Assembly (NCBI RefSeq): GCF_014201905.1
Contig: NZ_JACHFM010000001.1
Coordinates: 186,001 to 250,000 of the forward strand
Direction: 5' to 3'
DNA length: 64,000 bases
Source: Amaricoccus macauensis
Lineage (GTDB): Bacteria > Pseudomonadota > Alphaproteobacteria > Rhodobacterales > Rhodobacteraceae
In this document: one piece after another, positions 1 through 64,000 of the stretch
How the letters are laid out: every line of letters begins with the position of its first letter
Position numbering within the stretch: the first letter of the stretch is position 1
Notes under the pieces: model-generated
The model's database searches: none
The model's input: the letters and a program-made list of their open reading frames with translations, nothing else
Told to the model about the DNA's origin: nothing
Translations under genes and position numbers: made by a program

Positions 1-1
1 G

Positions 2-538
2 CAGGCGACCTATCGCACCGGCCTGCAGCACGACCCGACAGACTTCGCGCTGCTTTCGAACCTCGGCCTTTCGCTCGGGCTGTCCGGGCAACCGACGGCG
101 GGCATCACCATCCTGAAGGAGCTCGTCCGCGACCCGGCCGCGACCTCGAACACCCGCGGCAACCTCGCCCTCCTTCTCGGCCTCGCCGGGCGCGAGAAGG
201 AAGCGCGGTCGGTGCTCGCCACGGACCTTTCTGCCTCGGATGTGAGCAACAACCTCGCCTACTACCGCGAACTGCGCACCATGCTCGCGAATGGCCGTCC
301 GATCGGCAGTTTCGAATCGGCTGCGGCCGGCTCGCGGCCGGCTGGCAAGGCCGTACCGGCCTCGGCGCCGAAGCCCGCGAAGACGGTGATCCCGGAGACC
401 CCGACCGCACCCGCGGTGACGACCGAAATCACGAGCGCGGCAGGCACCGTGACCGCATCCGGCGGCTTCAGCCCCGCCGCGGGCGGCGTCACAGATCCGC
501 CATCCCCCGTCGGCATTGCCGCCGGGGGCCCGCAGTAG
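2..538 (+). CDS. TadD-like tetratricopeptide protein, 3' part
   Basis: The reading frame is open from the window edge, so the start lies outside. About 178 residues are visible. The first ~100 form TPR-like helical repeats, with the motif DPTDFALLSNLGLSLGLSGQ and a second NTRGNLALLLGLAGREKEA. A low-complexity tail rich in Pro, Ala and Thr follows. This arrangement is typical of TadD, the pilotin-like lipoprotein that helps assemble the Flp/Tad pilus secretin. The lipobox, if present, is upstream of the window. The family is inferred from the repeat sequence only; a generic TPR protein cannot be excluded. Confidence 0.7.
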   Translation, partial: QATYRTGLQHDPTDFALLSNLGLSLGLSGQPTAGITILKELVRDPAATSNTRGNLALLLGLAGREKEARSVLATDLSASDVSNNLAYYRELRTMLANGRPIGSFESAAAGSRPAGKAVPASAPKPAKTVIPETPTAPAVTTEITSAAGTVTASGGFSPAAGGVTDPPSPVGIAAGGPQ

Positions 539-552
539 GCCGCGGTGCCATC

Positions 553-568
553 CCCGCCCCGTGGCGGG
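553..568 (+). terminator. Short GC hairpin after the TadD-like gene
   Basis: CCCGCC (553-558) and GGCGGG (563-568) pair around a four-base loop, 15 bases after the stop codon. No T-run follows, so a termination role is only suggested by position. Confidence 0.3.
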
Positions 569-619
569 ACGGCCCCCACCGACCTCTCGCGGCCGGCACC
601 CCGGCCGCCGGACCACCGC

Positions 620-903
620 CGACTCGCGACTACCTCTCTCCGCGCGGCCCTCCCCAAACGCCTTTGCCGCAGCCGCCCGCTCCCACTGGGCCATCGAGAA
701 CATCCCGGGTGCTCGACGTCACCTTCGACGAGGACGCCGCGCGAAACCGCGTCGACAACGGCCCCGAGAGCCTCGCAATCTTCCGATGCCTCACCCTCAA
801 CCTGCTGCGCGCCGCAAGGCCGAAGCTCGGCGCCTCCGGGAAACGAAAGCGATCAGGATGGTCCGACGACTTCGCAAGACCCATCATCGGCCAAATGCGA
901 TAG
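620..903 (+). pseudogene. Decayed ISAs1-family transposase, C-terminal fragment
   Basis: The last frame (about 709-903) reads VLDVTFDEDAAR, then LAIFRCLTLNLLR and KRKRSGWSDDF, which is the C-terminal pattern of ISAs1-type DDE transposases. The preceding frame reads AAARSHWAIEN, the conserved block holding the catalytic Glu, and ends at about 705. The expected short link between the two blocks is replaced by about seven bases, so roughly five bases appear lost and the frame shifts. A second shift lies upstream near 630-650. No inverted repeats or N-terminal half were found, so this is an immobile relic beside a tRNA gene. Confidence 0.75.
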
Positions 904-966
904 CTTTGGACGAACCGTCGTCACCTCTTGCCAATCCCGCCGATCGCCTATACCTCCATTCCCCGT

Positions 967-1043
967 GCCGCCTTAGCTCAGTTGGTTAGAGCACCAGATT
1001 GTGGATCTGGGGGTCCCCCGTTCAAGCCGGGGAGGCGGTACCA
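967..1043 (+). tRNA. tRNA-His (GTG anticodon)
   Basis: The cloverleaf is complete: acceptor GCCGCCT (967-973) with AGGCGGT (1033-1039), anticodon stem CCAGA/TCTGG, anticodon GTG at 1001-1003, and T-stem CCCCG/CGGGG around TTCAAGC. CCA is encoded at 1041-1043. The base before position 1 is T966, so no G-1 is encoded, and the discriminator is A73 (position 1040). Position 1-72 is a G:T wobble pair. Loss of G-1 with A73 is known in a large alphaproteobacterial clade. Confidence 0.97.
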
Positions 1044-1406
1044 TCAACCTCTCTGTGGAAGCGCCCGTTCGCGCTCATGTTTCCGTCGGTCGCAACAGCG
1101 ACGCCGGCCGCCGCCACCGCGACGAGAACCTCACCAGGCCCCGGCTCCGCAACCGGCCGGACCCGACGCTCCGGCACATCCGGCCCCCTGCCCGTGCGAA
1201 CTCGACGACCGCGGCAGTGCGCTGTCCCGTTGCGGCGGCAAGGCCCATCGTGATTTCCTTCCCGTGGGGTTCGTCTTGTTGCGCCCCGTCTGCCCGGCTC
1301 GGGGCCGATCGGGGAGGCCGGACGGCCAGGGCGTCCGCCCAGGCGGACTCGACACGCGCCCCGCCGGGAGTAGGCTCGTCCCGACCCACAGACCTGAGGC
1401 CGCTCA
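1044..1406. other. Noncoding stretch after tRNA-His
   Basis: This 363-base, GC-rich gap lies between the tRNA and the hydrolase. Open frames here run into neighbouring genes and have no recognisable motif. I see no structured RNA or clear terminator. Confidence 0.5.
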
Positions 1407-2273
1407 GTGAGGCTTTTCGAATTCGACGCGGAGATCGACGGAGCGCCAGAGGCGCCGCCGCTCCTGATGGTTCACGGGCTGCTCACAAGCCGGCGCCAGT
1501 GGCTCCCCAATGTCGAGCGCCTGTCCCGACACTTCCGGCTGATCCGTGTGGACCTTCCCGCCCATGGCGACGCGGCGCCCGGTGCCGACCCGGCCGCGCT
1601 CTCGCCCGCCCGGCTGGTGGACGGGCTCGACCGGCTGCGGGCGCGGCTCGGGATCGGGCGCTGGATGCTCTGCGGCCAGAGCGCCGGCGCGGCCCTCACC
1701 CTGCGCTACGCGCTGGACTATCCCTCCCGGGTGGCGGCGCAGATTTTCACCAATGCCAATGCAGTGATCCACCCCAGCCCCGACGAGGCGTACCTCGCGA
1801 CCCACACGGCTCGCGTCGCTCGACTGCGGAACCCGGCCCGCAACGGGCTCGATCGAGAGGCGATCCACCCGAGGCACGCCAGACGCTTCCCCGCACCGAT
1901 CCGCGAGACGCTGGTGGCAGAGGTGGCGCGCATGGACCCGGCCGCCTTCGCTGACTTTCTCGACGCGCTGATGCCGAGGGTCAGCCTGCGCTACCAGTTG
2001 CCCCGGCTCACGGTGCCGACGCTGCTGATCAACGGCCGCCACGAGCACCGGTTTCAGCCGCTGCGGAACTGGATCGAGACGAACGTTCCGATGATCGGGA
2101 TCGTCGATCTCGATGGCGGACACTCGATCAATATCGAGAACGCCGAGGGCTTCGACGCGGCCGCGCTGCACTTTCTGGAGCCCTATGCCGAAGCCTTGGC
2201 GCAAGTGGCCGAAAGCCAGGCGGTGTCGCTCCGACAGAACGGCGACCAGTGGCTCCTTCCGGACCAGCCGTGA
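1407..2273 (+). CDS. Alpha/beta hydrolase
   Basis: The 288-residue protein has a classic alpha/beta-hydrolase layout: oxyanion-side motif MVHGLLTSRRQW near residues 20-31, nucleophile elbow GQSAGA with Ser92, an acid candidate in the segment after LLINGRHEH near 210, and catalytic His239 in GGHSIN. It should be a soluble esterase, lipase or C-C hydrolase; the substrate is unknown. The start is GTG at 1407, with AGGC-rich sequence upstream. The gene stands alone after the tRNA, and the next gene converges from the other strand. Confidence 0.85.
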   Translation: MRLFEFDAEIDGAPEAPPLLMVHGLLTSRRQWLPNVERLSRHFRLIRVDLPAHGDAAPGADPAALSPARLVDGLDRLRARLGIGRWMLCGQSAGAALTLRYALDYPSRVAAQIFTNANAVIHPSPDEAYLATHTARVARLRNPARNGLDREAIHPRHARRFPAPIRETLVAEVARMDPAAFADFLDALMPRVSLRYQLPRLTVPTLLINGRHEHRFQPLRNWIETNVPMIGIVDLDGGHSINIENAEGFDAAALHFLEPYAEALAQVAESQAVSLRQNGDQWLLPDQP

Positions 2274-2736
2274 ATTGCAGTCGGGCAACTCGGATATGCC
2301 GGCCACGAAAGCCCATGTCGAGCATGCCGGCGCGAAGCTGCATCACCGTGTCGCGGGCGGAGCCCTCCGGGATTTCGACCTCGGAGCCGGGATGGCTTTC
2401 CCGATACGGCTCAACTCGGCGAGGAAGCTGCGCGGGATCAGATGTCTGGCGACGGCGAGAGTCCGGATCAGCGATGCGAGGGGAGGCGCGACCAGAGCGC
2501 GGTCGGCGCTCCCCACGATCCGTGAAAGGGAAGAGCAGGTTCGGTTTCCACCACTGTCCGATTTCGTGGACAAATACCTCAAAAGCCCTTTTGGGGTGTG
2601 GAATCCACCCGCAAGGAAACGAGAATACGCGACATCAGCTTTCTCGCTCGACATGTGCTTTGAATGCAGCGATTTGCATTTTCCAGAGTTGTTCGGTTGC
2701 TCCAACCATACTTTCAGACTTGCCATTGGCAGCTAT
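2274..2736. other. Gap between convergent hydrolase and VOC genes
   Basis: These 463 bases separate two convergent genes. From about 2540 onward the sequence is clearly richer in A and T than its surroundings, matching the VOC gene beside it. No frame shows a recognisable domain. A 24-codon minus-strand frame just beyond the VOC stop has no good ribosome binding site. No clear terminator hairpin was found. Confidence 0.45.
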
Positions 2737-3198
2737 TCAATACCGGCCTTCAATTTTCAAGCCACTCGCCTGCTCGGCTTGCTGTCGGGATACGTGGCGC
2801 ACTGTTTGCTCGAAGGTCCAGACATGACCCTCGGGATCACGAACCCGATAGGTTCGATCACCGTAGAATTGCTCGGCAGGCTCCTGCAAAATCTCTGCGC
2901 CCAACCGCCTCACTCGTTCATAATGGTCATCAATTCCATCAGCGAGTTGAACGTGAATGTTCTGCGTGTTCTTTCCGCCAACCGACGCGGGCGACGCAAT
3001 ATAGTCAGCCCATTCCGAGCCGATCATGACATAGCCATCGCCGAACTGCATTTGCGCGTAAGCGAGGTTGCCATCGTTGTCCGTGATGACGATGGCGCGC
3101 TCGAAACCGAAGGCCTTCTCCAACCATTCAAGTGCTGCCCAAGGGTCACGGTAATAAACACCAGAGCCGAAGCTCGGGCGACGCGACGAACCTGTCAT
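2737..3198 (-). CDS. VOC (glyoxalase/bleomycin-resistance-like) family protein
   Basis: The 153-residue protein shows the paired beta-alpha-beta-beta-beta modules of the VOC superfamily. The N-terminal half reads YYRDPWAALEWLEKAFGFE and YAQMQFGDGYVMIGSEW. The C-terminal half ends with the conserved DPEGHVWTFEQ, whose Glu/His positions usually bind metal. Members are lyases, dioxygenases or resistance proteins; nothing here defines the substrate. The start is ATG at 3198 with AAGGATATT upstream. Base composition is lower in GC than neighbours, which suggests recent acquisition. The start sits beside a large dyad. Confidence 0.8.
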   Translation of the reverse strand: MTGSSRRPSFGSGVYYRDPWAALEWLEKAFGFERAIVITDNDGNLAYAQMQFGDGYVMIGSEWADYIASPASVGGKNTQNIHVQLADGIDDHYERVRRLGAEILQEPAEQFYGDRTYRVRDPEGHVWTFEQTVRHVSRQQAEQASGLKIEGRY

Positions 3199-3203
3199 GG
3201 CAA

Positions 3204-3248
3204 TATCCTTCTCTTCATAGTGAAATATTCACTACTCAGAGAAGGATA
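3204..3248. promoter_or_regulatory. 45-bp dyad next to the VOC start codon
   Basis: Two nested inverted repeats share one centre at 3226. The inner one is AGTGAA-ATA-TTCACT (3219-3233). The outer arms are TATCCTTCTCT (3204-3214) and AGAGAAGGATA (3238-3248). The outer arm carries the VOC ribosome binding site on the minus strand and a matching one on the plus strand, just before an ATG at 3248. It may be the operator of a TetR- or ArsR-like regulator. No regulator gene is present beside it. Confidence 0.5.
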
Positions 3249-3293
3249 TGTCAAACCGCCAGATGGCTGCTCTGCCGCCCTCGCCGACGCGCC

Positions 3294-4307
3294 TCAATGC
3301 GCCGCCGGCCTGCCCCTCAGGCGGTTCAGGACCGGCAGGACGACGGCGTTCTTCAACCCGAAGACCACAAGCCCGAAACCCACACCGACGATCATGCCGG
3401 CGACGGTCTTGGCCGCCCAGCCGGCAATGCCTCCGGCGAGGTGATCCGCCGCTTCGCTCACGTCATGCACCGTCTCTTCCGGCGCGTGCCAGCCGAGCGC
3501 GGCGAGCCCGTGGATGATGACTTCGCCACCCACCCAGAGCATGGCGAAGGTTCCGACGGTCGCGAGCAGTTGCAAAAAGCCCGGCATCACCCACACGAGG
3601 CCGCGGCCAATCGCGCGCAGCGCCGCGCCCGCCGCCCCGCCACGGCGGTTCTGCGCCAGTGCAAGCCCGACATCGTCGGCCTTCACGATGATCGCCACTG
3701 CCCCATAGACCGCGCCGGTCAGGAAGAGACCGATGACCGCGAGCACCGCCGCCTTGTTGAAGAGCGGTGCGGCCACCGGCAGCGTCGCGAGCGAGATCGC
3801 CATGATCTCGGCCGAGAGGATCAGGTCGGTGCGGATCGCGCCCTTCACGGTCGCGTCCTCGCTCGCCTGGACGGCAGCTGCCGCCTCGCCTTCGCCGCCC
3901 GAGCCGGCGTGCTTCTCGCCTGGCGCGGCGGCCGGTCCATGCGGCTCCACGAACCCTAACATCTCGAGAAGCTTCAAGGCTCCCTCGTAGCCAAGAAAGC
4001 CGCCGCCGAGCATCAGGAGTGGCGTGATTGCCTGAGGCAGGAAGACCGAGAGAACGAGGGCCACCGGCAAGAGGACAAGCAGCTTGTTGCGGATGGAACC
4101 CATGGCGATGCGCATCACCACCGGCAGCTCCCGCTGCGCGGCAATGCCGACGACATAGCGCGGGGTCACCGCCGCATCGTCGATTACCACACCGGCAGAC
4201 TTGGCGCTGGCCTTGGCAACCTGCGTCGGCAGGTCGTCGAGCGAAACCGCCGCCTGCCGCGCGATCAACGCCACATCATCCAGCAGCGCGAGAAGTCCCT
4301 GACTCAC
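3294..4307 (-). CDS. DUF808 family inner-membrane protein
   Basis: The 337-residue protein begins MSQGLLALLDDVA, contains VVIDDAAVTPRYV near residues 40-52, and has the membrane block LLVLLPVALVLSVFLP with the glycine-rich LMLGGGFLGYEGALK. These are hallmarks of the DUF808 (YedI-like) family. Several hydrophobic segments follow, separated by a charged Gly/Glu/Ala loop near 120-150. The function is unknown in the family. The start is GTG at 4307 after AAAGGGTG. It is the only gene in its transcription unit apart from the convergent flank. Confidence 0.88.
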   Translation of the reverse strand: MSQGLLALLDDVALIARQAAVSLDDLPTQVAKASAKSAGVVIDDAAVTPRYVVGIAAQRELPVVMRIAMGSIRNKLLVLLPVALVLSVFLPQAITPLLMLGGGFLGYEGALKLLEMLGFVEPHGPAAAPGEKHAGSGGEGEAAAAVQASEDATVKGAIRTDLILSAEIMAISLATLPVAAPLFNKAAVLAVIGLFLTGAVYGAVAIIVKADDVGLALAQNRRGGAAGAALRAIGRGLVWVMPGFLQLLATVGTFAMLWVGGEVIIHGLAALGWHAPEETVHDVSEAADHLAGGIAGWAAKTVAGMIVGVGFGLVVFGLKNAVVLPVLNRLRGRPAAH

Positions 4308-4447
4308 GTGAGCACCCTTTCATCGACCGGCAACAGGCCGTCCGACAAGATTGGCTCCCGCGCCGGCCGTCAAACCGCTTTTCGTGCCAACGCAGAGAAC
4401 CGCCGACTTGTGCCGTCGCTTCCCTCTTTCGGGACGCGTCGGGGAGT

Positions 4448-5230
4448 TCAGCGGGCGGTGTAGCCGCCATCGACCGGCAGGACGGTGCCGGTGATGAACG
4501 AGGCCCGATCGCCCAGAAGATAACAGACCGCATCCGCGATCTCGTCCGGGCCTGCCATCCGGTTCATGGGGTGGCGCTCGATGATCGAGGTGCGTTCGGC
4601 CGCGCCGCGGTCGTCCAGAAGCGGCGTGTCCACATAGCCCGGCGCCACCGCGTTCACCCGGATGCCCTGAGTGGCGTAGTCGAGTGCCGCAACCCTGGTC
4701 AGGCCGATGACACCGTGTTTCGCCGCGGAATAGGCGGCGATCCCGGGCACGCCCACGAGGCCGGTCAGCGACGACGTGTTGACGATGGACCCGCCGCCGT
4801 TGCGCAGGAGGACCGGGATTTCGGCCTGCAGGCAGTTGAAGACGCCCCCGAGGTTCACCGCCAGATGCCGGTTCCAGTCGTCGGCAGGGATGTCGGCGAG
4901 CGGAATGCGCGCGGTGACGATGCCGGCATTGTTCGCGCAGAGCGTCAGGGGCCCGAGCGCTTCCTCGGCCGCCGCGACCGCCGCGCTGACCGATGCCGCG
5001 TCGGCGACATCGACTTCGATGGCCTCGGCGCTTCCGCCGGCATCGGCCAGTTCATCCGCGAGGCGCTTCGCCGCGACAGCGTCGCGGTCGCAGATCGCCA
5101 CGCGAGCCCCAGCCTCCACCAGACCACGGCAGATCGCCGCTCCGATCCCGGAGGCGCCGCCCGTGACCAGCGCAACGCGTCCGGCCAGCCCGTCCGTCCT
5201 GCCCAATTCGATGTCCCCTCCCGTCCGCAC
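4448..5230 (-). CDS. SDR family NAD(P)-dependent oxidoreductase
   Basis: The protein has the cofactor motif TGGASGIG near residue 22, NNAGI, the catalytic Ser in NTSSLTG, and YSAAKHG with the Tyr-x3-Lys pair. C-terminal VLPVDGGY is typical of 3-oxoacyl reductase-like SDRs of about 250 residues. It starts three bases after the tctA stop, so it belongs to the tripartite transporter operon and probably oxidises the imported compound or an intermediate. The start is GTG at 5230; a TTG at 5206, better placed behind GGGAGG, is an alternative. Confidence 0.88.
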   Translation of the reverse strand: MRTGGDIELGRTDGLAGRVALVTGGASGIGAAICRGLVEAGARVAICDRDAVAAKRLADELADAGGSAEAIEVDVADAASVSAAVAAAEEALGPLTLCANNAGIVTARIPLADIPADDWNRHLAVNLGGVFNCLQAEIPVLLRNGGGSIVNTSSLTGLVGVPGIAAYSAAKHGVIGLTRVAALDYATQGIRVNAVAPGYVDTPLLDDRGAAERTSIIERHPMNRMAGPDEIADAVCYLLGDRASFITGTVLPVDGGYTAR

Positions 5231-5233
5231 CCG

Positions 5234-6724
5234 TCAGGCCGCCGCCCTCCGGCGGCGCAAGAGTCCTAGAATGAGCGGCGACGACCAGATCAGCAGCGTC
5301 GCCACCCCGAGGCCCGCCGCAATCGGTCTCTCGAAGAACGCGAGCAGGTTGCCATCGTTGCGGATCATCGTTGTGATGAAGTTGTCCTCGACCATCCCGC
5401 CGAGCACGATCCCGAGGATACAAGGTGCAAGCGGGATACCGTTCTCCTCCATGAAGAAGCCCAACACCCCGAACGCCAGCATGACGCCGACGTTGAAGAC
5501 CGCGTTGTTGCTGGCAAAGGCGCCGACGACGCAGAATGCGAGGATGAGCGGCATCAGCACCCGGCGTGGCATCTTCAGGATCGGGCGGCTCATCATGATC
5601 GCGGCGTAGCCGAGCGGCACCATCAGGATGTTCGCGAGGATGAAGATGATGAAGACGGCGTAGATGTTCTCCGGCTGGAAGATGAACAGCGTCGGCCCGG
5701 GGTTCAGCCCGTGCAGGAAGAGGACACCGATGACGATCGCGGTGATGGTGTCGCCGGGAATGCCGAAGACGAGCGCCGGAACCCATGCCGAACCAAGCGC
5801 GGAGTTGTTGGCCGAGCCCGCCGCGACGATGCCTTCAAGGTTGCCGGTGCCGTACTTCTCCGGGTGCTTCGACAGGCGCCGGCTGACCGCGTAGGCGATC
5901 CACGCCGCCAGATCGGCGCCCGCGCCCGGCAGCGCCCCGACCGCGACGCCGACGACGTTGCCCTGCACTTGCTGCGGCCAGTACTTGCGGAACATCGGCC
6001 CCCAGCCGCGCAGCGGGTTGCCGAGGCGCACCTGCGGCAGCGTCTGGCTCGCCATGCCCTGCGTGGCATTGCGCAGGACTTCCGAGATCGCGAAGAGCCC
6101 GATCATCGCCGCGATGAAATCGACACCGCCCAGCAGCTCGGTGCTGCCGAAGGTGAAGCGCGGCACCGCGGCCGGGTTGTCGAGCCCCACCGTCGCGACG
6201 AGAAGGCCGATGAGCAGGCTGAGGATGCCCTTCACCGGACGGCCCGAGCCGATGAAGGCCGCGCAGGTCAGGCCCAGCGTCGCCATCCAGAAGTATTCCG
6301 GCGCCGAGAACTTCAGCGCGATTTCCGCGAGATAGGGCGCGGTCAGGATCAGCACCGCGGTCCCGACGAGCCCGCCGAACGCCGAGAAGAGCAGGTTCGC
6401 CGCCATCGCGGTTTCCGCCTCGCCCTTCAGCGTCATGCGGTAGGCCTCTTCCGTGTACGCGGCCGAGGCCGGCGTGCCCGGAATGCGCAAGAGCGTCGAG
6501 GGGATGTCGCCGGCGAAGATCGCCATGGCGGAGGCGGTCACCATGGCGCCGACCGCGGGGATCGGATCCATGAAGAAGGTGAGCGGCACGAGCAGCGCCA
6601 TGGCCATCGTCGCGGTCAGTCCGGGGATCGCGCCCACGAAGAGCCCGAAGGCGGAGGCGAGAAGCAGGGTCACGAGGACATCGACGCGGAAGACGAGGCC
6701 AGCGGCGAGAGCGATTGCGTCCAT
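5234..6724 (-). CDS. tctA: Tripartite tricarboxylate transporter permease TctA
   Basis: The 496-residue integral membrane protein has about eleven hydrophobic segments and the family signature GAIPGLTATMAMALLVPLTF near residues 25-45, repeated in spirit by GALPGAGADLAAWIAYAVS near 260. It is the large membrane component of a TTT uptake system, driven by an ion gradient and loaded by a periplasmic binding protein. The ATG at 6724 begins two bases after the tctB stop. A longer upstream frame exists but would swallow tctB. The substrate is not predictable; TTT systems take di- and tricarboxylates and related acids. Confidence 0.93.
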   Translation of the reverse strand: MDAIALAAGLVFRVDVLVTLLLASAFGLFVGAIPGLTATMAMALLVPLTFFMDPIPAVGAMVTASAMAIFAGDIPSTLLRIPGTPASAAYTEEAYRMTLKGEAETAMAANLLFSAFGGLVGTAVLILTAPYLAEIALKFSAPEYFWMATLGLTCAAFIGSGRPVKGILSLLIGLLVATVGLDNPAAVPRFTFGSTELLGGVDFIAAMIGLFAISEVLRNATQGMASQTLPQVRLGNPLRGWGPMFRKYWPQQVQGNVVGVAVGALPGAGADLAAWIAYAVSRRLSKHPEKYGTGNLEGIVAAGSANNSALGSAWVPALVFGIPGDTITAIVIGVLFLHGLNPGPTLFIFQPENIYAVFIIFILANILMVPLGYAAIMMSRPILKMPRRVLMPLILAFCVVGAFASNNAVFNVGVMLAFGVLGFFMEENGIPLAPCILGIVLGGMVEDNFITTMIRNDGNLLAFFERPIAAGLGVATLLIWSSPLILGLLRRRRAAA

Positions 6725-6726
6725 CG

Positions 6727-7197
6727 TCACCACCACCGGATGGGGGCGAGAAGCCCGGCAGGGAGTGGCACCAGCAGGAGCCTTCCGAAGATGTAGTTCA
6801 TGATCAATGGCGTAGCGATCGCGATCGCGAGAGAGGTCTTCCAGCTCACGCCGAACCGGCGGAGCAGCGCGAAGAGGACCCCCGCGGTTGTCAGGATGAA
6901 GCCCAGCGGCCGCCAGGCGAGGATCCAGACGATGATCGCCGTGATGACCGAGAGAAAGTCGATCACCCGGCGCGGCTCTCCGAGCCACGCCTGCCACTCG
7001 ACGATCGGCGCCCGCTCTCGCAGCCCGGAGCCGATCAGCACGGCGCCGCAGCCGGCGAGGCCCGTGGCGATGAGCAGGGGAAAGGTACTCGCTCCGTAGT
7101 CCTGGCCGGGGACGGCGGGAAAGCCCCATGCAATGGCGGCGACGACGGCCGCGACGAGGAGAAGGATGCAGCCGAGGAGCGCATCGTTGAGACGCAT
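6727..7197 (-). CDS. tctB: Tripartite tricarboxylate transporter small membrane subunit TctB
   Basis: The 156-residue protein has four hydrophobic segments: LLGCILLLVAAVVAAIAWG, a second near 28-50, VITAIIVWILAWRPLGFILT near 80, and a C-terminal pair. TctB is the poorly conserved small subunit of TTT transporters, and its identity here rests on this topology and its place between tctC and tctA. The ATG at 7197 follows GGAAGGCG. Confidence 0.88.
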   Translation of the reverse strand: MRLNDALLGCILLLVAAVVAAIAWGFPAVPGQDYGASTFPLLIATGLAGCGAVLIGSGLRERAPIVEWQAWLGEPRRVIDFLSVITAIIVWILAWRPLGFILTTAGVLFALLRRFGVSWKTSLAIAIATPLIMNYIFGRLLLVPLPAGLLAPIRWW

Positions 7198-7268
7198 GAG
7201 ACGCCTTCCTGGTCTGGAGGAGGGAAGCGGACGGTCAGGGGCGGCCGCCCGCAGCTGGGGTCCGGTAG

Positions 7269-8258
7269 TTACTTGGCGAGGCCGACCTCTTTCATGACCG
7301 CGCCGAGGCTCTCGTTGCTCTCAGCCATGAAGGTTCCGAACGCTTCGCCAGACGCCCACTGCCGGCCGAAGCCCTGCTTGGACATGAAGTCGGCGTATTC
7401 GCTGCTGTTGTAGACCTTTTCCAGCGCCGGGATGAGCCTGGCCGCCACCTCGTCGGGCACGCCCTTCGGCGCGACGATGCCGCGCCATGCGCCGATGTCC
7501 CAGCTCACACCCGCGACGTCCTGCGTGGTCGGCACGTCGGGGAACGCCTCGTTCGGCTTGCTCGACATGACCGCGAGCGACCGGACGCGGCCGGCGTCGA
7601 TGAGCGCGCGCGCCTCGGGGATCGAGCAGGGAACAAGGTCGACGCCGCCCGCCATGAGATCCTGCAGGCCGGGTGCGGCGCCCTCGCTCGGCACCCAGCG
7701 GACCGCGCCGGGCTCGAGACCGAGCTTCGAGAGGAACCCCGCGATCGCGAGATGCCAGATCCCGCCCTGCCCGGTGCCGGAGGCGGTGAGGGTCCCCGGG
7801 TTCGCCTTGATCGCCTCGATGAGCGCCGGCAGGTCGGCCCAGTCCGCGTCCTCGCGGACATTCACCGATGCGGGATCGAAGTTCATGAGCGCGAGGGGCG
7901 TATAGTCCGCCGAGGTGAGCTCGGTCAGGCCCTGCCAGTGCATCATGCCGATCTCGACCGTGGCGAGGCCGATGGTGTAACCGTCGGGGTCCGCCTCGGC
8001 GATCGCCGAGTGACCGACGACGCCGGAGCCCCCGGTGCGGTTGACCACGTTGATCGGCTGGCCAAGCTCCTGCTCCAGCAGCGAGCCGACGATGCGGGCC
8101 GTCGAATCGGTCCCGCCGCCCGCGCCCCACGGCACGATCAGCGTGATGGGGCGGTCAGGATAACCCTGCGCCGTGGCGGCGCCCGCCAGTGTCGTCACCG
8201 CGCCAAGCGCGATGCCGGCGGCAAGCAGCGCGCGCCGGTGTATGTGAGTTCCGAGCAT
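7269..8258 (-). CDS. tctC: Tripartite tricarboxylate transporter substrate-binding protein TctC
   Basis: The 329-residue protein starts with a Sec-type signal peptide (RRALLAAGIALGAVTTLAGA, cleavage after about ATAQG). The mature part has the Bug/TctC hallmark YPDRPITLIVPWGAGGGTD and a second motif, SGVVGHSAIAEADPDGYT. It binds the substrate in the periplasm for TctAB. The ATG at 8258 was chosen because GGAGG lies just upstream; an upstream in-frame ATG at 8312 lacks a signal peptide context. It is probably the first gene of tctCBA-SDR. Confidence 0.92.
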   Translation of the reverse strand: MLGTHIHRRALLAAGIALGAVTTLAGAATAQGYPDRPITLIVPWGAGGGTDSTARIVGSLLEQELGQPINVVNRTGGSGVVGHSAIAEADPDGYTIGLATVEIGMMHWQGLTELTSADYTPLALMNFDPASVNVREDADWADLPALIEAIKANPGTLTASGTGQGGIWHLAIAGFLSKLGLEPGAVRWVPSEGAAPGLQDLMAGGVDLVPCSIPEARALIDAGRVRSLAVMSSKPNEAFPDVPTTQDVAGVSWDIGAWRGIVAPKGVPDEVAARLIPALEKVYNSSEYADFMSKQGFGRQWASGEAFGTFMAESNESLGAVMKEVGLAK

Positions 8259-8692
8259 GAGATCCTCCCTTGAGCCTTGGTTCACCGGACGGTCTGGCGC
8301 CGCCTGCCCCAAAACGTGACTCGTGCGGACTGTTCAAGTCAACGAATAATTCCCGCATCGACTTGTCTCCGCCGACGACAACCACAAGTAAATCGCACGA
8401 AGATTGGCGCCGAAGACCTGATGATCTACGGGCGTTTCGGGGCCGCTCCGGGCGGCGAAATCCGGCTTTCATGACGGCCCCGGAGGGAGGGCCATAAACC
8501 GGCATCCTTCTCGATCCGGGAAGCCCGCGGCGATCTCGCCGGTGCCCTCCCTCTATCGGGGTCGGCGCAGCCCGTCGGGGATGTCGTCGCCGCCGATCAC
8601 CTCCCGGACCATCGCATCGAGACGATGGGGGATGAAGCGATCGGCGGCGAGGCGATTTTCGGTCGCCGGGAACGACTGCCTCCAGGCTGGGC
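8259..8692. other. Gap upstream of tctC
   Basis: These 434 bases lie between the SDR stop and the tctC start and probably hold the tctC promoter. The part at about 8330-8400 is AT-richer. A minus-strand frame of about 45 codons (8553-8692) looks coding in composition but has no start and matches no family I know. A weak inverted repeat pairs GAGGGAGGG (8483-8491) with CCCTCCCTC near 8545-8553. Confidence 0.4.
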
Positions 8693-9454
8693 TCACGTGA
8701 TGAGATACCCCCCGTCGATGACGAGGACGGCGCCGTTGACGAAGCTCGCGAGCGGCGAGGCGAGGAAGACGACGCCGTTCGCGACCTCGGCCGGCTCGCC
8801 CCAGCGCCCCATGGGCGTCCGCGCGAGAATCGGCCCGTTCCGCGCCGGATCGCCGCGCAGGTCGGCGGTGAGCGGTGTGGCGATCCACCCCGGCGCGACG
8901 GCGTTCACCCGGATGCCGTCGCCGGCACAGGCGATGGCCAGCGACTTCGTGAGTTGGGCGATACCGCCCTTCGACGCGGAGTAGCCCGGCACCAGCCCGC
9001 CGCCGAAGAACGCGAGCATCGATGCGGTGTTGACGATCGAGCCGCCGGTCTCCTTCAGGCGCGGCCGCGCCGCGGCGCAGGCCCGCATGGAGCCGTTGAG
9101 GTTGATGTCGACGACATCGGCGAAGACCGCCGGCTCAAGCTCGCTGCCCCGGCGGATGACACCGGCGCAGTTCACCAGCACGTCGAGCCGCGCGGGCCCG
9201 TCCACCACCGCACTGACAGCGGCGCCGTCGCGAACGTCGAGGCGCTCGAAGCGAATACTCCCCCCCTCCACTCGCGCCGCGGCGACCTCCGCGTCGGTCG
9301 CCCCGGTGGCGAGGACATCGGCGCCGAGGCGGGCGAAGGCGCCGGCGACGGCCCGGCCGATGCCGGACGTGCCGCCGGTGACGAGCACCTGCCGCCCGGA
9401 GAAGAGATCGGGCCGCAGGGCGGAGAGGGCGTCAGCGAATGAACTGGTCGACAT
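8693..9454 (-). CDS. SDR family oxidoreductase
   Basis: The 253-residue protein has the motif TGGTSGIG, NCAGV, catalytic Ser in NTASMLAFF, and YSASKGG; it ends VLVIDGGYLIT. Its N-terminus (LRPDLFSGRQVLVTGG) closely matches the SDR at 14887, so the two are paralogues from one expansion. The start at 9454 overlaps the 3' end of the cupin gene by 23 bases and has CGGAG upstream; ATG 9481 is an alternative. It is likely a dehydrogenase in the pathway served by the neighbouring cupin and GMC enzymes. Confidence 0.87.
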   Translation of the reverse strand: MSTSSFADALSALRPDLFSGRQVLVTGGTSGIGRAVAGAFARLGADVLATGATDAEVAAARVEGGSIRFERLDVRDGAAVSAVVDGPARLDVLVNCAGVIRRGSELEPAVFADVVDINLNGSMRACAAARPRLKETGGSIVNTASMLAFFGGGLVPGYSASKGGIAQLTKSLAIACAGDGIRVNAVAPGWIATPLTADLRGDPARNGPILARTPMGRWGEPAEVANGVVFLASPLASFVNGAVLVIDGGYLIT

Positions 9455-9959
9455 AGTCGGCTCCGAGACCCACCCTGTCATAGTGCGCGCGACAGAGGTC
9501 GATCTTGGTGAAGACGTCCTCGAACCCGAGCGGATCGCCCCAGGGATCGACGTAGTACATGATGCCGTTCACCTGAAAGTAGGTGATCATCTCCTCCACG
9601 TCGTCGGGCACCACCAGGGTGTGGGTCTCGCCCGGCGGCTCGAAGACGTAGCTGCCCTCGGTCGCCACCCAGTCGTGTTCGAGATAGTGCCAGCGCCCCT
9701 TGAGCACATAGCCGTGCACCGCCTGCGGGTGCCTGTGGCGCGAGAGCACGCCCGACTTCCGCACCTTGAGCAGGTTCATCCAGTAGCCCTGCGAGCGGTT
9801 GAGGCAGAGCGGGCGGAACCAGACGTTTTCGCCCTGCGGCACCCAGATGCGGTCATCACTCGGGATGGCGTCCGGGACCACCAGATCGGGCAGAGTCTCC
9901 CTGGGCATCGGATGCTGGTAGGGCATCCGCGGGTTCGGGTCGGCTCGCATGGGGGGCAT
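9432..9959 (-). CDS. Cupin-domain protein, 2,4'-dihydroxyacetophenone-dioxygenase-like
   Basis: The 175-residue protein has one cupin barrel. Metal-binding residues appear in SRHRHPQAVHGYVLKGRW and in the later PPGETHTL. Spacing and wording resemble the 2,4'-dihydroxyacetophenone dioxygenase-like cupins, which are often found in catabolic clusters without proven aromatic substrates. Starts further upstream exist, but the ATG at 9959 follows AAGGATC by eight bases. It is 16 bases after the GMC stop and overlaps the following SDR, so the three genes are one unit. Confidence 0.75.
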   Translation of the reverse strand: MPPMRADPNPRMPYQHPMPRETLPDLVVPDAIPSDDRIWVPQGENVWFRPLCLNRSQGYWMNLLKVRKSGVLSRHRHPQAVHGYVLKGRWHYLEHDWVATEGSYVFEPPGETHTLVVPDDVEEMITYFQVNGIMYYVDPWGDPLGFEDVFTKIDLCRAHYDRVGLGADYVDQFIR

Positions 9960-9975
9960 GGCTACGATCCTTTGG

Positions 9976-11640
9976 TCACTGAACGGGCTGCAGGGAGGGC
10001 CGGGACCCGGACTCGGCATGCCCGGCCCCGGCGCGGGGCGCCCGGCCGAGCATGAACTCCGCCGCCTTCTCGGCGACGACGAGCACGGTGGAATTGGTGT
10101 TGCCGCTGATGATCGCCGGCATCACCGAGGCATCGACCACCCGAAGCGCGTCGATCCCCCGGAGGCGCAGGTCGGTGGTAACGACCGCCTCCGGGTCGCC
10201 CTCGACCCCCATGCGGGCGGTGCCGCAGGGGTGGTACACCGTCTTCACGAAGCGTCGGGCATGGGCGGCGAGATCCGCGTCGGACTGCACGGCCGGTCCG
10301 GGCAGGACCTCGCGGTCGATCATGCCGGCGAGCGGCGCCTGCGCGAGGATCTCGCGGGCACGCCGGATCCCGCCGATCGAGAGGCGCAGGTCCTCCGGGT
10401 CGGCGAGATAGTTCGGATCGACCAGCGGCTGGTCGCCCGGGTTCGCCGAGGCAAGCCGGATCGAGCCCTTCGACAACGGTCGCTCCACGCAGGAGTTGAG
10501 CGTGATCCCCGGGCCGGTGGTGATGTCGGTCACGTCCTTGTCGAGATAGACGCTCGGCACGCAGAACTGCTGGATCGAGGGGTTAGCGCCGAGGTCGTCG
10601 GGATCGAAGAAGGCCCCCGCCTCGACACCGTTCGAGACCACCGGCCCGCTGCGGTTCACCAGAAACTCAAGGCCATTGCGCATCTGGCGATAGCCGCGAT
10701 CGTGGCCAAAGTAGCCGTAGGGGCCGTTGCAGAGTGCCACCACCGGTGTCTCGGTATGGTCCTGCAGGTTCGCCCCCACGCCCGGCTGGTCGACGATCGC
10801 GTCGATGCCGTGCTCCTTCAGATGCGCCGCCGGGCCGATGCCCGACAGCATCAGGATTTTCGGCGTGGCGATGGCGCCCGCCGCCATCACGACCTCGGTT
10901 GCCGCGCGCGCCTCGCGGATCTCGTTGCCCTCGCGGTAGCGCACTCCCACCGCCCTGCCCCTCTCGATGATGACCGAGAGCACCAGCGCGCCGGTCTTCA
11001 GCGTGATGCGCCCGGTTGCCATCGCCGGCCGCAGGAAGGCGTCCGACGCCGAGCAGCGCCGGCCGTTTCGCGCGGTGATCTGCCACGTGCCGACGCCGCG
11101 CTGGCTCTCGCCGTTGAAGTCGGGGTTGTAGGGCAGCCCGATCCCCTGCGCCGCGAGCAGGAATGCGCGGGTGAGCTGGCAGGTATAGGCCTCGTCGGAG
11201 ACCTTCCACGGGCCACCGATCCCGTGGAAACGGTCGTTCAGACGCTCATTGTCCTCCATGCCCGTGAAATAGGGCAGCAGCGCGTCATAGCCCCAGCCGG
11301 CGTCACCCGTCGCCTCGACCCACCTGTCGTAGTCGCCGCGCTGGCCGCGGATATAGACCATGGCGTTGACCGACGAGCCGCCGCCCAGCACCCGCCCCTG
11401 TGGCACGATCGGGGTGCGGCCGCCGAGGTGCGCCTGCGGGACCGACTTGTAGAACCACATGTAGCGCTCGACGCCGAGCAGCTTCACGTAGCCGGCGGGC
11501 ATGCGGATCAGCGGATTCTGATCGTCGGGGCCGGCCTCGAGCAGCAACACGCGCGCGCCGGCCTCCGCGAGGCGGGCGGTCACGAGGCAGCCCGAGGAGC
11601 CACCACCGCAGACGATGTAGTCGTAGCCTTCGGCAGTCAT
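9976..11640 (-). CDS. GMC family FAD-dependent oxidoreductase
   Basis: The 554-residue protein begins with the FAD dinucleotide motif [12 protein letters not shown] and LLLEAGP, has the GMC signatures [18 protein letters not shown] near residues 80-97 and [15 protein letters not shown] near 255-270, and ends with [10 protein letters not shown] carrying the catalytic His, then [15 protein letters not shown]. It is a choline/alcohol dehydrogenase-like enzyme using FAD; the substrate is unknown. The ATG at 11640 follows GAGGAG. It leads the GMC-cupin-SDR unit. Confidence 0.93.
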
Positions 11641-11851
11641 GCAGCGATCTCCTCGTCTGCGGCAATGTTCGCCCCGGGAAGGCGCCGGGTGCCGATGGGG
11701 ACCCTCGGCTCGCGTCCCGCCGGACGGACGGGGGGGCAGACGGGCGGGCGGCTGGGCGACTGGGCGACGATCGCGCGGCATGTGCCTCCCGCGTCGGCGA
11801 CCCTCTGGTCCCGCGCCTCGCTGGGGGCGCGTCTCGCGGTCGGCGGCGGCG

Positions 11852-12925
11852 TCACTGCCCCGCCTTCCGGGCCACGGTGACCCCGGTCCGCGCACCGTCG
11901 AGGCCGAGAAACGCGGCCGTGTCCGGGTCGAGGGGGATGCCGCCGCGCGCGCGCTCGGCCTCGACCCGCCACTCCCGGTCGCCGGGCGCCATCACCGTCT
12001 CGCCCGCCCGCGCCGGTGCGGCGCGCAGGGCGGCGAGGTAGGTTTGCATTCCCGCCTCGAACACCGCCTGCCCGCCGAAGCGGTCCGGATCGATCGCGAG
12101 AACGAAATGCCCCATGCCGCGCGGCGTCTTCATGTCGTCACCACCGACCATGCGGATCATTTCATGATCGGCGACGGCGCCTTGCAGGATTGCGGAAAAG
12201 ATCGTCGCGACCCCGGCGAGCGCCGCGCCCTTGAAGCCGAAGTCCGAGCCGCCGACCGGCAGCAGCATGCCGACCGCCTGTGGATCGGACGTCGGCACAC
12301 CGCCTTCGTCCGCCGCCACGTCTTCGGGCAGCGTCAGGCCGAGCGAGCGGAACAGGGAGACGCGATTGAACGGAATCGACGAGGTCGCCATGTCGAGAAG
12401 CCACGGCCGCGCCCCGCCACTCGGCGCGGCAAATGCGAGCGGGTTCGTGCCGTGGAACGCCGTCGCCCCGCCATGGGGTGCGACAATGCTGTCGGCGTTG
12501 GTGGTGACGAACCCCACCATTCCCGCCCGGGCCGCCTCGATCGCGTAAGCACCGGCCGCGCCGAAATGCGACGAGCGCACGACCCCGACGGCGCCGACGC
12601 CCGCCTCGCGCGCGAGCGCCACCGCCACATCCATCGCGCGATAGGCCGCATGGTGGCCGAGGCCGTCGCCGCCATCGACGACAGCGGCTGCGGCGGCGCG
12701 GCGCTCCACGCAGAGCTGCGGATCGCCCGCCAGCCGCCCGCTGCGCAGAACGGTGCAATAGTGTTCGACGAGCCGCGCCCCGTGGCTGTCCACGCCGATC
12801 CTGGAGGCATGCATCAGCGCCCGCACCGCCGATGCCGCGGACCCGGCCGACGCTCCCGCGTCGAGCAGCGCGCCGTTCAGGCGATCGGCGAGAACCTGCG
12901 CAGGGACCCTGATCGAGTCCTTCAT
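11852..12925 (-). CDS. Ldh family (malate/L-lactate dehydrogenase-type) oxidoreductase
   Basis: The 357-residue protein belongs to the non-Rossmann NAD(P)-dependent Ldh/sulfolactate dehydrogenase family. Visible motifs are SRIGVDSHGARLVEHY near residues 40-55, the catalytic-region VVRSSHFGAAGAYAI near 115, GTNPLAFA near 160 and the C-terminal ending of the family. Members reduce or oxidise 2-hydroxy/2-oxo acids or imines. The ATG at 12925 follows GGGGGAGG. It diverges from the GntR gene, with a putative operator between them. Confidence 0.9.
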   Translation of the reverse strand: MKDSIRVPAQVLADRLNGALLDAGASAGSAASAVRALMHASRIGVDSHGARLVEHYCTVLRSGRLAGDPQLCVERRAAAAAVVDGGDGLGHHAAYRAMDVAVALAREAGVGAVGVVRSSHFGAAGAYAIEAARAGMVGFVTTNADSIVAPHGGATAFHGTNPLAFAAPSGGARPWLLDMATSSIPFNRVSLFRSLGLTLPEDVAADEGGVPTSDPQAVGMLLPVGGSDFGFKGAALAGVATIFSAILQGAVADHEMIRMVGGDDMKTPRGMGHFVLAIDPDRFGGQAVFEAGMQTYLAALRAAPARAGETVMAPGDREWRVEAERARGGIPLDPDTAAFLGLDGARTGVTVARKAGQ

Positions 12926-12966
12926 TCGGCCTCCCCCCAAGCTTTGCAGTTGAGGTTGGCGTATCA

Positions 12967-12977
12967 TATCTGATATC
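12967..12977. promoter_or_regulatory. Candidate GntR operator
   Basis: ATATC-T-GATAT is a perfect 11-bp inverted repeat in the gap between the divergent Ldh and GntR genes. Its position, 42 bases from the Ldh start and 53 bases from the GntR start, suits a FadR-type regulator controlling both directions. No binding data support this. Confidence 0.45.
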
Positions 12978-13029
12978 TCAGTCAATGAATTTCCCGGCGT
13001 GCTGCCGGGGCAACGGAGGTGGAACGAGA

Positions 13030-13740
13030 ATGACGGCCCTCGAGCGCGGCCCTTCCCTGACCGAACAGGCCGCTGAAGCCCTGCGCGCGCGGATCATTCG
13101 GGGCAGCCTCGAACTTGGGGAGCCGCTCTCGGAGATCACTCTCGCAGCCGAGCTTGGCGTCAGCAAGACGCCGGTGCGCGAGGCGCTCATGCAGCTGAAG
13201 CGCGACGGCCTCGTGGAGATCCGCCCGCAGCGGGGAACCTTCGTCTTCACCATGACCGCCGATCAGGTCCGCCAGCTCTCCGAACTCCGCGCGATCCTCG
13301 AAGCCGCCGCCTTCCGGCTCGCCATGGCGCGCCGTCGCGACGCACTCGTCGCCGCCTGGGCCGACATCGTCGCACGGATGCAGGCGGCCCTCGCGGAGGG
13401 AGATGCCGAAAGTTACCGCTCGCTCGACGGCGAGTTTCACCGCGTCCTCTTCGAGCTTGCCGAGAACCCCTACCTGCTGGAAGCCTTCGCCGGCATCTCC
13501 TTCCGGGTGCAGGCGCTGCGCAACCGGCTCTCACGCGACGGGGAGCTGAACCGCGCCTCCTACGCCGATCACGTGGAATTCCTCGAGCTTGCCCGCGCGG
13601 GTGATCTCGATGCGATCCTCACACTCGCAGCGCGGCACATCGACGGGACGCGCGACCACTACGTCGCGGACCTCGAAGGCGCGGCCGACCCGACCGAACC
13701 ATCCTCGCGGCGGGCGCGCAGGCGCCTCGACGGGAACTGA
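13030..13740 (+). CDS. GntR family transcriptional regulator (FCD/FadR subfamily)
   Basis: The 236-residue protein has an N-terminal winged helix with LSEITLAAELGVSKTPVREAL and LVEIRPQRGTFVF, followed by an all-helical FCD ligand-binding domain (FHRVLFELAENPYL; AARHIDGTRDHY) with His residues typical of metal-dependent effector binding. It is probably a repressor relieved by a carboxylic-acid metabolite. The ATG at 13030 follows GGAGG. It precedes gldA and an SDR, and faces the leftward Ldh-GMC genes, so it is the likely regulator of the 4.4-15.7 kb cluster. Confidence 0.92.
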   Translation: MTALERGPSLTEQAAEALRARIIRGSLELGEPLSEITLAAELGVSKTPVREALMQLKRDGLVEIRPQRGTFVFTMTADQVRQLSELRAILEAAAFRLAMARRRDALVAAWADIVARMQAALAEGDAESYRSLDGEFHRVLFELAENPYLLEAFAGISFRVQALRNRLSRDGELNRASYADHVEFLELARAGDLDAILTLAARHIDGTRDHYVADLEGAADPTEPSSRRARRRLDGN

Positions 13741-13767
13741 CCTTCCAGCCCCCAGGGAGCGATCGAC

Positions 13768-14868
13768 ATGGCCCGCGCCTTCGCCGGACCCGGAAAGTAC
13801 ATTCAGCGCAAGGGCGAGATCCGCGCGCTCGCGCAGCACGTGACGCCGCTCGGCAGCCGCGCCCTCGTCCTCGTCGACCCCGCCGTCGCCGACAGTCTGC
13901 AACCCGCGCTCGCCGCCGGGCTCGAAGGCGTCACCGTCCGCTTCGAGCGTTTCGGCGGCGAATGCACCCACGCCGAGATCGACCGGATCACCGCCGCCAC
14001 GGCAACGCCCGGCAGCGCAGCGGAGGTGATTGTCGCGGTGGGCGGCGGCAAGACCATCGACACCGCCAAGGCGGCGGCGATCCGCACCGGCGCGCGCATG
14101 GTGATCGTGCCGACGATCGCCTCCACCGACGCCCCCTGCAGCGCGGTCGCCGTGGTCTATGACGCGCACGGCGTCTTCGCGGAAACGCTGCGCCTCTCCC
14201 GCAATCCCGACACCGTGGTGATGGACCCGGACGTCATCGCCGCCGCCCCGCCGCGCTTCTTCGCCGCCGGCATCGGCGATGCGCTCTCGACCTTCTTCGA
14301 GGCGCGCTCGAACGCGGAATCGCGCACCGACAACTACGTCGCGGGCGGATTTCCCCGGACGCTCGCCGGGCTGGCGATCGCCGAGACCTGTCAGGCGGTG
14401 CTGCGGCGCGACGGGATCAAGGCGATGATCGCCGTCCGCGCCGGGCTCTGCACCACGGCGGTCGAGAACATCATCGAGGCGAACACCCTGCTCTCCGGCC
14501 TCGGCTTCGAGAACTGCGGCTGCTCGGCGGCGCACGGCATCCACGACGCCCTCACCCGGCTCGACGAGACCCACGGGCTGCTGCACGGCGAGAAGGTCGC
14601 CTTCGGCACCCTCTGCCTGCTCATGCTGGAAAACCGCGATCCGGCGGAGATCGAGGAGACCATCCGCTTCTGCCGCGCCATCGGCCTGCCGACCCGCCTC
14701 GCGGATCTCGGCATCACCGAGGACGTGCCCGCGAAGATCGAACGCGTGGCGGCGGCCGCCCTCAAGAACCCCGGCGCCATCATCTACGCGACGCCTGTCA
14801 CCTTGAGCGTGCCCCTGCTGCGCGACTCGATCCTCGCGCTCGACGCCTTTTCCGCAACGATCCGCTGA
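13768..14868 (+). CDS. gldA: Iron-type alcohol dehydrogenase, GldA-like
   Basis: The 366-residue protein fits glycerol dehydrogenase: GPGKYIQRKG at the N-terminus, NAD motif VGGGKTIDTAKA near residues 92-103, PTIASTDAPCSAVAV near 113-127, and metal-ligand regions GIGDALSTFFEA, AHGIHDAL and HGEKVAFG. It should oxidise glycerol or a related small polyol with NAD and a Zn ion. The ATG at 13768 comes 27 bases after the GntR stop, with CAGGGAG upstream. The catabolic cluster suggests a polyol or hydroxyketone substrate rather than necessarily glycerol. Confidence 0.9.
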   Translation: MARAFAGPGKYIQRKGEIRALAQHVTPLGSRALVLVDPAVADSLQPALAAGLEGVTVRFERFGGECTHAEIDRITAATATPGSAAEVIVAVGGGKTIDTAKAAAIRTGARMVIVPTIASTDAPCSAVAVVYDAHGVFAETLRLSRNPDTVVMDPDVIAAAPPRFFAAGIGDALSTFFEARSNAESRTDNYVAGGFPRTLAGLAIAETCQAVLRRDGIKAMIAVRAGLCTTAVENIIEANTLLSGLGFENCGCSAAHGIHDALTRLDETHGLLHGEKVAFGTLCLLMLENRDPAEIEETIRFCRAIGLPTRLADLGITEDVPAKIERVAAAALKNPGAIIYATPVTLSVPLLRDSILALDAFSATIR

Positions 14869-14886
14869 CCTCCGAAGGACATCCCG

Positions 14887-15645
14887 ATGGACGACGTCAT
14901 CGCCACCTTCCGCCCCGGTCTCTTCGACGGCCAGACCGTTCTCGTCACCGGCGGCTCCAGCGGCATCGGCCTCGCGATCGCGCAGGGCTTCGCCCGCCTC
15001 GGGGGGAGCGTCATCGCCGTCGGAAGCTCCGCCACGAAGCTCGCGGCAAACCGCGCCGACCCGCCATGCGCCGGCATCCGCTTCGAGCAGGTCGACGTCC
15101 GCGATCCGGCGGCGATCACCGCCTTTGCGCGCGGGCTCGCCACGCTCGACGTGCTGGTGAACGCCGCCGGCATCGCGCGGCCGGAAGCCGAGTTCGAGGA
15201 CGACACCTGGAACGAGGTGCTCGACGTCAACCTGACGAGCCAGATGCGCTTCGCCATGGCGACCCGGCCCCTCCTTGCCGCCTCGCAAGGCTCGATCATC
15301 AACGTCGCCTCGATGCTGAGCTATGTCACCGACGCCCTCGTCCCGGCCTATGGTGCCAGCAAGACCGGCGTTCTCGGTCTCACCCGCCACCTCGCCCACG
15401 CCTTCGGCCCCGAAGGCATCCGGGTGAACGCGATCGCGCCCGGCTACCACAAGACCGACATGACCCGCGGGCTCTGGACCGACCCTGAGCCCGCGGAGAA
15501 GATCGCCGCGCGCTCGGCCCTGAAGCGCTGGGGGACCGTCGACGATCTGGTGGGGACGGCGCTCTTTCTCGCCTCTCCGGCCGCCGGGTTCATCACCGGC
15601 GTCGACCTGCCGGTGGACGGCGGTTTCGTGGTGGGCGGCTTCTGA
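14887..15645 (+). CDS. SDR family oxidoreductase
   Basis: The 252-residue protein starts MDDVIATFRPGLFDGQTV and has TGGSSGIG, NAAGI, catalytic Ser in NVASMLSY and YGASKTG with the Tyr-x3-Lys pair; it ends VDLPVDGGFV. It is a close paralogue of the SDR at 8693-9454. The ATG at 14887 follows GAAGGAC, 18 bases after gldA, so it is in the GntR-gldA-SDR operon. Confidence 0.9.
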   Translation: MDDVIATFRPGLFDGQTVLVTGGSSGIGLAIAQGFARLGGSVIAVGSSATKLAANRADPPCAGIRFEQVDVRDPAAITAFARGLATLDVLVNAAGIARPEAEFEDDTWNEVLDVNLTSQMRFAMATRPLLAASQGSIINVASMLSYVTDALVPAYGASKTGVLGLTRHLAHAFGPEGIRVNAIAPGYHKTDMTRGLWTDPEPAEKIAARSALKRWGTVDDLVGTALFLASPAAGFITGVDLPVDGGFVVGGF

Positions 15646-15746
15646 TCCACGCGGCGCGCGGACGGGGGTCGGCGATTTTCTTTGCCTCACCCCGCCGTGC
15701 TCGCGCTATCACTGTCGCGGGAACAAGCGTCCGGGGAGGCCAGCCC

Positions 15747-18428
15747 ATGCACATGCCGTCGCATCGCGCCAACGAAACGGATGCCGACCCGCAGGAAACC
15801 CGCGAGTGGACCGATGCCCTCGCCTCGGTCCTCAGCACCGAGGGACCGGCACGGGCGCGCTACCTCCTGCGCCGGCTCGAAGACGTGGCGCGCGAGAGCG
15901 GCGCCTATGTCGGCAGCCAGCCCTATTCGGCCTATCGCAACACCATCCCCGTGGAGGCGCAGGGCCGCTACCCCGGGGATCTCGCCATCGAGGAGCGCCT
16001 CACCTCGATCATGCGCTGGAACGCGCTCGCCATGGTGGTGCGCGCCAACAAGGCCTACGGCGAGCTTGGCGGCCACGTGGCGAGCTATGCCTCCTGCGCC
16101 GAGATTTTCGAGGTCGGCTTCAACCACTTCTTCCGCGGCGCGGACTCACCCGAGGCCCCCGGCGGCGATCTCGTCTACTTCCAGCCGCATTCCGCCCCCG
16201 GCGTCTACGCCCGCGCCTTCCTCGAGGGGCGATTGAGCGAGACGCAACTCGCGAGCTACCGGCAGGAGGTCGGCGGCAACGGCCTCTGCTCCTACCCCCA
16301 CCCGTGGCTCATGCCCGACTTCTGGCAGTTCCCGACCGGTTCCATGGGCATCGGCCCGCTGAACGCGGTCTATCAGGCCCGCCACATGCGCTACCTCGCT
16401 GCGCGCGGCCTCGCCGACACCGCCGGCCGCCGGGTCTGGGGCGTCTTCGGTGACGGCGAGATGGACGAGCCCGAGTCGATCGCCGGCCTCACCCTCGCGG
16501 CGCGCGAGCGGCTCGACAATCTGACCTTCATCGTCAACTGCAACCTCCAGCGCCTCGACGGCCCGGTCAGGGGCAACGGCCAGATCATCCAGGAGCTGGA
16601 GAGCCTGTTCCTCGGCGCGGGCTGGAACGTCATCAAGGTGCTCTGGGGCTCGGAGTGGGACGGGCTCTTCGCCCGCGACACCCGCCACGCCCTGCTCCGC
16701 CGCTTCGCCGAGACCGTCGATGGCGAGTATCAGGACCTCGGCTCCAAGGACGGCGACTACAACCGCGAGAAGTTCTTCGACCGCGACCCGGAGACCAAGG
16801 CGCTCTCCGCCTCGATGACCGACGCGGAAATCAACGCGCTCCGGCGCGGCGGGCATGACTTCCGCAAGCTCTACGCGGCCTTCGCCGCCGCGCGCGACCA
16901 CGAGGGCCAGCCGACGGTGATCCTCGCCAAGACCAAGAAGGGCTACGGCATGGGGGGTGCCGGCGAGAGCCGGATGACCGCGCACCAGGCGAAGAAGCTC
17001 GACATCGACGCGCTGCGCGCCTTCCGCGACCGCTTCAGCCTGCCGCTGACCGAGGCGAACCTGGAAAACCTCGACTTCCTGAAGCCTTCCGGCGACTCCC
17101 CCGAAATGGCCTACCTCTGCGAGCGCCGCGCGGCCCTCGGCGGCGCCCTGCCCCGACGCGCCCGCAAGCCCCGCACCCCGACGCCCCCCGTCCCCTCGCG
17201 CGAGGCCTTTGCGAGCTTCGCGCTCACCGCCGGCGGCAAGGAGATGTCGACGACGCTGGCCGCGGTGCGGATGCTCGGCGGGATGCTGAAGGACAGGGCC
17301 TTCGGGCCACGCATCGTGCCGATCGTCGCCGACGAGGCGCGCACCTTCGGCATGGCGAACCTCTTCCGGCAGATCGGCATCTACTCTCCCGACGGCCAGC
17401 TCTACCAGCCCGAGGACGCGGGCTCGATGCTGTTCTACAAGGAGGCGTCGAACGGCCAGCTGCTCGAGGAAGGCATCACCGAGGCCGGCGCCCTCTCGTC
17501 GTGGAACGCGGCCGCGACCGCCTACAGCGTGCACGGCGTCGCGACACTGCCGATCTACATCTACTACTCGATGTTCGGCTTCCAGCGGGTCGGCGACCTG
17601 ATCTGGGCCGCCGCCGACAGCCGGGCGCGCGGCATCCTCTTCGGCGCCACCGCCGGGCGGACCACCCTCTCGGGAGAGGGCCTGCAGCATCAGGACGGAT
17701 CGAGCCAGCTCGTCGCCGCGACGGTGCCGAACTGCCGGGCATGGGATCCGGCGTTCGCCTGCGAGCTCGCGGTGATCCTCGACGACGCCATGCGGCGGAT
17801 GCTCGCGGAGGAACGCGACGAATTCCACTACATCACGGTGACGAACGAAGCCTACGCCCAACCCGACCTGCCGGCGGGCGCGGACGGCGACATCCTCCGC
17901 GGCCTCTGGCGCTGCGCGAGCGTCGGTGACCCGGACGCGGAGACCCGCGTGCGCCTCGTCGGGTCCGGCGCGATCCTGCCGCAGGTCCGCGCGGCGGCGG
18001 AGATCCTCGCGAGCCGCTTCGGCGTCGCCTCCGACGTCTACAGCGCCACGAGCTGGTCCGGGCTCGCCCGCGACGCGCAGTCGGCCGAGCGCCGGCAGCG
18101 CCTGACCGGCGCGGCCGAGCCGTCGCACCTCGGACGCCTGCTCGCCGGGCAGATGCCGATCGTCGCGGCCTCGGACTACGTGCGCGCGGTCCCGGCGATG
18201 CTGGCGCCATACGTCACCGCGCCCTTCGTCGCCCTCGGCACCGACGGCTTCGGCCGCAGCGACACCCGCGCGGCGCTTCGGGCGTTCTTCGAGGTCGATG
18301 CCGCCTCCGTCGCGCTCGCGGCCCTCGACGCGCTGGCACGCGCCGGCCACTTCGCCCCGGACCGCCTCGCCGCCGCCCGGGATGAACTCGCGCCCCGCCC
18401 CGACGCGCCGGATCCGTGGACGGTGTGA
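15747..18428 (+). CDS. aceE: Homodimeric pyruvate dehydrogenase E1 component (AceE/MdeB type)
   Basis: The 893-residue length and sequence match the homodimeric E1 family: TDALASVLSTEGPARARYLL at the start, thiamine-diphosphate motif GDGEMDEPES near residue 236, NCNLQRLDGPVRGNG near 265, and HQDGSSQ near 648. It decarboxylates pyruvate or a longer 2-oxo acid and passes the acyl group to a lipoyl E2. No E2 or E3 gene is near, unlike in enteric bacteria, so it may serve another 2-oxo acid (the MdeB branch acts on 2-oxobutyrate) or share an E2 encoded elsewhere. The start is ATG 15747 or 15753. Confidence 0.88.
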   Translation: MHMPSHRANETDADPQETREWTDALASVLSTEGPARARYLLRRLEDVARESGAYVGSQPYSAYRNTIPVEAQGRYPGDLAIEERLTSIMRWNALAMVVRANKAYGELGGHVASYASCAEIFEVGFNHFFRGADSPEAPGGDLVYFQPHSAPGVYARAFLEGRLSETQLASYRQEVGGNGLCSYPHPWLMPDFWQFPTGSMGIGPLNAVYQARHMRYLAARGLADTAGRRVWGVFGDGEMDEPESIAGLTLAARERLDNLTFIVNCNLQRLDGPVRGNGQIIQELESLFLGAGWNVIKVLWGSEWDGLFARDTRHALLRRFAETVDGEYQDLGSKDGDYNREKFFDRDPETKALSASMTDAEINALRRGGHDFRKLYAAFAAARDHEGQPTVILAKTKKGYGMGGAGESRMTAHQAKKLDIDALRAFRDRFSLPLTEANLENLDFLKPSGDSPEMAYLCERRAALGGALPRRARKPRTPTPPVPSREAFASFALTAGGKEMSTTLAAVRMLGGMLKDRAFGPRIVPIVADEARTFGMANLFRQIGIYSPDGQLYQPEDAGSMLFYKEASNGQLLEEGITEAGALSSWNAAATAYSVHGVATLPIYIYYSMFGFQRVGDLIWAAADSRARGILFGATAGRTTLSGEGLQHQDGSSQLVAATVPNCRAWDPAFACELAVILDDAMRRMLAEERDEFHYITVTNEAYAQPDLPAGADGDILRGLWRCASVGDPDAETRVRLVGSGAILPQVRAAAEILASRFGVASDVYSATSWSGLARDAQSAERRQRLTGAAEPSHLGRLLAGQMPIVAASDYVRAVPAMLAPYVTAPFVALGTDGFGRSDTRAALRAFFEVDAASVALAALDALARAGHFAPDRLAAARDELAPRPDAPDPWTV

Positions 18429-18429
18429 C

Positions 18430-19350
18430 TCAGCCCTCGACCACGTACTCGACGAAGATCGTCTGCTGGAGCGGGAAGAAGTTGTCGTCCGAGATCATCG
18501 TCAGCCGGGTCCGCCCGGCTGCGTCCTGCCAGGCGGCGATCCCTTCCATGTTGTCGAGCTGGCCGAACGAGGTCTCCAGCAGCGTCGTCCCGTTCACGAA
18601 GCCGTCCGGCGTCACATCGAAGCGCCGGAGCCGGGTCGCGAAACCGCCAAGCCACTTGAAGTCGCGCTCCAGCAGGTAGAAGCGCCCGTCAGGACCGAAA
18701 TCCGCATCCACCGGCAAGAAGGGCGGAACGCGCGGGATCGTCCAGGACTTGTCCCAGCGCCCGCCGATCAGCCGGTAGACCGGAAACGGCCGCTCCAGCG
18801 CGCCCGACCGCTCGGGGATCGCGTAGAGGATCCCTTGCCTGTCCATCGCCAGCGTCTCGATGCCGGAATTCGACTGGAGCCTGCGAAAATCCCGGTGGCT
18901 CCGCACGTCGCTGGCCGGCCCCTGCAGGTCGTCGTAACGCCGGACCCGGTGGAAGCCCTCGAACGAGACGTAGGTGCGGCCCCGCGCGTCGACCGCCATG
19001 CCCTCGGCATCGACGTCGCCGCCCTCGAGACGCGTCCCGTCGACCCCGCGCAGACGCCCGCGCCGCTCCATCACCGCATCCTCGATCTCGCCGCCCTGGC
19101 GCTCGAAGCGTCCCTCGACGAAGCCGCCACGGTCGGAGATCGTCGTGAAACGCTCACCGTCCTCGCTGACCCAGAGCGCGGAGAAGCCGCCGAAATGCGT
19201 CCAGCCGTTGCGCCAGACCGTCCGGCTCATCTCGACCACATGCGGCCCGTCGACCGGAACCGCCGCCTCCGATGCCGGCGGCAGGGCCGGGAGCAGCCCC
19301 GGCCCCGCGAGGACCGCGAGCGCCACAAGGATGTACAGACCCCGCCTCAT
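18430..19350 (-). CDS. Secreted esterase-like phytase family protein
   Basis: The 306-residue protein begins with a signal peptide (GLYILVALAVLAGPGLLPAL). The mature region has beta-propeller-like repeats: GGFSALWVSEDGERFTTISD, GGDVDAEGMAVDARGRTYVS, GIETLAMDRQGILYAIPE, and near the C-terminus DNMEGIAAWQDAAGRTRL. This is the pattern of the esterase-like phytase domain family. It is probably periplasmic; its substrate is unknown. The ATG at 19350 overlaps the mepA stop by four bases (ATGA). Confidence 0.82.
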   Translation of the reverse strand: MRRGLYILVALAVLAGPGLLPALPPASEAAVPVDGPHVVEMSRTVWRNGWTHFGGFSALWVSEDGERFTTISDRGGFVEGRFERQGGEIEDAVMERRGRLRGVDGTRLEGGDVDAEGMAVDARGRTYVSFEGFHRVRRYDDLQGPASDVRSHRDFRRLQSNSGIETLAMDRQGILYAIPERSGALERPFPVYRLIGGRWDKSWTIPRVPPFLPVDADFGPDGRFYLLERDFKWLGGFATRLRRFDVTPDGFVNGTTLLETSFGQLDNMEGIAAWQDAAGRTRLTMISDDNFFPLQQTIFVEYVVEG

Positions 19351-20204
19351 CGCGCGCGCAAGACCTGCGTGCACTGCGGCGGCAGATCGGTGAGCGTGAG
19401 CGGCGGCTTCGGCTGGGTCTTCGGCGCGTTCGGGTCGGGCGGCTCCAGCGCCTCGGTCACCCACCAGATCGCGTCCTTGCAGCCATCGCCCGCCGGAACC
19501 GCGGCCTGCGGCACGCAGCCGGCCGCGCCGCGCGGACAGTTCAGCCGCACATGGAAATGGTCGTCGTGCCCCCACCAGGGCCGGATCTTGCCAAGCCACG
19601 CCCGATCGCGACGGCTAGCCTCGGCGCACATGGCGAGCTTCACCGGCGCGGTGACGAAGATCCGGTTCACCCGCGGATCCCGCGCCGCCGCTTCGAGGAT
19701 CGCCGCGTTCTGCGGCGTCCACTCGGCGTTGACGTTGCGTTCGTCCCGCGCCTTGACGTTGTTCGCCGACAGCCGCTCGCGCTCGCGGGCGGTGAGATCG
19801 AGCCGGGTCGGGCGGAGATACCAGATGTCGGCGTCAAGGCCGGTCTGGTGACTGGCGTGGCCCTTGACCGGCCCGCCGCGCGGCTGGGCGATGTCGCCCA
19901 CATAGAGACCGGCCCACCCGGGCTGACGCGCCGCGAACCGGCTCAGGTCCTTGATGAAGTCGATCATCACCGGATGGCCCCATTGGTGGTTCCGGCTGAG
20001 CCGCATCGCCTGCCACGTCGGGCCGCTTTCCGCCAACGGCACTCCGCCGGCGAGGCAGCCCTGCCCCGGCGCACCGATGGAATAGGTGGGCAGCGCCGAG
20101 GGCAGATCGGGTTGGGCGAAAAGCTCCCGCGCCGTCTCGACCGCGCCCGCGGGCATCGTCAGCAGCGCGAGCGCCAGACAGGCCGCCATCAGGCGTGAGA
20201 TCAT
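19347..20204 (-). CDS. mepA: Penicillin-insensitive murein endopeptidase MepA
   Basis: The 285-residue protein has a signal peptide (LMAACLALALLTMPAGAVE) and the MepA zinc motifs: LSRNHQWGHPVMIDFI, KGHASHQTGLDADIW and the closing WGHDDHFHVRL. It should cut D-Ala-meso-DAP cross-links in periplasmic peptidoglycan. The C-terminal Pro-rich tail is typical of alphaproteobacterial members. It overlaps the upstream MFS gene and the downstream esterase by ATGA junctions. Confidence 0.94.
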   Translation of the reverse strand: MISRLMAACLALALLTMPAGAVETARELFAQPDLPSALPTYSIGAPGQGCLAGGVPLAESGPTWQAMRLSRNHQWGHPVMIDFIKDLSRFAARQPGWAGLYVGDIAQPRGGPVKGHASHQTGLDADIWYLRPTRLDLTARERERLSANNVKARDERNVNAEWTPQNAAILEAAARDPRVNRIFVTAPVKLAMCAEASRRDRAWLGKIRPWWGHDDHFHVRLNCPRGAAGCVPQAAVPAGDGCKDAIWWVTEALEPPDPNAPKTQPKPPLTLTDLPPQCTQVLRAR

Positions 20205-21556
20205 GCGGAGGCGTCCATCGGCTGCTCGTCCTCGGGTTTGACCCAGTATAGCAGGCCGAGACCGAGCAGGAAGAGCACGATGACCGGGGTTACGCCCAGA
20301 CGCTGCGAGTCTGACAGGGTCGTGACCGCGGCGATCGCCGCCGGCCCGACGAAGGCGGTCGCGCGTCCCGAGAGCGCGAAGAGCCCGAAGGCCTGCGCCG
20401 GCGCCATCCGGCCATGGGCGAGGTGGACGAGGAGCGTGCGCGACGCCGCCTGCACCGAGCCGCCGGCCGCGCCAAGGAGGCCGCCCGCCACCATGAACGT
20501 GATGTCCGGCAGCCGCGAGTCCGGCGCGACGGCGAACCCGAGCACCGAACTGCGGGTGGTGAGCAGCGCACAGGCACAGACCGCGATCAGCACGCAGATC
20601 GAGCCGATGATCACCGGCCGCGGCCCGAAGATCTCGTCCGCGCGGCCGGCGAGATAGGTGCCGATCGAGCCGACCAGTGCCGCGATGATGCCGAAGACCC
20701 CGAGCTGGAACGCGCCCCAGCCGAGCACGCCCGCCGCGTAGATGCCCCCGAAGGCGAAGAGCGCCGCCAGCGCGTCGCGGTAGACCATCGAGGCGATGAG
20801 GAACGCGAAGAGACTCCGGTGCTGCCGCGCCGAGCGCACCGTCTGCCAGAGATCGCCCAGCCCGCGCCGCACCGCGCCCTTCTCCCGCCGGCGCGGCACG
20901 TCCGGCGTGAAGAGAAAGAGCGGCAGCACGAAGACCACGTACCAGAGCGCCGACAGCGGCCCGACCGCGCGCTCCGGCTCGCCCAGCGCGGGATCGAGCC
21001 CGAAGATCGGCGCGATGCCGAGCAGCGTCACGTCCTTTCCCGGCGCCGGCGCGAGAAGGAGCAGGACCAGAACCAGCGACACGAGACCGCCGAAGTAGCC
21101 GAGCGCCCAGCCCGAGCCCGAGATCCGGCCGATCCGCTCACGCGGGGCAAGATCGGGCAGCATGGCGTTGGTGAAGACGACGCCGAGCTCCGACCCGATG
21201 AAGCCGAGGCCGAAGGCCACGAGCACGATCGTCGGGTCGGCCATGGCGGGAGCGGCGAGCCAGAGGCCGAACGAGCCGATGACGTAGGGCACCGATGCTG
21301 CCAGCACCCAGCCCTTGCGCGCGCCCGTCCGGTCGGCGACCGCGCCGAGCACCGGGGCGAGCAGCGCCGCGATGGCGCCCGCGACCGCCGACGCCCAGCC
21401 CCAGAGCGCCTGCCCCGCGACCGGATCGCCGATCGCCTGCGACACGAACCACGGCCCGAAGACGAAGGTGGTGACGAGGGTCGCAAACGGCTGGTTCGCC
21501 CAGTCATAGAGCATCCAGCCGAAGATGCCCCGGCGGTTCTCGACAGGTCCGGCCAT
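20201..21556 (-). CDS. MFS transporter, UMF1 (Atg22-like) family
   Basis: The 451-residue protein starts with the family hallmark GWMLYDWANQPFATLV and has about twelve membrane segments, with GWASAVAGAIAALLAPVLGA, RTGARKGW and GRISGSGWALGYFGG. UMF1 proteins are related to yeast vacuolar efflux protein Atg22; bacterial substrates are unknown. The ATG at 21556 overlaps the thioesterase stop by one base (TGATG). A much longer upstream frame overlaps the thioesterase and is artefactual. Confidence 0.9.
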   Translation of the reverse strand: MAGPVENRRGIFGWMLYDWANQPFATLVTTFVFGPWFVSQAIGDPVAGQALWGWASAVAGAIAALLAPVLGAVADRTGARKGWVLAASVPYVIGSFGLWLAAPAMADPTIVLVAFGLGFIGSELGVVFTNAMLPDLAPRERIGRISGSGWALGYFGGLVSLVLVLLLLAPAPGKDVTLLGIAPIFGLDPALGEPERAVGPLSALWYVVFVLPLFLFTPDVPRRREKGAVRRGLGDLWQTVRSARQHRSLFAFLIASMVYRDALAALFAFGGIYAAGVLGWGAFQLGVFGIIAALVGSIGTYLAGRADEIFGPRPVIIGSICVLIAVCACALLTTRSSVLGFAVAPDSRLPDITFMVAGGLLGAAGGSVQAASRTLLVHLAHGRMAPAQAFGLFALSGRATAFVGPAAIAAVTTLSDSQRLGVTPVIVLFLLGLGLLYWVKPEDEQPMDASA

Positions 21557-22095
21557 CACGCGAACTCCGGCGGCCACGGCCGCTCTGCGTCTGCCGCCGC
21601 CCATGCCGCGACCCAGGGCGGCGGCGCTGGCAGCGCGTCTCCCCGCCCGATCGCCGCGATGACCCGGTCGGTCGGCACGATTCCCTGCGGCGATGTCACC
21701 GCGCTGCGGACCAGCACCGACGACAGCGCATCGCCGCTGTCGGCGTCGAACATCGCCTGATGGATGTAGAGAAAGCGCGCGTCCCGCCCGACGAAGGCCG
21801 AGCGCATCTCGATCCGCTGGAACGCCCGCACCCGCCGGCGATAGCGCACCGACGAGCCCGCGACGGTGATCCCCCAGCGGTTTTCCCGAAGGGCGCCATA
21901 AAGGCCCATGCGGATCGCGAGCGGTATCCGGCCGAGGTCGTAGAGCGTCAGGGTTCGGCCGTTGTTGAGCTCGATCCAGGGATCGAGATCCCACGGCCAG
22001 CACCGGTGGTGCGAGACGTGCGTCCCTCCCAGCGGCAGGCGTCCCGCGGAGCGCGCGCGCGTCGTCTCCAGAGCGAAGCGGAAGAACGGATACAA
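21556..22095 (-). CDS. Acyl-CoA thioesterase, hotdog-fold
   Basis: The 179-residue protein has the layout of alphaproteobacterial 4HBT-like thioesterases: [20 protein letters not shown], then [19 protein letters not shown], which corresponds to the D-x-N/H region of the hotdog active site, and the helix-strand [19 protein letters not shown]. It probably hydrolyses an acyl-CoA in the cytoplasm. It is the first of four overlapping minus-strand genes and diverges from gcvP. Confidence 0.8.
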
Positions 22096-22262
22096 GGATC
22101 ACCTCGCCCGGGTTGAACCGACCCGCAGGTGTTGCCCGGATCGGCGGCCCGTTGCAAGACGGCCAGCCGTTTGCAGGCGGTCCAGCCGTTGCTTTGCGCC
22201 CGGTGACGGACGATAACGGCCCCAGCGCGGCCAGCACGGCCGCTCAGCTGACGTTGAGAATC

Positions 22263-25100
22263 ATGGCCTTCCAGGAATCCGAATACCACCCCTACGATTT
22301 CGCGAACCGCCGGCACATCGGGCCGTCGCCCGCCGAGATCGCGGCGATGCTCGCGACGGCCGGCGCGTCGAGCCTCGATGCGCTGATCGACGAGACGGTG
22401 CCGGCCGGCATCCGGCAGGCCACGCCGCTGGACTGGGGGCCGGCGCTCAGCGAACAGGCGGCACTCCACCGCCTGCGCCTCACCGCGCGCAAGAACCGTG
22501 TGCTGACGAGCATGATCGGCCAAGGCTATCACGGCACCGTAACGCCGCCGGTCATCCAGCGGAATATCCTCGAAAATCCCGCGTGGTACACCGCGTATAC
22601 CCCGTACCAGCCCGAGATCAGCCAGGGCCGGCTCGAGGCGCTCCTCAACTTCCAGACCATGATCTGCGACCTGACCGGGCTCGACGTGGCGAACGCCTCG
22701 CTGCTTGACGAGGCGACGGCGGCGGCCGAGGCGATGGCGCTCTGCCAGCGCTCGGCCAGCAACAAGGCCACGGCGTTCTTCGTCGACCACCACTGCCACC
22801 CGCAGACCATCGCGGTGATCCGCACCCGCGCCGAGCCGCTCGGCTGGGAGGTGATCGTCGGCGATCCCGTCACCGATCTCGACCCGACCACGGTCTTCGG
22901 CGCGATCTTCCAGTATCCGGGCACCTACGGCCATTGCCCGGACTTCTCCGCGCAGATCGCCGCCCTTCATGACGCCGGCGCGATCGCGAGCGTCGCGGCC
23001 GACCCGCTCGCCCTCACCCTGCTCGTGCCCCCGGGCGAGATGGGCGCCGACATCGCCATCGGCTCGACCCAGCGCTTCGGCGTGCCACTGGGCTTCGGCG
23101 GACCCCACGCCGCCTACATGGCGGTGCGCGATCCGCTGAAGCGCTCCATGCCCGGACGCATCGTCGGCGTGTCGATCGACGCCCGCGGCAACCGCGCCTA
23201 CCGCCTGTCGCTCCAGACGCGCGAGCAGCACATCCGCCGCGAGAAGGCGACATCGAACATCTGCACCGCGCAGGCGCTGCTCGCGGTCATGGCGTCGATG
23301 TACGCCGTCTTCCACGGGCCGGAGGGCCTCCGCGCCATCGCGCAGCGCATCCACCGCAAGACCGTGCGCCTCGCCAAGGGCCTCGAGAGCCTCGGCTTCA
23401 AGGTCGAGCCGGAGGCGTTCTTCGACACGATCACCGTCGAGGTCGGCGGGCTGCAGGGCGTCATCCTCAAGGCCGCGGTCGCCGAGGGCGTGAACCTGCG
23501 CAAGATCGGCACCGACCGCATCGGCATCACCCTCGACGAGCGCACCCGGCGCGAGCACACGCAAGCGGTCTGGCGCGCCTTCGGCGGCGACATGCTCGAC
23601 CGCGAGCTCGACCACGACATCCGCCTGCCGGACGGGCTGATCCGCACCAGCGCCTATCTCACCCACCCGATCTTCCACATGAACCGGGCCGAGGCGGAGA
23701 TGACGCGCTACATGCGCCGCCTCGCCGACCGTGACCTAGCGCTCGACCGGGCGATGATCCCGCTCGGCTCCTGCACGATGAAGCTCAATGCCACCGCCGA
23801 GATGATGGCGCTGTCCTGGCCCGAGTTCGCCGACATCCACCCCTTCGTGCCATCCGACCAGACCGAGGGATACCAGGAAGTCATCGGCGATCTCTGCGCA
23901 AAGCTCTGCGCCATCACCGGCTATGACGCGGTCTCCATGCAGCCGAATTCCGGCGCGCAGGGCGAATACGCCGGGCTTCTCACCATCCGCGCCTATCACG
24001 CGAGCCGCGGCGACGAAGCGCGCAACATCTGCCTGATCCCCACGTCCGCCCACGGCACCAACCCGGCAAGCGCGCAGATGGCCGGCATGAAGGTGGTGGT
24101 CGTTCGCGCCGCCGAGAACGGCGACATCGACCTCGACGACTTCCGCGCCAAGGCCGAGGCGGCGGGCGAGCGGCTCTCGTGCTGCATGGTGACCTACCCC
24201 TCGACCCACGGCGTCTTCGAGGAGACGATCCGCGAGGTCTGCGAGATCACCCACGCCCATGGCGGGCAGGTCTACATGGACGGCGCCAACATGAACGCCC
24301 TCGTCGGCCTCGTGCGGCCGGGCGAGATCGGCTCTGACGTGAGCCACATGAACCTGCACAAGACCTTCTGCATCCCCCACGGCGGCGGCGGCCCCGGCAT
24401 GGGACCGATCGGCGTGAAGGCCCATCTCGCGCCCTTCCTGCCCGGCCGCCCGGACGGCGCGGGGCGGGTCAGCGCCGCGGACTTCGGCTCGCCATCGCTG
24501 CTCGTCATCTCCTGGGCATACTGCCTGATGATGGGCGGCGCCGGCCTCACGCAGGCGACGAAGATCGCGATCCTGAACGCGAACTACATCGCCGCCCGCC
24601 TCGCGGAAGCCTATCCGATCCTCTTCGCCCGCAACGGCCGGGTGGCGCACGAGTGCATCGTCGACACCCGCGTCTTCAAGGACGCAGGCGTCACCGTCGA
24701 TGACGTGGCGAAGCGTTTGATCGACTGCGGCTTCCACGCGCCGACCATGAGCTGGCCGGTCGCGGGCACGCTGATGATCGAGCCGACCGAGAGCGAACCC
24801 AAGGCCGAACTCGACCGCTTCGCCACCGCGATGCTCGCCATCGCCAAGGAGGCGGAAGCGATCCGGGCCGGCCGGATGGATCGGGAAAACAACCCCTTGC
24901 GGAACGCCCCTCACACGGTGGAGGATCTGGTCGGAGACTGGGACCGCCCCTACTCGCGCGAAGCCGCCTGCTACCCGCCGGGGGCCTTCCGCGTCGACAA
25001 GTACTGGGCGCCGGTCAACCGGGTCGACAACGTCTGGGGCGACCGCAACCTCGTCTGCTCCTGCCCGCCGGTCGAGAGCTACCAGGACGCGGCGGAATAG
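22263..25100 (+). CDS. gcvP: Glycine dehydrogenase (decarboxylating), P-protein
   Basis: The 945-residue length is that of the fused single-chain P-protein. The PLP lysine lies in [20 protein letters not shown] near residue 700, with [12 protein letters not shown] upstream. It decarboxylates glycine and transfers the aminomethyl group to lipoyl GcvH. Neither gcvT nor gcvH is next to it. The ATG at 22263 begins [20 protein letters not shown], the usual N-terminus; an upstream extension of 50 codons is not conserved-looking. Confidence 0.96.
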
Positions 25101-25422
25101 GGCGAGGTCGGAAGAGCCGAGGCAAGGTGCTCGGACTCAACCCGGGAACAGAGGCGTCCCCGCGCCTCTGACCCATCCGCGCGCTTGCCCGCTGCCATCG
25201 GGCACACGCGGCGCTCAGGCGGTGGTTCTCTCCCCATGCTCGCCAGCAGTCGAGTCGCGCGTGGGTCCGGTTCCGTTGCGTGTGCCCATCGCCGGGAGTC
25301 GGCCGGCGTTCCGTGGACTTTCGTTCACGATCCTGCACGCACCGTCCACTTCTTCAATCTTTCCTGTTCGCTCAGTCACCGTCTACGGTTTGCCAACGGT
25401 GGTGAATTCAGGAGCGAGCACA
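25101..25422. other. Gap between gcvP and the demethylase-like operon
   Basis: These 322 bases hold the gcvP terminator-like hairpin near the left end and must contain the promoter of the operon starting at 25423. The right half is less GC-rich. I see no clear -35/-10 pair and no second copy of the palindrome found at the LysR gene. Confidence 0.4.
25149..25170 (+). terminator. Terminator-like hairpin after gcvP
   Basis: CAGAGGCG (25149-25156) and CGCCTCTG (25163-25170) form a perfect 8-bp stem 48 bases after the gcvP stop. There is no T-run, so termination may depend on Rho or be weak. Confidence 0.5.
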
Positions 25423-26478
25423 ATGGCCAGCCCACGACCCCTGGTCGCGGATAGAACCTATCTGAGGCATTTCTGGCATCCGGTCTGCACGGTTGCCGAA
25501 CTTGACAGAGCCGGGCCATCCGGCACCGGACCGCTTGGCGTCACTCTCCTCGACCAGCCGCTCGTCATCGCAAGGCTCGACGGCAAGTTCGTCGCGATGG
25601 ACGATCGCTGCGCCCACAGGTTCGCCAAGTTGTCGGCCGGAAAGGTCATTGATGGCAAGGTGCTGCAATGTCCCTATCACGGTTGGCAATACAATGACGC
25701 CGGTCGCTGCGTGCGGATGCCTGCCTGCCCGAAGGAAGCCATTCCGGCGAAGGCGCTGACCAGAGCCTATGCCTGCGCGGAACGCTACGGCATCGTCTGG
25801 GTGAGGCTCGATTCCTCCTGGGACTGCACCGAGATCCCCTATTGCGGCGCCTGGGACGACCCCGAGCTCAAGCGTGTGATCGTCGCCGATCCCTACGACT
25901 GGGGCAGCTCCGCCGAACGCCGCTGGGAGAACTTCACCGACTTCTCCCACTTCGCCTATGTCCATCCCGGCACGCTCTATGACCCGGCCTACGCCGAGCC
26001 CGCCATCGTGCCCACCGACCGGGTCGGCGGCGAGCTGCGCTTCTACATGGAGCCGGGCAAGGAAATGCTGGGCTCGTTGCCGCCTGACAGCCCGCTCGGC
26101 TCATTCAACTACCGCACATCCATGCCGTTCGCGATCAACCTCAGCATCCGTCTCTACCGCGACGACAGCCAATTCCTGCTGTGGACCGCGTCGAGCCCGG
26201 TCAGCGAGAACACCTGCCGCAACTTCATGATCATCGCTCACGCGGACCCGGACCTCGACGACGAGGTCCCGCTGAACTTCCAGAAAGTCGTCCTGATGGA
26301 AGACCAGCCGATCATCGAGACCCAGCCGGGACCGCTGTCGCTCGAGGAAATCTCGCTGCCCACCGACAAGATCTCGAACCAGTATCGCAAGTGGCATCGC
26401 GAGCTCTCCGCGGCCGCCGTGAACGGAGCCGACGCGTTCCGCGCCGCGCTGCTGACCGACATTCTCGAAAGCGCGTGA
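25423..26478 (+). CDS. Rieske non-heme iron oxygenase, NdmA/NdmB/HpxD-like
   Basis: The 351-residue alpha-type oxygenase has a Rieske [2Fe-2S] site (Cys63-x-His65, Cys83-x2-His86 in QCPYHGWQY) and a mononuclear iron site in ENFTDFSHFAYVH (Asp173, His176, His181 in the D-x2-H-x4-H pattern). Its start (YLRHFWHPVCTVAELDRA) and KISNQYRKWHREL near the end resemble, from memory, caffeine N-demethylases NdmA/NdmB, and more loosely HpxD of hypoxanthine oxidation. It would hydroxylate an N-methyl group or ring carbon of a purine, using electrons from the reductase at 28581. The ATG at 25423 follows GGAGCGAGCACA. It is the first gene of a five-gene operon. Confidence 0.85.
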   Translation: MASPRPLVADRTYLRHFWHPVCTVAELDRAGPSGTGPLGVTLLDQPLVIARLDGKFVAMDDRCAHRFAKLSAGKVIDGKVLQCPYHGWQYNDAGRCVRMPACPKEAIPAKALTRAYACAERYGIVWVRLDSSWDCTEIPYCGAWDDPELKRVIVADPYDWGSSAERRWENFTDFSHFAYVHPGTLYDPAYAEPAIVPTDRVGGELRFYMEPGKEMLGSLPPDSPLGSFNYRTSMPFAINLSIRLYRDDSQFLLWTASSPVSENTCRNFMIIAHADPDLDDEVPLNFQKVVLMEDQPIIETQPGPLSLEEISLPTDKISNQYRKWHRELSAAAVNGADAFRAALLTDILESA

Positions 26479-26486
26479 CGAGCCTC

Positions 26487-27329
26487 ATGGATGCCCGCAA
26501 CGACAAGGCGGTCTGGAACTGCTGGTATCCGATCGGCTCGCCGATCGACCTGCGCCGGCAGCGACGGACCCGCACCACGCTGCTCGACCGCGACGTTTCG
26601 CTGACGATCCATCAGACCTGGATCGCGGCGGAAAGCGGCGGCCGGCAGCTGCCGACGCTTGAACGGCTCGGCTATGTCTGGACGACGCTGGGCGAGCCGG
26701 CCGGACTGCCGCCTTCGTTGATCGAGTACTATGAAGTCGACCGCCTCGCCATGAACGTATGGTCGACGCCGCTGAAATGCTCGGGCCTGCGCGTCATCGA
26801 CAACGTCATCGACAACGCGCACTACGCCTTCCTGCATCCGGGCATCCTGGGAGATCGGGAGCACCCCGACCTGCCGCCCTACGAGGCGGCGACGGAGGAA
26901 AACGGTGAACTCTGGTCCCGGAGCCACCGCGCCTACCTGCCGATCACCGGTGAGATCGCGGAATACACCTACCGCCTCCCCAATCCGTATTCGGTCGTCC
27001 TCGGCATCCACCGCCCGACCGAAGCCGGCGAGACCCCGCGCTACGACTACCTCGGTGTCTTCTGCCAGCCGACTTCGGAGGAGAGCTTCATCGCTCACAA
27101 GATGCTGGCGTGGATCAGGGAAGACTGGATGGACGAGAAGCGACTCCGCTCGGACCAGCAATGGATCTCGGCACAGGACAAGTACGCGCTCGAGCGCCAC
27201 ACCGACAAGAAGCTGCCGCTCGACGAGGCCACGGAAGCCTCGACCGCTCTCGATCGGGCTTCGCTCGACTATCGCGCGTGGCTGCGGCGCAAGGATGTGC
27301 GGTACGGCGCGTCGCGGAGGGCGGCATGA
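26487..27329 (+). CDS. Rieske-less oxygenase catalytic subunit, NdmC-like
   Basis: The 280-residue protein keeps the flanks of a Rieske fold (NCWYPIGS; LLDRDVSLTI; LERLGYVWTTLGEP) but lacks both cluster-binding loops: there is no C-x-H or C-x2-H pair. The catalytic domain is intact, with SGLRVIDNVIDNAHYAFLH giving Asp109, His112 and His117. This matches NdmC, the N7-demethylase subunit that has no Rieske centre and borrows electrons from a partner. The C-terminal YRAWLRRKDVRYG also resembles it. ATG 26487 or an overlapping GTG at 26475 is the start. It follows directly on the first oxygenase and overlaps the Rieske-only gene by ATGA. Confidence 0.8.
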   Translation: MDARNDKAVWNCWYPIGSPIDLRRQRRTRTTLLDRDVSLTIHQTWIAAESGGRQLPTLERLGYVWTTLGEPAGLPPSLIEYYEVDRLAMNVWSTPLKCSGLRVIDNVIDNAHYAFLHPGILGDREHPDLPPYEAATEENGELWSRSHRAYLPITGEIAEYTYRLPNPYSVVLGIHRPTEAGETPRYDYLGVFCQPTSEESFIAHKMLAWIREDWMDEKRLRSDQQWISAQDKYALERHTDKKLPLDEATEASTALDRASLDYRAWLRRKDVRYGASRRAA

Positions 27330-27937
27330 CGGCGACGGTTGCCATCGGAACGCAGCCCGTTGCGCTGGAGCGTGACGTCCGCGCCGCGAGCCTCGTGCGC
27401 AGCGCCCTCGGCGACATGCCTCTGGTGCTCTGGCGTTGCGACCAGGGCGAGATCCACGTCTGGGAGGACAACTGTCCCCACCGCAGCGTGCGGCTCAGCG
27501 CCGGCCGCAATCTCGGGGACTGTCTCGAGGACATCTATCACGGATGGCGCTTCGGCCGGGACGGTGCCCTGATCTCGATCCACGCCGCGAAGGGCAAGGA
27601 ACTGCCGCGCATCAGCGCGCGCGTTCTCCCGGTCGCGACGGGCTCCGGCCTGGTCTGGGCCGGTGCCGGAAACCAAGCCGTCCCGCCGACGGACTTCGCG
27701 ATCACCGCGGGCGAAGTCGTGATGCGTCCGCTGCCCTTCTCGGTGGGTGCCGCGAGCGTCGCCGCCGCCTGCGCCGGACTGGAAGGGCTGCGCATCCTCG
27801 TCAGCCCCACCGGGCGGACCAGCGCCACCGCCTACGGTTTCGTGCGCCGCCGGCAGGCGGAAAGCGACGCCGACGCGGCCCGGCGCGCCAATGCAACCCT
27901 GTCCGCCGCGCGGCGCAAACTGGAGGCGGCCGCGTGA
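27326..27937 (+). CDS. Free-standing Rieske-domain protein with an altered ligand (NdmD N-half-like)
   Basis: The 203-residue protein is a Rieske domain plus a C-terminal segment ending in a helical, charged tail. The first cluster loop is NCPHRSVRLS (Cys50, His52). The second reads CLEDIYHGWRF: His72 is kept, but the Cys expected two residues before the Tyr-His is Asp69; Cys66 lies three residues earlier. Overall the protein resembles the N-terminal part of NdmD, the caffeine demethylase reductase, including its linker. It may supply the Rieske centre missing from the preceding NdmC-like protein, with an altered or absent cluster. ATG 27326 follows GGAGG and overlaps the previous stop. Confidence 0.78.
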   Translation: MTATVAIGTQPVALERDVRAASLVRSALGDMPLVLWRCDQGEIHVWEDNCPHRSVRLSAGRNLGDCLEDIYHGWRFGRDGALISIHAAKGKELPRISARVLPVATGSGLVWAGAGNQAVPPTDFAITAGEVVMRPLPFSVGAASVAAACAGLEGLRILVSPTGRTSATAYGFVRRRQAESDADAARRANATLSAARRKLEAAA

Positions 27938-28584
27938 TAACGCTCTTCGACTACGCCCTCTCTGGCAACTGCTTCAAGGTGAGGCTGCTGCTCAACTGGC
28001 TTGGTCTCGCCCATGAGGTGAAGCCGGTCGACTTCTATCCGGGGTTCGAGCATCGGTCCGACGCCTTTCTGACGATCAACCCGCTTGGGCAACTCCCGGT
28101 GATCGAGGATGACGGCGAGATCATCCGCGACGCGCAGGCGATCCTCGTCCATCTGGCCGCGCGATACGATCCGCGCGGACACTGGTATCCCCTCGATGAG
28201 CCGCACCGCCTCGGGCCGATCCAGACCTGGCTCGCCTTTGCCGACGCGCTCACGGCGACGATCTCGGCCGCCCGGCAGCACGACGCGATGTTCTTTGACC
28301 TCGACATCGCGAGCGCCCGGGCCGGCGGCCATCGTCTGCTGCGCATTCTCGACGAACATCTCTGGTTCGCCGAGCTGGAGGGCCACGACTGGATTTGCCC
28401 CGGCGACCGTCCCACCGTCGCCGACATCGCCTGCTTCCCCTACGTGGCCCTCTCCGAAGAGGGCGGCATCTCGCAGGCCGACTATCCGGCGGTCCTGCGG
28501 TGGGTCGATCGCTTCACGCGGCTGAAAGGCTTTCAACCAATGGCCGGCATGTTGCCGCTGCCGCTCGCAGGAGCCGCGACATGA
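27934..28584 (+). CDS. Glutathione S-transferase family protein, NdmE-like
   Basis: The 216-residue protein has a thioredoxin-like N-terminal domain (FDYALSGNCFKVRLLLNWLG; INPLGQLPVIEDDGEIIRDA, with the cis-Pro and the glutathione-binding Asp-type region) and an all-helical C-terminal domain containing RPTVADIACFPYVAL. In caffeine-degrading pseudomonads a GST homologue, NdmE, holds NdmC and NdmD together; the neighbours here make the same structural role likely. The start is GTG at 27934, four bases inside the preceding gene, behind TGGAGGCG. It ends by ATGA overlap with the reductase. Confidence 0.85.
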   Translation: MITLFDYALSGNCFKVRLLLNWLGLAHEVKPVDFYPGFEHRSDAFLTINPLGQLPVIEDDGEIIRDAQAILVHLAARYDPRGHWYPLDEPHRLGPIQTWLAFADALTATISAARQHDAMFFDLDIASARAGGHRLLRILDEHLWFAELEGHDWICPGDRPTVADIACFPYVALSEEGGISQADYPAVLRWVDRFTRLKGFQPMAGMLPLPLAGAAT

Positions 28585-29528
28585 CGCGCGAAGTCGTCGT
28601 TGCAGACCTTTGGGACGAAACGCCGGATGTGCGCTGCTTCGAGCTGCGTCCGGTCGAACCCCTGCCGCTGCCGCCGGCCGAACCCGGCGCGCACATCGAC
28701 GTCCATGTGGGGCCGTCGCTCGTTCGCCAGTACTCGCTGTGGAACGGACCGGCGGAAGCCGGCGCCTACTTCATCGGCGTGAAACGCGAACCGCGCTCCC
28801 GCGGCGGCTCCGTGGCGATGCACGGCCTCACCATCGGCAGTCGGCTGACCATCAGTCCACCGCGCAACAACTTCCGCCTCGCGGCGAACGACGCTCCGGC
28901 GCTGCTCCTCGCCGGTGGGATCGGCATCACGCCGCTGCTCGCCATGGCAAGGCACCTCGATGCCAACAAGATGCCGTTCCAGCTGCATCTCTTCAGCCGC
29001 AGCCGCGAGCTCGCGCCATTCGTCTCGACGCTGGCGGGCCTTGCCCACGCGCGCGTCCATTGCGGTGTGCTCCCGCCCACGCTCGACGGCCTGCTCACCG
29101 GCCTTCTGGCGGCCCATAGCCGGCAGACCCACGTCTACATCTGCGGACCCGCTCCGTTCATGGAACTCGCCGCCCGACTCGCTGCCGGGCAGGACTTGCC
29201 GCCGGACAATGTCCACCTGGAATACTTCGCAGCGGAGCAGCCGGCGCTTGACGCCTCAGCATTGAGTTTCGATGTCGAGGCCCGACAATCCGGGATCACC
29301 GTCACTGTCGCGCCGCATCAGACGATCGCCCAGGCCCTGATCGATGCCGGGGTCGATCTTCTCACATCATGCGAACAGGGCGTGTGCGGAACCTGTGCCA
29401 CCGCGGTTCTGGAAGGCGAGCCCGATCACCGCGACCAGTATCTCAATCGCATGGAACATGCTTCCGGCAAGATCATGACGCCGTGCGTATCGCGCTGCAA
29501 GGGCGCCCGCCTGGTGCTCGATATCTGA
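28581..29528 (+). CDS. Oxygenase reductase (FMN, NADH, plant-type [2Fe-2S]), NdmD C-half-like
   Basis: The 315-residue protein has the phthalate-dioxygenase-reductase order: flavin-binding RQYSLWNG near residue 51, VKREPRSRGGS, nucleotide-binding LLLAGGIGITP near 110, and a C-terminal ferredoxin domain with CEQGVCGTC (Cys264, 269, 272) and a final Cys near 303 in MTPCVSRCKG. It passes electrons from NADH to the Rieske centres. Compared with NdmD it lacks the N-terminal Rieske domain, which is encoded two genes upstream. ATGA overlap with the GST gene shows tight coupling. The operon ends here, facing the LysR gene. Confidence 0.92.
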   Translation: MTREVVVADLWDETPDVRCFELRPVEPLPLPPAEPGAHIDVHVGPSLVRQYSLWNGPAEAGAYFIGVKREPRSRGGSVAMHGLTIGSRLTISPPRNNFRLAANDAPALLLAGGIGITPLLAMARHLDANKMPFQLHLFSRSRELAPFVSTLAGLAHARVHCGVLPPTLDGLLTGLLAAHSRQTHVYICGPAPFMELAARLAAGQDLPPDNVHLEYFAAEQPALDASALSFDVEARQSGITVTVAPHQTIAQALIDAGVDLLTSCEQGVCGTCATAVLEGEPDHRDQYLNRMEHASGKIMTPCVSRCKGARLVLDI

Positions 29529-29549
29529 CCCGATCGGGCGCGCGGGCTC

Positions 29550-30500
29550 TCATGCCTCCTGTGCGAGCCTGGGCCTGATCAGCGAGTAGCCCGGATCACG
29601 GATGAAGTCGTCGAAGCGCTGGCAGAGCGTGTCGACGAACTTCATGATCCGCGGATTGCGGTGCCGCTGCGCCGGGTAGATCGCATAGGCATGCGTCGTC
29701 TCTGACCGCCACTCGGGAAGAACCGGAACCAGCGCGCCGAGCTCCAGTTCGTGCTGGACAAAGAAGTCCGGAAGATAGCCCAGCGCGGACCCCTGAACGA
29801 CGAACGTCTTGCCCATCCAGTACTCATTGACATTGAACTTCGCGTGAGGCCGTGCCTCGACCGCACGGGACGCCTGGCGCAGCGTCCACTTCTCCGGCGT
29901 GCCGTTTCTCGAATAGATGACCCCGCTCAGGCCATCCACGTCCTCGATCCTGGCGGGGACGCCGTGCCGGCGCAGGAAGACCGGGCTGGCGTAGAGACCG
30001 TAGGACACGCTTCCCAGCTTGCGTCTGAGCAGGCTTGAATCGGATGGCTCACCGATGAAGATCAGGCAGTCATAGTCGATCTGACCGGTGAGTATCTGGT
30101 CTGTGGAGTAAAGCTGCAGATCAAAGTCGATCTCCGGGTTCTCGGCAGAAAAGTGGAGCGCCGCCGCACCAAGCATCAGCGTCCCGAACTCGGCGCTGGA
30201 AGCAACCCGGATGCGGCCCCGAATGGTGGAGTGGGCGCGCTGCGCGGCGCTGACCGCGGTCTCGCAACTGTCGAAGATCGCGCCGCAGTTCTCCAGGAAC
30301 TCCTTGCCCGCATCCGTCAGCTCGAGGCCCCGCGCCTTGCGGACGAACAGCTCGACCTTCAGCGCGTCCTCGAGCCGCCGCAGATAGAGGCTGAGCGTGG
30401 CCTTGGGCACATTGTAGATGGCCGCGGCATTGGAAATGCTGCCGGCCCGCGCGATCTGCTGGAACGCGTTGATGTCGCCAAGCTCGTATGGGTAGCTCAT
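29550..30500 (-). CDS. LysR family transcriptional regulator
   Basis: The 316-residue protein has an N-terminal winged helix (FQQIARAGSISNAAAIYNVPKATLSLYLRRLED; LFVRKARGLELTDAG) and a two-lobed periplasmic-binding-protein-like effector domain. It is convergent with the oxygenase operon and divergent from the purine permease, so it probably controls one or both in response to a purine. The role resembles HpxR in hypoxanthine clusters, but this is inferred from position. The ATG at 30500 was chosen over long upstream extensions because it begins the helix-turn-helix domain correctly. Confidence 0.92.
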   Translation of the reverse strand: MSYPYELGDINAFQQIARAGSISNAAAIYNVPKATLSLYLRRLEDALKVELFVRKARGLELTDAGKEFLENCGAIFDSCETAVSAAQRAHSTIRGRIRVASSAEFGTLMLGAAALHFSAENPEIDFDLQLYSTDQILTGQIDYDCLIFIGEPSDSSLLRRKLGSVSYGLYASPVFLRRHGVPARIEDVDGLSGVIYSRNGTPEKWTLRQASRAVEARPHAKFNVNEYWMGKTFVVQGSALGYLPDFFVQHELELGALVPVLPEWRSETTHAYAIYPAQRHRNPRIMKFVDTLCQRFDDFIRDPGYSLIRPRLAQEA

Positions 30501-30514
30501 CGAAACCCGACCCT

Positions 30515-30538
30515 GTCCGTTCAGAATTCTGGACGGAC
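30515..30538. promoter_or_regulatory. 24-bp interrupted palindrome upstream of lysR
   Basis: GTCCG-N2-CAGAATTCTG-N2-CGGAC is symmetrical over 24 bp, ending 15 bases before the LysR start codon on the other strand. It is the best operator candidate in the gap between LysR and the permease, perhaps for autoregulation. Confidence 0.5.
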
Positions 30539-30895
30539 GATCCAATTTAGCTGCCTGTTCAAGAATCTTAGCCCCGCATAGAGTTCCTGACAACAAAGGA
30601 TCCGAGAACGGACCTGGGGGGACAAGAACATAGCACGGTCGCTGGACAGGCGAAGCCTGGCGCGCGTTTCGACGTGGGCCCGGGCGCGCAGTTTGCCATA
30701 CGTTTCCGCCGTAGCCGGCCGGCCGCCTTGTCATGGGGCCGCGAAGCGCCGCGGTCACATTCCGATCGTTCCCCCTTGCGTTCGTCGGGTCCACGAGGCC
30801 GCACGAGGCCGCACGCATGACCAGACAGCGGAAGCTCACGGGCGGCGTCCGCTGAGGCCCTTTCGGCAATACCAGACATCCGCCCCACCCCCCCC
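30539..30895. other. Promoter gap between lysR and the purine permease
   Basis: These 357 bases separate divergent genes. The left third is AT-richer and holds the short symmetrical AAGAATCTT near 30563; the rest is GC-rich. No open frame is convincing. The promoters of both genes should lie here. Confidence 0.45.
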
Positions 30896-32833
30896 ATGAG
30901 ACACCAGATGACCATGACAACAGCCTCCCCGACGCCGGTTCGCGCGCATCCAGTCGACGAAATTCTGCCGGTATCCCAGCTCGCCACCTACGGCCTCCAG
31001 CATGTTCTGGCCTTCTATGCCGGGGCGATCCTCACGCCGATCATTCTCGCAGGAGCCCTCGGCCTCACGAACGAGCAGTTGATCCATCTCATCAACGCTG
31101 ACTTGTTCACATGCGGCATCGCCACGCTGCTGCAGTCGGTAGGCATCGGCCGGATCGGCGTGCGGCTGCCGCTCCTGCAAGGCGTTACCATCACCGCGGT
31201 CGGGCCGATGGTCGCCATCGGCCTCGACGCGGGCGGCGGTGTCGACGGCCTGCTCGCAATCTACGGCTCGGTGATCGTCGCTGGCGTGTTCACCTTTGTC
31301 ATGGCCTCCTACGTCAAGCCGCTGATGCGCTTCTTCCCGCCCGTCGTGGTCGGCTCGGTCATCCTGATCATAGGCATCGGCCTGCTGCCGGTTGCTGCCA
31401 ACTACATCGTCATGGGCAGTGGCCTCAACGCCATGCAGAACCCCGTCCTGCTGAAGAACGTGATGTACGGACTGAGCGTGCTCGCGCTCATCGTCGCCAT
31501 CCAGCGCTTCTTCTCGGGCTTCATGCAGACGATTGCCGTGCTGGTCGGGCTCGTGGTCGGCACCGTGGTCGCCTGGGCGCTCGGTGACGCGCATTTCGGC
31601 GAGGTCTCGACCGCGCCATGGGTCGGCTACACCACGCCCTTCTACTTCGGATGGCCGACCTTCGGTCTGACCGCCATTCTGTCGATGCTGGTGGTGATGG
31701 TCATCACCATGATCGAGACCGCCGGTGACGTCTATGCCACCGGCGAAATCGTCAAGAAACGCATCCGCAACGAGGATATCGCCCGCGCCATTCGTGCTGA
31801 CGGTCTGGCGACGTTCATCGGCGGCATCCTCAACGCCTTCCCCTACACCTGCTTCGCCCAGAACGTCGGACTGGTCCGGCTGACCCAGATCCGGAGCCGA
31901 TGGGTCGTGGCGGCGGCGGGCGTCATCATGATCCTGCTCGGCTCGTTGCCGAAAGTGGCGGCGATCGTGGCCGGCATTCCGGCTCCCGTCCTCGGCGGGG
32001 CTGCTCTCGCCATGTTCGGTGCCGTCGCCGCCGTCGGCGTGCAGACGCTCGGAAAGGTCGATTTCAACAACCAGAACAATGTCGTCGTCGTCTCGATCAG
32101 CGTCGGCCTTGCAATGCTGGTGACCGCGCAGCCCTTCATCGGCGACGCTTTCCCGGAATGGGCGCGCATCGTCCTCGGCAGCGGCATCATCCTCGGCGCC
32201 TTGTCGGCAATCCTGCTCAACATGCTCTTCAACTCGTTCGGCTCCGGCACCGCGGCGGTGGCGGGCCGGCCCGGCGATCACCTTGTCACCATCGCCGACG
32301 TCAACCGGATGAACGAGGCCGAGTTCTGCATGACCTTCGGCGGGCTCGTGGAGAATACCCCATGGGTCATCGAGCGTGCCTTCCGGATGCGGCCCTTTGC
32401 CGACACTCTGGAGCTGCGCTCGGCCTTCCAGAACGCGCTCCTCGCCGGAACCTCCGAAGAACATCACCAGTTGCTCAACTCCTTCGCCGATCTCGGCACG
32501 GACGCCGATGCCGAGACCGCCTATCTCTTCGACCATGCGAACGCCGGTATCGACGAGCTCGACGCCGACGAGCATGACGCAGTGCGCCACCTGGCGAAGG
32601 CCTATCGCGACCACTTCGGCTTCCCGCTGATCGTTTCGGCCGGGGACGTCGAGCGCTACGAACGGGTCGTGTCGAGCGGGCGTGCGCGGCTGTCGAACAC
32701 ACCCGCGGTCGAACGCTCCACCGCGCTGGTGGAGATCGCGCGCATCGCCAACCATCGCTTCGACCGGCTGGTCGCCAACGCCAACCCGCACGCAAGTGCG
32801 TTTGTGCCGACCTTCATGCCCCAGCCTGCCTGA
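30896..32833 (+). CDS. NAT/NCS2 purine permease fused to an OHCU-decarboxylase-like domain
   Basis: Residues 1 to about 460 form a nucleobase-ascorbate transporter with QHVLAFYAGAILTPIILAGAL near the start and the NAT signature QNVGLVRLT beginning at 322, the type seen in urate/xanthine transporters. Residues about 470-640 match 2-oxo-4-hydroxy-4-carboxy-5-ureidoimidazoline decarboxylase (UraD), with NTPWVIERAF, FGFPLIVSAG and EIARIANHRFDRLV. In UraD the catalytic His sits in HPDL; here that place reads FADL (Phe530). The catalytic Glu of the following EQ pair is Asp546-His. The domain may therefore be inactive and serve binding or control. ATG 30896 or 30908 is the start. Confidence 0.85.
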   Translation: MRHQMTMTTASPTPVRAHPVDEILPVSQLATYGLQHVLAFYAGAILTPIILAGALGLTNEQLIHLINADLFTCGIATLLQSVGIGRIGVRLPLLQGVTITAVGPMVAIGLDAGGGVDGLLAIYGSVIVAGVFTFVMASYVKPLMRFFPPVVVGSVILIIGIGLLPVAANYIVMGSGLNAMQNPVLLKNVMYGLSVLALIVAIQRFFSGFMQTIAVLVGLVVGTVVAWALGDAHFGEVSTAPWVGYTTPFYFGWPTFGLTAILSMLVVMVITMIETAGDVYATGEIVKKRIRNEDIARAIRADGLATFIGGILNAFPYTCFAQNVGLVRLTQIRSRWVVAAAGVIMILLGSLPKVAAIVAGIPAPVLGGAALAMFGAVAAVGVQTLGKVDFNNQNNVVVVSISVGLAMLVTAQPFIGDAFPEWARIVLGSGIILGALSAILLNMLFNSFGSGTAAVAGRPGDHLVTIADVNRMNEAEFCMTFGGLVENTPWVIERAFRMRPFADTLELRSAFQNALLAGTSEEHHQLLNSFADLGTDADAETAYLFDHANAGIDELDADEHDAVRHLAKAYRDHFGFPLIVSAGDVERYERVVSSGRARLSNTPAVERSTALVEIARIANHRFDRLVANANPHASAFVPTFMPQPA

Positions 32834-32844
32834 GCGAAACGGGC

Positions 32845-32873
32845 TCCTGGGCGGCGGCGGGCGCCGCCCAGGA
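32845..32873. terminator. Bidirectional hairpin between convergent genes
   Basis: TCCTGGGCGGCG (32845-32856) and CGCCGCCCAGGA (32862-32873) form a perfect 12-bp stem with a five-base loop, between the stop of the permease fusion and the stop of the DUF1127 gene. There is no T-run on either side. Confidence 0.65.
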
Positions 32874-32880
32874 CGGAGCG

Positions 32881-33069
32881 TCAGGGGCGCCGACGCGGTG
32901 GCCGCGCTGCAGCGAGGCCGATATCGCGGAGCAGGCGGTCATCGAGCCGGGCAAAGGCGCGGGCGTCGCGATGGCGGGCATCGACGGCCACCAGCCATCG
33001 CACGAGCGCGGCAAGCCCCGTGCGGCGGGGGAGCCGGGGGCCGGTGGTCAGGGTTCGCGACAGGATCAT
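32881..33069 (-). CDS. DUF1127 small protein
   Basis: The 62-residue Arg-rich protein ends with the DUF1127 (YjiS-like) core RHRDARAFARLDDRLLRDIGL. Short DUF1127 proteins in alphaproteobacteria bind RNA or affect phosphate and carbon metabolism; the role of this one is unknown. The ATG at 33069 follows GGAGGCATCCC. It lies 33 bases after the ArsR-like gene, probably in the same transcript. Confidence 0.85.
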   Translation of the reverse strand: MILSRTLTTGPRLPRRTGLAALVRWLVAVDARHRDARAFARLDDRLLRDIGLAAARPPRRRP

Positions 33070-33102
33070 GGGATGCCTCCGTCTCTCGGGATGGAGGCGA
33101 GC

Positions 33103-33831
33103 CTATGCCCCGCGCCGGAGCGATGTTTCGGGCCCGGCCGAAGCGCGGGGATCGAAACCGAATGCGCCGCGCACCCCCTGCTCTCCGGCCGGCGTGACGG
33201 TCACCGCCCGGCTCCCGGCCGTGCGGCGCAGCCAGCCCAGCGCCAGCAACCCGTCGAGCAACGCCGAGCCGACCACGCCCGCGAGATGGAACCGCCGCTC
33301 GCTCCAGTCGAGGCACGGGCGGCAGAAGGCTCGCCGGCCACGCCCGGGCGCCGGCACATCGATGCCGATCCTCAACAGAAGCTGCTGGCCGCTTCCGGTC
33401 AACTCGCCGCCGTCGTCGCCGAGCACGAGCGCGCCCGTCGCCACCATCCGCTCGGTGATCCCGACCGCCACCCGGCCGGCGAGGTGGTCATAGCAGGTCC
33501 GGGCATGCCGCAGGGCCGCATCCCGTGGCCCGACCCGCACCGGCGGCGCCTGCGTCTCGCCGGCGATCGAGATCAGCGTCTCCACCATGCGCGCGACCAG
33601 CGGCGAGGCGAGGCGGTGGTAGCGGTGCCGCCCCTGCGCCTCGACGACGAGCAGCCCCGCCTCGACCAGCCGCGCCAGATGGCCGCTCGCGGTCTGCGGC
33701 GTCACGCCCGCCACGGAGGCGAGCTCGCCCGCCGTGAGCGCCCGACCGTCCATGAGCGCGAGCAGCATCGCGGCGCGCGTCGGGTCGCCGGCGAGTGCTG
33801 CGGTCGCTGCAAATGCGGCTGTGCTTGCCAT
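33103..33831 (-). CDS. ArsR-type winged-helix transcriptional regulator
   Basis: The 242-residue protein has an ArsR-like helix-turn-helix at the N-terminus (GDPTRAAMLLALMDGRALTAGELASVAGV, TASGHLARLVEAGLL) and an extended C-terminal domain with RHARTCYDHLAGRVAVGI and CRPCLDWSERRFHLAG. The Cys and His residues in these C-terminal motifs suggest metal or ligand binding. The family is common beside small DUF1127 genes. The ATG at 33831 follows GAGGAGG; an upstream ATG at 33864 is less likely. Confidence 0.88.
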   Translation of the reverse strand: MASTAAFAATAALAGDPTRAAMLLALMDGRALTAGELASVAGVTPQTASGHLARLVEAGLLVVEAQGRHRYHRLASPLVARMVETLISIAGETQAPPVRVGPRDAALRHARTCYDHLAGRVAVGITERMVATGALVLGDDGGELTGSGQQLLLRIGIDVPAPGRGRRAFCRPCLDWSERRFHLAGVVGSALLDGLLALGWLRRTAGSRAVTVTPAGEQGVRGAFGFDPRASAGPETSLRRGA

Positions 33832-34034
33832 CGACTGGCCTCCTCTCGGGGCGGAGACTAGCACGGCGGAGACCGGGATGCTTCGGCGCAGACCGAAGGA
33901 TCACGACACTCCCTGCCCGCTCCGGGCAGCTGCCTCAGCCAACCTCACGAAATCCGACGACAATCCGGCGCCGGGCGTGCTACGCTTCAGGCGTTGCCGC
34001 GCCCTGGACGCGCGACTGCAAGGGGAGACACGCC

Positions 34035-35141
34035 ATGATGCACGCCACCCGACGCAGCTTCCTGAAACTCGGCGCCGCGGCCGGCTTCGCTTCGGCGGTG
34101 CCGTTCGGGCTCCGCGCCGAGGAGGTGCCACGCTACGCGCCCACGGCCTCCGGCTGGCGGCGCTTCGAGCTGTCGACCACGCTGACGCCGCCAGCCGGCC
34201 AGGGGGCAACGAAGGTCTGGCTGCCGCTGCCCGACCTCGGGACCGACTGGCAGCGCACCATCGACACCCGCTGGACCGGCAACGCCACGAGTGCGGCCAT
34301 CGTCACCGACCCGGCCACCGGCACGCGCCTCTTCGCGGCCGGGTTCGACGCGGGCGAGGCCGCTCCGAGCCTTACGCTCATCAGCACCGTCGAGACCCGG
34401 AACCGCACGATCGACTGGTCCGCCCGCACCCCGGCCACCGAGGATCCGGCCGTTCTCAGCGCCGCCCTCGCGCCCAGTGGCCTGAAGCCGCTCGACGGCG
34501 TCGTGCGCGACACCGCCCGCCAGATCACCGGGGGCGCCACCACGGACGTCGACAAGGTGCGCGCGCTCTACGACTGGATCGTCGCCAACTGCCACCGCGA
34601 GCCCACCGTCGCGGGCTGCGGCACCGGTGACATCGCCGCCGTGCTGACCGCCGCCGGCCATGGCGGCAAGTGCGCCGACCTGAACGGCCTCTTCGTCGGC
34701 CTCGCCCGTGCCTCCGGCGTGCCGGCGCGCGACATCTACGGTGTTCGCGTCGCGCCCTCGGCCTTCGGCTACAAACAGCTCGGCGGCAACCCGGAGAAGC
34801 TCTCCGGCGCCCAGCATTGCCGCGCGGAGGTCTGGCTCGAGGATCACGGCTGGGTCGCGATGGATCCGGCGGACGTCCTGAAGGTCATGCGCCAGGAGCG
34901 CCCGGACTGGATCCGGGACCGCGCCGACCCGCTGATCGCCCCGGTCGACGCCGCCCTCTTCGGCAACTGGGAAGGCAACTGGGTCGGCTTCAACACCGCG
35001 AACGACCTGACCCTGCCCGGCGACGACGCAGGCCGGCCGCTGCCGTTCCTGATGTATCCGCAAGGTGTGAATGCCGCCGGCCGCCTCGATGAACTCGCCG
35101 CCGACGCCTTCGCCTACGCGATCACCGCCCGCGAGGCGTGA
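34035..35141 (+). CDS. Exported transglutaminase-like domain protein
   Basis: The 368-residue protein begins with a Tat-type signal (TRRSFLKLGAAAGFASAVPF). The transglutaminase-like core is visible as VRALYDWIVANC near residue 180, the Cys-containing GGKCADLNGLFVGLARASGVPAR near 215 with its nucleophile, and a later HGWVAMDPADV carrying the catalytic-region Asp. Such proteins are periplasmic proteases or peptide-modifying enzymes of unknown target. ATG 34035 (or 34038) follows AGGGGAGAC. It stands upstream of the siderophore-interacting protein gene. Confidence 0.87.
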   Translation: MMHATRRSFLKLGAAAGFASAVPFGLRAEEVPRYAPTASGWRRFELSTTLTPPAGQGATKVWLPLPDLGTDWQRTIDTRWTGNATSAAIVTDPATGTRLFAAGFDAGEAAPSLTLISTVETRNRTIDWSARTPATEDPAVLSAALAPSGLKPLDGVVRDTARQITGGATTDVDKVRALYDWIVANCHREPTVAGCGTGDIAAVLTAAGHGGKCADLNGLFVGLARASGVPARDIYGVRVAPSAFGYKQLGGNPEKLSGAQHCRAEVWLEDHGWVAMDPADVLKVMRQERPDWIRDRADPLIAPVDAALFGNWEGNWVGFNTANDLTLPGDDAGRPLPFLMYPQGVNAAGRLDELAADAFAYAITAREA

Positions 35142-35236
35142 CCGCTTTCCTTCCGGCCGGCGCCACGTTAAGCCGGCCGGAAGCAGCCAGCCCGACCGGG
35201 CGCGCCAACCTCCCGCCGCAAATCCATGGAGACCCC

Positions 35237-35998
35237 ATGCAGCATCAGGTTCTGCGCGTTCGACATGAGCTCAAGCGCCGCACTCTCACCGTCCAGTCCG
35301 TCGCTCCGGTCACGCCGGGGATGATCCGCATCGTCCTCGCCGACCCGTCGCTCGCCGACTTCGTGAGCGCGGGCTTCGACGACCACGTGAAGCTGTTCTT
35401 TCCGAACGGTGCCGATGATGGCGGCGGCGGTGAGCCGGCGATGCGCGACTATACCCCCCGCGCCTTCGATCCCGAGGCCTGCACCCTTACCCTCGACTTC
35501 GTGCTGCACGACGGCGGCCCGGCGACCGGCTGGGCCGTGGCAGCGCGCCCCGGCGACGAGCTCAGGATTGGCGGCCCGCGCGGCTCGGTCGTCGTCTCCG
35601 ACAGCTTCGACTGGTGGATCCTCGTCGGCGACGAGACCGCGCTGCCGGCCATCGGTCGCCGCCTTGAAGAGGCACCGAGGGGCGCCCGGATCACCACGAT
35701 CGTCGCCGTCACCGGGCCGGAGGAAGAACAGGAGATCGCCACCCGCGCAGATCACCGGGCGATCTGGGTGCACCGGCCGGCGACGGATGCGACCGACCCC
35801 GCGCCGCTCCTCGCGGCGCTCGCCGGCCTCGACTGGCCCGAGGGCGAGGGCTTCGTCTGGATTGCCGCCGAGGCCGGCATCGCCCGCGCCCTGCGCAGCC
35901 ACCTGCTCGATGTGCGCCAACACCCCCGGCAGTGGCACCGGGCGAGCGGCTACTGGCTCGAAGGCAGTGCCGACGCCCACGTCTCTCTCGACGACTGA
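35237..35998 (+). CDS. Siderophore-interacting protein (FAD-dependent ferric reductase)
   Basis: The 253-residue protein has the SIP family order: VQSVAPVTPGMIRIVLAD, the FAD motif RDYTPRAFDPEACTLTLDFV, HDGGPATGWAVAARPGDEL, the GGPRGS loop, and the NAD(P)H-domain motif WILVGDETALPAI. It closes with the family W-x-E and R-x-S-G-Y-W motifs (EAGIARALRSHLL; RASGYWLEG). It releases iron from ferric siderophores by reduction in the cytoplasm. The ATG at 35237 follows GGAGAC. No siderophore genes are nearby. Confidence 0.93.
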   Translation: MQHQVLRVRHELKRRTLTVQSVAPVTPGMIRIVLADPSLADFVSAGFDDHVKLFFPNGADDGGGGEPAMRDYTPRAFDPEACTLTLDFVLHDGGPATGWAVAARPGDELRIGGPRGSVVVSDSFDWWILVGDETALPAIGRRLEEAPRGARITTIVAVTGPEEEQEIATRADHRAIWVHRPATDATDPAPLLAALAGLDWPEGEGFVWIAAEAGIARALRSHLLDVRQHPRQWHRASGYWLEGSADAHVSLDD

Positions 35999-36010
35999 GC
36001 CGTCCTCGAT

Positions 36011-36033
36011 GCGGGCGCGTCCGGCGCGCCCGC
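36011..36033. terminator. Hairpin between convergent SIP gene and glcB remnant
   Basis: GCGGGCGCG (36011-36019) and CGCGCCCGC (36025-36033) form a perfect 9-bp stem with a five-base loop, 13 bases after the SIP stop. No T-run follows. Confidence 0.6.
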
Positions 36034-36041
36034 GCCCTCGG

Positions 36042-36416
36042 TCAGGCGTCGAGTGCCTTCCGCTCCAGCCGGCGGGCGTGCAGGATCGGCTCGGTGTAGC
36101 CGTTCGGCTGCTCCCAAAGCCCGAGCGCGTCCTCGATGCGCCCGAAGAGTTCGCTCGCGAAGGCGACCTCCTCGGGCCCGTGCATCCTGGGCTTCACGAT
36201 GTAGACCGAGCCCAGCGGCGAGTTCGCCCTCGGCCCCTGCGGTCCGACGTCGTGGAGCGCGATCGCGGCGGCGATCATCCCGTCCATGATCCCTTCCGGG
36301 ATCTCGCGGCCCTCGGAGTCGAGGATCGCCGGGTTCGCCATCAGATGGCCGGCGTTGCGCACGATCATCAGCACCCGGCGGCGCAGGTCGAGATCCGAGC
36401 CGTCGGGGCGCGTGGT
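36042..36416 (-). pseudogene. glcB: Malate synthase G remnant with internal deletion
   Basis: About 125 residues match malate synthase G. The first block reads [20 protein letters not shown] through [20 protein letters not shown] to EDALGL, the region around the active-site Arg. It then joins in frame to [19 protein letters not shown], which is the extreme C-terminus of the family. About 300 residues between the two blocks are gone, including the segment MDEERRT, as are about 330 residues before them. The remains cannot form an active enzyme of the usual ~720 residues. No start codon is credible. The remnant follows the BMP gene on the same strand. Confidence 0.85.
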
Positions 36417-36541
36417 ACGTCGTATCCGCCGCCAGCCTGCGCGTGACGCTTTGGTTCGGCCCCCAAAAGACCGCAACCGTCCCGCAAGGTCAACCAAACG
36501 GTCTACCATGATCGACCGAAGCTCCTTAGACCGGCGTAGGC

Positions 36542-37618
36542 TCAGCTCTGAACGCCGGCCACGTACCAGTCGAGGGCGAGCAGGGTCGGATCATCGAGCG
36601 CCGAGCCGAGAGGCACCTTTTCCGTCCCGTTCTGATCGACGATCGGCCCGGAGAAGATCTTGACCGAGCCGTCCGCCTGACCGTCACGCATGGCCTCGGC
36701 GGCTTTCACCACCTCGGGCGGGATCCGCTCGTTCCACGGCGCCATCCGCACCATGTCTTCCTTCAGGCCGGCCCAGACCGATCCGGTCTTCCAGGTGCCG
36801 TCGATCACCGCCTGAATGCGCTCGATGTAGTAGCCGCCCCAGTGGTTTTCGATCGCGGTCAGATGCGCCTTGGGCGCGAAGGACGACATGTCCCACGCCT
36901 GCCCGAACGCCATCAGGCCGCGCTGCTCGGCCGCCTGCAACGGCGCGGGCGAGTCGGTGTGCTGCGACAGGATGTCGGCGCCCTGATCGAAGAGCGCCTT
37001 CGCCGCGTCGGCTTCCTTCGCCGGATCGTACCAGCTCGACACCCACACGACCTTGGTCTGGAACGCCGGATTCACCTTCTGCGCCGCCAGCGTGAAGGCG
37101 TTGATCCCCATCACCACTTCCGGGATCGGGAACGACGCGACATAGCCGCCGATGCCGGTCTTCGACATGTGCCCGGCGATGGTGCCGCAGACCGCCCGGC
37201 CCTCGTAGAAGCGGGCGTTGTAGGTCGCGATGTTCGCCGCCGTCTGATAGCCGGTGCAGTGCTCGAACATCACGTCCGGATAGCGCTTGGCCACCTTCAC
37301 GGTCGGGTTCATGAAGCCGAACGACGTGGCGAAGATCAGCTTGTTGCCGTCATCGGCGAGATTCTTCAGCACCCGCTCCGCGTCCGGCCCCTCGGCGACG
37401 TTCTCGACATAGGTCGTCACGACGTTCTCGCCGAAGTGCGCCTGCGCCTCCTTGCGCCCTTGCTCGTGCGCGAAGGTGAAGCCGAAGTCCCCGACAGGTC
37501 CGACGTAGATGAAGGCGACCTTCAGCGGCTCGGCCGCGAAGGCCCGCCCGGCGAAGGGAAGCGTCGCGGCAGCCGCGCCGCCGGCCTTGAGAAGACCCCT
37601 CCGGGTGATGAGCGTCAT
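36542..37618 (-). CDS. BMP family ABC transporter substrate-binding protein (nucleoside/purine)
   Basis: The 358-residue protein has a Tat-like signal ([20 protein letters not shown]) followed by [20 protein letters not shown], the BMP/Med family opening, and [32 protein letters not shown] and [18 protein letters not shown]-type binding proteins capture nucleosides or purines in the periplasm. It lies 26 bases after the second permease gene, completing an ATPase-permease-permease-BMP system. The operon context with xdhABC and azgA favours a purine or purine nucleoside as ligand. Confidence 0.92.
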
Positions 37619-37644
37619 GACTCTGGTAGTCTCCCTGTTGTTGT

Positions 37645-38568
37645 TCACGTGCTCGGCCGGAAGGGCTGGCCAAGACACGCCGGAGCCGCCGAGCCGACCG
37701 ACCTGCGCGACGAGATGAGCGCGAGCACGAGGATCGTCGCAAGGTAGGGCAGAGCTGCGAGGAACTCCGGTGGCACAATGTTGAGGCCCGCCGCCTTGGC
37801 GTGCAACTCGAAAGTCATCACTGCACCAAAGAGATAGGCCCCCGCCAGCAGTCTCCACGGGCGCCAGGCTGAAAAGACGACGAGCGCGAGGGCGATCCAG
37901 CCGCGCCCCGCGGTCAGTTCGTCCGCCCACATGGGCGTCTGAACCATCGAATAGTAGCAACCGGCCAGCCCCGCCATGGCGCCGCCGAAGGCAACTGCAG
38001 CATATCGCACAGTTGTCACTGAGTAGCCGATCGAATGCGCCGAGTGGTCGTTCTCACCCACCGCGCGGAGAATCAGTCCTCCCCGGGAGCGGGTGAGAAA
38101 CCACGCGACCGCCGCGGTCATGACGAGCGAGACATAGACGAGGATCGAGTGCCCGAAGACCAGCCGGAGCAGCGGATCCTCCGCGAGTGCCGCGGGGAAC
38201 ACCGGCCCCAGCGGCGCGATCGTCAGGCCGACGAAGCTCTCGCCGATCATCGACGACAGGCCGATGCCGAAGATCGTCAGCGCGAGCCCGGTCGCCACCT
38301 GGTTCGACGCGAGCGAGATCGTCAGCACCCCGAAGATCATCGAGGCACCCACCGCCGCCGCCATCGCGGCCAGGAGGCCGAGCAGATGCATCCCCGTCGA
38401 CGAGGTGACCGCGAAGCCCGTCACCGCGCCCACCAGCATCATCCCCTCGATCCCGAGGTTCAGCACACCGCTCTTCTCCGCCACCAGCTCGCCCAGCGCC
38501 GCGAGCAGCAGCGGCGTGGCCGCGCCGATCACCGTCATCAGGATAGAGACCGCCATCGCCTCGGTCAT
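37645..38568 (-). CDS. Nucleoside-type ABC transporter permease (second subunit)
   Basis: The 307-residue membrane protein has the BPD_transp_2 signature AEKSGVLNLGIEGMMLVGAV near residues 30-50 and about eight hydrophobic segments, followed by SLASNQVATGLALTIFGIG. In nucleoside transporters (YufQ/NupC-type naming varies) this subunit forms the channel with the gene at 38565. ATG 38568 overlaps the upstream permease stop by ATGA. Confidence 0.92.
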   Translation of the reverse strand: MTEAMAVSILMTVIGAATPLLLAALGELVAEKSGVLNLGIEGMMLVGAVTGFAVTSSTGMHLLGLLAAMAAAVGASMIFGVLTISLASNQVATGLALTIFGIGLSSMIGESFVGLTIAPLGPVFPAALAEDPLLRLVFGHSILVYVSLVMTAAVAWFLTRSRGGLILRAVGENDHSAHSIGYSVTTVRYAAVAFGGAMAGLAGCYYSMVQTPMWADELTAGRGWIALALVVFSAWRPWRLLAGAYLFGAVMTFELHAKAAGLNIVPPEFLAALPYLATILVLALISSRRSVGSAAPACLGQPFRPST

Positions 38569-39626
38569 TCCGTCACCCTCCGCCGGAGCCGGAGCCGCCA
38601 GCCGACGAGCACATCGGCCGCAAGCAGGAAGAACAGCATCATCGACTGAAAGACCCCGGTCGCCGCCGAGGGCAGGCCGAGCGAGGACTGCGACGCCTCG
38701 CCGCCCACGTAGGTCACGGCGAGGATGATCCCCGCCGCGAGGATCCCGAGCGGATGCAGCCGCCCGAGAAACGCTACGATGATCGCGGTGAAGCCGTAGC
38801 CGGTCGGAAACGCCGGCACCATCTGCCCGAACGGCCCCGCCGCCTCGAAGAGCCCGGCGAGCCCCGCCAGACCGCCGCCTGCGAGCAGCGCCAGCCAGAT
38901 CGTCCGGCGCTGGCTGAACCCGCCATAGCGCGCCGCCATCGGCGCTGCCCCCACCACACGGATCTGGAAGCCGAGCATGGTCCTCGCCATCAGGAACCAG
39001 ACGACGAGCGAGATCACCAGCGCCAGCGGCACATTCAGATAGCCGATCCCCGAGAGGTACGGCAGCATCTGCGCGTCGGTGAAGATCCGCGTCTGGGGAA
39101 AGTTGAACCCGTCGGGATCCTTCCACGGCCCGTTCACCATGTAGTAGAGCAGCTGCACCGCCACATAGGTGAGCATCAGGCTGGACAGGATCTCGTTCAC
39201 GTTGAAGCGGGTGCGCAGCAGCGCCGGGATCCCCGCCCACGCCATGCCGGCGAGCGCGCCGGCGATGCACATGAGCGGCAGGATCCACCAGCCGGTCATC
39301 TCCCATGTGGCGAGCGCGACGCCCGTGCCGGCGAGACCGCCCACCACGTACTGCCCTTCGGCGCCGATGTTCCAGACGTTCGCCCGGAAGCCGATCGCGA
39401 GGCCGGTGGCGATCATCACCAGCGGCGCCGCCTTCAGCCCGAGGTCCTGCCACTTGCGCAGGGTGATCAGCGGATCGATGAAGATCGCGCGCACCGCCGC
39501 GAAGCCGTCGTAGCCGAGCGCCGAGAAGACCAGCCCTCCCACCACCATCGTCGCCAGCACCGCGAGGACCGGCGCCAGCCAGATCATCGTCCGGCTCGGC
39601 ACCTTGCGTCGTTCGAGCTCAAGCAC
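38565..39626 (-). CDS. Nucleoside-type ABC transporter permease (first subunit)
   Basis: The 353-residue membrane protein contains GLAIGFRANVWNIGAEGQYVVGG, the permease motif of BPD_transp_2 transporters, then TRFNVNEILSSLMLTYVAVQ and GYGFTAIIVAFLGRLHPLGI, the cytoplasmic coupling region. The start is GTG at 39626, overlapping the ATPase stop by eight bases behind GGGAGGCGGA; an upstream ATG at 39674 would overlap more. Confidence 0.92.
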   Translation of the reverse strand: MLELERRKVPSRTMIWLAPVLAVLATMVVGGLVFSALGYDGFAAVRAIFIDPLITLRKWQDLGLKAAPLVMIATGLAIGFRANVWNIGAEGQYVVGGLAGTGVALATWEMTGWWILPLMCIAGALAGMAWAGIPALLRTRFNVNEILSSLMLTYVAVQLLYYMVNGPWKDPDGFNFPQTRIFTDAQMLPYLSGIGYLNVPLALVISLVVWFLMARTMLGFQIRVVGAAPMAARYGGFSQRRTIWLALLAGGGLAGLAGLFEAAGPFGQMVPAFPTGYGFTAIIVAFLGRLHPLGILAAGIILAVTYVGGEASQSSLGLPSAATGVFQSMMLFFLLAADVLVGWRLRLRRRVTE

Positions 39627-41181
39627 GCTCCGCCTCCCGCTCCGCCGCGTTCTCTCCGCCCGCGTGCTCGCCATGCACCCCGCCCATCAGCAGGCCGATC
39701 TCGTCGCGGGAAATCTCGCCCACCGACCGCTTCGGCGAAAGGCGCCCTTCGTTGATCACCGCGAGCGAGTCCGAGATCGCCAGCAGTTCGTCCAGATCCT
39801 GACTGACCACCACGATCGCCGAGCCGCGCGCCGCGAGGTCGACCAGCGCCTGATGGATCGCCGCCGCGGCGCCCGCATCGACGCCCCAGGTCGGTTGCGA
39901 CACCACCAGCACCTCCGGCACCTGCAACACCTCGCGCCCCATGATGAACTTCTGGAGATTGCCGCCCGAGAGCGCGCCCGCCATCGCCTGCGGCCCGGTC
40001 GCCCGCACCCCGAACCTGGCGATCACCTCTTCCGCATAGCCGCGCGCCACCGCTCCGAGGATCACCCCGTGGCGCACCATGCCCTTGCGATACCGCGCGG
40101 TCAGGACGGCATTCTCGGCCAACGTGAAGCCCGGCACCGCCGCATGGCCGTTCCTCTCCTCCGGCACCGCCGCGAGCCCGCGCCGCCGCCGCCGCGCGAT
40201 CGGCAGCGTGCCGACCGGCGCCCCGTCGAGGCGCACCGCGCCCGCGTTCGCCACCGGCGTCTCGCCGGAGAGCGCCAGCATCAGCTCGTTCTGGCCATTG
40301 CCCGCGACTCCGGCGATGCCGAGGATCTCGCCCGCCCGTACCGAGAAGGAGACGTCGCGGAGCGCCACGTCGAAGTCGCCGCCGCCCGCCAGGGTCAGGC
40401 GATCGACCACCAGCTTCTCCGGCCCGAAGCCCTTCGCCGCGGCCTTGCGCACGTCCTTGAGGCTGCCGCCGATCATCATCTCCGCCATGGAGCGCGGCGT
40501 CTCCTGCGCCGGCACGCAGGTGCCGACGACCTTGCCGCCCCGCATGATCGTCGCCGCGTCGCAGAGCACGCGGATCTCGTGAAGCTTGTGGCTGATGTAG
40601 AGAACCGAGCAGCCGCCGGCCGCAAGTGCCCGCAGCGTCTCGAAAAGCTGCGCCACCTCCTGCGGCGTCAGCACGCTCGTCGGCTCGTCCATGATGAGCA
40701 GCCGCGGCTCAAGCAACAGCGCCCGGACGATCTCGATGCGCTGCCGCTCGCCCACCGAGAGGGTCGAGACCGTGCGATGCGGATCGAGGCTCAGTCCGTA
40801 GCGCGCCAGCACCGCCCGGATCCGCCCCTCGAGCGCCGACGCGCTCAGCCGCTCGTCGAGGCCGAGCGCGATGTTCTCGAGCACGGTCATCGGCTCGAAC
40901 AGCGAGAAGTGCTGAAACACCATGCCGATGCCCATGGCGCGCGCCGCCCGGGGACTGGCGATCCGGACCGGCGTCCCGTCAACGACGATCTCGCCGTCGT
41001 CCGGGTGCTGCACGCCGTAGATCATCTTGACGAGCGTCGACTTGCCCGCGCCGTTCTCCCCGAGCAGCGCGTGCAGTTCGCCCGGCCGCACCCGGAAGCT
41101 CACGCGGTCGTTCGCGAGCACCCCGGGAAAGGCCTTGGTCACGTTCCGAAGCTCGAGACGATCGGCGCTGGCGTCTGTCAT
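39619..41181 (-). CDS. Nucleoside-type ABC transporter ATP-binding protein (double ABC)
   Basis: The 520-residue protein holds two ABC domains, as in sugar and nucleoside importers. The first has Walker A GENGAGKST near residues 41-49, signature LSVGERQR near 145 and Walker B LLIMDEPTS near 165. The second has the degenerate P-loop GVAGNGQNEL near 290, LSGGNLQK near 400 and LVVSQPTWGVD. It powers the uptake system encoded downstream. The ATG at 41181 follows the azgA stop by 28 bases. Confidence 0.94.
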   Translation of the reverse strand: MTDASADRLELRNVTKAFPGVLANDRVSFRVRPGELHALLGENGAGKSTLVKMIYGVQHPDDGEIVVDGTPVRIASPRAARAMGIGMVFQHFSLFEPMTVLENIALGLDERLSASALEGRIRAVLARYGLSLDPHRTVSTLSVGERQRIEIVRALLLEPRLLIMDEPTSVLTPQEVAQLFETLRALAAGGCSVLYISHKLHEIRVLCDAATIMRGGKVVGTCVPAQETPRSMAEMMIGGSLKDVRKAAAKGFGPEKLVVDRLTLAGGGDFDVALRDVSFSVRAGEILGIAGVAGNGQNELMLALSGETPVANAGAVRLDGAPVGTLPIARRRRRGLAAVPEERNGHAAVPGFTLAENAVLTARYRKGMVRHGVILGAVARGYAEEVIARFGVRATGPQAMAGALSGGNLQKFIMGREVLQVPEVLVVSQPTWGVDAGAAAAIHQALVDLAARGSAIVVVSQDLDELLAISDSLAVINEGRLSPKRSVGEISRDEIGLLMGGVHGEHAGGENAAEREAERA

Positions 41182-41209
41182 CGTCGGGCTCCGTCGGTCA
41201 GGTTGCAGA

Positions 41210-42511
41210 CTACTCCGGGAAGAACGCGAAGCGGATCAGGAATAGCGCAGCCACGAGCCAGGTTGCCATATGAACTTCACGCGCCCGGCCCGTCGCCGCC
41301 TTGATGATGGCGTAGCTGATGAAACCGAACGCAAGCCCGTTGGCGATCGAGTAGGTAAACGGCATCATCAGCGCGGTGAGCGCCGCGGGCGCCGCGTCGG
41401 TGATGTCGTCCCAGTTCACGTCCACCAGCTCGCGCATCATGAGACAGGCGACGTAGAGCAGCGCCGGCGCCGTGGCGAAGGCCGGCACCGAGCCCGCGAG
41501 GGGCGCGAAGAAGAGCGCGAGCAGGAAGAGCACCGCCACCGTCACCGCCGTCAGGCCGGTCCGGCCGCCCGCGAGCACGCCCGAGGCGCTCTCCACATAG
41601 GCGGTGGTCGACGAAGTGCCGAGCATCGAGCCCGCGACGATCGCCGTCGAGTCCGAGAGCAGCGCCTTGCCGAGCTGCGGGTTGGTGTGTCCCGGCCCGT
41701 CATTCAGCAGACCCGCGCGCTTGGCGACGCCGATCAGCGTGCCGGTCGCGTCGAACACCTCGACGAGCACGAAGGTCAGGACCACGTGCAGGATGCCCGC
41801 GGAGAACGCGCCGACGATGTCGAGTTGCAGGAAGGTCGGGGCGATCGACGGCGGCGGCGACATGATCCCGCCGAACGGGCTGATGCCCGACACCATGGCG
41901 ACAACGGTGATGACGAGGATGCCGATGAGGATCGCGCCCTTCACCTTCAGCGCGTCGAGCGCCGCGATCAGGAAGAAGCCGATCATCGCGAGCATCGCCG
42001 GCGGCGAGCGCATGTCACCGAGCGCGACGAACGTCGCCTCGCTTGCCACGACCACGCCCGCGCTCTTCAGCGCGATGATGCCGAGGAACATGCCGATACC
42101 CGCCGCAACGGCGCTCCGCATCGAGTGCGGGATGCCCTCGACCAGCCAGCGCCGCACGCCGGTCACGGTGAGGAGGAGGAAGATGCAGCCCGAGATGAAG
42201 ACCGCGCCCAGCGCCTGTTGCCAGGTGAAGCCCATGGCTCCGACCACGCCGAAGGCGAAGAAGGCGTTCAGCCCCATGCCCGGCGCCATGGCGATCGGCC
42301 AGTTCGCATAGAACCCCATGATCAGCGATCCGAGAGCCGCCGCGAGACAGGTCGCGACAAACACCGCGCTTTGGTCCATGCCGGTCGTCGACAGGATCTG
42401 CGGGTTCACGAAGATGATGTAGGCCATCGTCAGGAAGGTGGTGATCCCCGCCACCAGTTCCGTGCGCACGTTCGTGCCGTGCGCCTTCAGTCCGAATAGA
42501 CTGTCGAGCAT
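41210..42511 (-). CDS. AzgA-type NCS2 purine permease
   Basis: The 433-residue protein begins LDSLFGLKAHGTNVRTELVAG, the AzgA-family opening, and has about twelve membrane segments with MAYIIFVNPQIL, APGMGLNAFFAF and LFDATGTLIGVAK-like FDATGTLIGVAKRAGLL. AzgA members import adenine, guanine or hypoxanthine with protons. The ATG at 42511 follows GAGGA at 42516-42520. It is preceded by three tandem hairpin units and follows xdhC, so purine supply and oxidation are co-expressed. Confidence 0.92.
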   Translation of the reverse strand: MLDSLFGLKAHGTNVRTELVAGITTFLTMAYIIFVNPQILSTTGMDQSAVFVATCLAAALGSLIMGFYANWPIAMAPGMGLNAFFAFGVVGAMGFTWQQALGAVFISGCIFLLLTVTGVRRWLVEGIPHSMRSAVAAGIGMFLGIIALKSAGVVVASEATFVALGDMRSPPAMLAMIGFFLIAALDALKVKGAILIGILVITVVAMVSGISPFGGIMSPPPSIAPTFLQLDIVGAFSAGILHVVLTFVLVEVFDATGTLIGVAKRAGLLNDGPGHTNPQLGKALLSDSTAIVAGSMLGTSSTTAYVESASGVLAGGRTGLTAVTVAVLFLLALFFAPLAGSVPAFATAPALLYVACLMMRELVDVNWDDITDAAPAALTALMMPFTYSIANGLAFGFISYAIIKAATGRAREVHMATWLVAALFLIRFAFFPE

Positions 42512-42519
42512 GCTGTCCT

Positions 42520-42692
42520 CACTGTCTGTTACCGCGCTATTCCCTTGCCGGAATGGTCGCGCCCTCACGGAAATCTCTCTCGCGTCTGTCACCGCGCCCA
42601 CGCCTTCAATCGGAGCGGACGCGCCATCACATCAAATCTTCAACGTCTGTTACCGCGTTCGTTCCGCGAGCCGGAGCGCACGCGCCATCGCT
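42520..42692 (-). ncRNA. Three tandem hairpin units upstream of azgA, candidate purine-sensing RNA
   Basis: Read on the minus strand, three units of about 61 bases occupy 42645-42689, 42584-42628 and 42524-42566. Each begins KGGCGCG and ends GCGCGGTRACAGAC. Between these, the middle can pair in every copy with different bases: TCCG/CGGA, CCGC-x-CC/GG-x-GTGG and ATTCC/GGAAT. This is compensatory change. Short flanks may also pair around the GGTRACAGA side, giving two helices and an asymmetric internal loop. The last unit ends four bases before the azgA ribosome binding site. The architecture and purine context recall the xanthine-I (NMT1) riboswitch class, which I cannot confirm. Confidence 0.55.
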
Positions 42693-43508
42693 TCAAACCC
42701 TCAGCGGCGCCCGCATCACGAGTGCCGCCAGTATTTCTGTCGCGACGAATGCCGCGATCACCTCGGGCCGCTTGTCAGGCCGTCCGGCCGCGCCGATCGG
42801 TGAGACCAGTGACTCGGGCGATGGCGGATCCTCGGTGCGGGCGAGCCAGCGCTCGAACGTCACCCGCTTGGTCTTGGAGCCGATCATGCCGACATAGGCC
42901 GCGTCCCCCCGCGCCAGCGCCTCGCGCGCGATCAGGAAATCGAGCGCGTGGTCGTGGGTCAGGATGACGAAGGCGCTGCCCGGCGGAGCCGTCGCCACCT
43001 CGGCCTCGGGGATCGCGGTCATCACCGCCTCGACCCGTGGCGGCGCAAGCGCGATTTCCTCCGGCCGCTGGTCGATCAGAACCGGCCGCACCGGCAGAAG
43101 CGCCAGCGCCGCTGCCAGCGCCCGCCCAACGTGGCCGGCTCCGAAGATCAGCACCGCCGGCAGGGCGCGATACTCCCGCTCGGCCATGGCCGCGAGCGCC
43201 TCCCATCCCGCGTCGTCGAGCCGCGTGCAGGTGAGCACCGTCCGGCCGCCGCAGCACTGGCCGATCTCCGGCCCGAGCGGGATGTCGAGAGTTTCGCTGT
43301 CGTCCCCGCGCGCCAGCATTGCCCGGGCAGCGTCGATCGCCATGTATTCGAGCTGACCGCCGCCGATCGTCCCGAGGATCGTGCCTTTCGTCACCACCAT
43401 CCACGCGCCGCTCTCCCGCGGCGTCGAGCCCCGGGCCTCAGCGACCTCGACCAGTGCCGCGACGGTCCGGGCCCGAAGCCCTGCGATCTCGTCGGGGCGG
43501 ACGGTCAT
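42693..43508 (-). CDS. xdhC: Xanthine dehydrogenase accessory protein XdhC
   Basis: The 271-residue protein has the XdhC/CoxI N-terminal domain (EARGSTPRESGAWMVVTKG; GTIGGGQLEYMAID; GQCCGGRT with the paired Cys) and a C-terminal Rossmann domain with VLIFGAGHVGRALAAALA and GMIGSKTKR. XdhC inserts the sulfurated molybdenum cofactor into XdhB. ATG 43508 overlaps the xdhB stop by ATGA. Confidence 0.95.
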   Translation of the reverse strand: MTVRPDEIAGLRARTVAALVEVAEARGSTPRESGAWMVVTKGTILGTIGGGQLEYMAIDAARAMLARGDDSETLDIPLGPEIGQCCGGRTVLTCTRLDDAGWEALAAMAEREYRALPAVLIFGAGHVGRALAAALALLPVRPVLIDQRPEEIALAPPRVEAVMTAIPEAEVATAPPGSAFVILTHDHALDFLIAREALARGDAAYVGMIGSKTKRVTFERWLARTEDPPSPESLVSPIGAAGRPDKRPEVIAAFVATEILAALVMRAPLRV

Positions 43509-45850
43509 GCCTCCCTCCCTCCGAGCCGGTCGATCGCCTTCAGCACCCGTTCGGGCGTGGCCGGCGCGTCGAGCCGCGGGCACTCGCGATAGTCCGCGAC
43601 GCTCGCCACCGCCATGGACAGGGCCTCCAGCACCGAAATCGGCAGCATGAACGGTGGCTCGCCCACGGCCTTCGACCGCCGGATCGTCGGCTCCTTGTTC
43701 ACCGACCACTCGGCGAGCTTCACGTTGAAGATCGCCGGCCGGTCGCCGGCCAGCGGAATCTTGTAGGTGGACGGCGCGTGTGTCCGAAGCCGCCCCTTGT
43801 CGTCCCACCAGAGCTCTTCGGTGGTGAGCCAGCCCATGCCCTGCACGAAGGCTCCCTCGACCTGCCCCTTGTCCACCGCCGGGTTCAGCGACCGGCCGAC
43901 GTCATGCAGCACGTCGGCGCGATCCACCACGTACTCGCCCGTCAGGGTATCGACCGACACCTCCGAGCACGCCGCGCCATAGGCGAAGTAGTAGAACGGC
44001 CGCCCCTTGCCCGCCGCGCGGTCCCAGTGGATGTCCGGCGTCTTGTAGAAGCCCGCGGCCGAGAGATGCACCCGCGCGATGTAGGCCTCCTTGATGAAGT
44101 CGTCGAAGGAGACCCGCCGGTTGCCGATCAGCACCGCGTTCGGCTGGAACACCACCTGCTCGCGGTCCACGGAATATTTCTCCGCCGCAAAGTCGATCAG
44201 CCGGTCCTTGATCTGCTGCGCCGCGTTCTCCGCCGCCATGCCGTTCAGATCCGAGCCCGACGACGCCGCCGTGGCCGAGGTGTTCGGCACCTTTGCCGTT
44301 GTGGTCGCGGTGATCTTCACCCGGTCGAGGTCGATCTGGAACACGTCCGCCACCACCTGCGCCACCTTGGTGAAGAGGCCCTGCCCCATCTCCGTGCCGC
44401 CGTGGTTCAGGTGTACCGACCCGTCGCTGTAGACGTGCACCAGCGCGCCGGCCTGATTGTACCAGGTGGCGGTGAAGCTGATGCCGAACTTGACCGTGCT
44501 GATCGCGATACCCTTGCGGATCACGCCGCCCTTCGCGTTCCAGTCAAGCACCGCCTGGCGCCGCGCCTGGTAGTCGGCGCTTTCGACCAGTTCATCCACC
44601 ACCCGCTCGATGATGCAGTCAGTGACGGTCTGGTGATAGGGCGTCACGTTCCGCTCGCCGTCGCCGTAGAAGTTCACCCGCCGGACTTCGAGGGGGTCCT
44701 TGCCCAGTGCGTAAGCGATCTCCTCCATGATCCGCTCGGCAATGATGAGCCCCTGCGGCCCGCCGAACCCGCGGAATGCCGTATTGGAAACCGTGTTGGT
44801 TTTCATCGGCCTGGAGACGAGCCTTACGGCCGGATAGTAGTACGAGTTGTCCGCGTGGAAGAGCGCGCGGTCGGTCACGGCGCCCGAGAGGTCCGCGGAG
44901 AAGCCACAGCGCGCCGCGAACACGCCGTCCACCGCGAGGACGCGTCCGTCCTCGTCGAAGCCGACCTCGTACTCGTTCAGGAAATCGTGGCGCTTGCCGG
45001 TCGCGACCATGTCGTCGTCCCGGTCGGGCCGGAGCTTCACCGCGCGATGGTATTTCTTCGCCGCCAGTGCGGTGATCGAGGCGAAGATGTTCGGCTGCGT
45101 CTCCTTGCCGCCGAAACCGCCGCCCATGCGCCGCACGATGATCGTTACCGCGTTCGACGGCACGCCGAGCACGTGCGCCACCATGTGCTGCACCTCGGAC
45201 GGGTGCTGGGTCGAGGAATAGACCGTCACCTCATCGTCCTCGCCCGGGAAGGCGAAGGCGATGTGACCTTCCAGATAGAAGTGATCCTGTCCGCCCACGC
45301 GCATGGCGCCCTTCAGCCGCCGCGGCGCCGCCGCCATCGCCGGCTCGACCTCGCCACGCTCCAGCTTCAGCGGATCGGTCACGTAAGGGTAGTCCGCGCT
45401 CACCGCCTCCGCCACGTCGGTCACGAACGGCAGGTCGCGATACTCGACCTTCGCAAGCTTCGCCGCGCGGCGCGCCTGATCGCGGGTTTCCGCGATCACC
45501 GCGAACATCTGCTGGCCGTGGAACTCGACCTTGCCCTCGGCGAACAGCGGATCGTCGTGCTTGCCGACCGGGCTGATGTCGTTCGACCCCGGAACGTCCG
45601 CCGCCGTCAGCACCCCGACGACACCGGGCGCCGCGCGCACCGCGTCGAAGTCGATCGAGACGATCTCCGCATGCGCCCGGTCCGACAGCCCGAGATAGGC
45701 ATGCAGCGTGCCCGCCGGCTCGGGGATGTCGTCGGTATATTCCGCGAGCCCCGTCACATGCTTGTGCGCCGAGTCGTGCCGCTGCGACAGGTGCACGCCG
45801 CCCCTGATGCCCGCGTCCGCCGCCACGTTGTCCATCTGCTTGTTCATCAT
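43505..45850 (-). CDS. xdhB: Xanthine dehydrogenase molybdopterin-binding subunit
   Basis: The 781-residue protein is the large Moco subunit. It has HVTGLAEYTDDIPEPAGTLH near residue 30, VRRMGGGFGGKETQ near 240, TAFRGFGGPQGL near 350, GTEMGQGLFTKVAQV, SGSDLNGMAAENA, and the catalytic-Glu motif KAVGEPPFML close to the C-terminus. It hydroxylates hypoxanthine and xanthine to urate together with XdhA. The gene overlaps xdhA upstream and xdhC downstream by ATGA. Confidence 0.96.
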   Translation of the reverse strand: MMNKQMDNVAADAGIRGGVHLSQRHDSAHKHVTGLAEYTDDIPEPAGTLHAYLGLSDRAHAEIVSIDFDAVRAAPGVVGVLTAADVPGSNDISPVGKHDDPLFAEGKVEFHGQQMFAVIAETRDQARRAAKLAKVEYRDLPFVTDVAEAVSADYPYVTDPLKLERGEVEPAMAAAPRRLKGAMRVGGQDHFYLEGHIAFAFPGEDDEVTVYSSTQHPSEVQHMVAHVLGVPSNAVTIIVRRMGGGFGGKETQPNIFASITALAAKKYHRAVKLRPDRDDDMVATGKRHDFLNEYEVGFDEDGRVLAVDGVFAARCGFSADLSGAVTDRALFHADNSYYYPAVRLVSRPMKTNTVSNTAFRGFGGPQGLIIAERIMEEIAYALGKDPLEVRRVNFYGDGERNVTPYHQTVTDCIIERVVDELVESADYQARRQAVLDWNAKGGVIRKGIAISTVKFGISFTATWYNQAGALVHVYSDGSVHLNHGGTEMGQGLFTKVAQVVADVFQIDLDRVKITATTTAKVPNTSATAASSGSDLNGMAAENAAQQIKDRLIDFAAEKYSVDREQVVFQPNAVLIGNRRVSFDDFIKEAYIARVHLSAAGFYKTPDIHWDRAAGKGRPFYYFAYGAACSEVSVDTLTGEYVVDRADVLHDVGRSLNPAVDKGQVEGAFVQGMGWLTTEELWWDDKGRLRTHAPSTYKIPLAGDRPAIFNVKLAEWSVNKEPTIRRSKAVGEPPFMLPISVLEALSMAVASVADYRECPRLDAPATPERVLKAIDRLGGREA

Positions 45851-47304
45851 GCCGTCTCCCGCACGAGCCGCACAGTCTCGCCCGCCGTCTCGAGATAGAA
45901 CCGCCGGAGCAGATTCGCCGCCACGCGGGCGCGATATCCGGCACTCGCCCGCCAGTCGGAAAGCGGCTGGAAGTCCTGCACGATCGCCGCTTCCGCCGCC
46001 GCCACCGTGTCGAGCGCCCAGGGCCGTCCGATCAGCGCCGCTTCCGCCGCCGCCGCCCGCTTCGGCGTCGCGGCCATGCCGCCATAGGCGAGCCGCGCCA
46101 CCTTCACCCGGTTGCCGTCGAGCTCCACATGGAAGCCGCAGGCCACCGCCGAGATGTCCTCCTCGCGCCGCTTCGACACCTTGTAGGCCGCGTCAAGCGA
46201 CCCCGCCGCCGGCTTCGGCACGTGGAGCGCCTCCACGAACTCACCCGGCTCCCGGTCCTGCTTGCCATAGGCGATGAAGTACGCCTCCAGCGGCAGCGTC
46301 CGCCGCTCCGCGCCCTTCCTGAGCGTCACCGTCGCCCCGAGCGCGATGAGCGCGGGCGGTGTGTCGCCGATCGGCGAGCCGTTCGCCACGTTGCCGCCGA
46401 CCGTGCCCATCGCCCGCACCTGCCAGCCGCCGATCCGGCGCCAGTACTCCGAAAGATGCGGAAACTCTGCGTCGAGCACCGACTGGAACTCGTCATAGCT
46501 GACCCCGGCGCCGATCGTGACACCCTCGGGCGTCACCTCGACCCCCTTCAGCCCGCTGAGATGCGCGATGAAGACCGCCGGACTGATGTTGCGCATCAGC
46601 TTGGTGATCCAGAGCCCGACGTCCGTCGAGCCTGCGACCACCGTCGCCTTCGGCCGCGAGGCGAGCACCTCGGCCAGATCGTCGACGCTCGCCGGCACGA
46701 TCACCTCGTCCTCGCCGGTGCGGATCTCGACCCGAGCGCCATCGTCCATCGCCGCGAGCCGCGCCAGAACGTCGGCCCGCTCGGCAGCAAGCTTGTCCTC
46801 GGCCGGCGAGCCCTCGATCGAGCGCGCCGCCTCGATGATCGGCTGATATCCCGTGCAGCGGCAGAGGTTGCCCTGCAACGCTTCCTCGATCTCCGCGACG
46901 CTCGGCCGCGAATTGCGCATCCAGAGCCCGTAGAGCGACATGACGAAGCCCGGCGTGCAGAAGCCGCACTGGCTGCCATGATGATCGACCAGCGCCTGCT
47001 GCACCGGATGCAGCTCACCGTTCGCCCCGGCGAGATGCTCCACCGTCACCACATGGGTGAGGTCGAGCGAGCCCATGAGGCGGATGCAGGCATTGACCGG
47101 CTCATAGACCAGCCCCTCGCCCACGCGCCGGCCGACGAGCACGGTGCAGGCACCACAATCGCCCTCGGCACAGCCCTCCTTGGTGCCGCGCAATCGGCGG
47201 GAGAGGCGCAGATGATCGAGCAGATTGTCAGATGACCGGATGGCGCTCAGCCGCTCCTCACGGTCGTTGAGCAGAAATCGGATCTCGTTGCGTACCGCAG
47301 TCAA
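45847..47304 (-). CDS. xdhA: Xanthine dehydrogenase iron-sulfur/FAD subunit
   Basis: The 485-residue protein has two [2Fe-2S] domains (GTKEGCAEGDCGACTV; SQCGFCTPGFVMS and GNLCRCTGYQ) followed by an FAD-binding domain (KATVVAGSTDVGLWITKL; VGGNVANGSPIGD) and the CO-dehydrogenase flavoprotein C-domain. It passes electrons from the Mo site to NAD. The start is TTG at 47304: AAGGAGG lies seven bases upstream and no ATG is suitably placed. It leads the minus-strand purine operon. Confidence 0.95.
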   Translation of the reverse strand: MTAVRNEIRFLLNDREERLSAIRSSDNLLDHLRLSRRLRGTKEGCAEGDCGACTVLVGRRVGEGLVYEPVNACIRLMGSLDLTHVVTVEHLAGANGELHPVQQALVDHHGSQCGFCTPGFVMSLYGLWMRNSRPSVAEIEEALQGNLCRCTGYQPIIEAARSIEGSPAEDKLAAERADVLARLAAMDDGARVEIRTGEDEVIVPASVDDLAEVLASRPKATVVAGSTDVGLWITKLMRNISPAVFIAHLSGLKGVEVTPEGVTIGAGVSYDEFQSVLDAEFPHLSEYWRRIGGWQVRAMGTVGGNVANGSPIGDTPPALIALGATVTLRKGAERRTLPLEAYFIAYGKQDREPGEFVEALHVPKPAAGSLDAAYKVSKRREEDISAVACGFHVELDGNRVKVARLAYGGMAATPKRAAAAEAALIGRPWALDTVAAAEAAIVQDFQPLSDWRASAGYRARVAANLLRRFYLETAGETVRLVRETA

Positions 47305-47626
47305 GCTAGAGCCTCCTTGCAACCAGCGGGCACCATCCGGCGTGAGCGCGGGAACCGGTGCGAATCAATCAACTGCCGAAATCCGGAGGCCCGCAACACG
47401 GAACCCGACGCGACGCTGGAATGAGCGTCACTGTAACGAGCCTGCGCGCACGCCGAACCGGCGCCAAAGGCGCTTTTCCAGATATCTGCCATATGTCCAA
47501 AACTCCCCGAGCGATCTTGCCGTCGCCGTCAAACCAAGCAATCTTGGCAGAAGACCGCCGGAACAGAACCCCGCCAATGCGGAGGACTGCTTCAAAGATA
47601 TTTTGAAAATGGGGCGAGAAAAATGC
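47305..47626. other. Promoter region of the xdh operon
   Basis: These 322 bases lie upstream of xdhA. An inverted repeat TTCAAA-N5-TTTGAA sits at 47591-47607 in an AT-richer stretch and could bind a regulator. A 63-codon minus-strand frame (47301-47492) has a fair ribosome binding site but no recognisable content. Confidence 0.45.
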
Positions 47627-47658
47627 AACCGCGGCCGCCCTTTCGGGGGGCCGCGGTT
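47627..47658 (-). terminator. Rho-independent terminator of the hsp20-DUF1150 unit
   Basis: AACCGCGGCC (47627-47636) and GGCCGCGGTT (47649-47658) form a 10-bp stem. On the minus strand the stem is followed by GCATTTTTC, a T-tract suited to terminating transcripts that come leftward from the DUF1150 gene. Confidence 0.8.
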
Positions 47659-47721
47659 TGGTTCTTCGCTCTTCGGTAGCGTCAGTAGCGCCCGACGACC
47701 CTTGCGCCGGGCGCGGCCGGT

Positions 47722-47958
47722 TCAGTGGACGCTGACCGGCGAGAATTCGTTCTGCCGCGCGACCACGAAGGCCTGCGCCCGGTCGGGCACCAGCGCCAGC
47801 ACCTCGCCGGTCGAGGCGTGGATCGCGTAGAGGTGGTCAACCCCGGCGGTCTGCGCCCGGATCGACTCCGGCAGATCGGCAGTCTTCACTTCGCGGACGT
47901 AAACGATGCCCTTGTTCGCGTCGTTCGTATCGTCGGGAAGGCTCGGAAAATCGGTCAT
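47722..47958 (-). CDS. DUF1150 family protein
   Basis: The 78-residue protein has the DUF1150 core VYVREVKTADLPE, HLYAIHASTGEVLALVPDRAQAFVVARQNE. The family is confined largely to alphaproteobacteria and usually follows an Hsp20 gene, as here. The function is unknown. The ATG at 47958 follows AAGGAGGCTACC, 11 bases after the hsp20 stop. Confidence 0.92.
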   Translation of the reverse strand: MTDFPSLPDDTNDANKGIVYVREVKTADLPESIRAQTAGVDHLYAIHASTGEVLALVPDRAQAFVVARQNEFSPVSVH

Positions 47959-47969
47959 GGTAGCCTCCT

Positions 47970-48389
47970 TCAGGGATTCTTGCCGTTGATCGCAATGGTG
48001 CGGACGACCGTCTCGGGCGCGGACCTCGCAAGGTCGATGTGCAGCAGCCCGTTCTCCAGCCGTGCCGCCCCGACCTCGACGCCGTCCGCGAGCACGAAGC
48101 TGCGCTGGAACTGGCGCGCGGCGATGCCGCGGTGCAGGAACGTCCGGCCGTCTGCGTCGTCGCGTTGCCGCCCCCGGATCACCAGCTGGTTGTTTTCGAG
48201 GGTGATCTGGAGATCCTCCTCGCAAAATCCGGCCAGCGCCAGGGTGATGCGGTAAGACGCATCGCCACGCTGCTCGATGTTGTACGGCGGGTAGCCATCG
48301 CTCCCGGACTTCGCCGTCCTTTCCACCAGCCGGTCGAGGTTCTCGAACCCGAGCAGGTAGGGATGCGAAGCGAAGGTCACCTTTGTCAT
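47970..48389 (-). CDS. Hsp20/alpha-crystallin family small heat shock protein
   Basis: The 139-residue protein has a short N-terminal arm (SHPYLLGFENLDRLVER), then the alpha-crystallin domain: PPYNIEQRGDASYRITLALA, ITLENNQLVIRGRQ, FLHRGIAARQFQRSFVLADG and GLLHIDLAR. It holds unfolding proteins in a refoldable state. The size is that of IbpA-like members. A sigma-32-type promoter can be read upstream. The ATG at 48389 is preferred over an upstream ATG at 48413. Confidence 0.93.
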   Translation of the reverse strand: MTKVTFASHPYLLGFENLDRLVERTAKSGSDGYPPYNIEQRGDASYRITLALAGFCEEDLQITLENNQLVIRGRQRDDADGRTFLHRGIAARQFQRSFVLADGVEVGAARLENGLLHIDLARSAPETVVRTIAINGKNP

Positions 48390-48458
48390 TCTCGATCGAG
48401 CCCTTGTTCTCAAGCGACTTGGTCAATGGAGCCCCGGATCGGCGGCTCCGTTGGATGA

Positions 48459-48488
48459 AACATGGGAAATACCAGCCGGCGAAACAAG
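48459..48488 (-). promoter_or_regulatory. Possible sigma-32 (RpoH) promoter of hsp20
   Basis: On the minus strand CTTGTTT (48482-48488) is followed about 14 bases later by TCCCATGTT (48459-48467), resembling the RpoH elements CTTGAAA and CCCCATNT. Transcription would start about 60 bases before the hsp20 ATG. Confidence 0.4.
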
Positions 48489-48572
48489 AGCCTGCGCGGT
48501 TACGTGACGTACTAGCCGCCGCCCCGCGCGGTAGGGTATAAAAGCCATATTCACCGCAGGGATCCCGAGCCG

Positions 48573-48791
48573 ATGAACAGCCCGCAGACCATGCAGCGCG
48601 ACGAGGTCCTCCGGGTCAAGCTCGAGCTTCTGCAACGGGAACACCGCGACCTCGACGATGCCATCGTGGCGCTGCACACCGAGGGGAAGGCTGATCAGCT
48701 GACCCTGCGCCGGCTGAAGAAGCGCAAGCTGATGCTGAAGGACGAGATCCAGCGGCTGAGCGACGAGATCACGCCCGACATCATCGCGTGA
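48573..48791 (+). CDS. DUF465 (YdcH) family protein
   Basis: The 72-residue protein is a coiled-coil hairpin typical of DUF465: LLQREHRDLDDAIVAL, LTLRRLKKRKLMLKDEI and RLSDEITPDIIA. Its function is unknown, though members are abundant small proteins. It diverges from hsp20 and converges with the GNAT gene. The ATG at 48573 lies downstream of CAGGGATC. Confidence 0.9.
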   Translation: MNSPQTMQRDEVLRVKLELLQREHRDLDDAIVALHTEGKADQLTLRRLKKRKLMLKDEIQRLSDEITPDIIA

Positions 48792-48826
48792 AGATCTCCG
48801 TATGACATGTTGAATAGTCCGGATAC

Positions 48827-49327
48827 CTACGCGCCGCCGGGATAGAATGCCGGGTGATAGGCGACGGAGCCTGCATCCGCGCCACCGAAACGCAGCGCCT
48901 GAAAGTACTCCGCCGGCACGCCGTCGAGAGTGAGAGCGGGGTCAGGGCGAAAACCAAAGCGGGAATAGTATGCCGGATCGCCGAGCACGACGCAGCCGGC
49001 TGCGCCATCGCGGGTGAGACGGGCAAGCCCGGCGCGGACCAGAGCCTCGCCCGTGCCGCGCCGCCGACCGGAGACACACACCGCGAGCGGTCCAAGCCCA
49101 TACCAGTCGCAGCCTGCGCCGGAGAGCGTGACCGGTGAGAAGGCAACATGGCCGAGGACCGCCGTGCCCTCCACCGCCACGAGGCTGATCGTCAGCGCAC
49201 CCGCCGCCCGCAACCCGTCGACGATTGCAGCCTCCGTGCCATCGGAATGCGGCGCATCGCGGAACGCCCCGGTGACGAGCCGGGAAATTGCCGGCGCGTC
49301 CTCGGGGCGTTCGTCGCGGATCTCCAC
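48827..49327 (-). CDS. GNAT family N-acetyltransferase
   Basis: The 166-residue protein has the GNAT fold with LLAVEGTAVLGHVAFSPV-like VAVEGTAVLGHVAFSPV, acetyl-CoA-binding GLGPLAVCVSGRRRGTGEAL and VVLGDPAYYSRFGF, resembling YhbS-type members. The substrate is unknown. It begins six bases after the pcaB stop and so is likely the last gene of the pca operon. Confidence 0.88.
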   Translation of the reverse strand: MEIRDERPEDAPAISRLVTGAFRDAPHSDGTEAAIVDGLRAAGALTISLVAVEGTAVLGHVAFSPVTLSGAGCDWYGLGPLAVCVSGRRRGTGEALVRAGLARLTRDGAAGCVVLGDPAYYSRFGFRPDPALTLDGVPAEYFQALRFGGADAGSVAYHPAFYPGGA

Positions 49328-49333
49328 CGGGCG

Positions 49334-50638
49334 TCAGCGCCCGGCCGCGTCGGCGATCTGCGGCGCGTCACCGACCCCGCGCGCCGGGTCGAGCAGTCGT
49401 GGCCAGTCCCGCCCCGGCGCGGCGGCCGCGAGCGCCTCGGCGAGCGTTCCCTCGCGTCCCGCAGCCTTGACCGCTGCGGTCACCAGTGCCTGCGCCTCGG
49501 GCCGCGGCATCTCCTCGGCCAGCGCGAAGACCGCGGCTTCCGCCATCATCATGCCGCGATCGCCGGCGAAGGTGCGGGCGATCCGGTCGGGGTGCGCCTT
49601 CAGCGTCCCGGCGAGAGCGATCCCGTGGCGGAGCGCCGAGCCTGCCGCGACCGCCATCGACGGCAGGGTGAACCACTCCACCCCGAGCGCCGTGCCATCG
49701 CGTTCCTCCGCGTGGATCATCGCCTGCGCCAGCGTCCCGAGATTGCCGGCGGTGACGCGGGAGAGCGCGACCAGCGCCTCGGGCACCACCGGATTGGCCT
49801 TGTGCGGCATGGTCGACGAGCCGCCACCCGTGCCAGCCGTCACCTCGCCGATCTCGCTCTGGCCGAGCAGGATCAGATCGGCGCCGATCTTGCCGAGCGA
49901 GCCGGTGACGAGCGCGAACCAGCTTCCAAGCTCCAGCATCGTGTCGCGCGCCGCATGCCACGGCACCGGCGTCGCCCCGAGCCCGAGCGCGGCGGCGAGC
50001 CCCTCGACCACCTCGCCACCCCGGCCCTGCAGCGCCGCGTTGGTGCCCGATGCCCCGGCGAACGACACCTGCATCAGGCGCCGGCGCAGCTCCGCGAGGC
50101 GCGCGCGATGGCGCACCAGCGGCGCGGTCCAGACCGCGATCTTCGCGCCGAGCGTCGTGGGCGTCGCCATCTGGAAGCGGGTGCGCGCGGCGATCACCGT
50201 GTCGCGATGCGTCGCCGCCGCCAACCCGAGGGCGGCGATGAGTTCGGCGAGGCGCGCGTCGAGCAGGTCGAGCACCCCGCCCAGCCGCAGGACGAGGCCG
50301 GTGTCGACCACGTCCTGGCTCGTCGCGCCCCAGTGCAGCCACTGACCGACGTCCGGTGCGAGCTGGCTGCGAAATTCCTTCACCAACGCCGAAACCGGGA
50401 CGCCAGCCGAGGCAAATCCCGCGGCGAGGCTCGCCGCGGGGATCGTGACGCTGCCGGCCGCCGCCTTGATGGCGCGGCCGGCAGTCTCTGGTATGATGCC
50501 GAGGTCCGCCTCGACGGCAGCAATCGCCCCCTCGACGTGCAGCATCGCGCGGACCTCGGCTTCGCCGGAGAAGAACGCCGCGACCTCGGCGTCGCCGTAG
50601 AGGCCAGCGGTGATCTCACCGTCGAACGGGGAAATCAT
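49334..50638 (-). CDS. pcaB: 3-carboxy-cis,cis-muconate cycloisomerase
   Basis: The 434-residue protein belongs to the fumarase/aspartase superfamily, with the signature GSSTMPHKANP near residue 260 holding the catalytic loop, LHWGATSQDVVDTG near 95 and WTAPLVRHR. It converts 3-carboxy-cis,cis-muconate, made by PcaGH, to 4-carboxymuconolactone. The pca context distinguishes it from adenylosuccinate lyase. ATG 50638 overlaps the BKACE stop by one base (TGATG). Confidence 0.94.
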   Translation of the reverse strand: MISPFDGEITAGLYGDAEVAAFFSGEAEVRAMLHVEGAIAAVEADLGIIPETAGRAIKAAAGSVTIPAASLAAGFASAGVPVSALVKEFRSQLAPDVGQWLHWGATSQDVVDTGLVLRLGGVLDLLDARLAELIAALGLAAATHRDTVIAARTRFQMATPTTLGAKIAVWTAPLVRHRARLAELRRRLMQVSFAGASGTNAALQGRGGEVVEGLAAALGLGATPVPWHAARDTMLELGSWFALVTGSLGKIGADLILLGQSEIGEVTAGTGGGSSTMPHKANPVVPEALVALSRVTAGNLGTLAQAMIHAEERDGTALGVEWFTLPSMAVAAGSALRHGIALAGTLKAHPDRIARTFAGDRGMMMAEAAVFALAEEMPRPEAQALVTAAVKAAGREGTLAEALAAAAPGRDWPRLLDPARGVGDAPQIADAAGR

Positions 50639-51477
50639 CAGGCGGCTACCTTCGCCTTGAGCCCGAGAATGTCGCGGGCCTGCTGCCAGGTCGCCACCGG
50701 GCGCTCGTACTTCTCGCAGAGCTCGACGGTCTTCTTCACCAGCGCGGCGTTCGAGGGCGCAAGCTCGGTCTTGGAGAGACGGAGGTTGTCCTCGAGGCCG
50801 GTGCGGCAATGGCCGCCCGCCGCGATGCACCACTCGTTCAGCACGATCTGGCTCGGGCCGATGCCGGCGGCGCACCACTTCGCGTCCGGCGCGATGCGGT
50901 TCACCGTCTCGACGTAGAAATCGAACGTCGGCTTGTCGACCGGCATGGCGTTCTTCACGCCCATGACGAACTGCACGTAGAGCGGCCCCTTGATCCGGCC
51001 ATCCTTCGCCATCGCCGCCGCCTGATGGATATGGCTGAGATCGAACGCCTCGATCTCCGGCTTCACGTCATACTTGAGCATCTCCGACGCCAGCCAGTCC
51101 ACCAGATCCGGCGAATTATCATAGACCCGCGTCGGGAAGTTGTTCGACCCGACCGCGAGGCTCGCCATGTCCGGGCTGAGCGACAGCATGCCGCCCCGCT
51201 CGCGCTCGGCACCCGAGCGGCCGCCGGTCGAGAGCTGGACGATGAGGCCGGGGCAGTGCTTGCGCAGCCCCTCGAGCAGCTGGCCGAACTTCTCCGGCGA
51301 GGCGGTCGGCGTCTCGTCGTCGTTGCGCACGTGGCAGTGCGCGATCGAGGCCCCCGCCTCGAACGCTGCCTGGGTGCTCTCGATCTGTTCGGACACGGTG
51401 ATCGGCACGGCCGGGTTCATCGACTTGCGCGGCAGGCTGCCGGTGATCGCGACACAGATGATGCAGGGATCCGCCAT
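50638..51477 (-). CDS. Beta-keto acid cleavage enzyme (BKACE, former DUF849)
   Basis: The 279-residue TIM-barrel protein has the zinc-site region GASIAHCHVRNDDETP near residue 42, LSTGGRSGAERERGG near 82 and GQCAAGIG-like WCAAGIGPSQ near 200. Family members condense a beta-keto acid with acetyl-CoA and cleave it. The gene sits between pcaG and pcaB, where pcaIJ or pcaF might be expected, so 3-oxoadipate is a likely substrate, giving succinyl-CoA and acetoacetate. This is inferred from the neighbourhood. Confidence 0.9.
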   Translation of the reverse strand: MADPCIICVAITGSLPRKSMNPAVPITVSEQIESTQAAFEAGASIAHCHVRNDDETPTASPEKFGQLLEGLRKHCPGLIVQLSTGGRSGAERERGGMLSLSPDMASLAVGSNNFPTRVYDNSPDLVDWLASEMLKYDVKPEIEAFDLSHIHQAAAMAKDGRIKGPLYVQFVMGVKNAMPVDKPTFDFYVETVNRIAPDAKWCAAGIGPSQIVLNEWCIAAGGHCRTGLEDNLRLSKTELAPSNAALVKKTVELCEKYERPVATWQQARDILGLKAKVAA

Positions 51478-51489
51478 GGGCTTGCCTCC

Positions 51490-52116
51490 TCAGATATCCA
51501 GGAACACGGTTTCGCCTTCACCCTGAAGGCGAATGTCGAAACGGTAGACCGGCTTGCCATCGCGCATCTCGCGCGTGGCGATCAACGTGCCCCGACGGTT
51601 CGCCTGCTCGATCAGGTTCAACACCGGATCCTTGGCGTTGGCCTCGGCCTCGTCATCGAAATACATCCGGGTGTTGAGCCCGATGTTGATGCCGCGCGCG
51701 ACGATCCAGAGGTTCAGGTGCGGCGCCATCCGCCGGGAATTGCGGCCGGCGATGCCGCCGGGCTTCACCGTGTCGAAGCTGAAGAGGCCGGTGTCGAAGT
51801 CGGAGATGATCCGACCCCAGCCCCGAAAGCCCTCCTCGACCTGATCCGCGCGCAGGTCGGCCGGGCTCGGATAGATGCCCGCGGCGTTCGCCTGCCAGAC
51901 CTCGATCAGCACGTCCTTCACCGGCGCGCCGGCCCCGTCAAACACCGTGCCCTCGACACGGATGCGCTCGCCCTCGGCATTCGGCCCGGCGATGTCGGTC
52001 CCGAGCTCCTGCTCGAAGATCTTGAAGCCGGCGGCGCCCGGCGCCAGTCCGATGTGGACGTAAGGGCCCGCAGTCTGCGACGCGGTCTCCTTGAGGTAGT
52101 TGAGCGGCTGCGGCAT
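51490..52116 (-). CDS. pcaG: Protocatechuate 3,4-dioxygenase alpha subunit
   Basis: The 208-residue protein has KETASQTAGPYVHIGLAPG at the start, KDVLIEVWQANAAGIY near residue 65 and PHLNLWIVARGINIGLNTRM near 130. It is the non-iron-binding partner of PcaH in intradiol cleavage of protocatechuate. The stop of pcaH lies three bases before its ATG. Confidence 0.95.
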   Translation of the reverse strand: MPQPLNYLKETASQTAGPYVHIGLAPGAAGFKIFEQELGTDIAGPNAEGERIRVEGTVFDGAGAPVKDVLIEVWQANAAGIYPSPADLRADQVEEGFRGWGRIISDFDTGLFSFDTVKPGGIAGRNSRRMAPHLNLWIVARGINIGLNTRMYFDDEAEANAKDPVLNLIEQANRRGTLIATREMRDGKPVYRFDIRLQGEGETVFLDI

Positions 52117-52119
52117 GGC

Positions 52120-53265
<1,146 letters not shown>

Positions 53266-53273
<8 letters not shown>

Positions 53274-54060
53274 GGCCGTTCTCCTTCAGGAAGGTGGTGA
53301 GAAGCGCCGCGACCGCCTCGGGCCGTTCGACGCATGGGATATGCCCGGCGCCCCGGATCAGCTCGAAGCGCGCGCCCGGAATCGATTCCGCGGTCTCGCG
53401 CACCAGATCGGGCGGAGTCGAGCCGTCGGCGTCGCCGCCGATCGCCAGCACCGGCTGGCGGATCGTCCGGGTCGAATCGCGCAGGTCAGTATGGGCGATG
53501 GCGGCGCAGCAACCAACGTAGCCCGCGACCGGCGTTCGGGTCAGCATGTGGCGCCAGCCGACCAGCTCGTCCGCACGCTCGTCATGGAAAGCCTTGGAAA
53601 ACCACAGCTTCATCACGTTGTCGCCGATGGCGTCGATCCCCTGCGCCCGGACCAGCGCGATGCGCTCGCCCCACGTCTGCTCGGTGCCGAGCTTCGCGGC
53701 GGTGTTCGACAGGACGACAGCCCGGACCAGATCGGGCCGCTCGACCGCGAGCCCCTGCGCCACGATGCCGCCGATCGAGAGGCCGACGAAGACCGCGTCC
53801 CTGAAGCCGAGCGCGTCCATGAGTCCCGCGACGTCGGCAACGAGATCGGCCATCGGATAGTCACCCTCGGGTGCATCCGACAGACCATGACCCCGCATGT
53901 CGTAGCGCAGGATCTTGAGGCCCGCAGGAAGTCCCGCGATCACCTTGTCCCAGATACGGAAATCAGTGCCGAGCGAGTTGGCGAAGACGAGCGGCAGCCC
54001 ATCGGGATCACCGGTTACGACGTGGTGCAGGCGCACCCCGTTGATCTCGCGCATGTGCAT
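53266..54060 (-). CDS. pcaD: 3-oxoadipate enol-lactonase
   Basis: The 264-residue alpha/beta hydrolase has the oxyanion motif FANSLGTDFRIWD, nucleophile elbow GLSIGG near residue 95 and catalytic His in GAGHIPCVERPE near the C-terminus. It opens the enol-lactone to 3-oxoadipate. It leads the pca operon, divergent from pcaQ. ATG 54060 follows GGGGAGGATC. Confidence 0.94.
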
Positions 54061-54132
54061 TCGTTGATCCTCCCCTACGTGATTGATGGCGCATTGCCGA
54101 AGTTATGTAAAATGATATGTCTCGCAAAATGC

Positions 54133-54148
54133 ATAACCCGCAGGATAT
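54133..54148. promoter_or_regulatory. PcaQ binding site
   Basis: ATAACC (54133-54138), four bases, then GGATAT (54143-54148) matches the known PcaQ site ATAACC-N4-GGTTAA at ten of twelve fixed positions. It lies just before the pcaQ start and about 75-90 bases upstream of pcaD, the usual place for activating pcaD and repressing pcaQ. Confidence 0.7.
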
Positions 54149-54151
54149 GGA

Positions 54152-55051
54152 ATGATACCCGTATCGTATCGCCACGTTCGTTGCTTTCTCGAAGTCGCAC
54201 GCCTCCAGAGCGTTCAACAGGCGGCCAATGAACTGGCCATCTCCCAGCCGGCAGTGTCGAAGACATTGCGCGAGCTGGAGGAGCGTGTCGGCACGGCGCT
54301 TTTCGAGCGGGCCGGGCGCCGCCTGCGCCTGACTGCCGCGGGTCGGATCTTCCAGAAGCACGCCGGCCTGTCGCTGACCGAGCTCGACCGCGGCGTCCGG
54401 GCGATCCGTGGTCCGGTGGCTGGCGGGATCGTCTCCGCGGGCGTGCTGCCCACCGTCGCGACCCGGGTGCTGCCGCGCGCCGCCATCGCCTTCGCGCAGG
54501 CGATGCCCGAGATCTGCCTGCGCGCCTCCACCGGGCCGAACCACTATCTGCTGTCCCAGCTCCGCGAGGGGCGTCTCGATCTCGTGGTGGGCCGTCTCGC
54601 TCCGCCGGCGGAAATGGCGGGTCTCGTCTTCGAACAGCTTTACGCCGAAGAGGTGGTGGCCGCCGTCCGCGCCGGCCACCCGGCGCTTGCCTCGCCGGGC
54701 GCCGATCCGGCCGACTGGCCGCTGATCCTGCCGCCCCCCCGCGCGATCATCCGGCCGGTGGTGGAGCAGTATTTCCTCGCGCGCGGCCGCGAGTTGCCCC
54801 GGCCACAGGTGGAGACCATCTCCCTCGCCGTCGGCCGCGGCCTCATTCTTGCCTCCGACGCGGTGTGGTTCATCTCGCGCGGCGTCCTCGCCGAGGAGAT
54901 CGCAAGCGGCGCCATCGTCGCTCTCGACCTTGGCGGTCTGCCCCTCGCCGGCCCCGTCGGCCTCACCCTGCGCTCCGGCCAGACAGTGCCCGACGCCCTC
55001 GAAGTCCTGATGCAGACGATCCGCGACGCGGCGCAGGTGGAGAGGGGCTGA
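54152..55051 (+). CDS. pcaQ: LysR regulator PcaQ
   Basis: The 299-residue protein has the PcaQ-type start YRHVRCFLEVARLQSVQQAANELAISQPAVSKTLRELE, split here as a winged helix with LFERAGRRLRLTAAG after it, and an effector domain with GRLDLVVGRLAPP and ETISLAVGRGLILASDAVWFIS. It activates the pca operon in response to protocatechuate-pathway intermediates. ATG 54152 follows AGGATATG, which is part of the putative PcaQ site. Confidence 0.93.
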   Translation: MIPVSYRHVRCFLEVARLQSVQQAANELAISQPAVSKTLRELEERVGTALFERAGRRLRLTAAGRIFQKHAGLSLTELDRGVRAIRGPVAGGIVSAGVLPTVATRVLPRAAIAFAQAMPEICLRASTGPNHYLLSQLREGRLDLVVGRLAPPAEMAGLVFEQLYAEEVVAAVRAGHPALASPGADPADWPLILPPPRAIIRPVVEQYFLARGRELPRPQVETISLAVGRGLILASDAVWFISRGVLAEEIASGAIVALDLGGLPLAGPVGLTLRSGQTVPDALEVLMQTIRDAAQVERG

Positions 55052-55189
55052 GCGGGGCGGCTGTGTCGTCGAAGACGCATCGCCACTCCCGCGCGCACCA
55101 CGGCTTCGCCGACGTCAGCGAAGGGCGGGCTCATCCGGCCCAGTGGCCATATCAACTTTGGGTCGGCTTCTTCGCGCCACTGCGCGAAA

Positions 55190-56035
55190 TCAGCTCCAGG
55201 ATGCCAACGTACTCCCCACCTCATGTCCGATTGAGACTCCATTCCTCTCCAAAAACTCCTTAAGATCATTGTATTTTTTAAGATATTTTTCGGCCCTTAT
55301 CACTTGGGGACTGAAGGTGAATCCCAACTTAGGCACCACGCCCTGACCGTCTGGCCGCCAGAAGAGAGGCCCTAACAGTTGGAGGAGCTCTGCGGCCGTC
55401 CCGAGGTACTCAGTCTGCCGTCGTGTGTGAGCATTTACGGCAAAACGGAGGGAACCCAACACAACGTCAACAAGGCTGGGGAAATGGGACTGCCCAACGC
55501 ATGAATAGTGAAAGCCCACAATGTTTGCCAAGCGCATCTCTGACGTATAGGGCATCCCAGTCACGCCAACGGTGAATTTGTCTCTCAAGTGCGCGTCGAT
55601 CGCATTGCCCGCGTCGTTGAACCGATCTATGAGGACTAGTCCTGACCCGCCGAACCGTTTCAAGATGAAGTCGAAGTTGTAGCACACTGCATTGATACCA
55701 AAGCGCCGAGCCTCGTCTGGATCAACCGCTATGTCGTGCAAAGTAAGATACACAATCAGTCGCGCTCCAAATTGATGAGCTATTTGAAATATATCCCGCT
55801 TTAGCGCTACAAACTCAAGGTGTGAGAAACCGCTTGGGCCCGGGTTAAATTTTAGCCGATAGTCTCTTGGTACGCGATGGCGTAGACGAAGATTATCAAT
55901 CTCTACCGAGAAATCCTTCGCGGTCGCGCCCTCAACGACCATCCCTCCATAGATTAGAAAGTCACCCAAGCGCTTATCTAGATTTGTCTCGTCACAATAC
56001 AGAAGGTGCACAGCATCGCCTCCGCCTGAGCTCAT
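55190..56035 (-). CDS. DUF3800 domain protein on low-GC DNA
   Basis: The 281-residue protein matches DUF3800, a family with an RNase H-like fold: YCDETN near residues 13-18 gives Asp15-Glu16, LIDRFNDAG carries another acidic residue near 136, and EMRLANIVGF corresponds to the conserved family block that normally reads LQLADIVA. DUF3800 genes occur in mobile elements and defence islands and may be nucleases. Base and codon use differ sharply from neighbours (many A/T third positions), which indicates recent transfer. It sits alone between pcaQ and ycjX. The function is unknown. Confidence 0.78.
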   Translation of the reverse strand: MSSGGGDAVHLLYCDETNLDKRLGDFLIYGGMVVEGATAKDFSVEIDNLRLRHRVPRDYRLKFNPGPSGFSHLEFVALKRDIFQIAHQFGARLIVYLTLHDIAVDPDEARRFGINAVCYNFDFILKRFGGSGLVLIDRFNDAGNAIDAHLRDKFTVGVTGMPYTSEMRLANIVGFHYSCVGQSHFPSLVDVVLGSLRFAVNAHTRRQTEYLGTAAELLQLLGPLFWRPDGQGVVPKLGFTFSPQVIRAEKYLKKYNDLKEFLERNGVSIGHEVGSTLASWS

Positions 56036-56541
56036 AGAAAGACGAAGGTAGACGATTAGCTGTCGTCAGGCGACAATCCGCTGAGCTGACACTTCGGGAA
56101 GGAAGCGCCCACGAGGTCGCATTGCGCTGTCACGGCCCAAGGAACGAACACGCGCGACGAGACCGCGAGAGGTGTCGTCATGGCCCTCCTTCTTGGGACA
56201 ATCACGAGCCCCAACGCGACGGCGATAGTAAGTACTCCCGCTGGGAGGCGCTGGAGTCCCGTTCCACCGCGTGCCGCCTCTGCTCCGGGCCGGAGACCGG
56301 CGCCGGGGGAAGCGGTTGCTACCGCGGCGGCTACCGCAGCATCCGGGTCTCGCGCGCCCCGCGATTGTCGTGCCGCGCGTGTCAACCGAGATCGCCATCC
56401 GGTCGACGAAAAGGATCAACCTGCTGATCCGGCAAGGTTTCCCCACCTTGCGCAACTTGCGCGCCCGCCGCCCGTCCGGCTTGCTCCTCGCGGCGGGAGC
56501 GCCTACGTCTCGCATTCAGGCCGAAGGAAGGAGCGCAGCGC
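56036..56541. other. Gap upstream of the DUF3800 gene and ycjX
   Basis: These 506 bases hold no recognisable gene. A minus-strand frame of 41 codons (56056-56181) has AAGGAGG close to its ATG and ends 20 bases before the DUF3800 start; it is a possible small leader gene but resembles nothing known. The right half is GC-rich and should hold the ycjX promoter. Confidence 0.4.
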
Positions 56542-57960
56542 GTGGATCTGGACCGATGGACCGGCGGCCTCGCCTCACGGCTCGGGGACATGGTCGAGGA
56601 TGTCACCGGCGTCTTCCGCGAGCCCGTCGTCCGCCTCGGCGTGACCGGCCTCAGCCGCGCGGGCAAGACCGTCTTCATCACCTCGCTGGTCGCGAACCTG
56701 CTGGAGCGCGGACGGATGCCCCAGCTCCGCGCCGCCGCCGAGGGCCGCATCCTCGCGGCCTTCCTCCAGCCGCAGCCTGATCCGACGATCCCCCGCTTCG
56801 CCTTCGAGGACCACCTCGACTCGCTCTCCGGCCCCAACCCGACCTGGCCCCAGAGCACCCGCTCGATCTCGACCCTGCGCCTCTCGCTTCGGATCGCGCC
56901 GAGCGGGCTCTTCTCCGGCCTCGCCGGCACCGGGGCGGTCCACATCGACATCGTCGACTACCCGGGCGAATGGCTGCTCGACCTGCCGCTCATGAGCCAG
57001 AGCTTCGCCGAGTGGTCCGCGACCGCGCTCGCCGCCGCCCGCTCGCCCGCCCGCGAGAGCCACGCCGCCGCCTGGCTCGCCGAGGCCGACGCGACCGACT
57101 CCGGCCGGGCGCTGACCGAGACCACGGCGCGAAAGCTCGCCGCCACCTTCACCGCCTATCTCTCGACCGCGCGCCTCGCCGGGCTCTCCAGCGTCGCGCC
57201 GGGGCGCTTCCTGATGCCGGGCGATCTCGAAGGCTCGCCCGCCCTCACCTTCTCGCCGCTGCTGCCGCCCGACCGCGCCGGCTCGGACTCGCTCTGGCGG
57301 GCCTTCGAGGCGCGTTTCGAGGCCTACAAGCGCGTGGTGGTCGAGCCGTTCTTCCGCAACCACTTCGCCCGACTCGACCGGCAGGTGGTGCTCGTCGACG
57401 CCCTCGGCGCCATCGCCGACGGTCCGCGCGCGGTTGACGACCTTCGGACCGCCATGGCCGAAATCCTCTCCTGCTACCGCCCCGGCGCCCGCTCGTGGCT
57501 CGCGCCGATCCTCGGCCGCAAGATCGACAAGATCCTGTTCTGCGCCACCAAGGCCGACCACCTGCACCACAGCCAGCACCCCCAGCTCGCGGCCTTCACC
57601 GAAGCGCTGGTCCGCGAGGCCCGCGACCGGGCGCAGTTCTCCGGCGCCACCACCGGCGCGCTCTCCATCGCCAGCGTCCGGGCGACGGTCGAGCAGACCG
57701 TTGAGCGCGACGGCCGGACCTTCGATCTGGTGCGCGGCCGCTCGCTCGACACCGGCGAGGAGATCGCGCTCTTCCCCGGCAAGCTGCCCGCCGATCCCGC
57801 CGAGCTTCTCGCCGCCGCCCGGCAGGGCGCGGGGACATGGCTCGATGCCGGCTACGCCAACACCCGCTTCGCCCCGCCGCGCCTCAAGGGTGGCGAGGGG
57901 CTGCCCCACATCCGCCTCGACCGCGCGGCCGAGTTCCTGATCGGAGACCGCCTCAGATGA
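56542..57960 (+). CDS. ycjX: YcjX family P-loop GTP/ATP-binding protein
   Basis: The 472-residue protein has the P-loop GLSRAGKT at residues 36-43, followed by FITSLVANLLERGRMP, a D-x-x-G-like DIVDYPGEWLLDLP near 135 and RLDRQVVLVDALGAI. YcjX proteins (DUF463) are stress-associated nucleotide-binding proteins usually paired with YcjF. The start is GTG at 56542 behind AGGAAGGAG. The next gene overlaps by ATGA. Confidence 0.93.
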   Translation: MDLDRWTGGLASRLGDMVEDVTGVFREPVVRLGVTGLSRAGKTVFITSLVANLLERGRMPQLRAAAEGRILAAFLQPQPDPTIPRFAFEDHLDSLSGPNPTWPQSTRSISTLRLSLRIAPSGLFSGLAGTGAVHIDIVDYPGEWLLDLPLMSQSFAEWSATALAAARSPARESHAAAWLAEADATDSGRALTETTARKLAATFTAYLSTARLAGLSSVAPGRFLMPGDLEGSPALTFSPLLPPDRAGSDSLWRAFEARFEAYKRVVVEPFFRNHFARLDRQVVLVDALGAIADGPRAVDDLRTAMAEILSCYRPGARSWLAPILGRKIDKILFCATKADHLHHSQHPQLAAFTEALVREARDRAQFSGATTGALSIASVRATVEQTVERDGRTFDLVRGRSLDTGEEIALFPGKLPADPAELLAAARQGAGTWLDAGYANTRFAPPRLKGGEGLPHIRLDRAAEFLIGDRLR

Positions 57961-59000
57961 GCCCCCGTCCCCCGTCGGACCGCCCCGACCAGCGCTCCCC
58001 GGACAAGCCCTTCGCAGACAAGCCCTTCGTGCTCACCGCCGACGACCTCGCCCCCACCACGATGACCCCGAGCGAGGCGCCGCCCCCGCCCGACGACGAC
58101 CTGCCGCCGCAGGGCGACGCAATGCTGACCGTCACCCGCCTCGCCGCGCGCAAGCGCCGGGGCGGGCTGCTCTGGACCGTGGCCGCGAGCCTCGTCACCC
58201 TCGTGGTCTCGGTCACGGCCTACGACTACCTGATGAACCTCCTCGTCCGCTATCCGACCGTCGGCATGGTGGCGCTGGCACTGACCGGGCTCTTCGCGGT
58301 CCTCGTCGTCCTGCAGCTCTTCCGCGAGATCTGGGCGTTCCGGCGGCTGGCGCGGATCGACAGCTTCCGCACCGACGCGGCCGCCGCCCTCGGCGATCAG
58401 GACCGCGAGGCCGCGCTCGCGCTCTCGCGGCGGCTCGGAGGGTTCTACGGCGGCCGGACCGAACTGCGCTGGGCCCTCGCCCGGCTCGAGGAAACGCGGG
58501 AAGAGGTACTCGACGCGGACGCGATCCTCGATCTCACCGAGCGCATGCTCTTCGCGCCCCTCGACGCCGCCGCCCGGCGCGAGATCGAGGCGGCCGCCCG
58601 CACCGTTGCCGCCGCGACCGCGGTGATCCCGCTCGCCCTCGTCGATGTGCTGGCCGCCACCAGCCAGAACCTGCGGATGATCCGCCGGGTGGCCGAGGTC
58701 TACGGGGCCCACGCCGGGTTCTTCGGCTCGTGGCGGCTGCTGCGGACGGTGGCGACGCACCTGCTCGCGACCGGCCTCGTCTCGGCGGGCGACGATCTCA
58801 TCGGCTCCGTCGCCGGTGGCCACGTCCTCGCGCGGCTGTCACGGCGCTTCGGCGAGGGCATGGTGAACGGCGCGCTGACCGCGCGGGTCGGCATCGCGGC
58901 CATGGACGTCTGCCGCCCCCTGCCCTTCTCGGCGCTGCCGCGACCGAAGGTCACGAACGTGATCAGTCGGGCGCTGACCGGGCTCTTCGAGCGCAAGTAG
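57957..59000 (+). CDS. ycjF: YcjF/TIGR01620 family inner-membrane protein
   Basis: The 347-residue protein has a Pro/Asp-rich N-terminal tail, two adjacent membrane segments (LLWTVAASLVTLVVSVTAY; VGMVALALTGLFAVLVVLQ) near residues 70-120, and the DUF697-like C-terminal domain with PLALVDVLAATSQNLRMIRRVAEVYG, split at that point from GEGMVNGALTARVGIAAMDVCRPLPF. It is the usual membrane partner of YcjX; the pair's job is unknown. Confidence 0.92.
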   Translation: MSPRPPSDRPDQRSPDKPFADKPFVLTADDLAPTTMTPSEAPPPPDDDLPPQGDAMLTVTRLAARKRRGGLLWTVAASLVTLVVSVTAYDYLMNLLVRYPTVGMVALALTGLFAVLVVLQLFREIWAFRRLARIDSFRTDAAAALGDQDREAALALSRRLGGFYGGRTELRWALARLEETREEVLDADAILDLTERMLFAPLDAAARREIEAAARTVAAATAVIPLALVDVLAATSQNLRMIRRVAEVYGAHAGFFGSWRLLRTVATHLLATGLVSAGDDLIGSVAGGHVLARLSRRFGEGMVNGALTARVGIAAMDVCRPLPFSALPRPKVTNVISRALTGLFERK

Positions 59001-59036
59001 CGGACCCGCGCGGCCGGCCGGCGCCTTCGGGTCCGC
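59000..59036 (+). terminator. Hairpin after ycjF
   Basis: GCGGACCCG (59000-59008) and CGGGTCCGC (59028-59036) form a perfect 9-bp stem starting on the last base of the ycjF stop codon; the loop contains a further GGCCGGCC. No T-run follows. Confidence 0.55.
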
Positions 59037-59139
59037 AGCGATATTCCAGACAGACCGCAACGCTTTGTCGGCGCGCCGCCTGCTGCTAGGGTTCCCGAGT
59101 CGGAACTCGGGTACGACGCAGCAATCGGAGGGTCAGCCG

Positions 59140-60519
59140 GTGTCGGAAGAAAACTTTCCGTCGGATCGCTACGGTCCGGCGGAGCGGCGGATGGCGGAGG
59201 CACTGGTCGATCTGGAACGCCGGACCCTCCGGGCCGGCGAGGACGCGGAAGCCTGCGAGTGCAGGGAAGGCATGTTCCCGAGCCTGTCGCGGCGCGGGCT
59301 GCTCGCCGGCGGTGTGGCGCTCGGGGCGGCGTTCGCGGGCAACGCGGTCCGGGCCGACGCACCTCCGGGCTCCGTAGACTACCCGGTGCAGCCCGATCCC
59401 ACGCGGGAACAGGGGCGCATGATCCTCGATGACGGCGGCTATGGCTCGCGCTCGCAGTTCGAGAACGAAGTGCGCTGGCGCTATCCGACGGACTCGCTCG
59501 ACTCGAGCTGGTCGATGACGCCGCTCGCCTCCGGTCAGGGCATCATCACGCCCTCGGGGCTGCACTTCGAGCGCCACCACGGCGGCATTCCGACCATCGA
59601 CCCGGAGCGGCACAGCCTGATCGTCCATGGCATGGTGGACCGGCCGTTGTCGCTCACCGTCGCGGACCTGAAGCGGATGCCCTCGGTCAGCCGGCTGCAC
59701 TTCATCGAGTGCTCGGGGAACGGCCTGACGGAATGGGTGAAGCCCACCCTCAGGACCGTGCAGGGCACCCACGGCCTCACCTCGACGTCCGAGTGGACCG
59801 GCGTGGCGCTCTCGACCGTGCTGCGCGAGGCCGGGGTTCAGGACGGCGCGGCCTGGATCCTCGCCGAGGGCTCGGACGCGGCGGTCATGACCCGCTCCTG
59901 CCCGATCGACAAGGCGATGGACGACGCGATCCTCGCCTATGCCCAGAACGGCGAGGCGCTGCGGCCGGAACAGGGCTATCCGCTGCGGCTGCTGCTGCCT
60001 GGCTTCGAGGGAAACACCCACATCAAGTGGCTGCGCCGCCTCGACGTCAGCGACAAGCCGTTCATGACGCGCGAGGAGACGTCGAAGTACACGGACCTGA
60101 TGCCCGACGGCAAGGCGCGGATCTTCACCCTCGACATGGATGCGAAGTCGGTCATCACCTTCCCCTCCGGCGCCATGAAGCTGCCGAAGCCCGGGTTCTA
60201 CGAGGTCAGCGGTCTCGCCTGGTCCGGGCGCGGCAAGGTGGCGAAGGTCGAGGTCTCCGTCGATGGCGGCAAGACCTGGACGGAGGCGCCCCTGCAGGAG
60301 CCGGTCATCTCGAAGTGCCACACCCGTTTCCGGCTGCCGTGGGTCTGGGACGGGACGGAGGCGGTGCTGCAGAGCCGCTGCACCGACGAAACCGGCTATC
60401 TCCAGCCGGCGCTGAAGGATCTGGTCGCCGTTCGGGGCACGAACTCCGTCTACCATCTGAACGCGATCCAGAGCTGGCACGTGGCTCCGACGGGTGAGGT
60501 GACCAATGTCCATGCGTGA
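59140..60519 (+). CDS. soxC: Sulfite/sulfane dehydrogenase molybdenum subunit, SoxC-like
   Basis: The 459-residue protein has a Tat signal (LSRRGLLAGGVALGAAFAGN), unusually preceded by about 45 residues, and the sulfite-oxidase fold: HFIECSGNG with Moco-binding Cys191, LTSTSEWTGVALSTVL near 210 and a C-terminal dimerisation domain with SWSGRGKVAKVEVSVDGG-like WSGRGKVAKVEVSVDGGKTW. It oxidises sulfur at the sulfane or sulfite level in the periplasm, passing electrons to the cytochrome encoded next. The start is GTG at 59140 after CGGAGGG. No other sox genes are in the window. Confidence 0.88.
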   Translation: MSEENFPSDRYGPAERRMAEALVDLERRTLRAGEDAEACECREGMFPSLSRRGLLAGGVALGAAFAGNAVRADAPPGSVDYPVQPDPTREQGRMILDDGGYGSRSQFENEVRWRYPTDSLDSSWSMTPLASGQGIITPSGLHFERHHGGIPTIDPERHSLIVHGMVDRPLSLTVADLKRMPSVSRLHFIECSGNGLTEWVKPTLRTVQGTHGLTSTSEWTGVALSTVLREAGVQDGAAWILAEGSDAAVMTRSCPIDKAMDDAILAYAQNGEALRPEQGYPLRLLLPGFEGNTHIKWLRRLDVSDKPFMTREETSKYTDLMPDGKARIFTLDMDAKSVITFPSGAMKLPKPGFYEVSGLAWSGRGKVAKVEVSVDGGKTWTEAPLQEPVISKCHTRFRLPWVWDGTEAVLQSRCTDETGYLQPALKDLVAVRGTNSVYHLNAIQSWHVAPTGEVTNVHA

Positions 60520-61177
60520 GCTTGCGATTGCCGGCGCCATCGCGCTGGCCGGATTGCCGGCGCTGGCCGAGGACACGCCCGCCACGGACGCGCCGCGCGC
60601 CTTTGCCGCCGCAGTGGTGCCCCTGCCCGACACCGGCGAGCCGACTCCGCCCTCCCCGGTGATCGCGGGCGGAGGTGAGGTGGGCGCCACGCCGGGGCTT
60701 GAGCGCGACTTCGGCATCGGCCGGCCGGCGACCGAGGACGAGATCGCGGCGATCGACATCGACGTGATGCCGGACGGCACCGGCCTCATGGAGGGCAGCG
60801 GCACCTATGCCGCCGGAGAGGCGCTCTTCGCCGAGAGGTGCGCCGCCTGCCACGGCGAGGCGCTCGAGGGCGTGAAAGCGACCGGCGGGCCGCGCCTCAT
60901 CGGCGGGCGCGACACGCTCGCGACCGAGAAGCCGGTCAAGACGGTGGAGAGCTACTGGCCCTATGCGAGCACGCTCATCGACTACGTGCACCGGGCGATG
61001 CCGATGGACGCGCCGGGCTCGCTCACTGCCGACGAGGTCTACGCGGTCAGCGCGTTCATCCTCGGGCAGGCCGGCATCCTCGGAAAGGACGTGACCCTCG
61101 ATGCGGAGTCCTTCGGCAAGATCGTGATGCCGAACGCCGAAGGCTTCGTTTCCGACCCGCGTCCCGGGGCGTACTGA
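60506..61177 (+). CDS. soxD: Monohaem cytochrome c, SoxD-like
   Basis: The 223-residue protein has a signal peptide ([18 protein letters not shown]), a Pro-rich linker and one haem site, CAACH (Cys112, Cys115, His116). The distal Met is probably in RAMPMDAPG. It overlaps soxC by 14 bases. Characterised SoxD proteins are longer and often carry two haems; this shorter form resembles the electron acceptor of SoxC/SorA-type enzymes. Confidence 0.85.
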
Positions 61178-61183
61178 GCCGAC

Positions 61184-61216
61184 GTGCCCGCCGCCGGACG
61201 GTCCGGCAGCGGGCAC
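61184..61216 (+). terminator. Hairpin after the soxC-cytochrome pair
   Basis: GTGCCCGC (61184-61191) pairs with GCGGGCAC (61209-61216), and inside it GCCGGA (61193-61198) pairs with TCCGGC (61202-61207), with one mismatch between the stems. It begins six bases after the cytochrome stop. No T-run follows. Confidence 0.6.
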
Positions 61217-61397
61217 GGGGGAAGGGCTCGGGAAACAAGAAGGCGTTGAAGGCAACGGGCGCGCGGCGTATATGCCCCGCGATGGCACGGGCTCTCGGCA
61301 TCCACCGAATTACCGTCCCGGCGCTCTGAGGCTCAGGGCCGCCGGGGTTCGCGCGGCCGCGCCCATTTTCCCACGTTGCCCATTGACGGATGTCGAG

Positions 61398-64000
61398 ATG
61401 ACCACCGAGTCCACGGATACGAGTATCGACTACAAGGACACCCTGTTCCTTCCGAAGACCGACTTTCCCATGCGCGCCGGCCTGCCGCAGCGCGAGCCCG
61501 AGTGGCTGAAGCGCTGGGAGGATCTGCGGGTCTACGACCGGCTGCGCGAGACCGCGCACGGCCGGGTGCCGTTCGTGCTGCACGACGGCCCGCCCTACGC
61601 CAACGGCCACCTGCACATCGGGCACGCCCTCAACAAGGTGCTGAAGGACTTCATCGTCCGCTCGCAGCAGATGCTGGGCCGGGACTCGCGCTACGTACCC
61701 GGCTGGGACTGCCACGGCCTGCCGATCGAGTGGAAGATCGAGGAGCAGTACCGCGCGAAGGGCAAGTCGAAGGACGAGGTGCCGGTGAACGAGCTGCGCG
61801 CCGAGTGCCGCCGCTTCGCCGAGCACTGGGTGGGCATCCAGCGCGAGGAGTTCAAGCGGCTCGGCGTCACCGGCGACTGGGACGACCCCTATCTCACCAT
61901 GGACTTCCACGCCGAGGCGGTGATCGCCGACGAGTTCATGAAGTTCGTGATGAACGGCTCGCTCTATCTCGGCTCGAAGCCCGTCATGTGGTCGCCGGTC
62001 GAGAAGACCGCCCTCGCCGAGGCGGAGGTGGAGTATCACGACCACCAGAGTCATACGATCTGGGTGAAGTTCCCGGTGGTCGAGGGACCGGAGGCCCTGA
62101 AGGGCGCGAGCGTCGTGATCTGGACGACCACCCCCTGGACGATCCCGTCGAACCGTGGCGTGGCGTTCGCCTCGCGCATCTCCTACGGGCTCTACAAGGT
62201 GACGGCCGCTGCGGACGACAACTGGGCGAAGGCCGGTGACGTCCTCCTTCTCGCCGATCCGCTGGCGGCGGACGTGATGGGCGCGGCGCGGGTCGAGAGC
62301 TACGAGCGGGTGGGCGATGCCGGACCGCTCGAGGGCATCATGCTGGGCCACCCGCTGGCGGAGCTTGATCCCTTCTGGGCCTACGAGGTGCCGATGCTCG
62401 AGGGTGATTTCGTCACCGACGACGCGGGCACCGGATTCGTGCACACCGCGCCCTCGCACGGCCTCGACGACTACGAGCTCTTCGTGAAGAACGGCATGGT
62501 CGACCGGATGACCCACAACGTCACCGAGGACTCCTCCTTCGCCGAGCACGTGCCGTTCTTCGCCGGGCTCGCGGTGTTCGATCACAAGGGCAAGGAAGGC
62601 AAGGCCAACAAGGCGGTCATCGACAAGCTGGTCGAGGCCGGCGCCCTGCTGGCGCGGGGCCGGATGAAGCACAGCTATCCGCACTCCTGGCGCTCGAAGG
62701 CCCCGGTCATCTATCGCAACACTCCGCAGTGGTTCGTGGCGATCGACCGCCCGCTCGACGACGGGATGGGCACCTACGGCGCGACGATCCGCGAGCGGGC
62801 GCTCACCTCCATCGACCGGCTGGTGAGCTGGACGCCGCAGACCGGGCGCAACCGGCTCTATTCGATGATCGAGGCCCGACCCGACTGGGTGCTGTCGCGC
62901 CAGCGCGCCTGGGGCGTGCCGCTCACCTGCTTCGTGAAGCGCGCGCCGGACGGCACGGTCGAGATCCTGCGCGACCCGGCGGTCAACGCCCGGATCAAGG
63001 CGGCGTTCGAGACCGAAGGGGCGGATGCCTGGTTCGAGGCCGGCGCAAAGGAGCGGTTCCTCGGCAACGACCACCCGCACGCCGACTGGGATCGGGTGAC
63101 CGACATCCTCGACGTCTGGTTCGACTCCGGCTCCACCCACGCCTTCGCGCTCCGCGACCGGCCGGACGGCATCTGGCCGGCGTCGGTCTATCTGGAGGGC
63201 ACCGACCAGCATCGCGGCTGGTTCCACTCCTCGATGCTGCAGGCCTGCGGCACGCGGGGGCGCGCGCCCTATGACGCGGTGGTGACGCACGGCTTCACCC
63301 TCGACGAGAACGGCATGAAGATGTCGAAGTCGCTCGGCAACACCGTCTCGCCCGCCGACGTGGTGAAGCAGTACGGCGCCGACATCCTCCGGCTCTGGGT
63401 GGCGCAGACCGACTTCACCGTCGACCAGCGCATCGGCCCGGAGATCCTGAAGGGCACCGCCGACAGCTATCGGCGGCTCCGCAACACGCTGCGCTACATG
63501 CTGGGCGCGCTCGAAGGCTTCTCGGACGCCGAGCGGGTGGAGCCGCAGGCGATGCCGGAGCTGGAGCGCTTCGTGCTGCACAGGCTGTCGGAGCTTGACG
63601 GGGTGGTGCGCAAGGGCTTCGACGCCTTCGACTTCCAGGGGGTGTTCCAGGCGCTCTTCCAGTTCGCCACCGTCGATCTCTCGGCGTTCTGGTTCGATAT
63701 CCGCAAGGATGCCCTCTACTGCGACGCGCCGGGCGACCTGCGGCGCCGGGCGGTTCGCACGGTTATGGATGCGGTCTTCGCGCGCCTCGTCACCTGGCTG
63801 GCGCCGATTCTGCCGTTCACCATGGAAGAGGTCTGGCTCTCGCGCTTCCCCGGTGCGGAGTCCTCGGTGCATCTCGTCGACATCCCCGAGACCCCGGCCG
63901 ACTGGCTGAATGCCGGCCTCGCCGCGAAGTGGGAAGCGGTGCGCAAGGCGCGGCGCGTGGTGACGGGCGCGCTCGAGCTCGAGCGGCGCGAGAAGCGCAT
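61398..64000 (+). CDS. ileS: Isoleucyl-tRNA synthetase, 5' part
   Basis: The gene runs off the window; about 867 of the usual ~950 residues are visible. The class Ia motifs are present: HIGH at 73-76 in [23 protein letters not shown], the editing domain with [15 protein letters not shown], the signature [10 protein letters not shown] and KMSKS at 641-645. It charges tRNA-Ile in the cytoplasm and edits mischarged Val. ATG 61398 begins [20 protein letters not shown]; an in-frame TTG at 61383 is an alternative. Confidence 0.96.

Follow-up and report, generated by a model that had tools for sequence, protein, structure and literature searches.

The window, a stretch of 64,000 nucleotides from the Amaricoccus macauensis genome, contains at 25423-29528 five consecutive plus-strand genes (A to E) originally predicted to be a rearranged caffeine-demethylase-like operon in which NdmD has been cut in two. 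Such a locus raises the question of what the gene set acts on and from where its Rieske-less oxygenase would receive electrons.

Gene organisation and the NdmB-type oxygenase

Gene A (25423..26478) encodes a 351 aa full Rieske oxygenase with Rieske and VanA_C Pfam domains, gene B (26487..27329) a 280 aa Rieske-less oxygenase with VanA_C only, gene C (27326..27937) a 203 aa protein with a Rieske domain only, gene D (27934..28584, GTG start) a 216 aa GST-like protein with GST domains and gene E (28581..29528) a 315 aa reductase with NAD-binding and Fer2 (plant-type [2Fe-2S]) domains and, as anticipated, no Rieske domain. The predicted coordinates and adjacency were confirmed: genes A and B are 8 bp apart, and 4 bp overlaps are present at each of the B-C, C-D and D-E junctions, so that A to E form one tight operon. 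Family matches identify a LysR-type regulator on the minus strand (29550..30515) and a plus-strand fusion of an NCS2 xanthine permease with an OHCU decarboxylase domain of urate breakdown (30896..32833). Relatives of the LysR protein (48-54% identity) adjoin related operons at loci L037-L041. A search of the window with Rfam at the gathering threshold detected no purine riboswitch, the sole match being a tRNA at 967-1040.

Chance open reading frames were rejected for A to E on the basis of family matches and gene order conserved in relatives. The A-B-C-D-E order recurs on a Komagataeibacter plasmid and at 8/36 NdmA/B loci of a genome scan, indicating that it did not arise by chance, and its presence in Paracoccus, Pseudooceanicola, Komagataeibacter and Gluconobacter means that it is not a rearrangement peculiar to this genome. 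When 390 genomes of the order were searched with B, 24 matched including its own, although only one (G329, a P. versutus record) had a B-type protein (64%), the rest matching at 30-37%. No description of the operon or of its degenerate Rieske partner (see below) was found in the open-access literature searched.

The best PDB match of A was NdmB (450 bits), followed by NdmA chains (418 and 414), SxtDIOX (119), SxtT (113) and the dicamba demethylase DdmC (71). The Pfam name VanA_C covers Ndm-type enzymes and aromatic O-demethylases alike; clustering with VanA-type enzymes, which would have spoken against the original prediction, was not observed in the PDB comparison or in the tree of NdmA/B rows. 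Among 56 NdmA/B rows, 17 N/F rows and one fragment formed one group (100/100) and the remaining 38 were Q/L rows, with A placed on the NdmB-type side. The Rieske motif of A is intact (CAHR...CPYHGW) and A carries F-Q-xxx-L like NdmB (6icl), in contrast to the F-N-xxx-F of wild-type NdmA (6ick). The putative specificity residues Q287 (26281-26283) and L291 (26293-26295) occupy NdmA positions 282 and 286, which we take to be specificity-setting, and 'NdmA QL mutant' entries are present in the PDB (6icp/6icq). By clade and residues A is an NdmB-type enzyme, in keeping with its original NdmA/B-like label, with predicted N3-demethylase activity.

The clade of A and its NdmB-type residues lend good support to a methylxanthine as the likely substrate of the operon, a part of the original prediction further backed by the purine gene context and the sources of relatives. 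The Komagataeibacter plasmid set (L020) has a kombucha source, and K. intermedius TF2 itself presumably also came from kombucha. As a species, K. intermedius is described from kombucha (PMC6528568), and a table for cacao fermentation assigns methylxanthine N3-demethylase genes to Acetobacteraceae and Paracoccus (PMC12417404). Ndm-type genes in these groups are therefore already in print, with no gene anatomy in the available part of that source.

A Rieske-less oxygenase and a degenerate Rieske protein

The predicted iron-site residues D109, H112, H117 and D231 (codon starts 26811, 26820, 26835 and 27177) are kept in B and in 42/42 Rieske-less rows, including 9/9 within the B clade. Judged by sequence, B is, like NdmC, an oxygenase with mononuclear iron ligands and without a Rieske cluster, and its nearest kin are NdmC homologues, in line with its original designation as NdmC-like. 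It does not group with NdmC of caffeine-degrading Pseudomonas, however, the 9-row B clade (100/100) standing apart from an 8-row NdmC clade (100/99) in which Pp_C, sharing 94% identity with the NdmC of Pseudomonas sp. S37, serves as stand-in for NdmC of strain CBB5; S37 is listed with ndmA-E at E 0 (PMC8055839). The stem branch of the B clade is long (1.75 changes per column), so the function of B may have shifted. In three closer pairs dN/dS of B was 0.06-0.10, similar to the 0.08-0.09 of B2, the oxygenase of a second cluster in this genome.

Three cluster ligands are kept in C, namely C50 (27473), H52 (27479) and H72 (27539), with equivalents in 8/8 aligned C-type rows, but the second Cys of the two Cys and two His expected of the Rieske family is replaced by D69 (27530-27532). 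This Cys is absent from 12/12 C-type rows (10 distinct records), where Gly (10/12) or Asp (the window and L039) takes its place, and present in 67/67 comparison rows. The description of C as a free Rieske domain could thus not be upheld: C should not be a working Rieske protein, and no standard Rieske cluster is expected. Its proposed likeness to the N-terminal half of NdmD stands in that its nearest kin are NdmD-Rieske homologues and fails at Asp69. Sequencing error was ruled out as the source of the missing Cys by its absence from all 12 rows and 10 distinct records and by the two different residues found there. A search for further C-type proteins (385 genomes of the class, 35 matched at E 1e-12, 30 loci taken, one being the window's own) yielded none, as 30/30 Rieske rows from 29 other loci keep the second Cys.

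A pseudogene was also rejected, given the open frame and a dN/dS of 0.12-0.17 in three closer pairs, similar to the 0.14-0.15 of C2, the Rieske protein of the second cluster; values rose to 0.25-0.35 in distant pairs, where synonymous sites are near saturation. C is under purifying selection, and its stem branch is long (2.45).

D lies within a 12-row set with NdmE homologues (98/98), its nearest kin, as predicted. C and E, being two genes with D between them, do not correspond to the single chain of NdmD, which unites Rieske, flavin/NAD and ferredoxin parts. Free Rieske genes are common in the family (16/22 loci), and when 10 fused NdmD C-halves were included in the reductase tree they grouped together as a single clade (96/95) nested within the free reductases, from which the fusion looks derived. 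The proposal that NdmD was cut in two therefore probably has the direction backwards; an intact split set also exists elsewhere in the same genome.

Subunit pairing, electron supply and alternatives

The structure model of C (pLDDT 93.4) superposed on SxtT with Z 18.2 and rmsd 2.3 over 194/203 residues (chain range 10-288), and that of B (pLDDT 84.9) with Z 28.5 and rmsd 2.7 over 265/280 residues (chain range 2-334), the B model being weak at 111-125 (pLDDT < 50), the stretch containing both iron His. On these models B and C would each be a reduced form of a complete oxygenase subunit, and their losses complement one another, B having lost the cluster-binding part, of which a remnant appears to persist, and C the iron site, with a C-terminal catalytic-domain remnant devoid of iron ligands. 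Neither remnant is visible when the sequences are read. A modest link between the Rieske-protein tail and the catalytic domain was suggested by hhalign, which matched the catalytic domain of B/NdmC to the segment that follows the Rieske domain in NdmD and in free Rieske proteins, at E 2.6e-4 over 64 columns, with a probability of only 42%. Complementary losses in the oxygenase and Rieske protein of the trio suggest that the two probably form the alpha and alpha' members of a common ring; NdmA and NdmB are reported to assemble as alpha3 alpha'3, with the NdmD ferredoxin domain docking at the NdmA trimer boundary (PMC12445004). More tentatively, and with rather less than even confidence, NdmC-type systems could be asymmetric Rieske oxygenases that arose when a whole subunit was duplicated and each copy lost a different metal centre; in the B-C branch the partner would have lost its remaining centre too, becoming a metal-free pseudo-subunit, and B would run on electrons borrowed from A or from the Rieske protein of another system.

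With its iron ligands kept and cluster-binding part lost, B needs electrons from elsewhere. An intact Rieske/NdmC/GST/reductase cluster lies approximately 103 kb away in the same genome, and an intact free Rieske protein was found wherever B occurs (12/12, including the window's genome). B directly follows A in 11/11 relatives' loci holding B (L020, L032-L041), among them L040 and L041, which lack C and D and in which E overlaps B. The donor to B would be either A or the second cluster's intact Rieske protein. The proximity of B to A and the co-occurrence of B with C2 do not discriminate between these two.

On the explanation we narrowly favour as a whole, this Rhodobacteraceae operon serves methylxanthine N-demethylation, with C as a structural pseudo-subunit and B fed in trans. 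E (NADH, flavin, plant-type [2Fe-2S]) would pass electrons to the Rieske cluster of A, the putative N3-demethylase, a role that the NdmD ferredoxin domain plays for NdmA. B, C and D are related to an NdmC/NdmD-Rieske/NdmE-like trio whose oxygenase and Rieske protein probably pair in one ring; C, its cluster ligand lost, would persist in a structural role, and B, predicted most likely still to oxidise a purine or methylxanthine, would draw on a Rieske centre in trans, that of its constant neighbour A or of the second cluster. PF19112 matches in this genome were limited to A, B and the oxygenase of the second cluster; an NdmA-type enzyme was thus not found, and homology gives no reason to expect complete caffeine breakdown.

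An alternative we regard as unlikely, yet the strongest of those considered, is that B, C and D serve A as a sub-complex for assembly or regulation and have no catalytic role, the iron of B being kept for structure or substrate sensing. The lost cluster ligand of C and the long stems of B and C would fit this, as would L043, which has A without B, C or D, and Komagataeibacter, whose NdmB-, NdmA- and NdmC-type enzymes besides B mean that three N-demethylations need no B. Against it, however, the iron ligands are invariant throughout the B clade, dN/dS values are equally low for B and for B2, which is presumed to be catalytic, and B stays in L040 and L041 where C and D have gone.

Action of the operon on another purine, such as hypoxanthine or a guanine derivative, by a hydroxylation like that of HpxD, seems rather improbable. 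Rhizobial and Shinella trio homologues adjoin guanine deaminase, an amidohydrolase and BMP-type transporters, and xanthine dehydrogenase, XdhC and a second NCS2 permease are encoded at 41-47 kb of the window, but the NdmB clade and residues of A and the occurrence of the same operon on the plasmid of a kombucha strain argue for methylxanthines. It is more improbable still that C binds one metal ion or an atypical cluster, with a fourth ligand joining C50, H52 and H72, and so still feeds B: the three ligands are conserved and iron ligation by the Asp seen in the window and L039 is conceivable in principle, but most C-type rows have Gly there and, beyond C50, the aligned window and Komagataeibacter proteins have no Cys in common. 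A classical NdmCDE-type N7-demethylase with C as working donor and NdmD simply cut in two, suggested by the homology of B, C, D and E to NdmC, the NdmD N-part, NdmE and the NdmD C-part, is the least credible reading in view of the missing Cys, the position of B outside the Pseudomonas-type NdmC clade, the nesting of fused NdmD among free forms and the intact split set elsewhere in the genome.

Comparison with known systems

The structure of the NdmCDE complex is reported as unsolved (PMC13237722). If one and the same subunit gave rise, by reduction of two copies, to NdmC and the Rieske part of NdmD, an alpha/alpha' ring model of the complex could be built and directly tested; within a complex of this type the degenerate C would amount to a Rieske centre knocked out by nature, and B would offer a test of cross-system feeding of a Rieske oxygenase. 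The gene set also connects methylxanthine breakdown in fermentations of tea and cacao with Rhodobacteraceae and acetic acid bacteria and may be a source of new enzymes for 7-methylxanthine production.

A resembles NdmB and NdmA of Pseudomonas putida CBB5 (6icl, 6ick) in its near full-length matches (450 and 414 bits), intact Rieske motif and NdmB-type Q/L, but its operon supplies a free reductase, E, in place of a fused NdmD, and a second oxygenase, B, as the next gene. The NdmC-NdmD-NdmE complex (PMC4408171) likewise comprises a Rieske-less oxygenase, a Rieske domain on a separate chain, a GST-like third partner and a reductase; it differs in that NdmD is described as one fused chain with its Rieske centre intact, whereas here C and E are separate, C lacks a Cys ligand and B forms a separate clade. 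SxtT and GxtA (6wn3, 6wnc), the best PDB matches of B and C by sequence and fold, carry both centres on one chain. Chlorophyllide a oxygenase of Micromonas is also a Rieske oxygenase distributed over two polypeptides, with an unrelated substrate and no mention of a lost Rieske ligand in the available part of the source (PMC9615114). A further counterpart is pKNA08 of Komagataeibacter nataicola (L020), which has the same A-B-C-D-E order with identities of 72.6% (A), 64.4% (B), 54.5% over half of C, 60% (D) and 50.3% (E). On that plasmid these genes are followed by an intact Rieske-NdmC-GST trio and an NdmA-type gene, whereas in the window's genome the intact set, with its own reductase, lies some 103 kb from the operon.

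The operon and the predicted activity of gene A

The five-gene operon of the original prediction is genuine. Genes A–E occupy 25423-29528 on the forward strand of the window, with one 8 bp gap followed by three 4 bp overlaps, and Pfam searches identified Rieske and VanA_C domains in A, only VanA_C in B, only Rieske in C, GST in D and NAD-binding plus Fer2 domains in E. Downstream are a reverse-strand LysR gene (29550-30515) and then a forward-strand gene for an NCS2 xanthine permease fused to an OHCU decarboxylase domain (30896-32833), combining uptake and urate breakdown on a single protein. An island at 36542-47322 carries genes for BMP-type transport, xanthine dehydrogenase and XdhC together with a second NCS2 permease (41210-42601), which points to a purine-use neighbourhood.

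The best PDB match of A was the N3-demethylase NdmB (450 bits), followed by NdmA chains (418 and 414), SxtDIOX (119), SxtT (113) and DdmC (71). A carries Q and L at places shared with NdmB (6icl) and with 6icp, annotated as 'NdmA QL mutant', where wild-type NdmA (6ick) has N and F. A tree of 56 NdmA/B rows (49 ORFs from genome-scan loci and seven references) contained 38 Q/L rows, A included, and an N/F group of 18 rows (17 N/F and one motif-less 99 aa fragment; support 100/100). A fell within a clade of 14 rows (100/99), most of them alphaproteobacterial and two from MAGs labelled gammaproteobacterial. The NdmB match, Q/L residues and tree position together argue for A as a predicted N3-demethylase. 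PF19112, a domain of such oxygenases, was matched in the Amaricoccus genome only by A, B and the oxygenase of a second cluster, and hence no NdmA-type enzyme was found there by this search.

The second cluster encodes a Rieske protein with its four ligands intact, together with an NdmC-like oxygenase, a GST and a reductase, and lies at 318352-321515 of the contig (5353-8516 of locus L030), approximately 103 kb past gene E given that the window spans contig positions 186001-250000. It is flanked by a divergent LysR gene and a BMP-type ABC transporter (L030 616-5350), and a close relative is present in L091.

Relatives of the operon and the probable order of NdmD fusion

In a plasmid search, all five genes turned up again on pKNA08, a plasmid of Komagataeibacter nataicola derived from kombucha culture. 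After them come a second trio, C2-B2-D2 (Rieske protein, oxygenase, GST), and, 4.4 kb beyond, a gene of NdmA type that scored 559 bits against NdmA and 427 against NdmB. A genome scan gave 38 loci, of which L068 and L069, distant oxygenases, were set apart; the remaining 36 derive from somewhat fewer genomes. The A-B-C-D-E order was present in eight of these (L032-L039), from Paracoccus versutus, Paracoccus sp. MKU1, Pseudooceanicola nitratireducens, K. intermedius, Gluconobacter potus, P. shandongensis, P. onubensis and one Rhodobacteraceae MAG. Two loci from Aestuariivita MAGs (L040, L041) have A-B-E without C and D, and two (L042, L043) have A without B. Three betaproteobacterial loci (L044, L045, L051) hold the split set in a different order, namely Rieske, NdmC-like, reductase, GST and NdmB, placing split NdmD beyond Alphaproteobacteria. 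Fused NdmD was present in 16/36 loci (one cut by a contig end), free reductases without NdmC in L060, neither in L062, and an NdmA-type oxygenase alone in three (L064, L065, L067), L064 and L067 coming from strains of L033 and L034.

Several further arrangements were observed. In L043 a lone 103 aa plant-type ferredoxin (11121-11432) replaces the reductase after the NdmB-type gene, whilst in L042 this gene is followed by a 2-oxoglutarate/iron oxygenase gene (11059-12039), and no relative of genes B–E was detected in the stretch examined. Two Sinorhizobium loci (L026, L027) carry a tandem pair of Rieske-less oxygenase genes, then fused NdmD and a GST, and a Klebsiella pneumoniae plasmid (L024) carries an NdmB-, NdmC-, NdmD- and NdmE-like set flanked by IS genes.

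Operon proteins of L020 (pKNA08), L032, L035 and L036 are 94-100% identical across Paracoccus, Komagataeibacter and Gluconobacter, and the L020 plasmid is typed conjugative with Tn3, IS3 and IS5 genes close by, so recent transfer among these genera is likely. The distribution in Paracoccus and acetic acid bacteria agrees with a cacao-fermentation metagenome paper (PMC12417404) that lists genes for methylxanthine N3-demethylases from Acetobacteraceae and Paracoccus.

The original prediction regarded NdmD as cut in two. The C-halves of fused NdmD (10 included) grouped as a single clade (96/95) within the free reductases; the outgroup named for this tree did not fall on one side of a branch. The 10 fused Rieske parts formed a clade (89/86) on an unresolved backbone. 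Among 22 NdmC-like loci (L071-L092), one from each of 22 further genomes in the order, a free Rieske gene was nearby in 16, a fused one in two and neither within the 1.5 kb flanks in four. The simpler reading of these sequences is that the free proteins would be older than fused NdmD.

Loss of a Rieske ligand in gene C

Alignment with free and fused Rieske parts indicated that C keeps C50, H52 and H72, whilst position 69 is Asp where the others have Cys. In a ligand census this Cys was absent from 12/12 C-type rows (10 Gly, 2 Asp; 10 distinct records, since L070 and L128 repeat L032) and present in every one of the 67 other rows whose motif could be read. Of the latter, 25 were classed as fused and 42 as free, the free rows including three full-length oxygenases from L068 and L069; several of the 67 repeat one record or strain. 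Four motif-less rows stood outside the census. Three are reductases; the fourth, a Rieske ferredoxin from L041, reads CPFHGW and keeps the Cys. It was also kept in 30/30 rows from 29 loci in a separate class search. C-type rows group as a single clade (6 rows, 100/99) whose stem branch measures 2.45 changes per column. For C, dN/dS was 0.12-0.17 in three closer pairs, versus 0.14-0.15 for C2; in distant pairs, with synonymous sites near saturation, values reached 0.25-0.35 for C and 0.27-0.34 for E. Low dN/dS together with ligand loss indicates that C is maintained by selection, presumably in a role other than that of a standard Rieske protein.

Gene B, proposed electron routes and predicted complementary folds

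The iron-site residues D109, H112, H117 and D231 of B, and also N106, are unchanged in 42/42 Rieske-less rows. The B clade (9 rows, 100/100; stem 1.75) joins the alphaproteobacterial trio oxygenases weakly (83/80) and is separate from the Pseudomonas-type NdmC clade. B lies directly 3' of A in 11/11 relatives' loci holding it, and an intact free Rieske protein accompanies it in 12/12 cases, the Amaricoccus genome counted.

PMC12445004 describes docking of the NdmD ferredoxin domain on NdmA, and after this model E may feed A directly. In the second cluster and C2-B2-D2, electrons would pass from reductase to Rieske protein to oxygenase iron, and the GST would keep Rieske protein and oxygenase together, as PMC4408171 postulates for GST-like NdmE and the NdmC complex. 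C should be unable to act as a Rieske relay for its partner B. B could instead serve as a scaffold, although it is retained in L040 and L041, where C and D are absent; because of this persistence, B is preferably read as an active enzyme that receives electrons from A or from the intact Rieske protein.

AlphaFold2 models had pLDDT values of 93.4 for C and 84.9 for B (residues 111-125 below 50). Against PDB chains, the C model matched SxtT 10-288 (194/203 residues, Z 18.2, rmsd 2.3) and the B model SxtT 2-334 (265/280 residues, Z 28.5, rmsd 2.7), the next matches of both being other Rieske oxygenases including NdmA and NdmB. By these alignments, C resembles a Rieske domain joined to a reduced catalytic domain; in B it is the Rieske domain that appears reduced, beside a catalytic domain. 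Profile comparisons agree modestly: B and C family profiles matched over 42 columns where the Rieske fold begins (E 6.7e-6, probability 85%), and in Rieske proteins, fused as well as free, the region after the Rieske domain matched the B/NdmC catalytic core over 64 columns (E 2.6e-4, probability 42%). The models suggest that B and C may be two complementary copies of a whole oxygenase subunit. Two features make the operon interesting: the conserved absence of a Rieske ligand and this complementary-loss view of NdmC-type systems.
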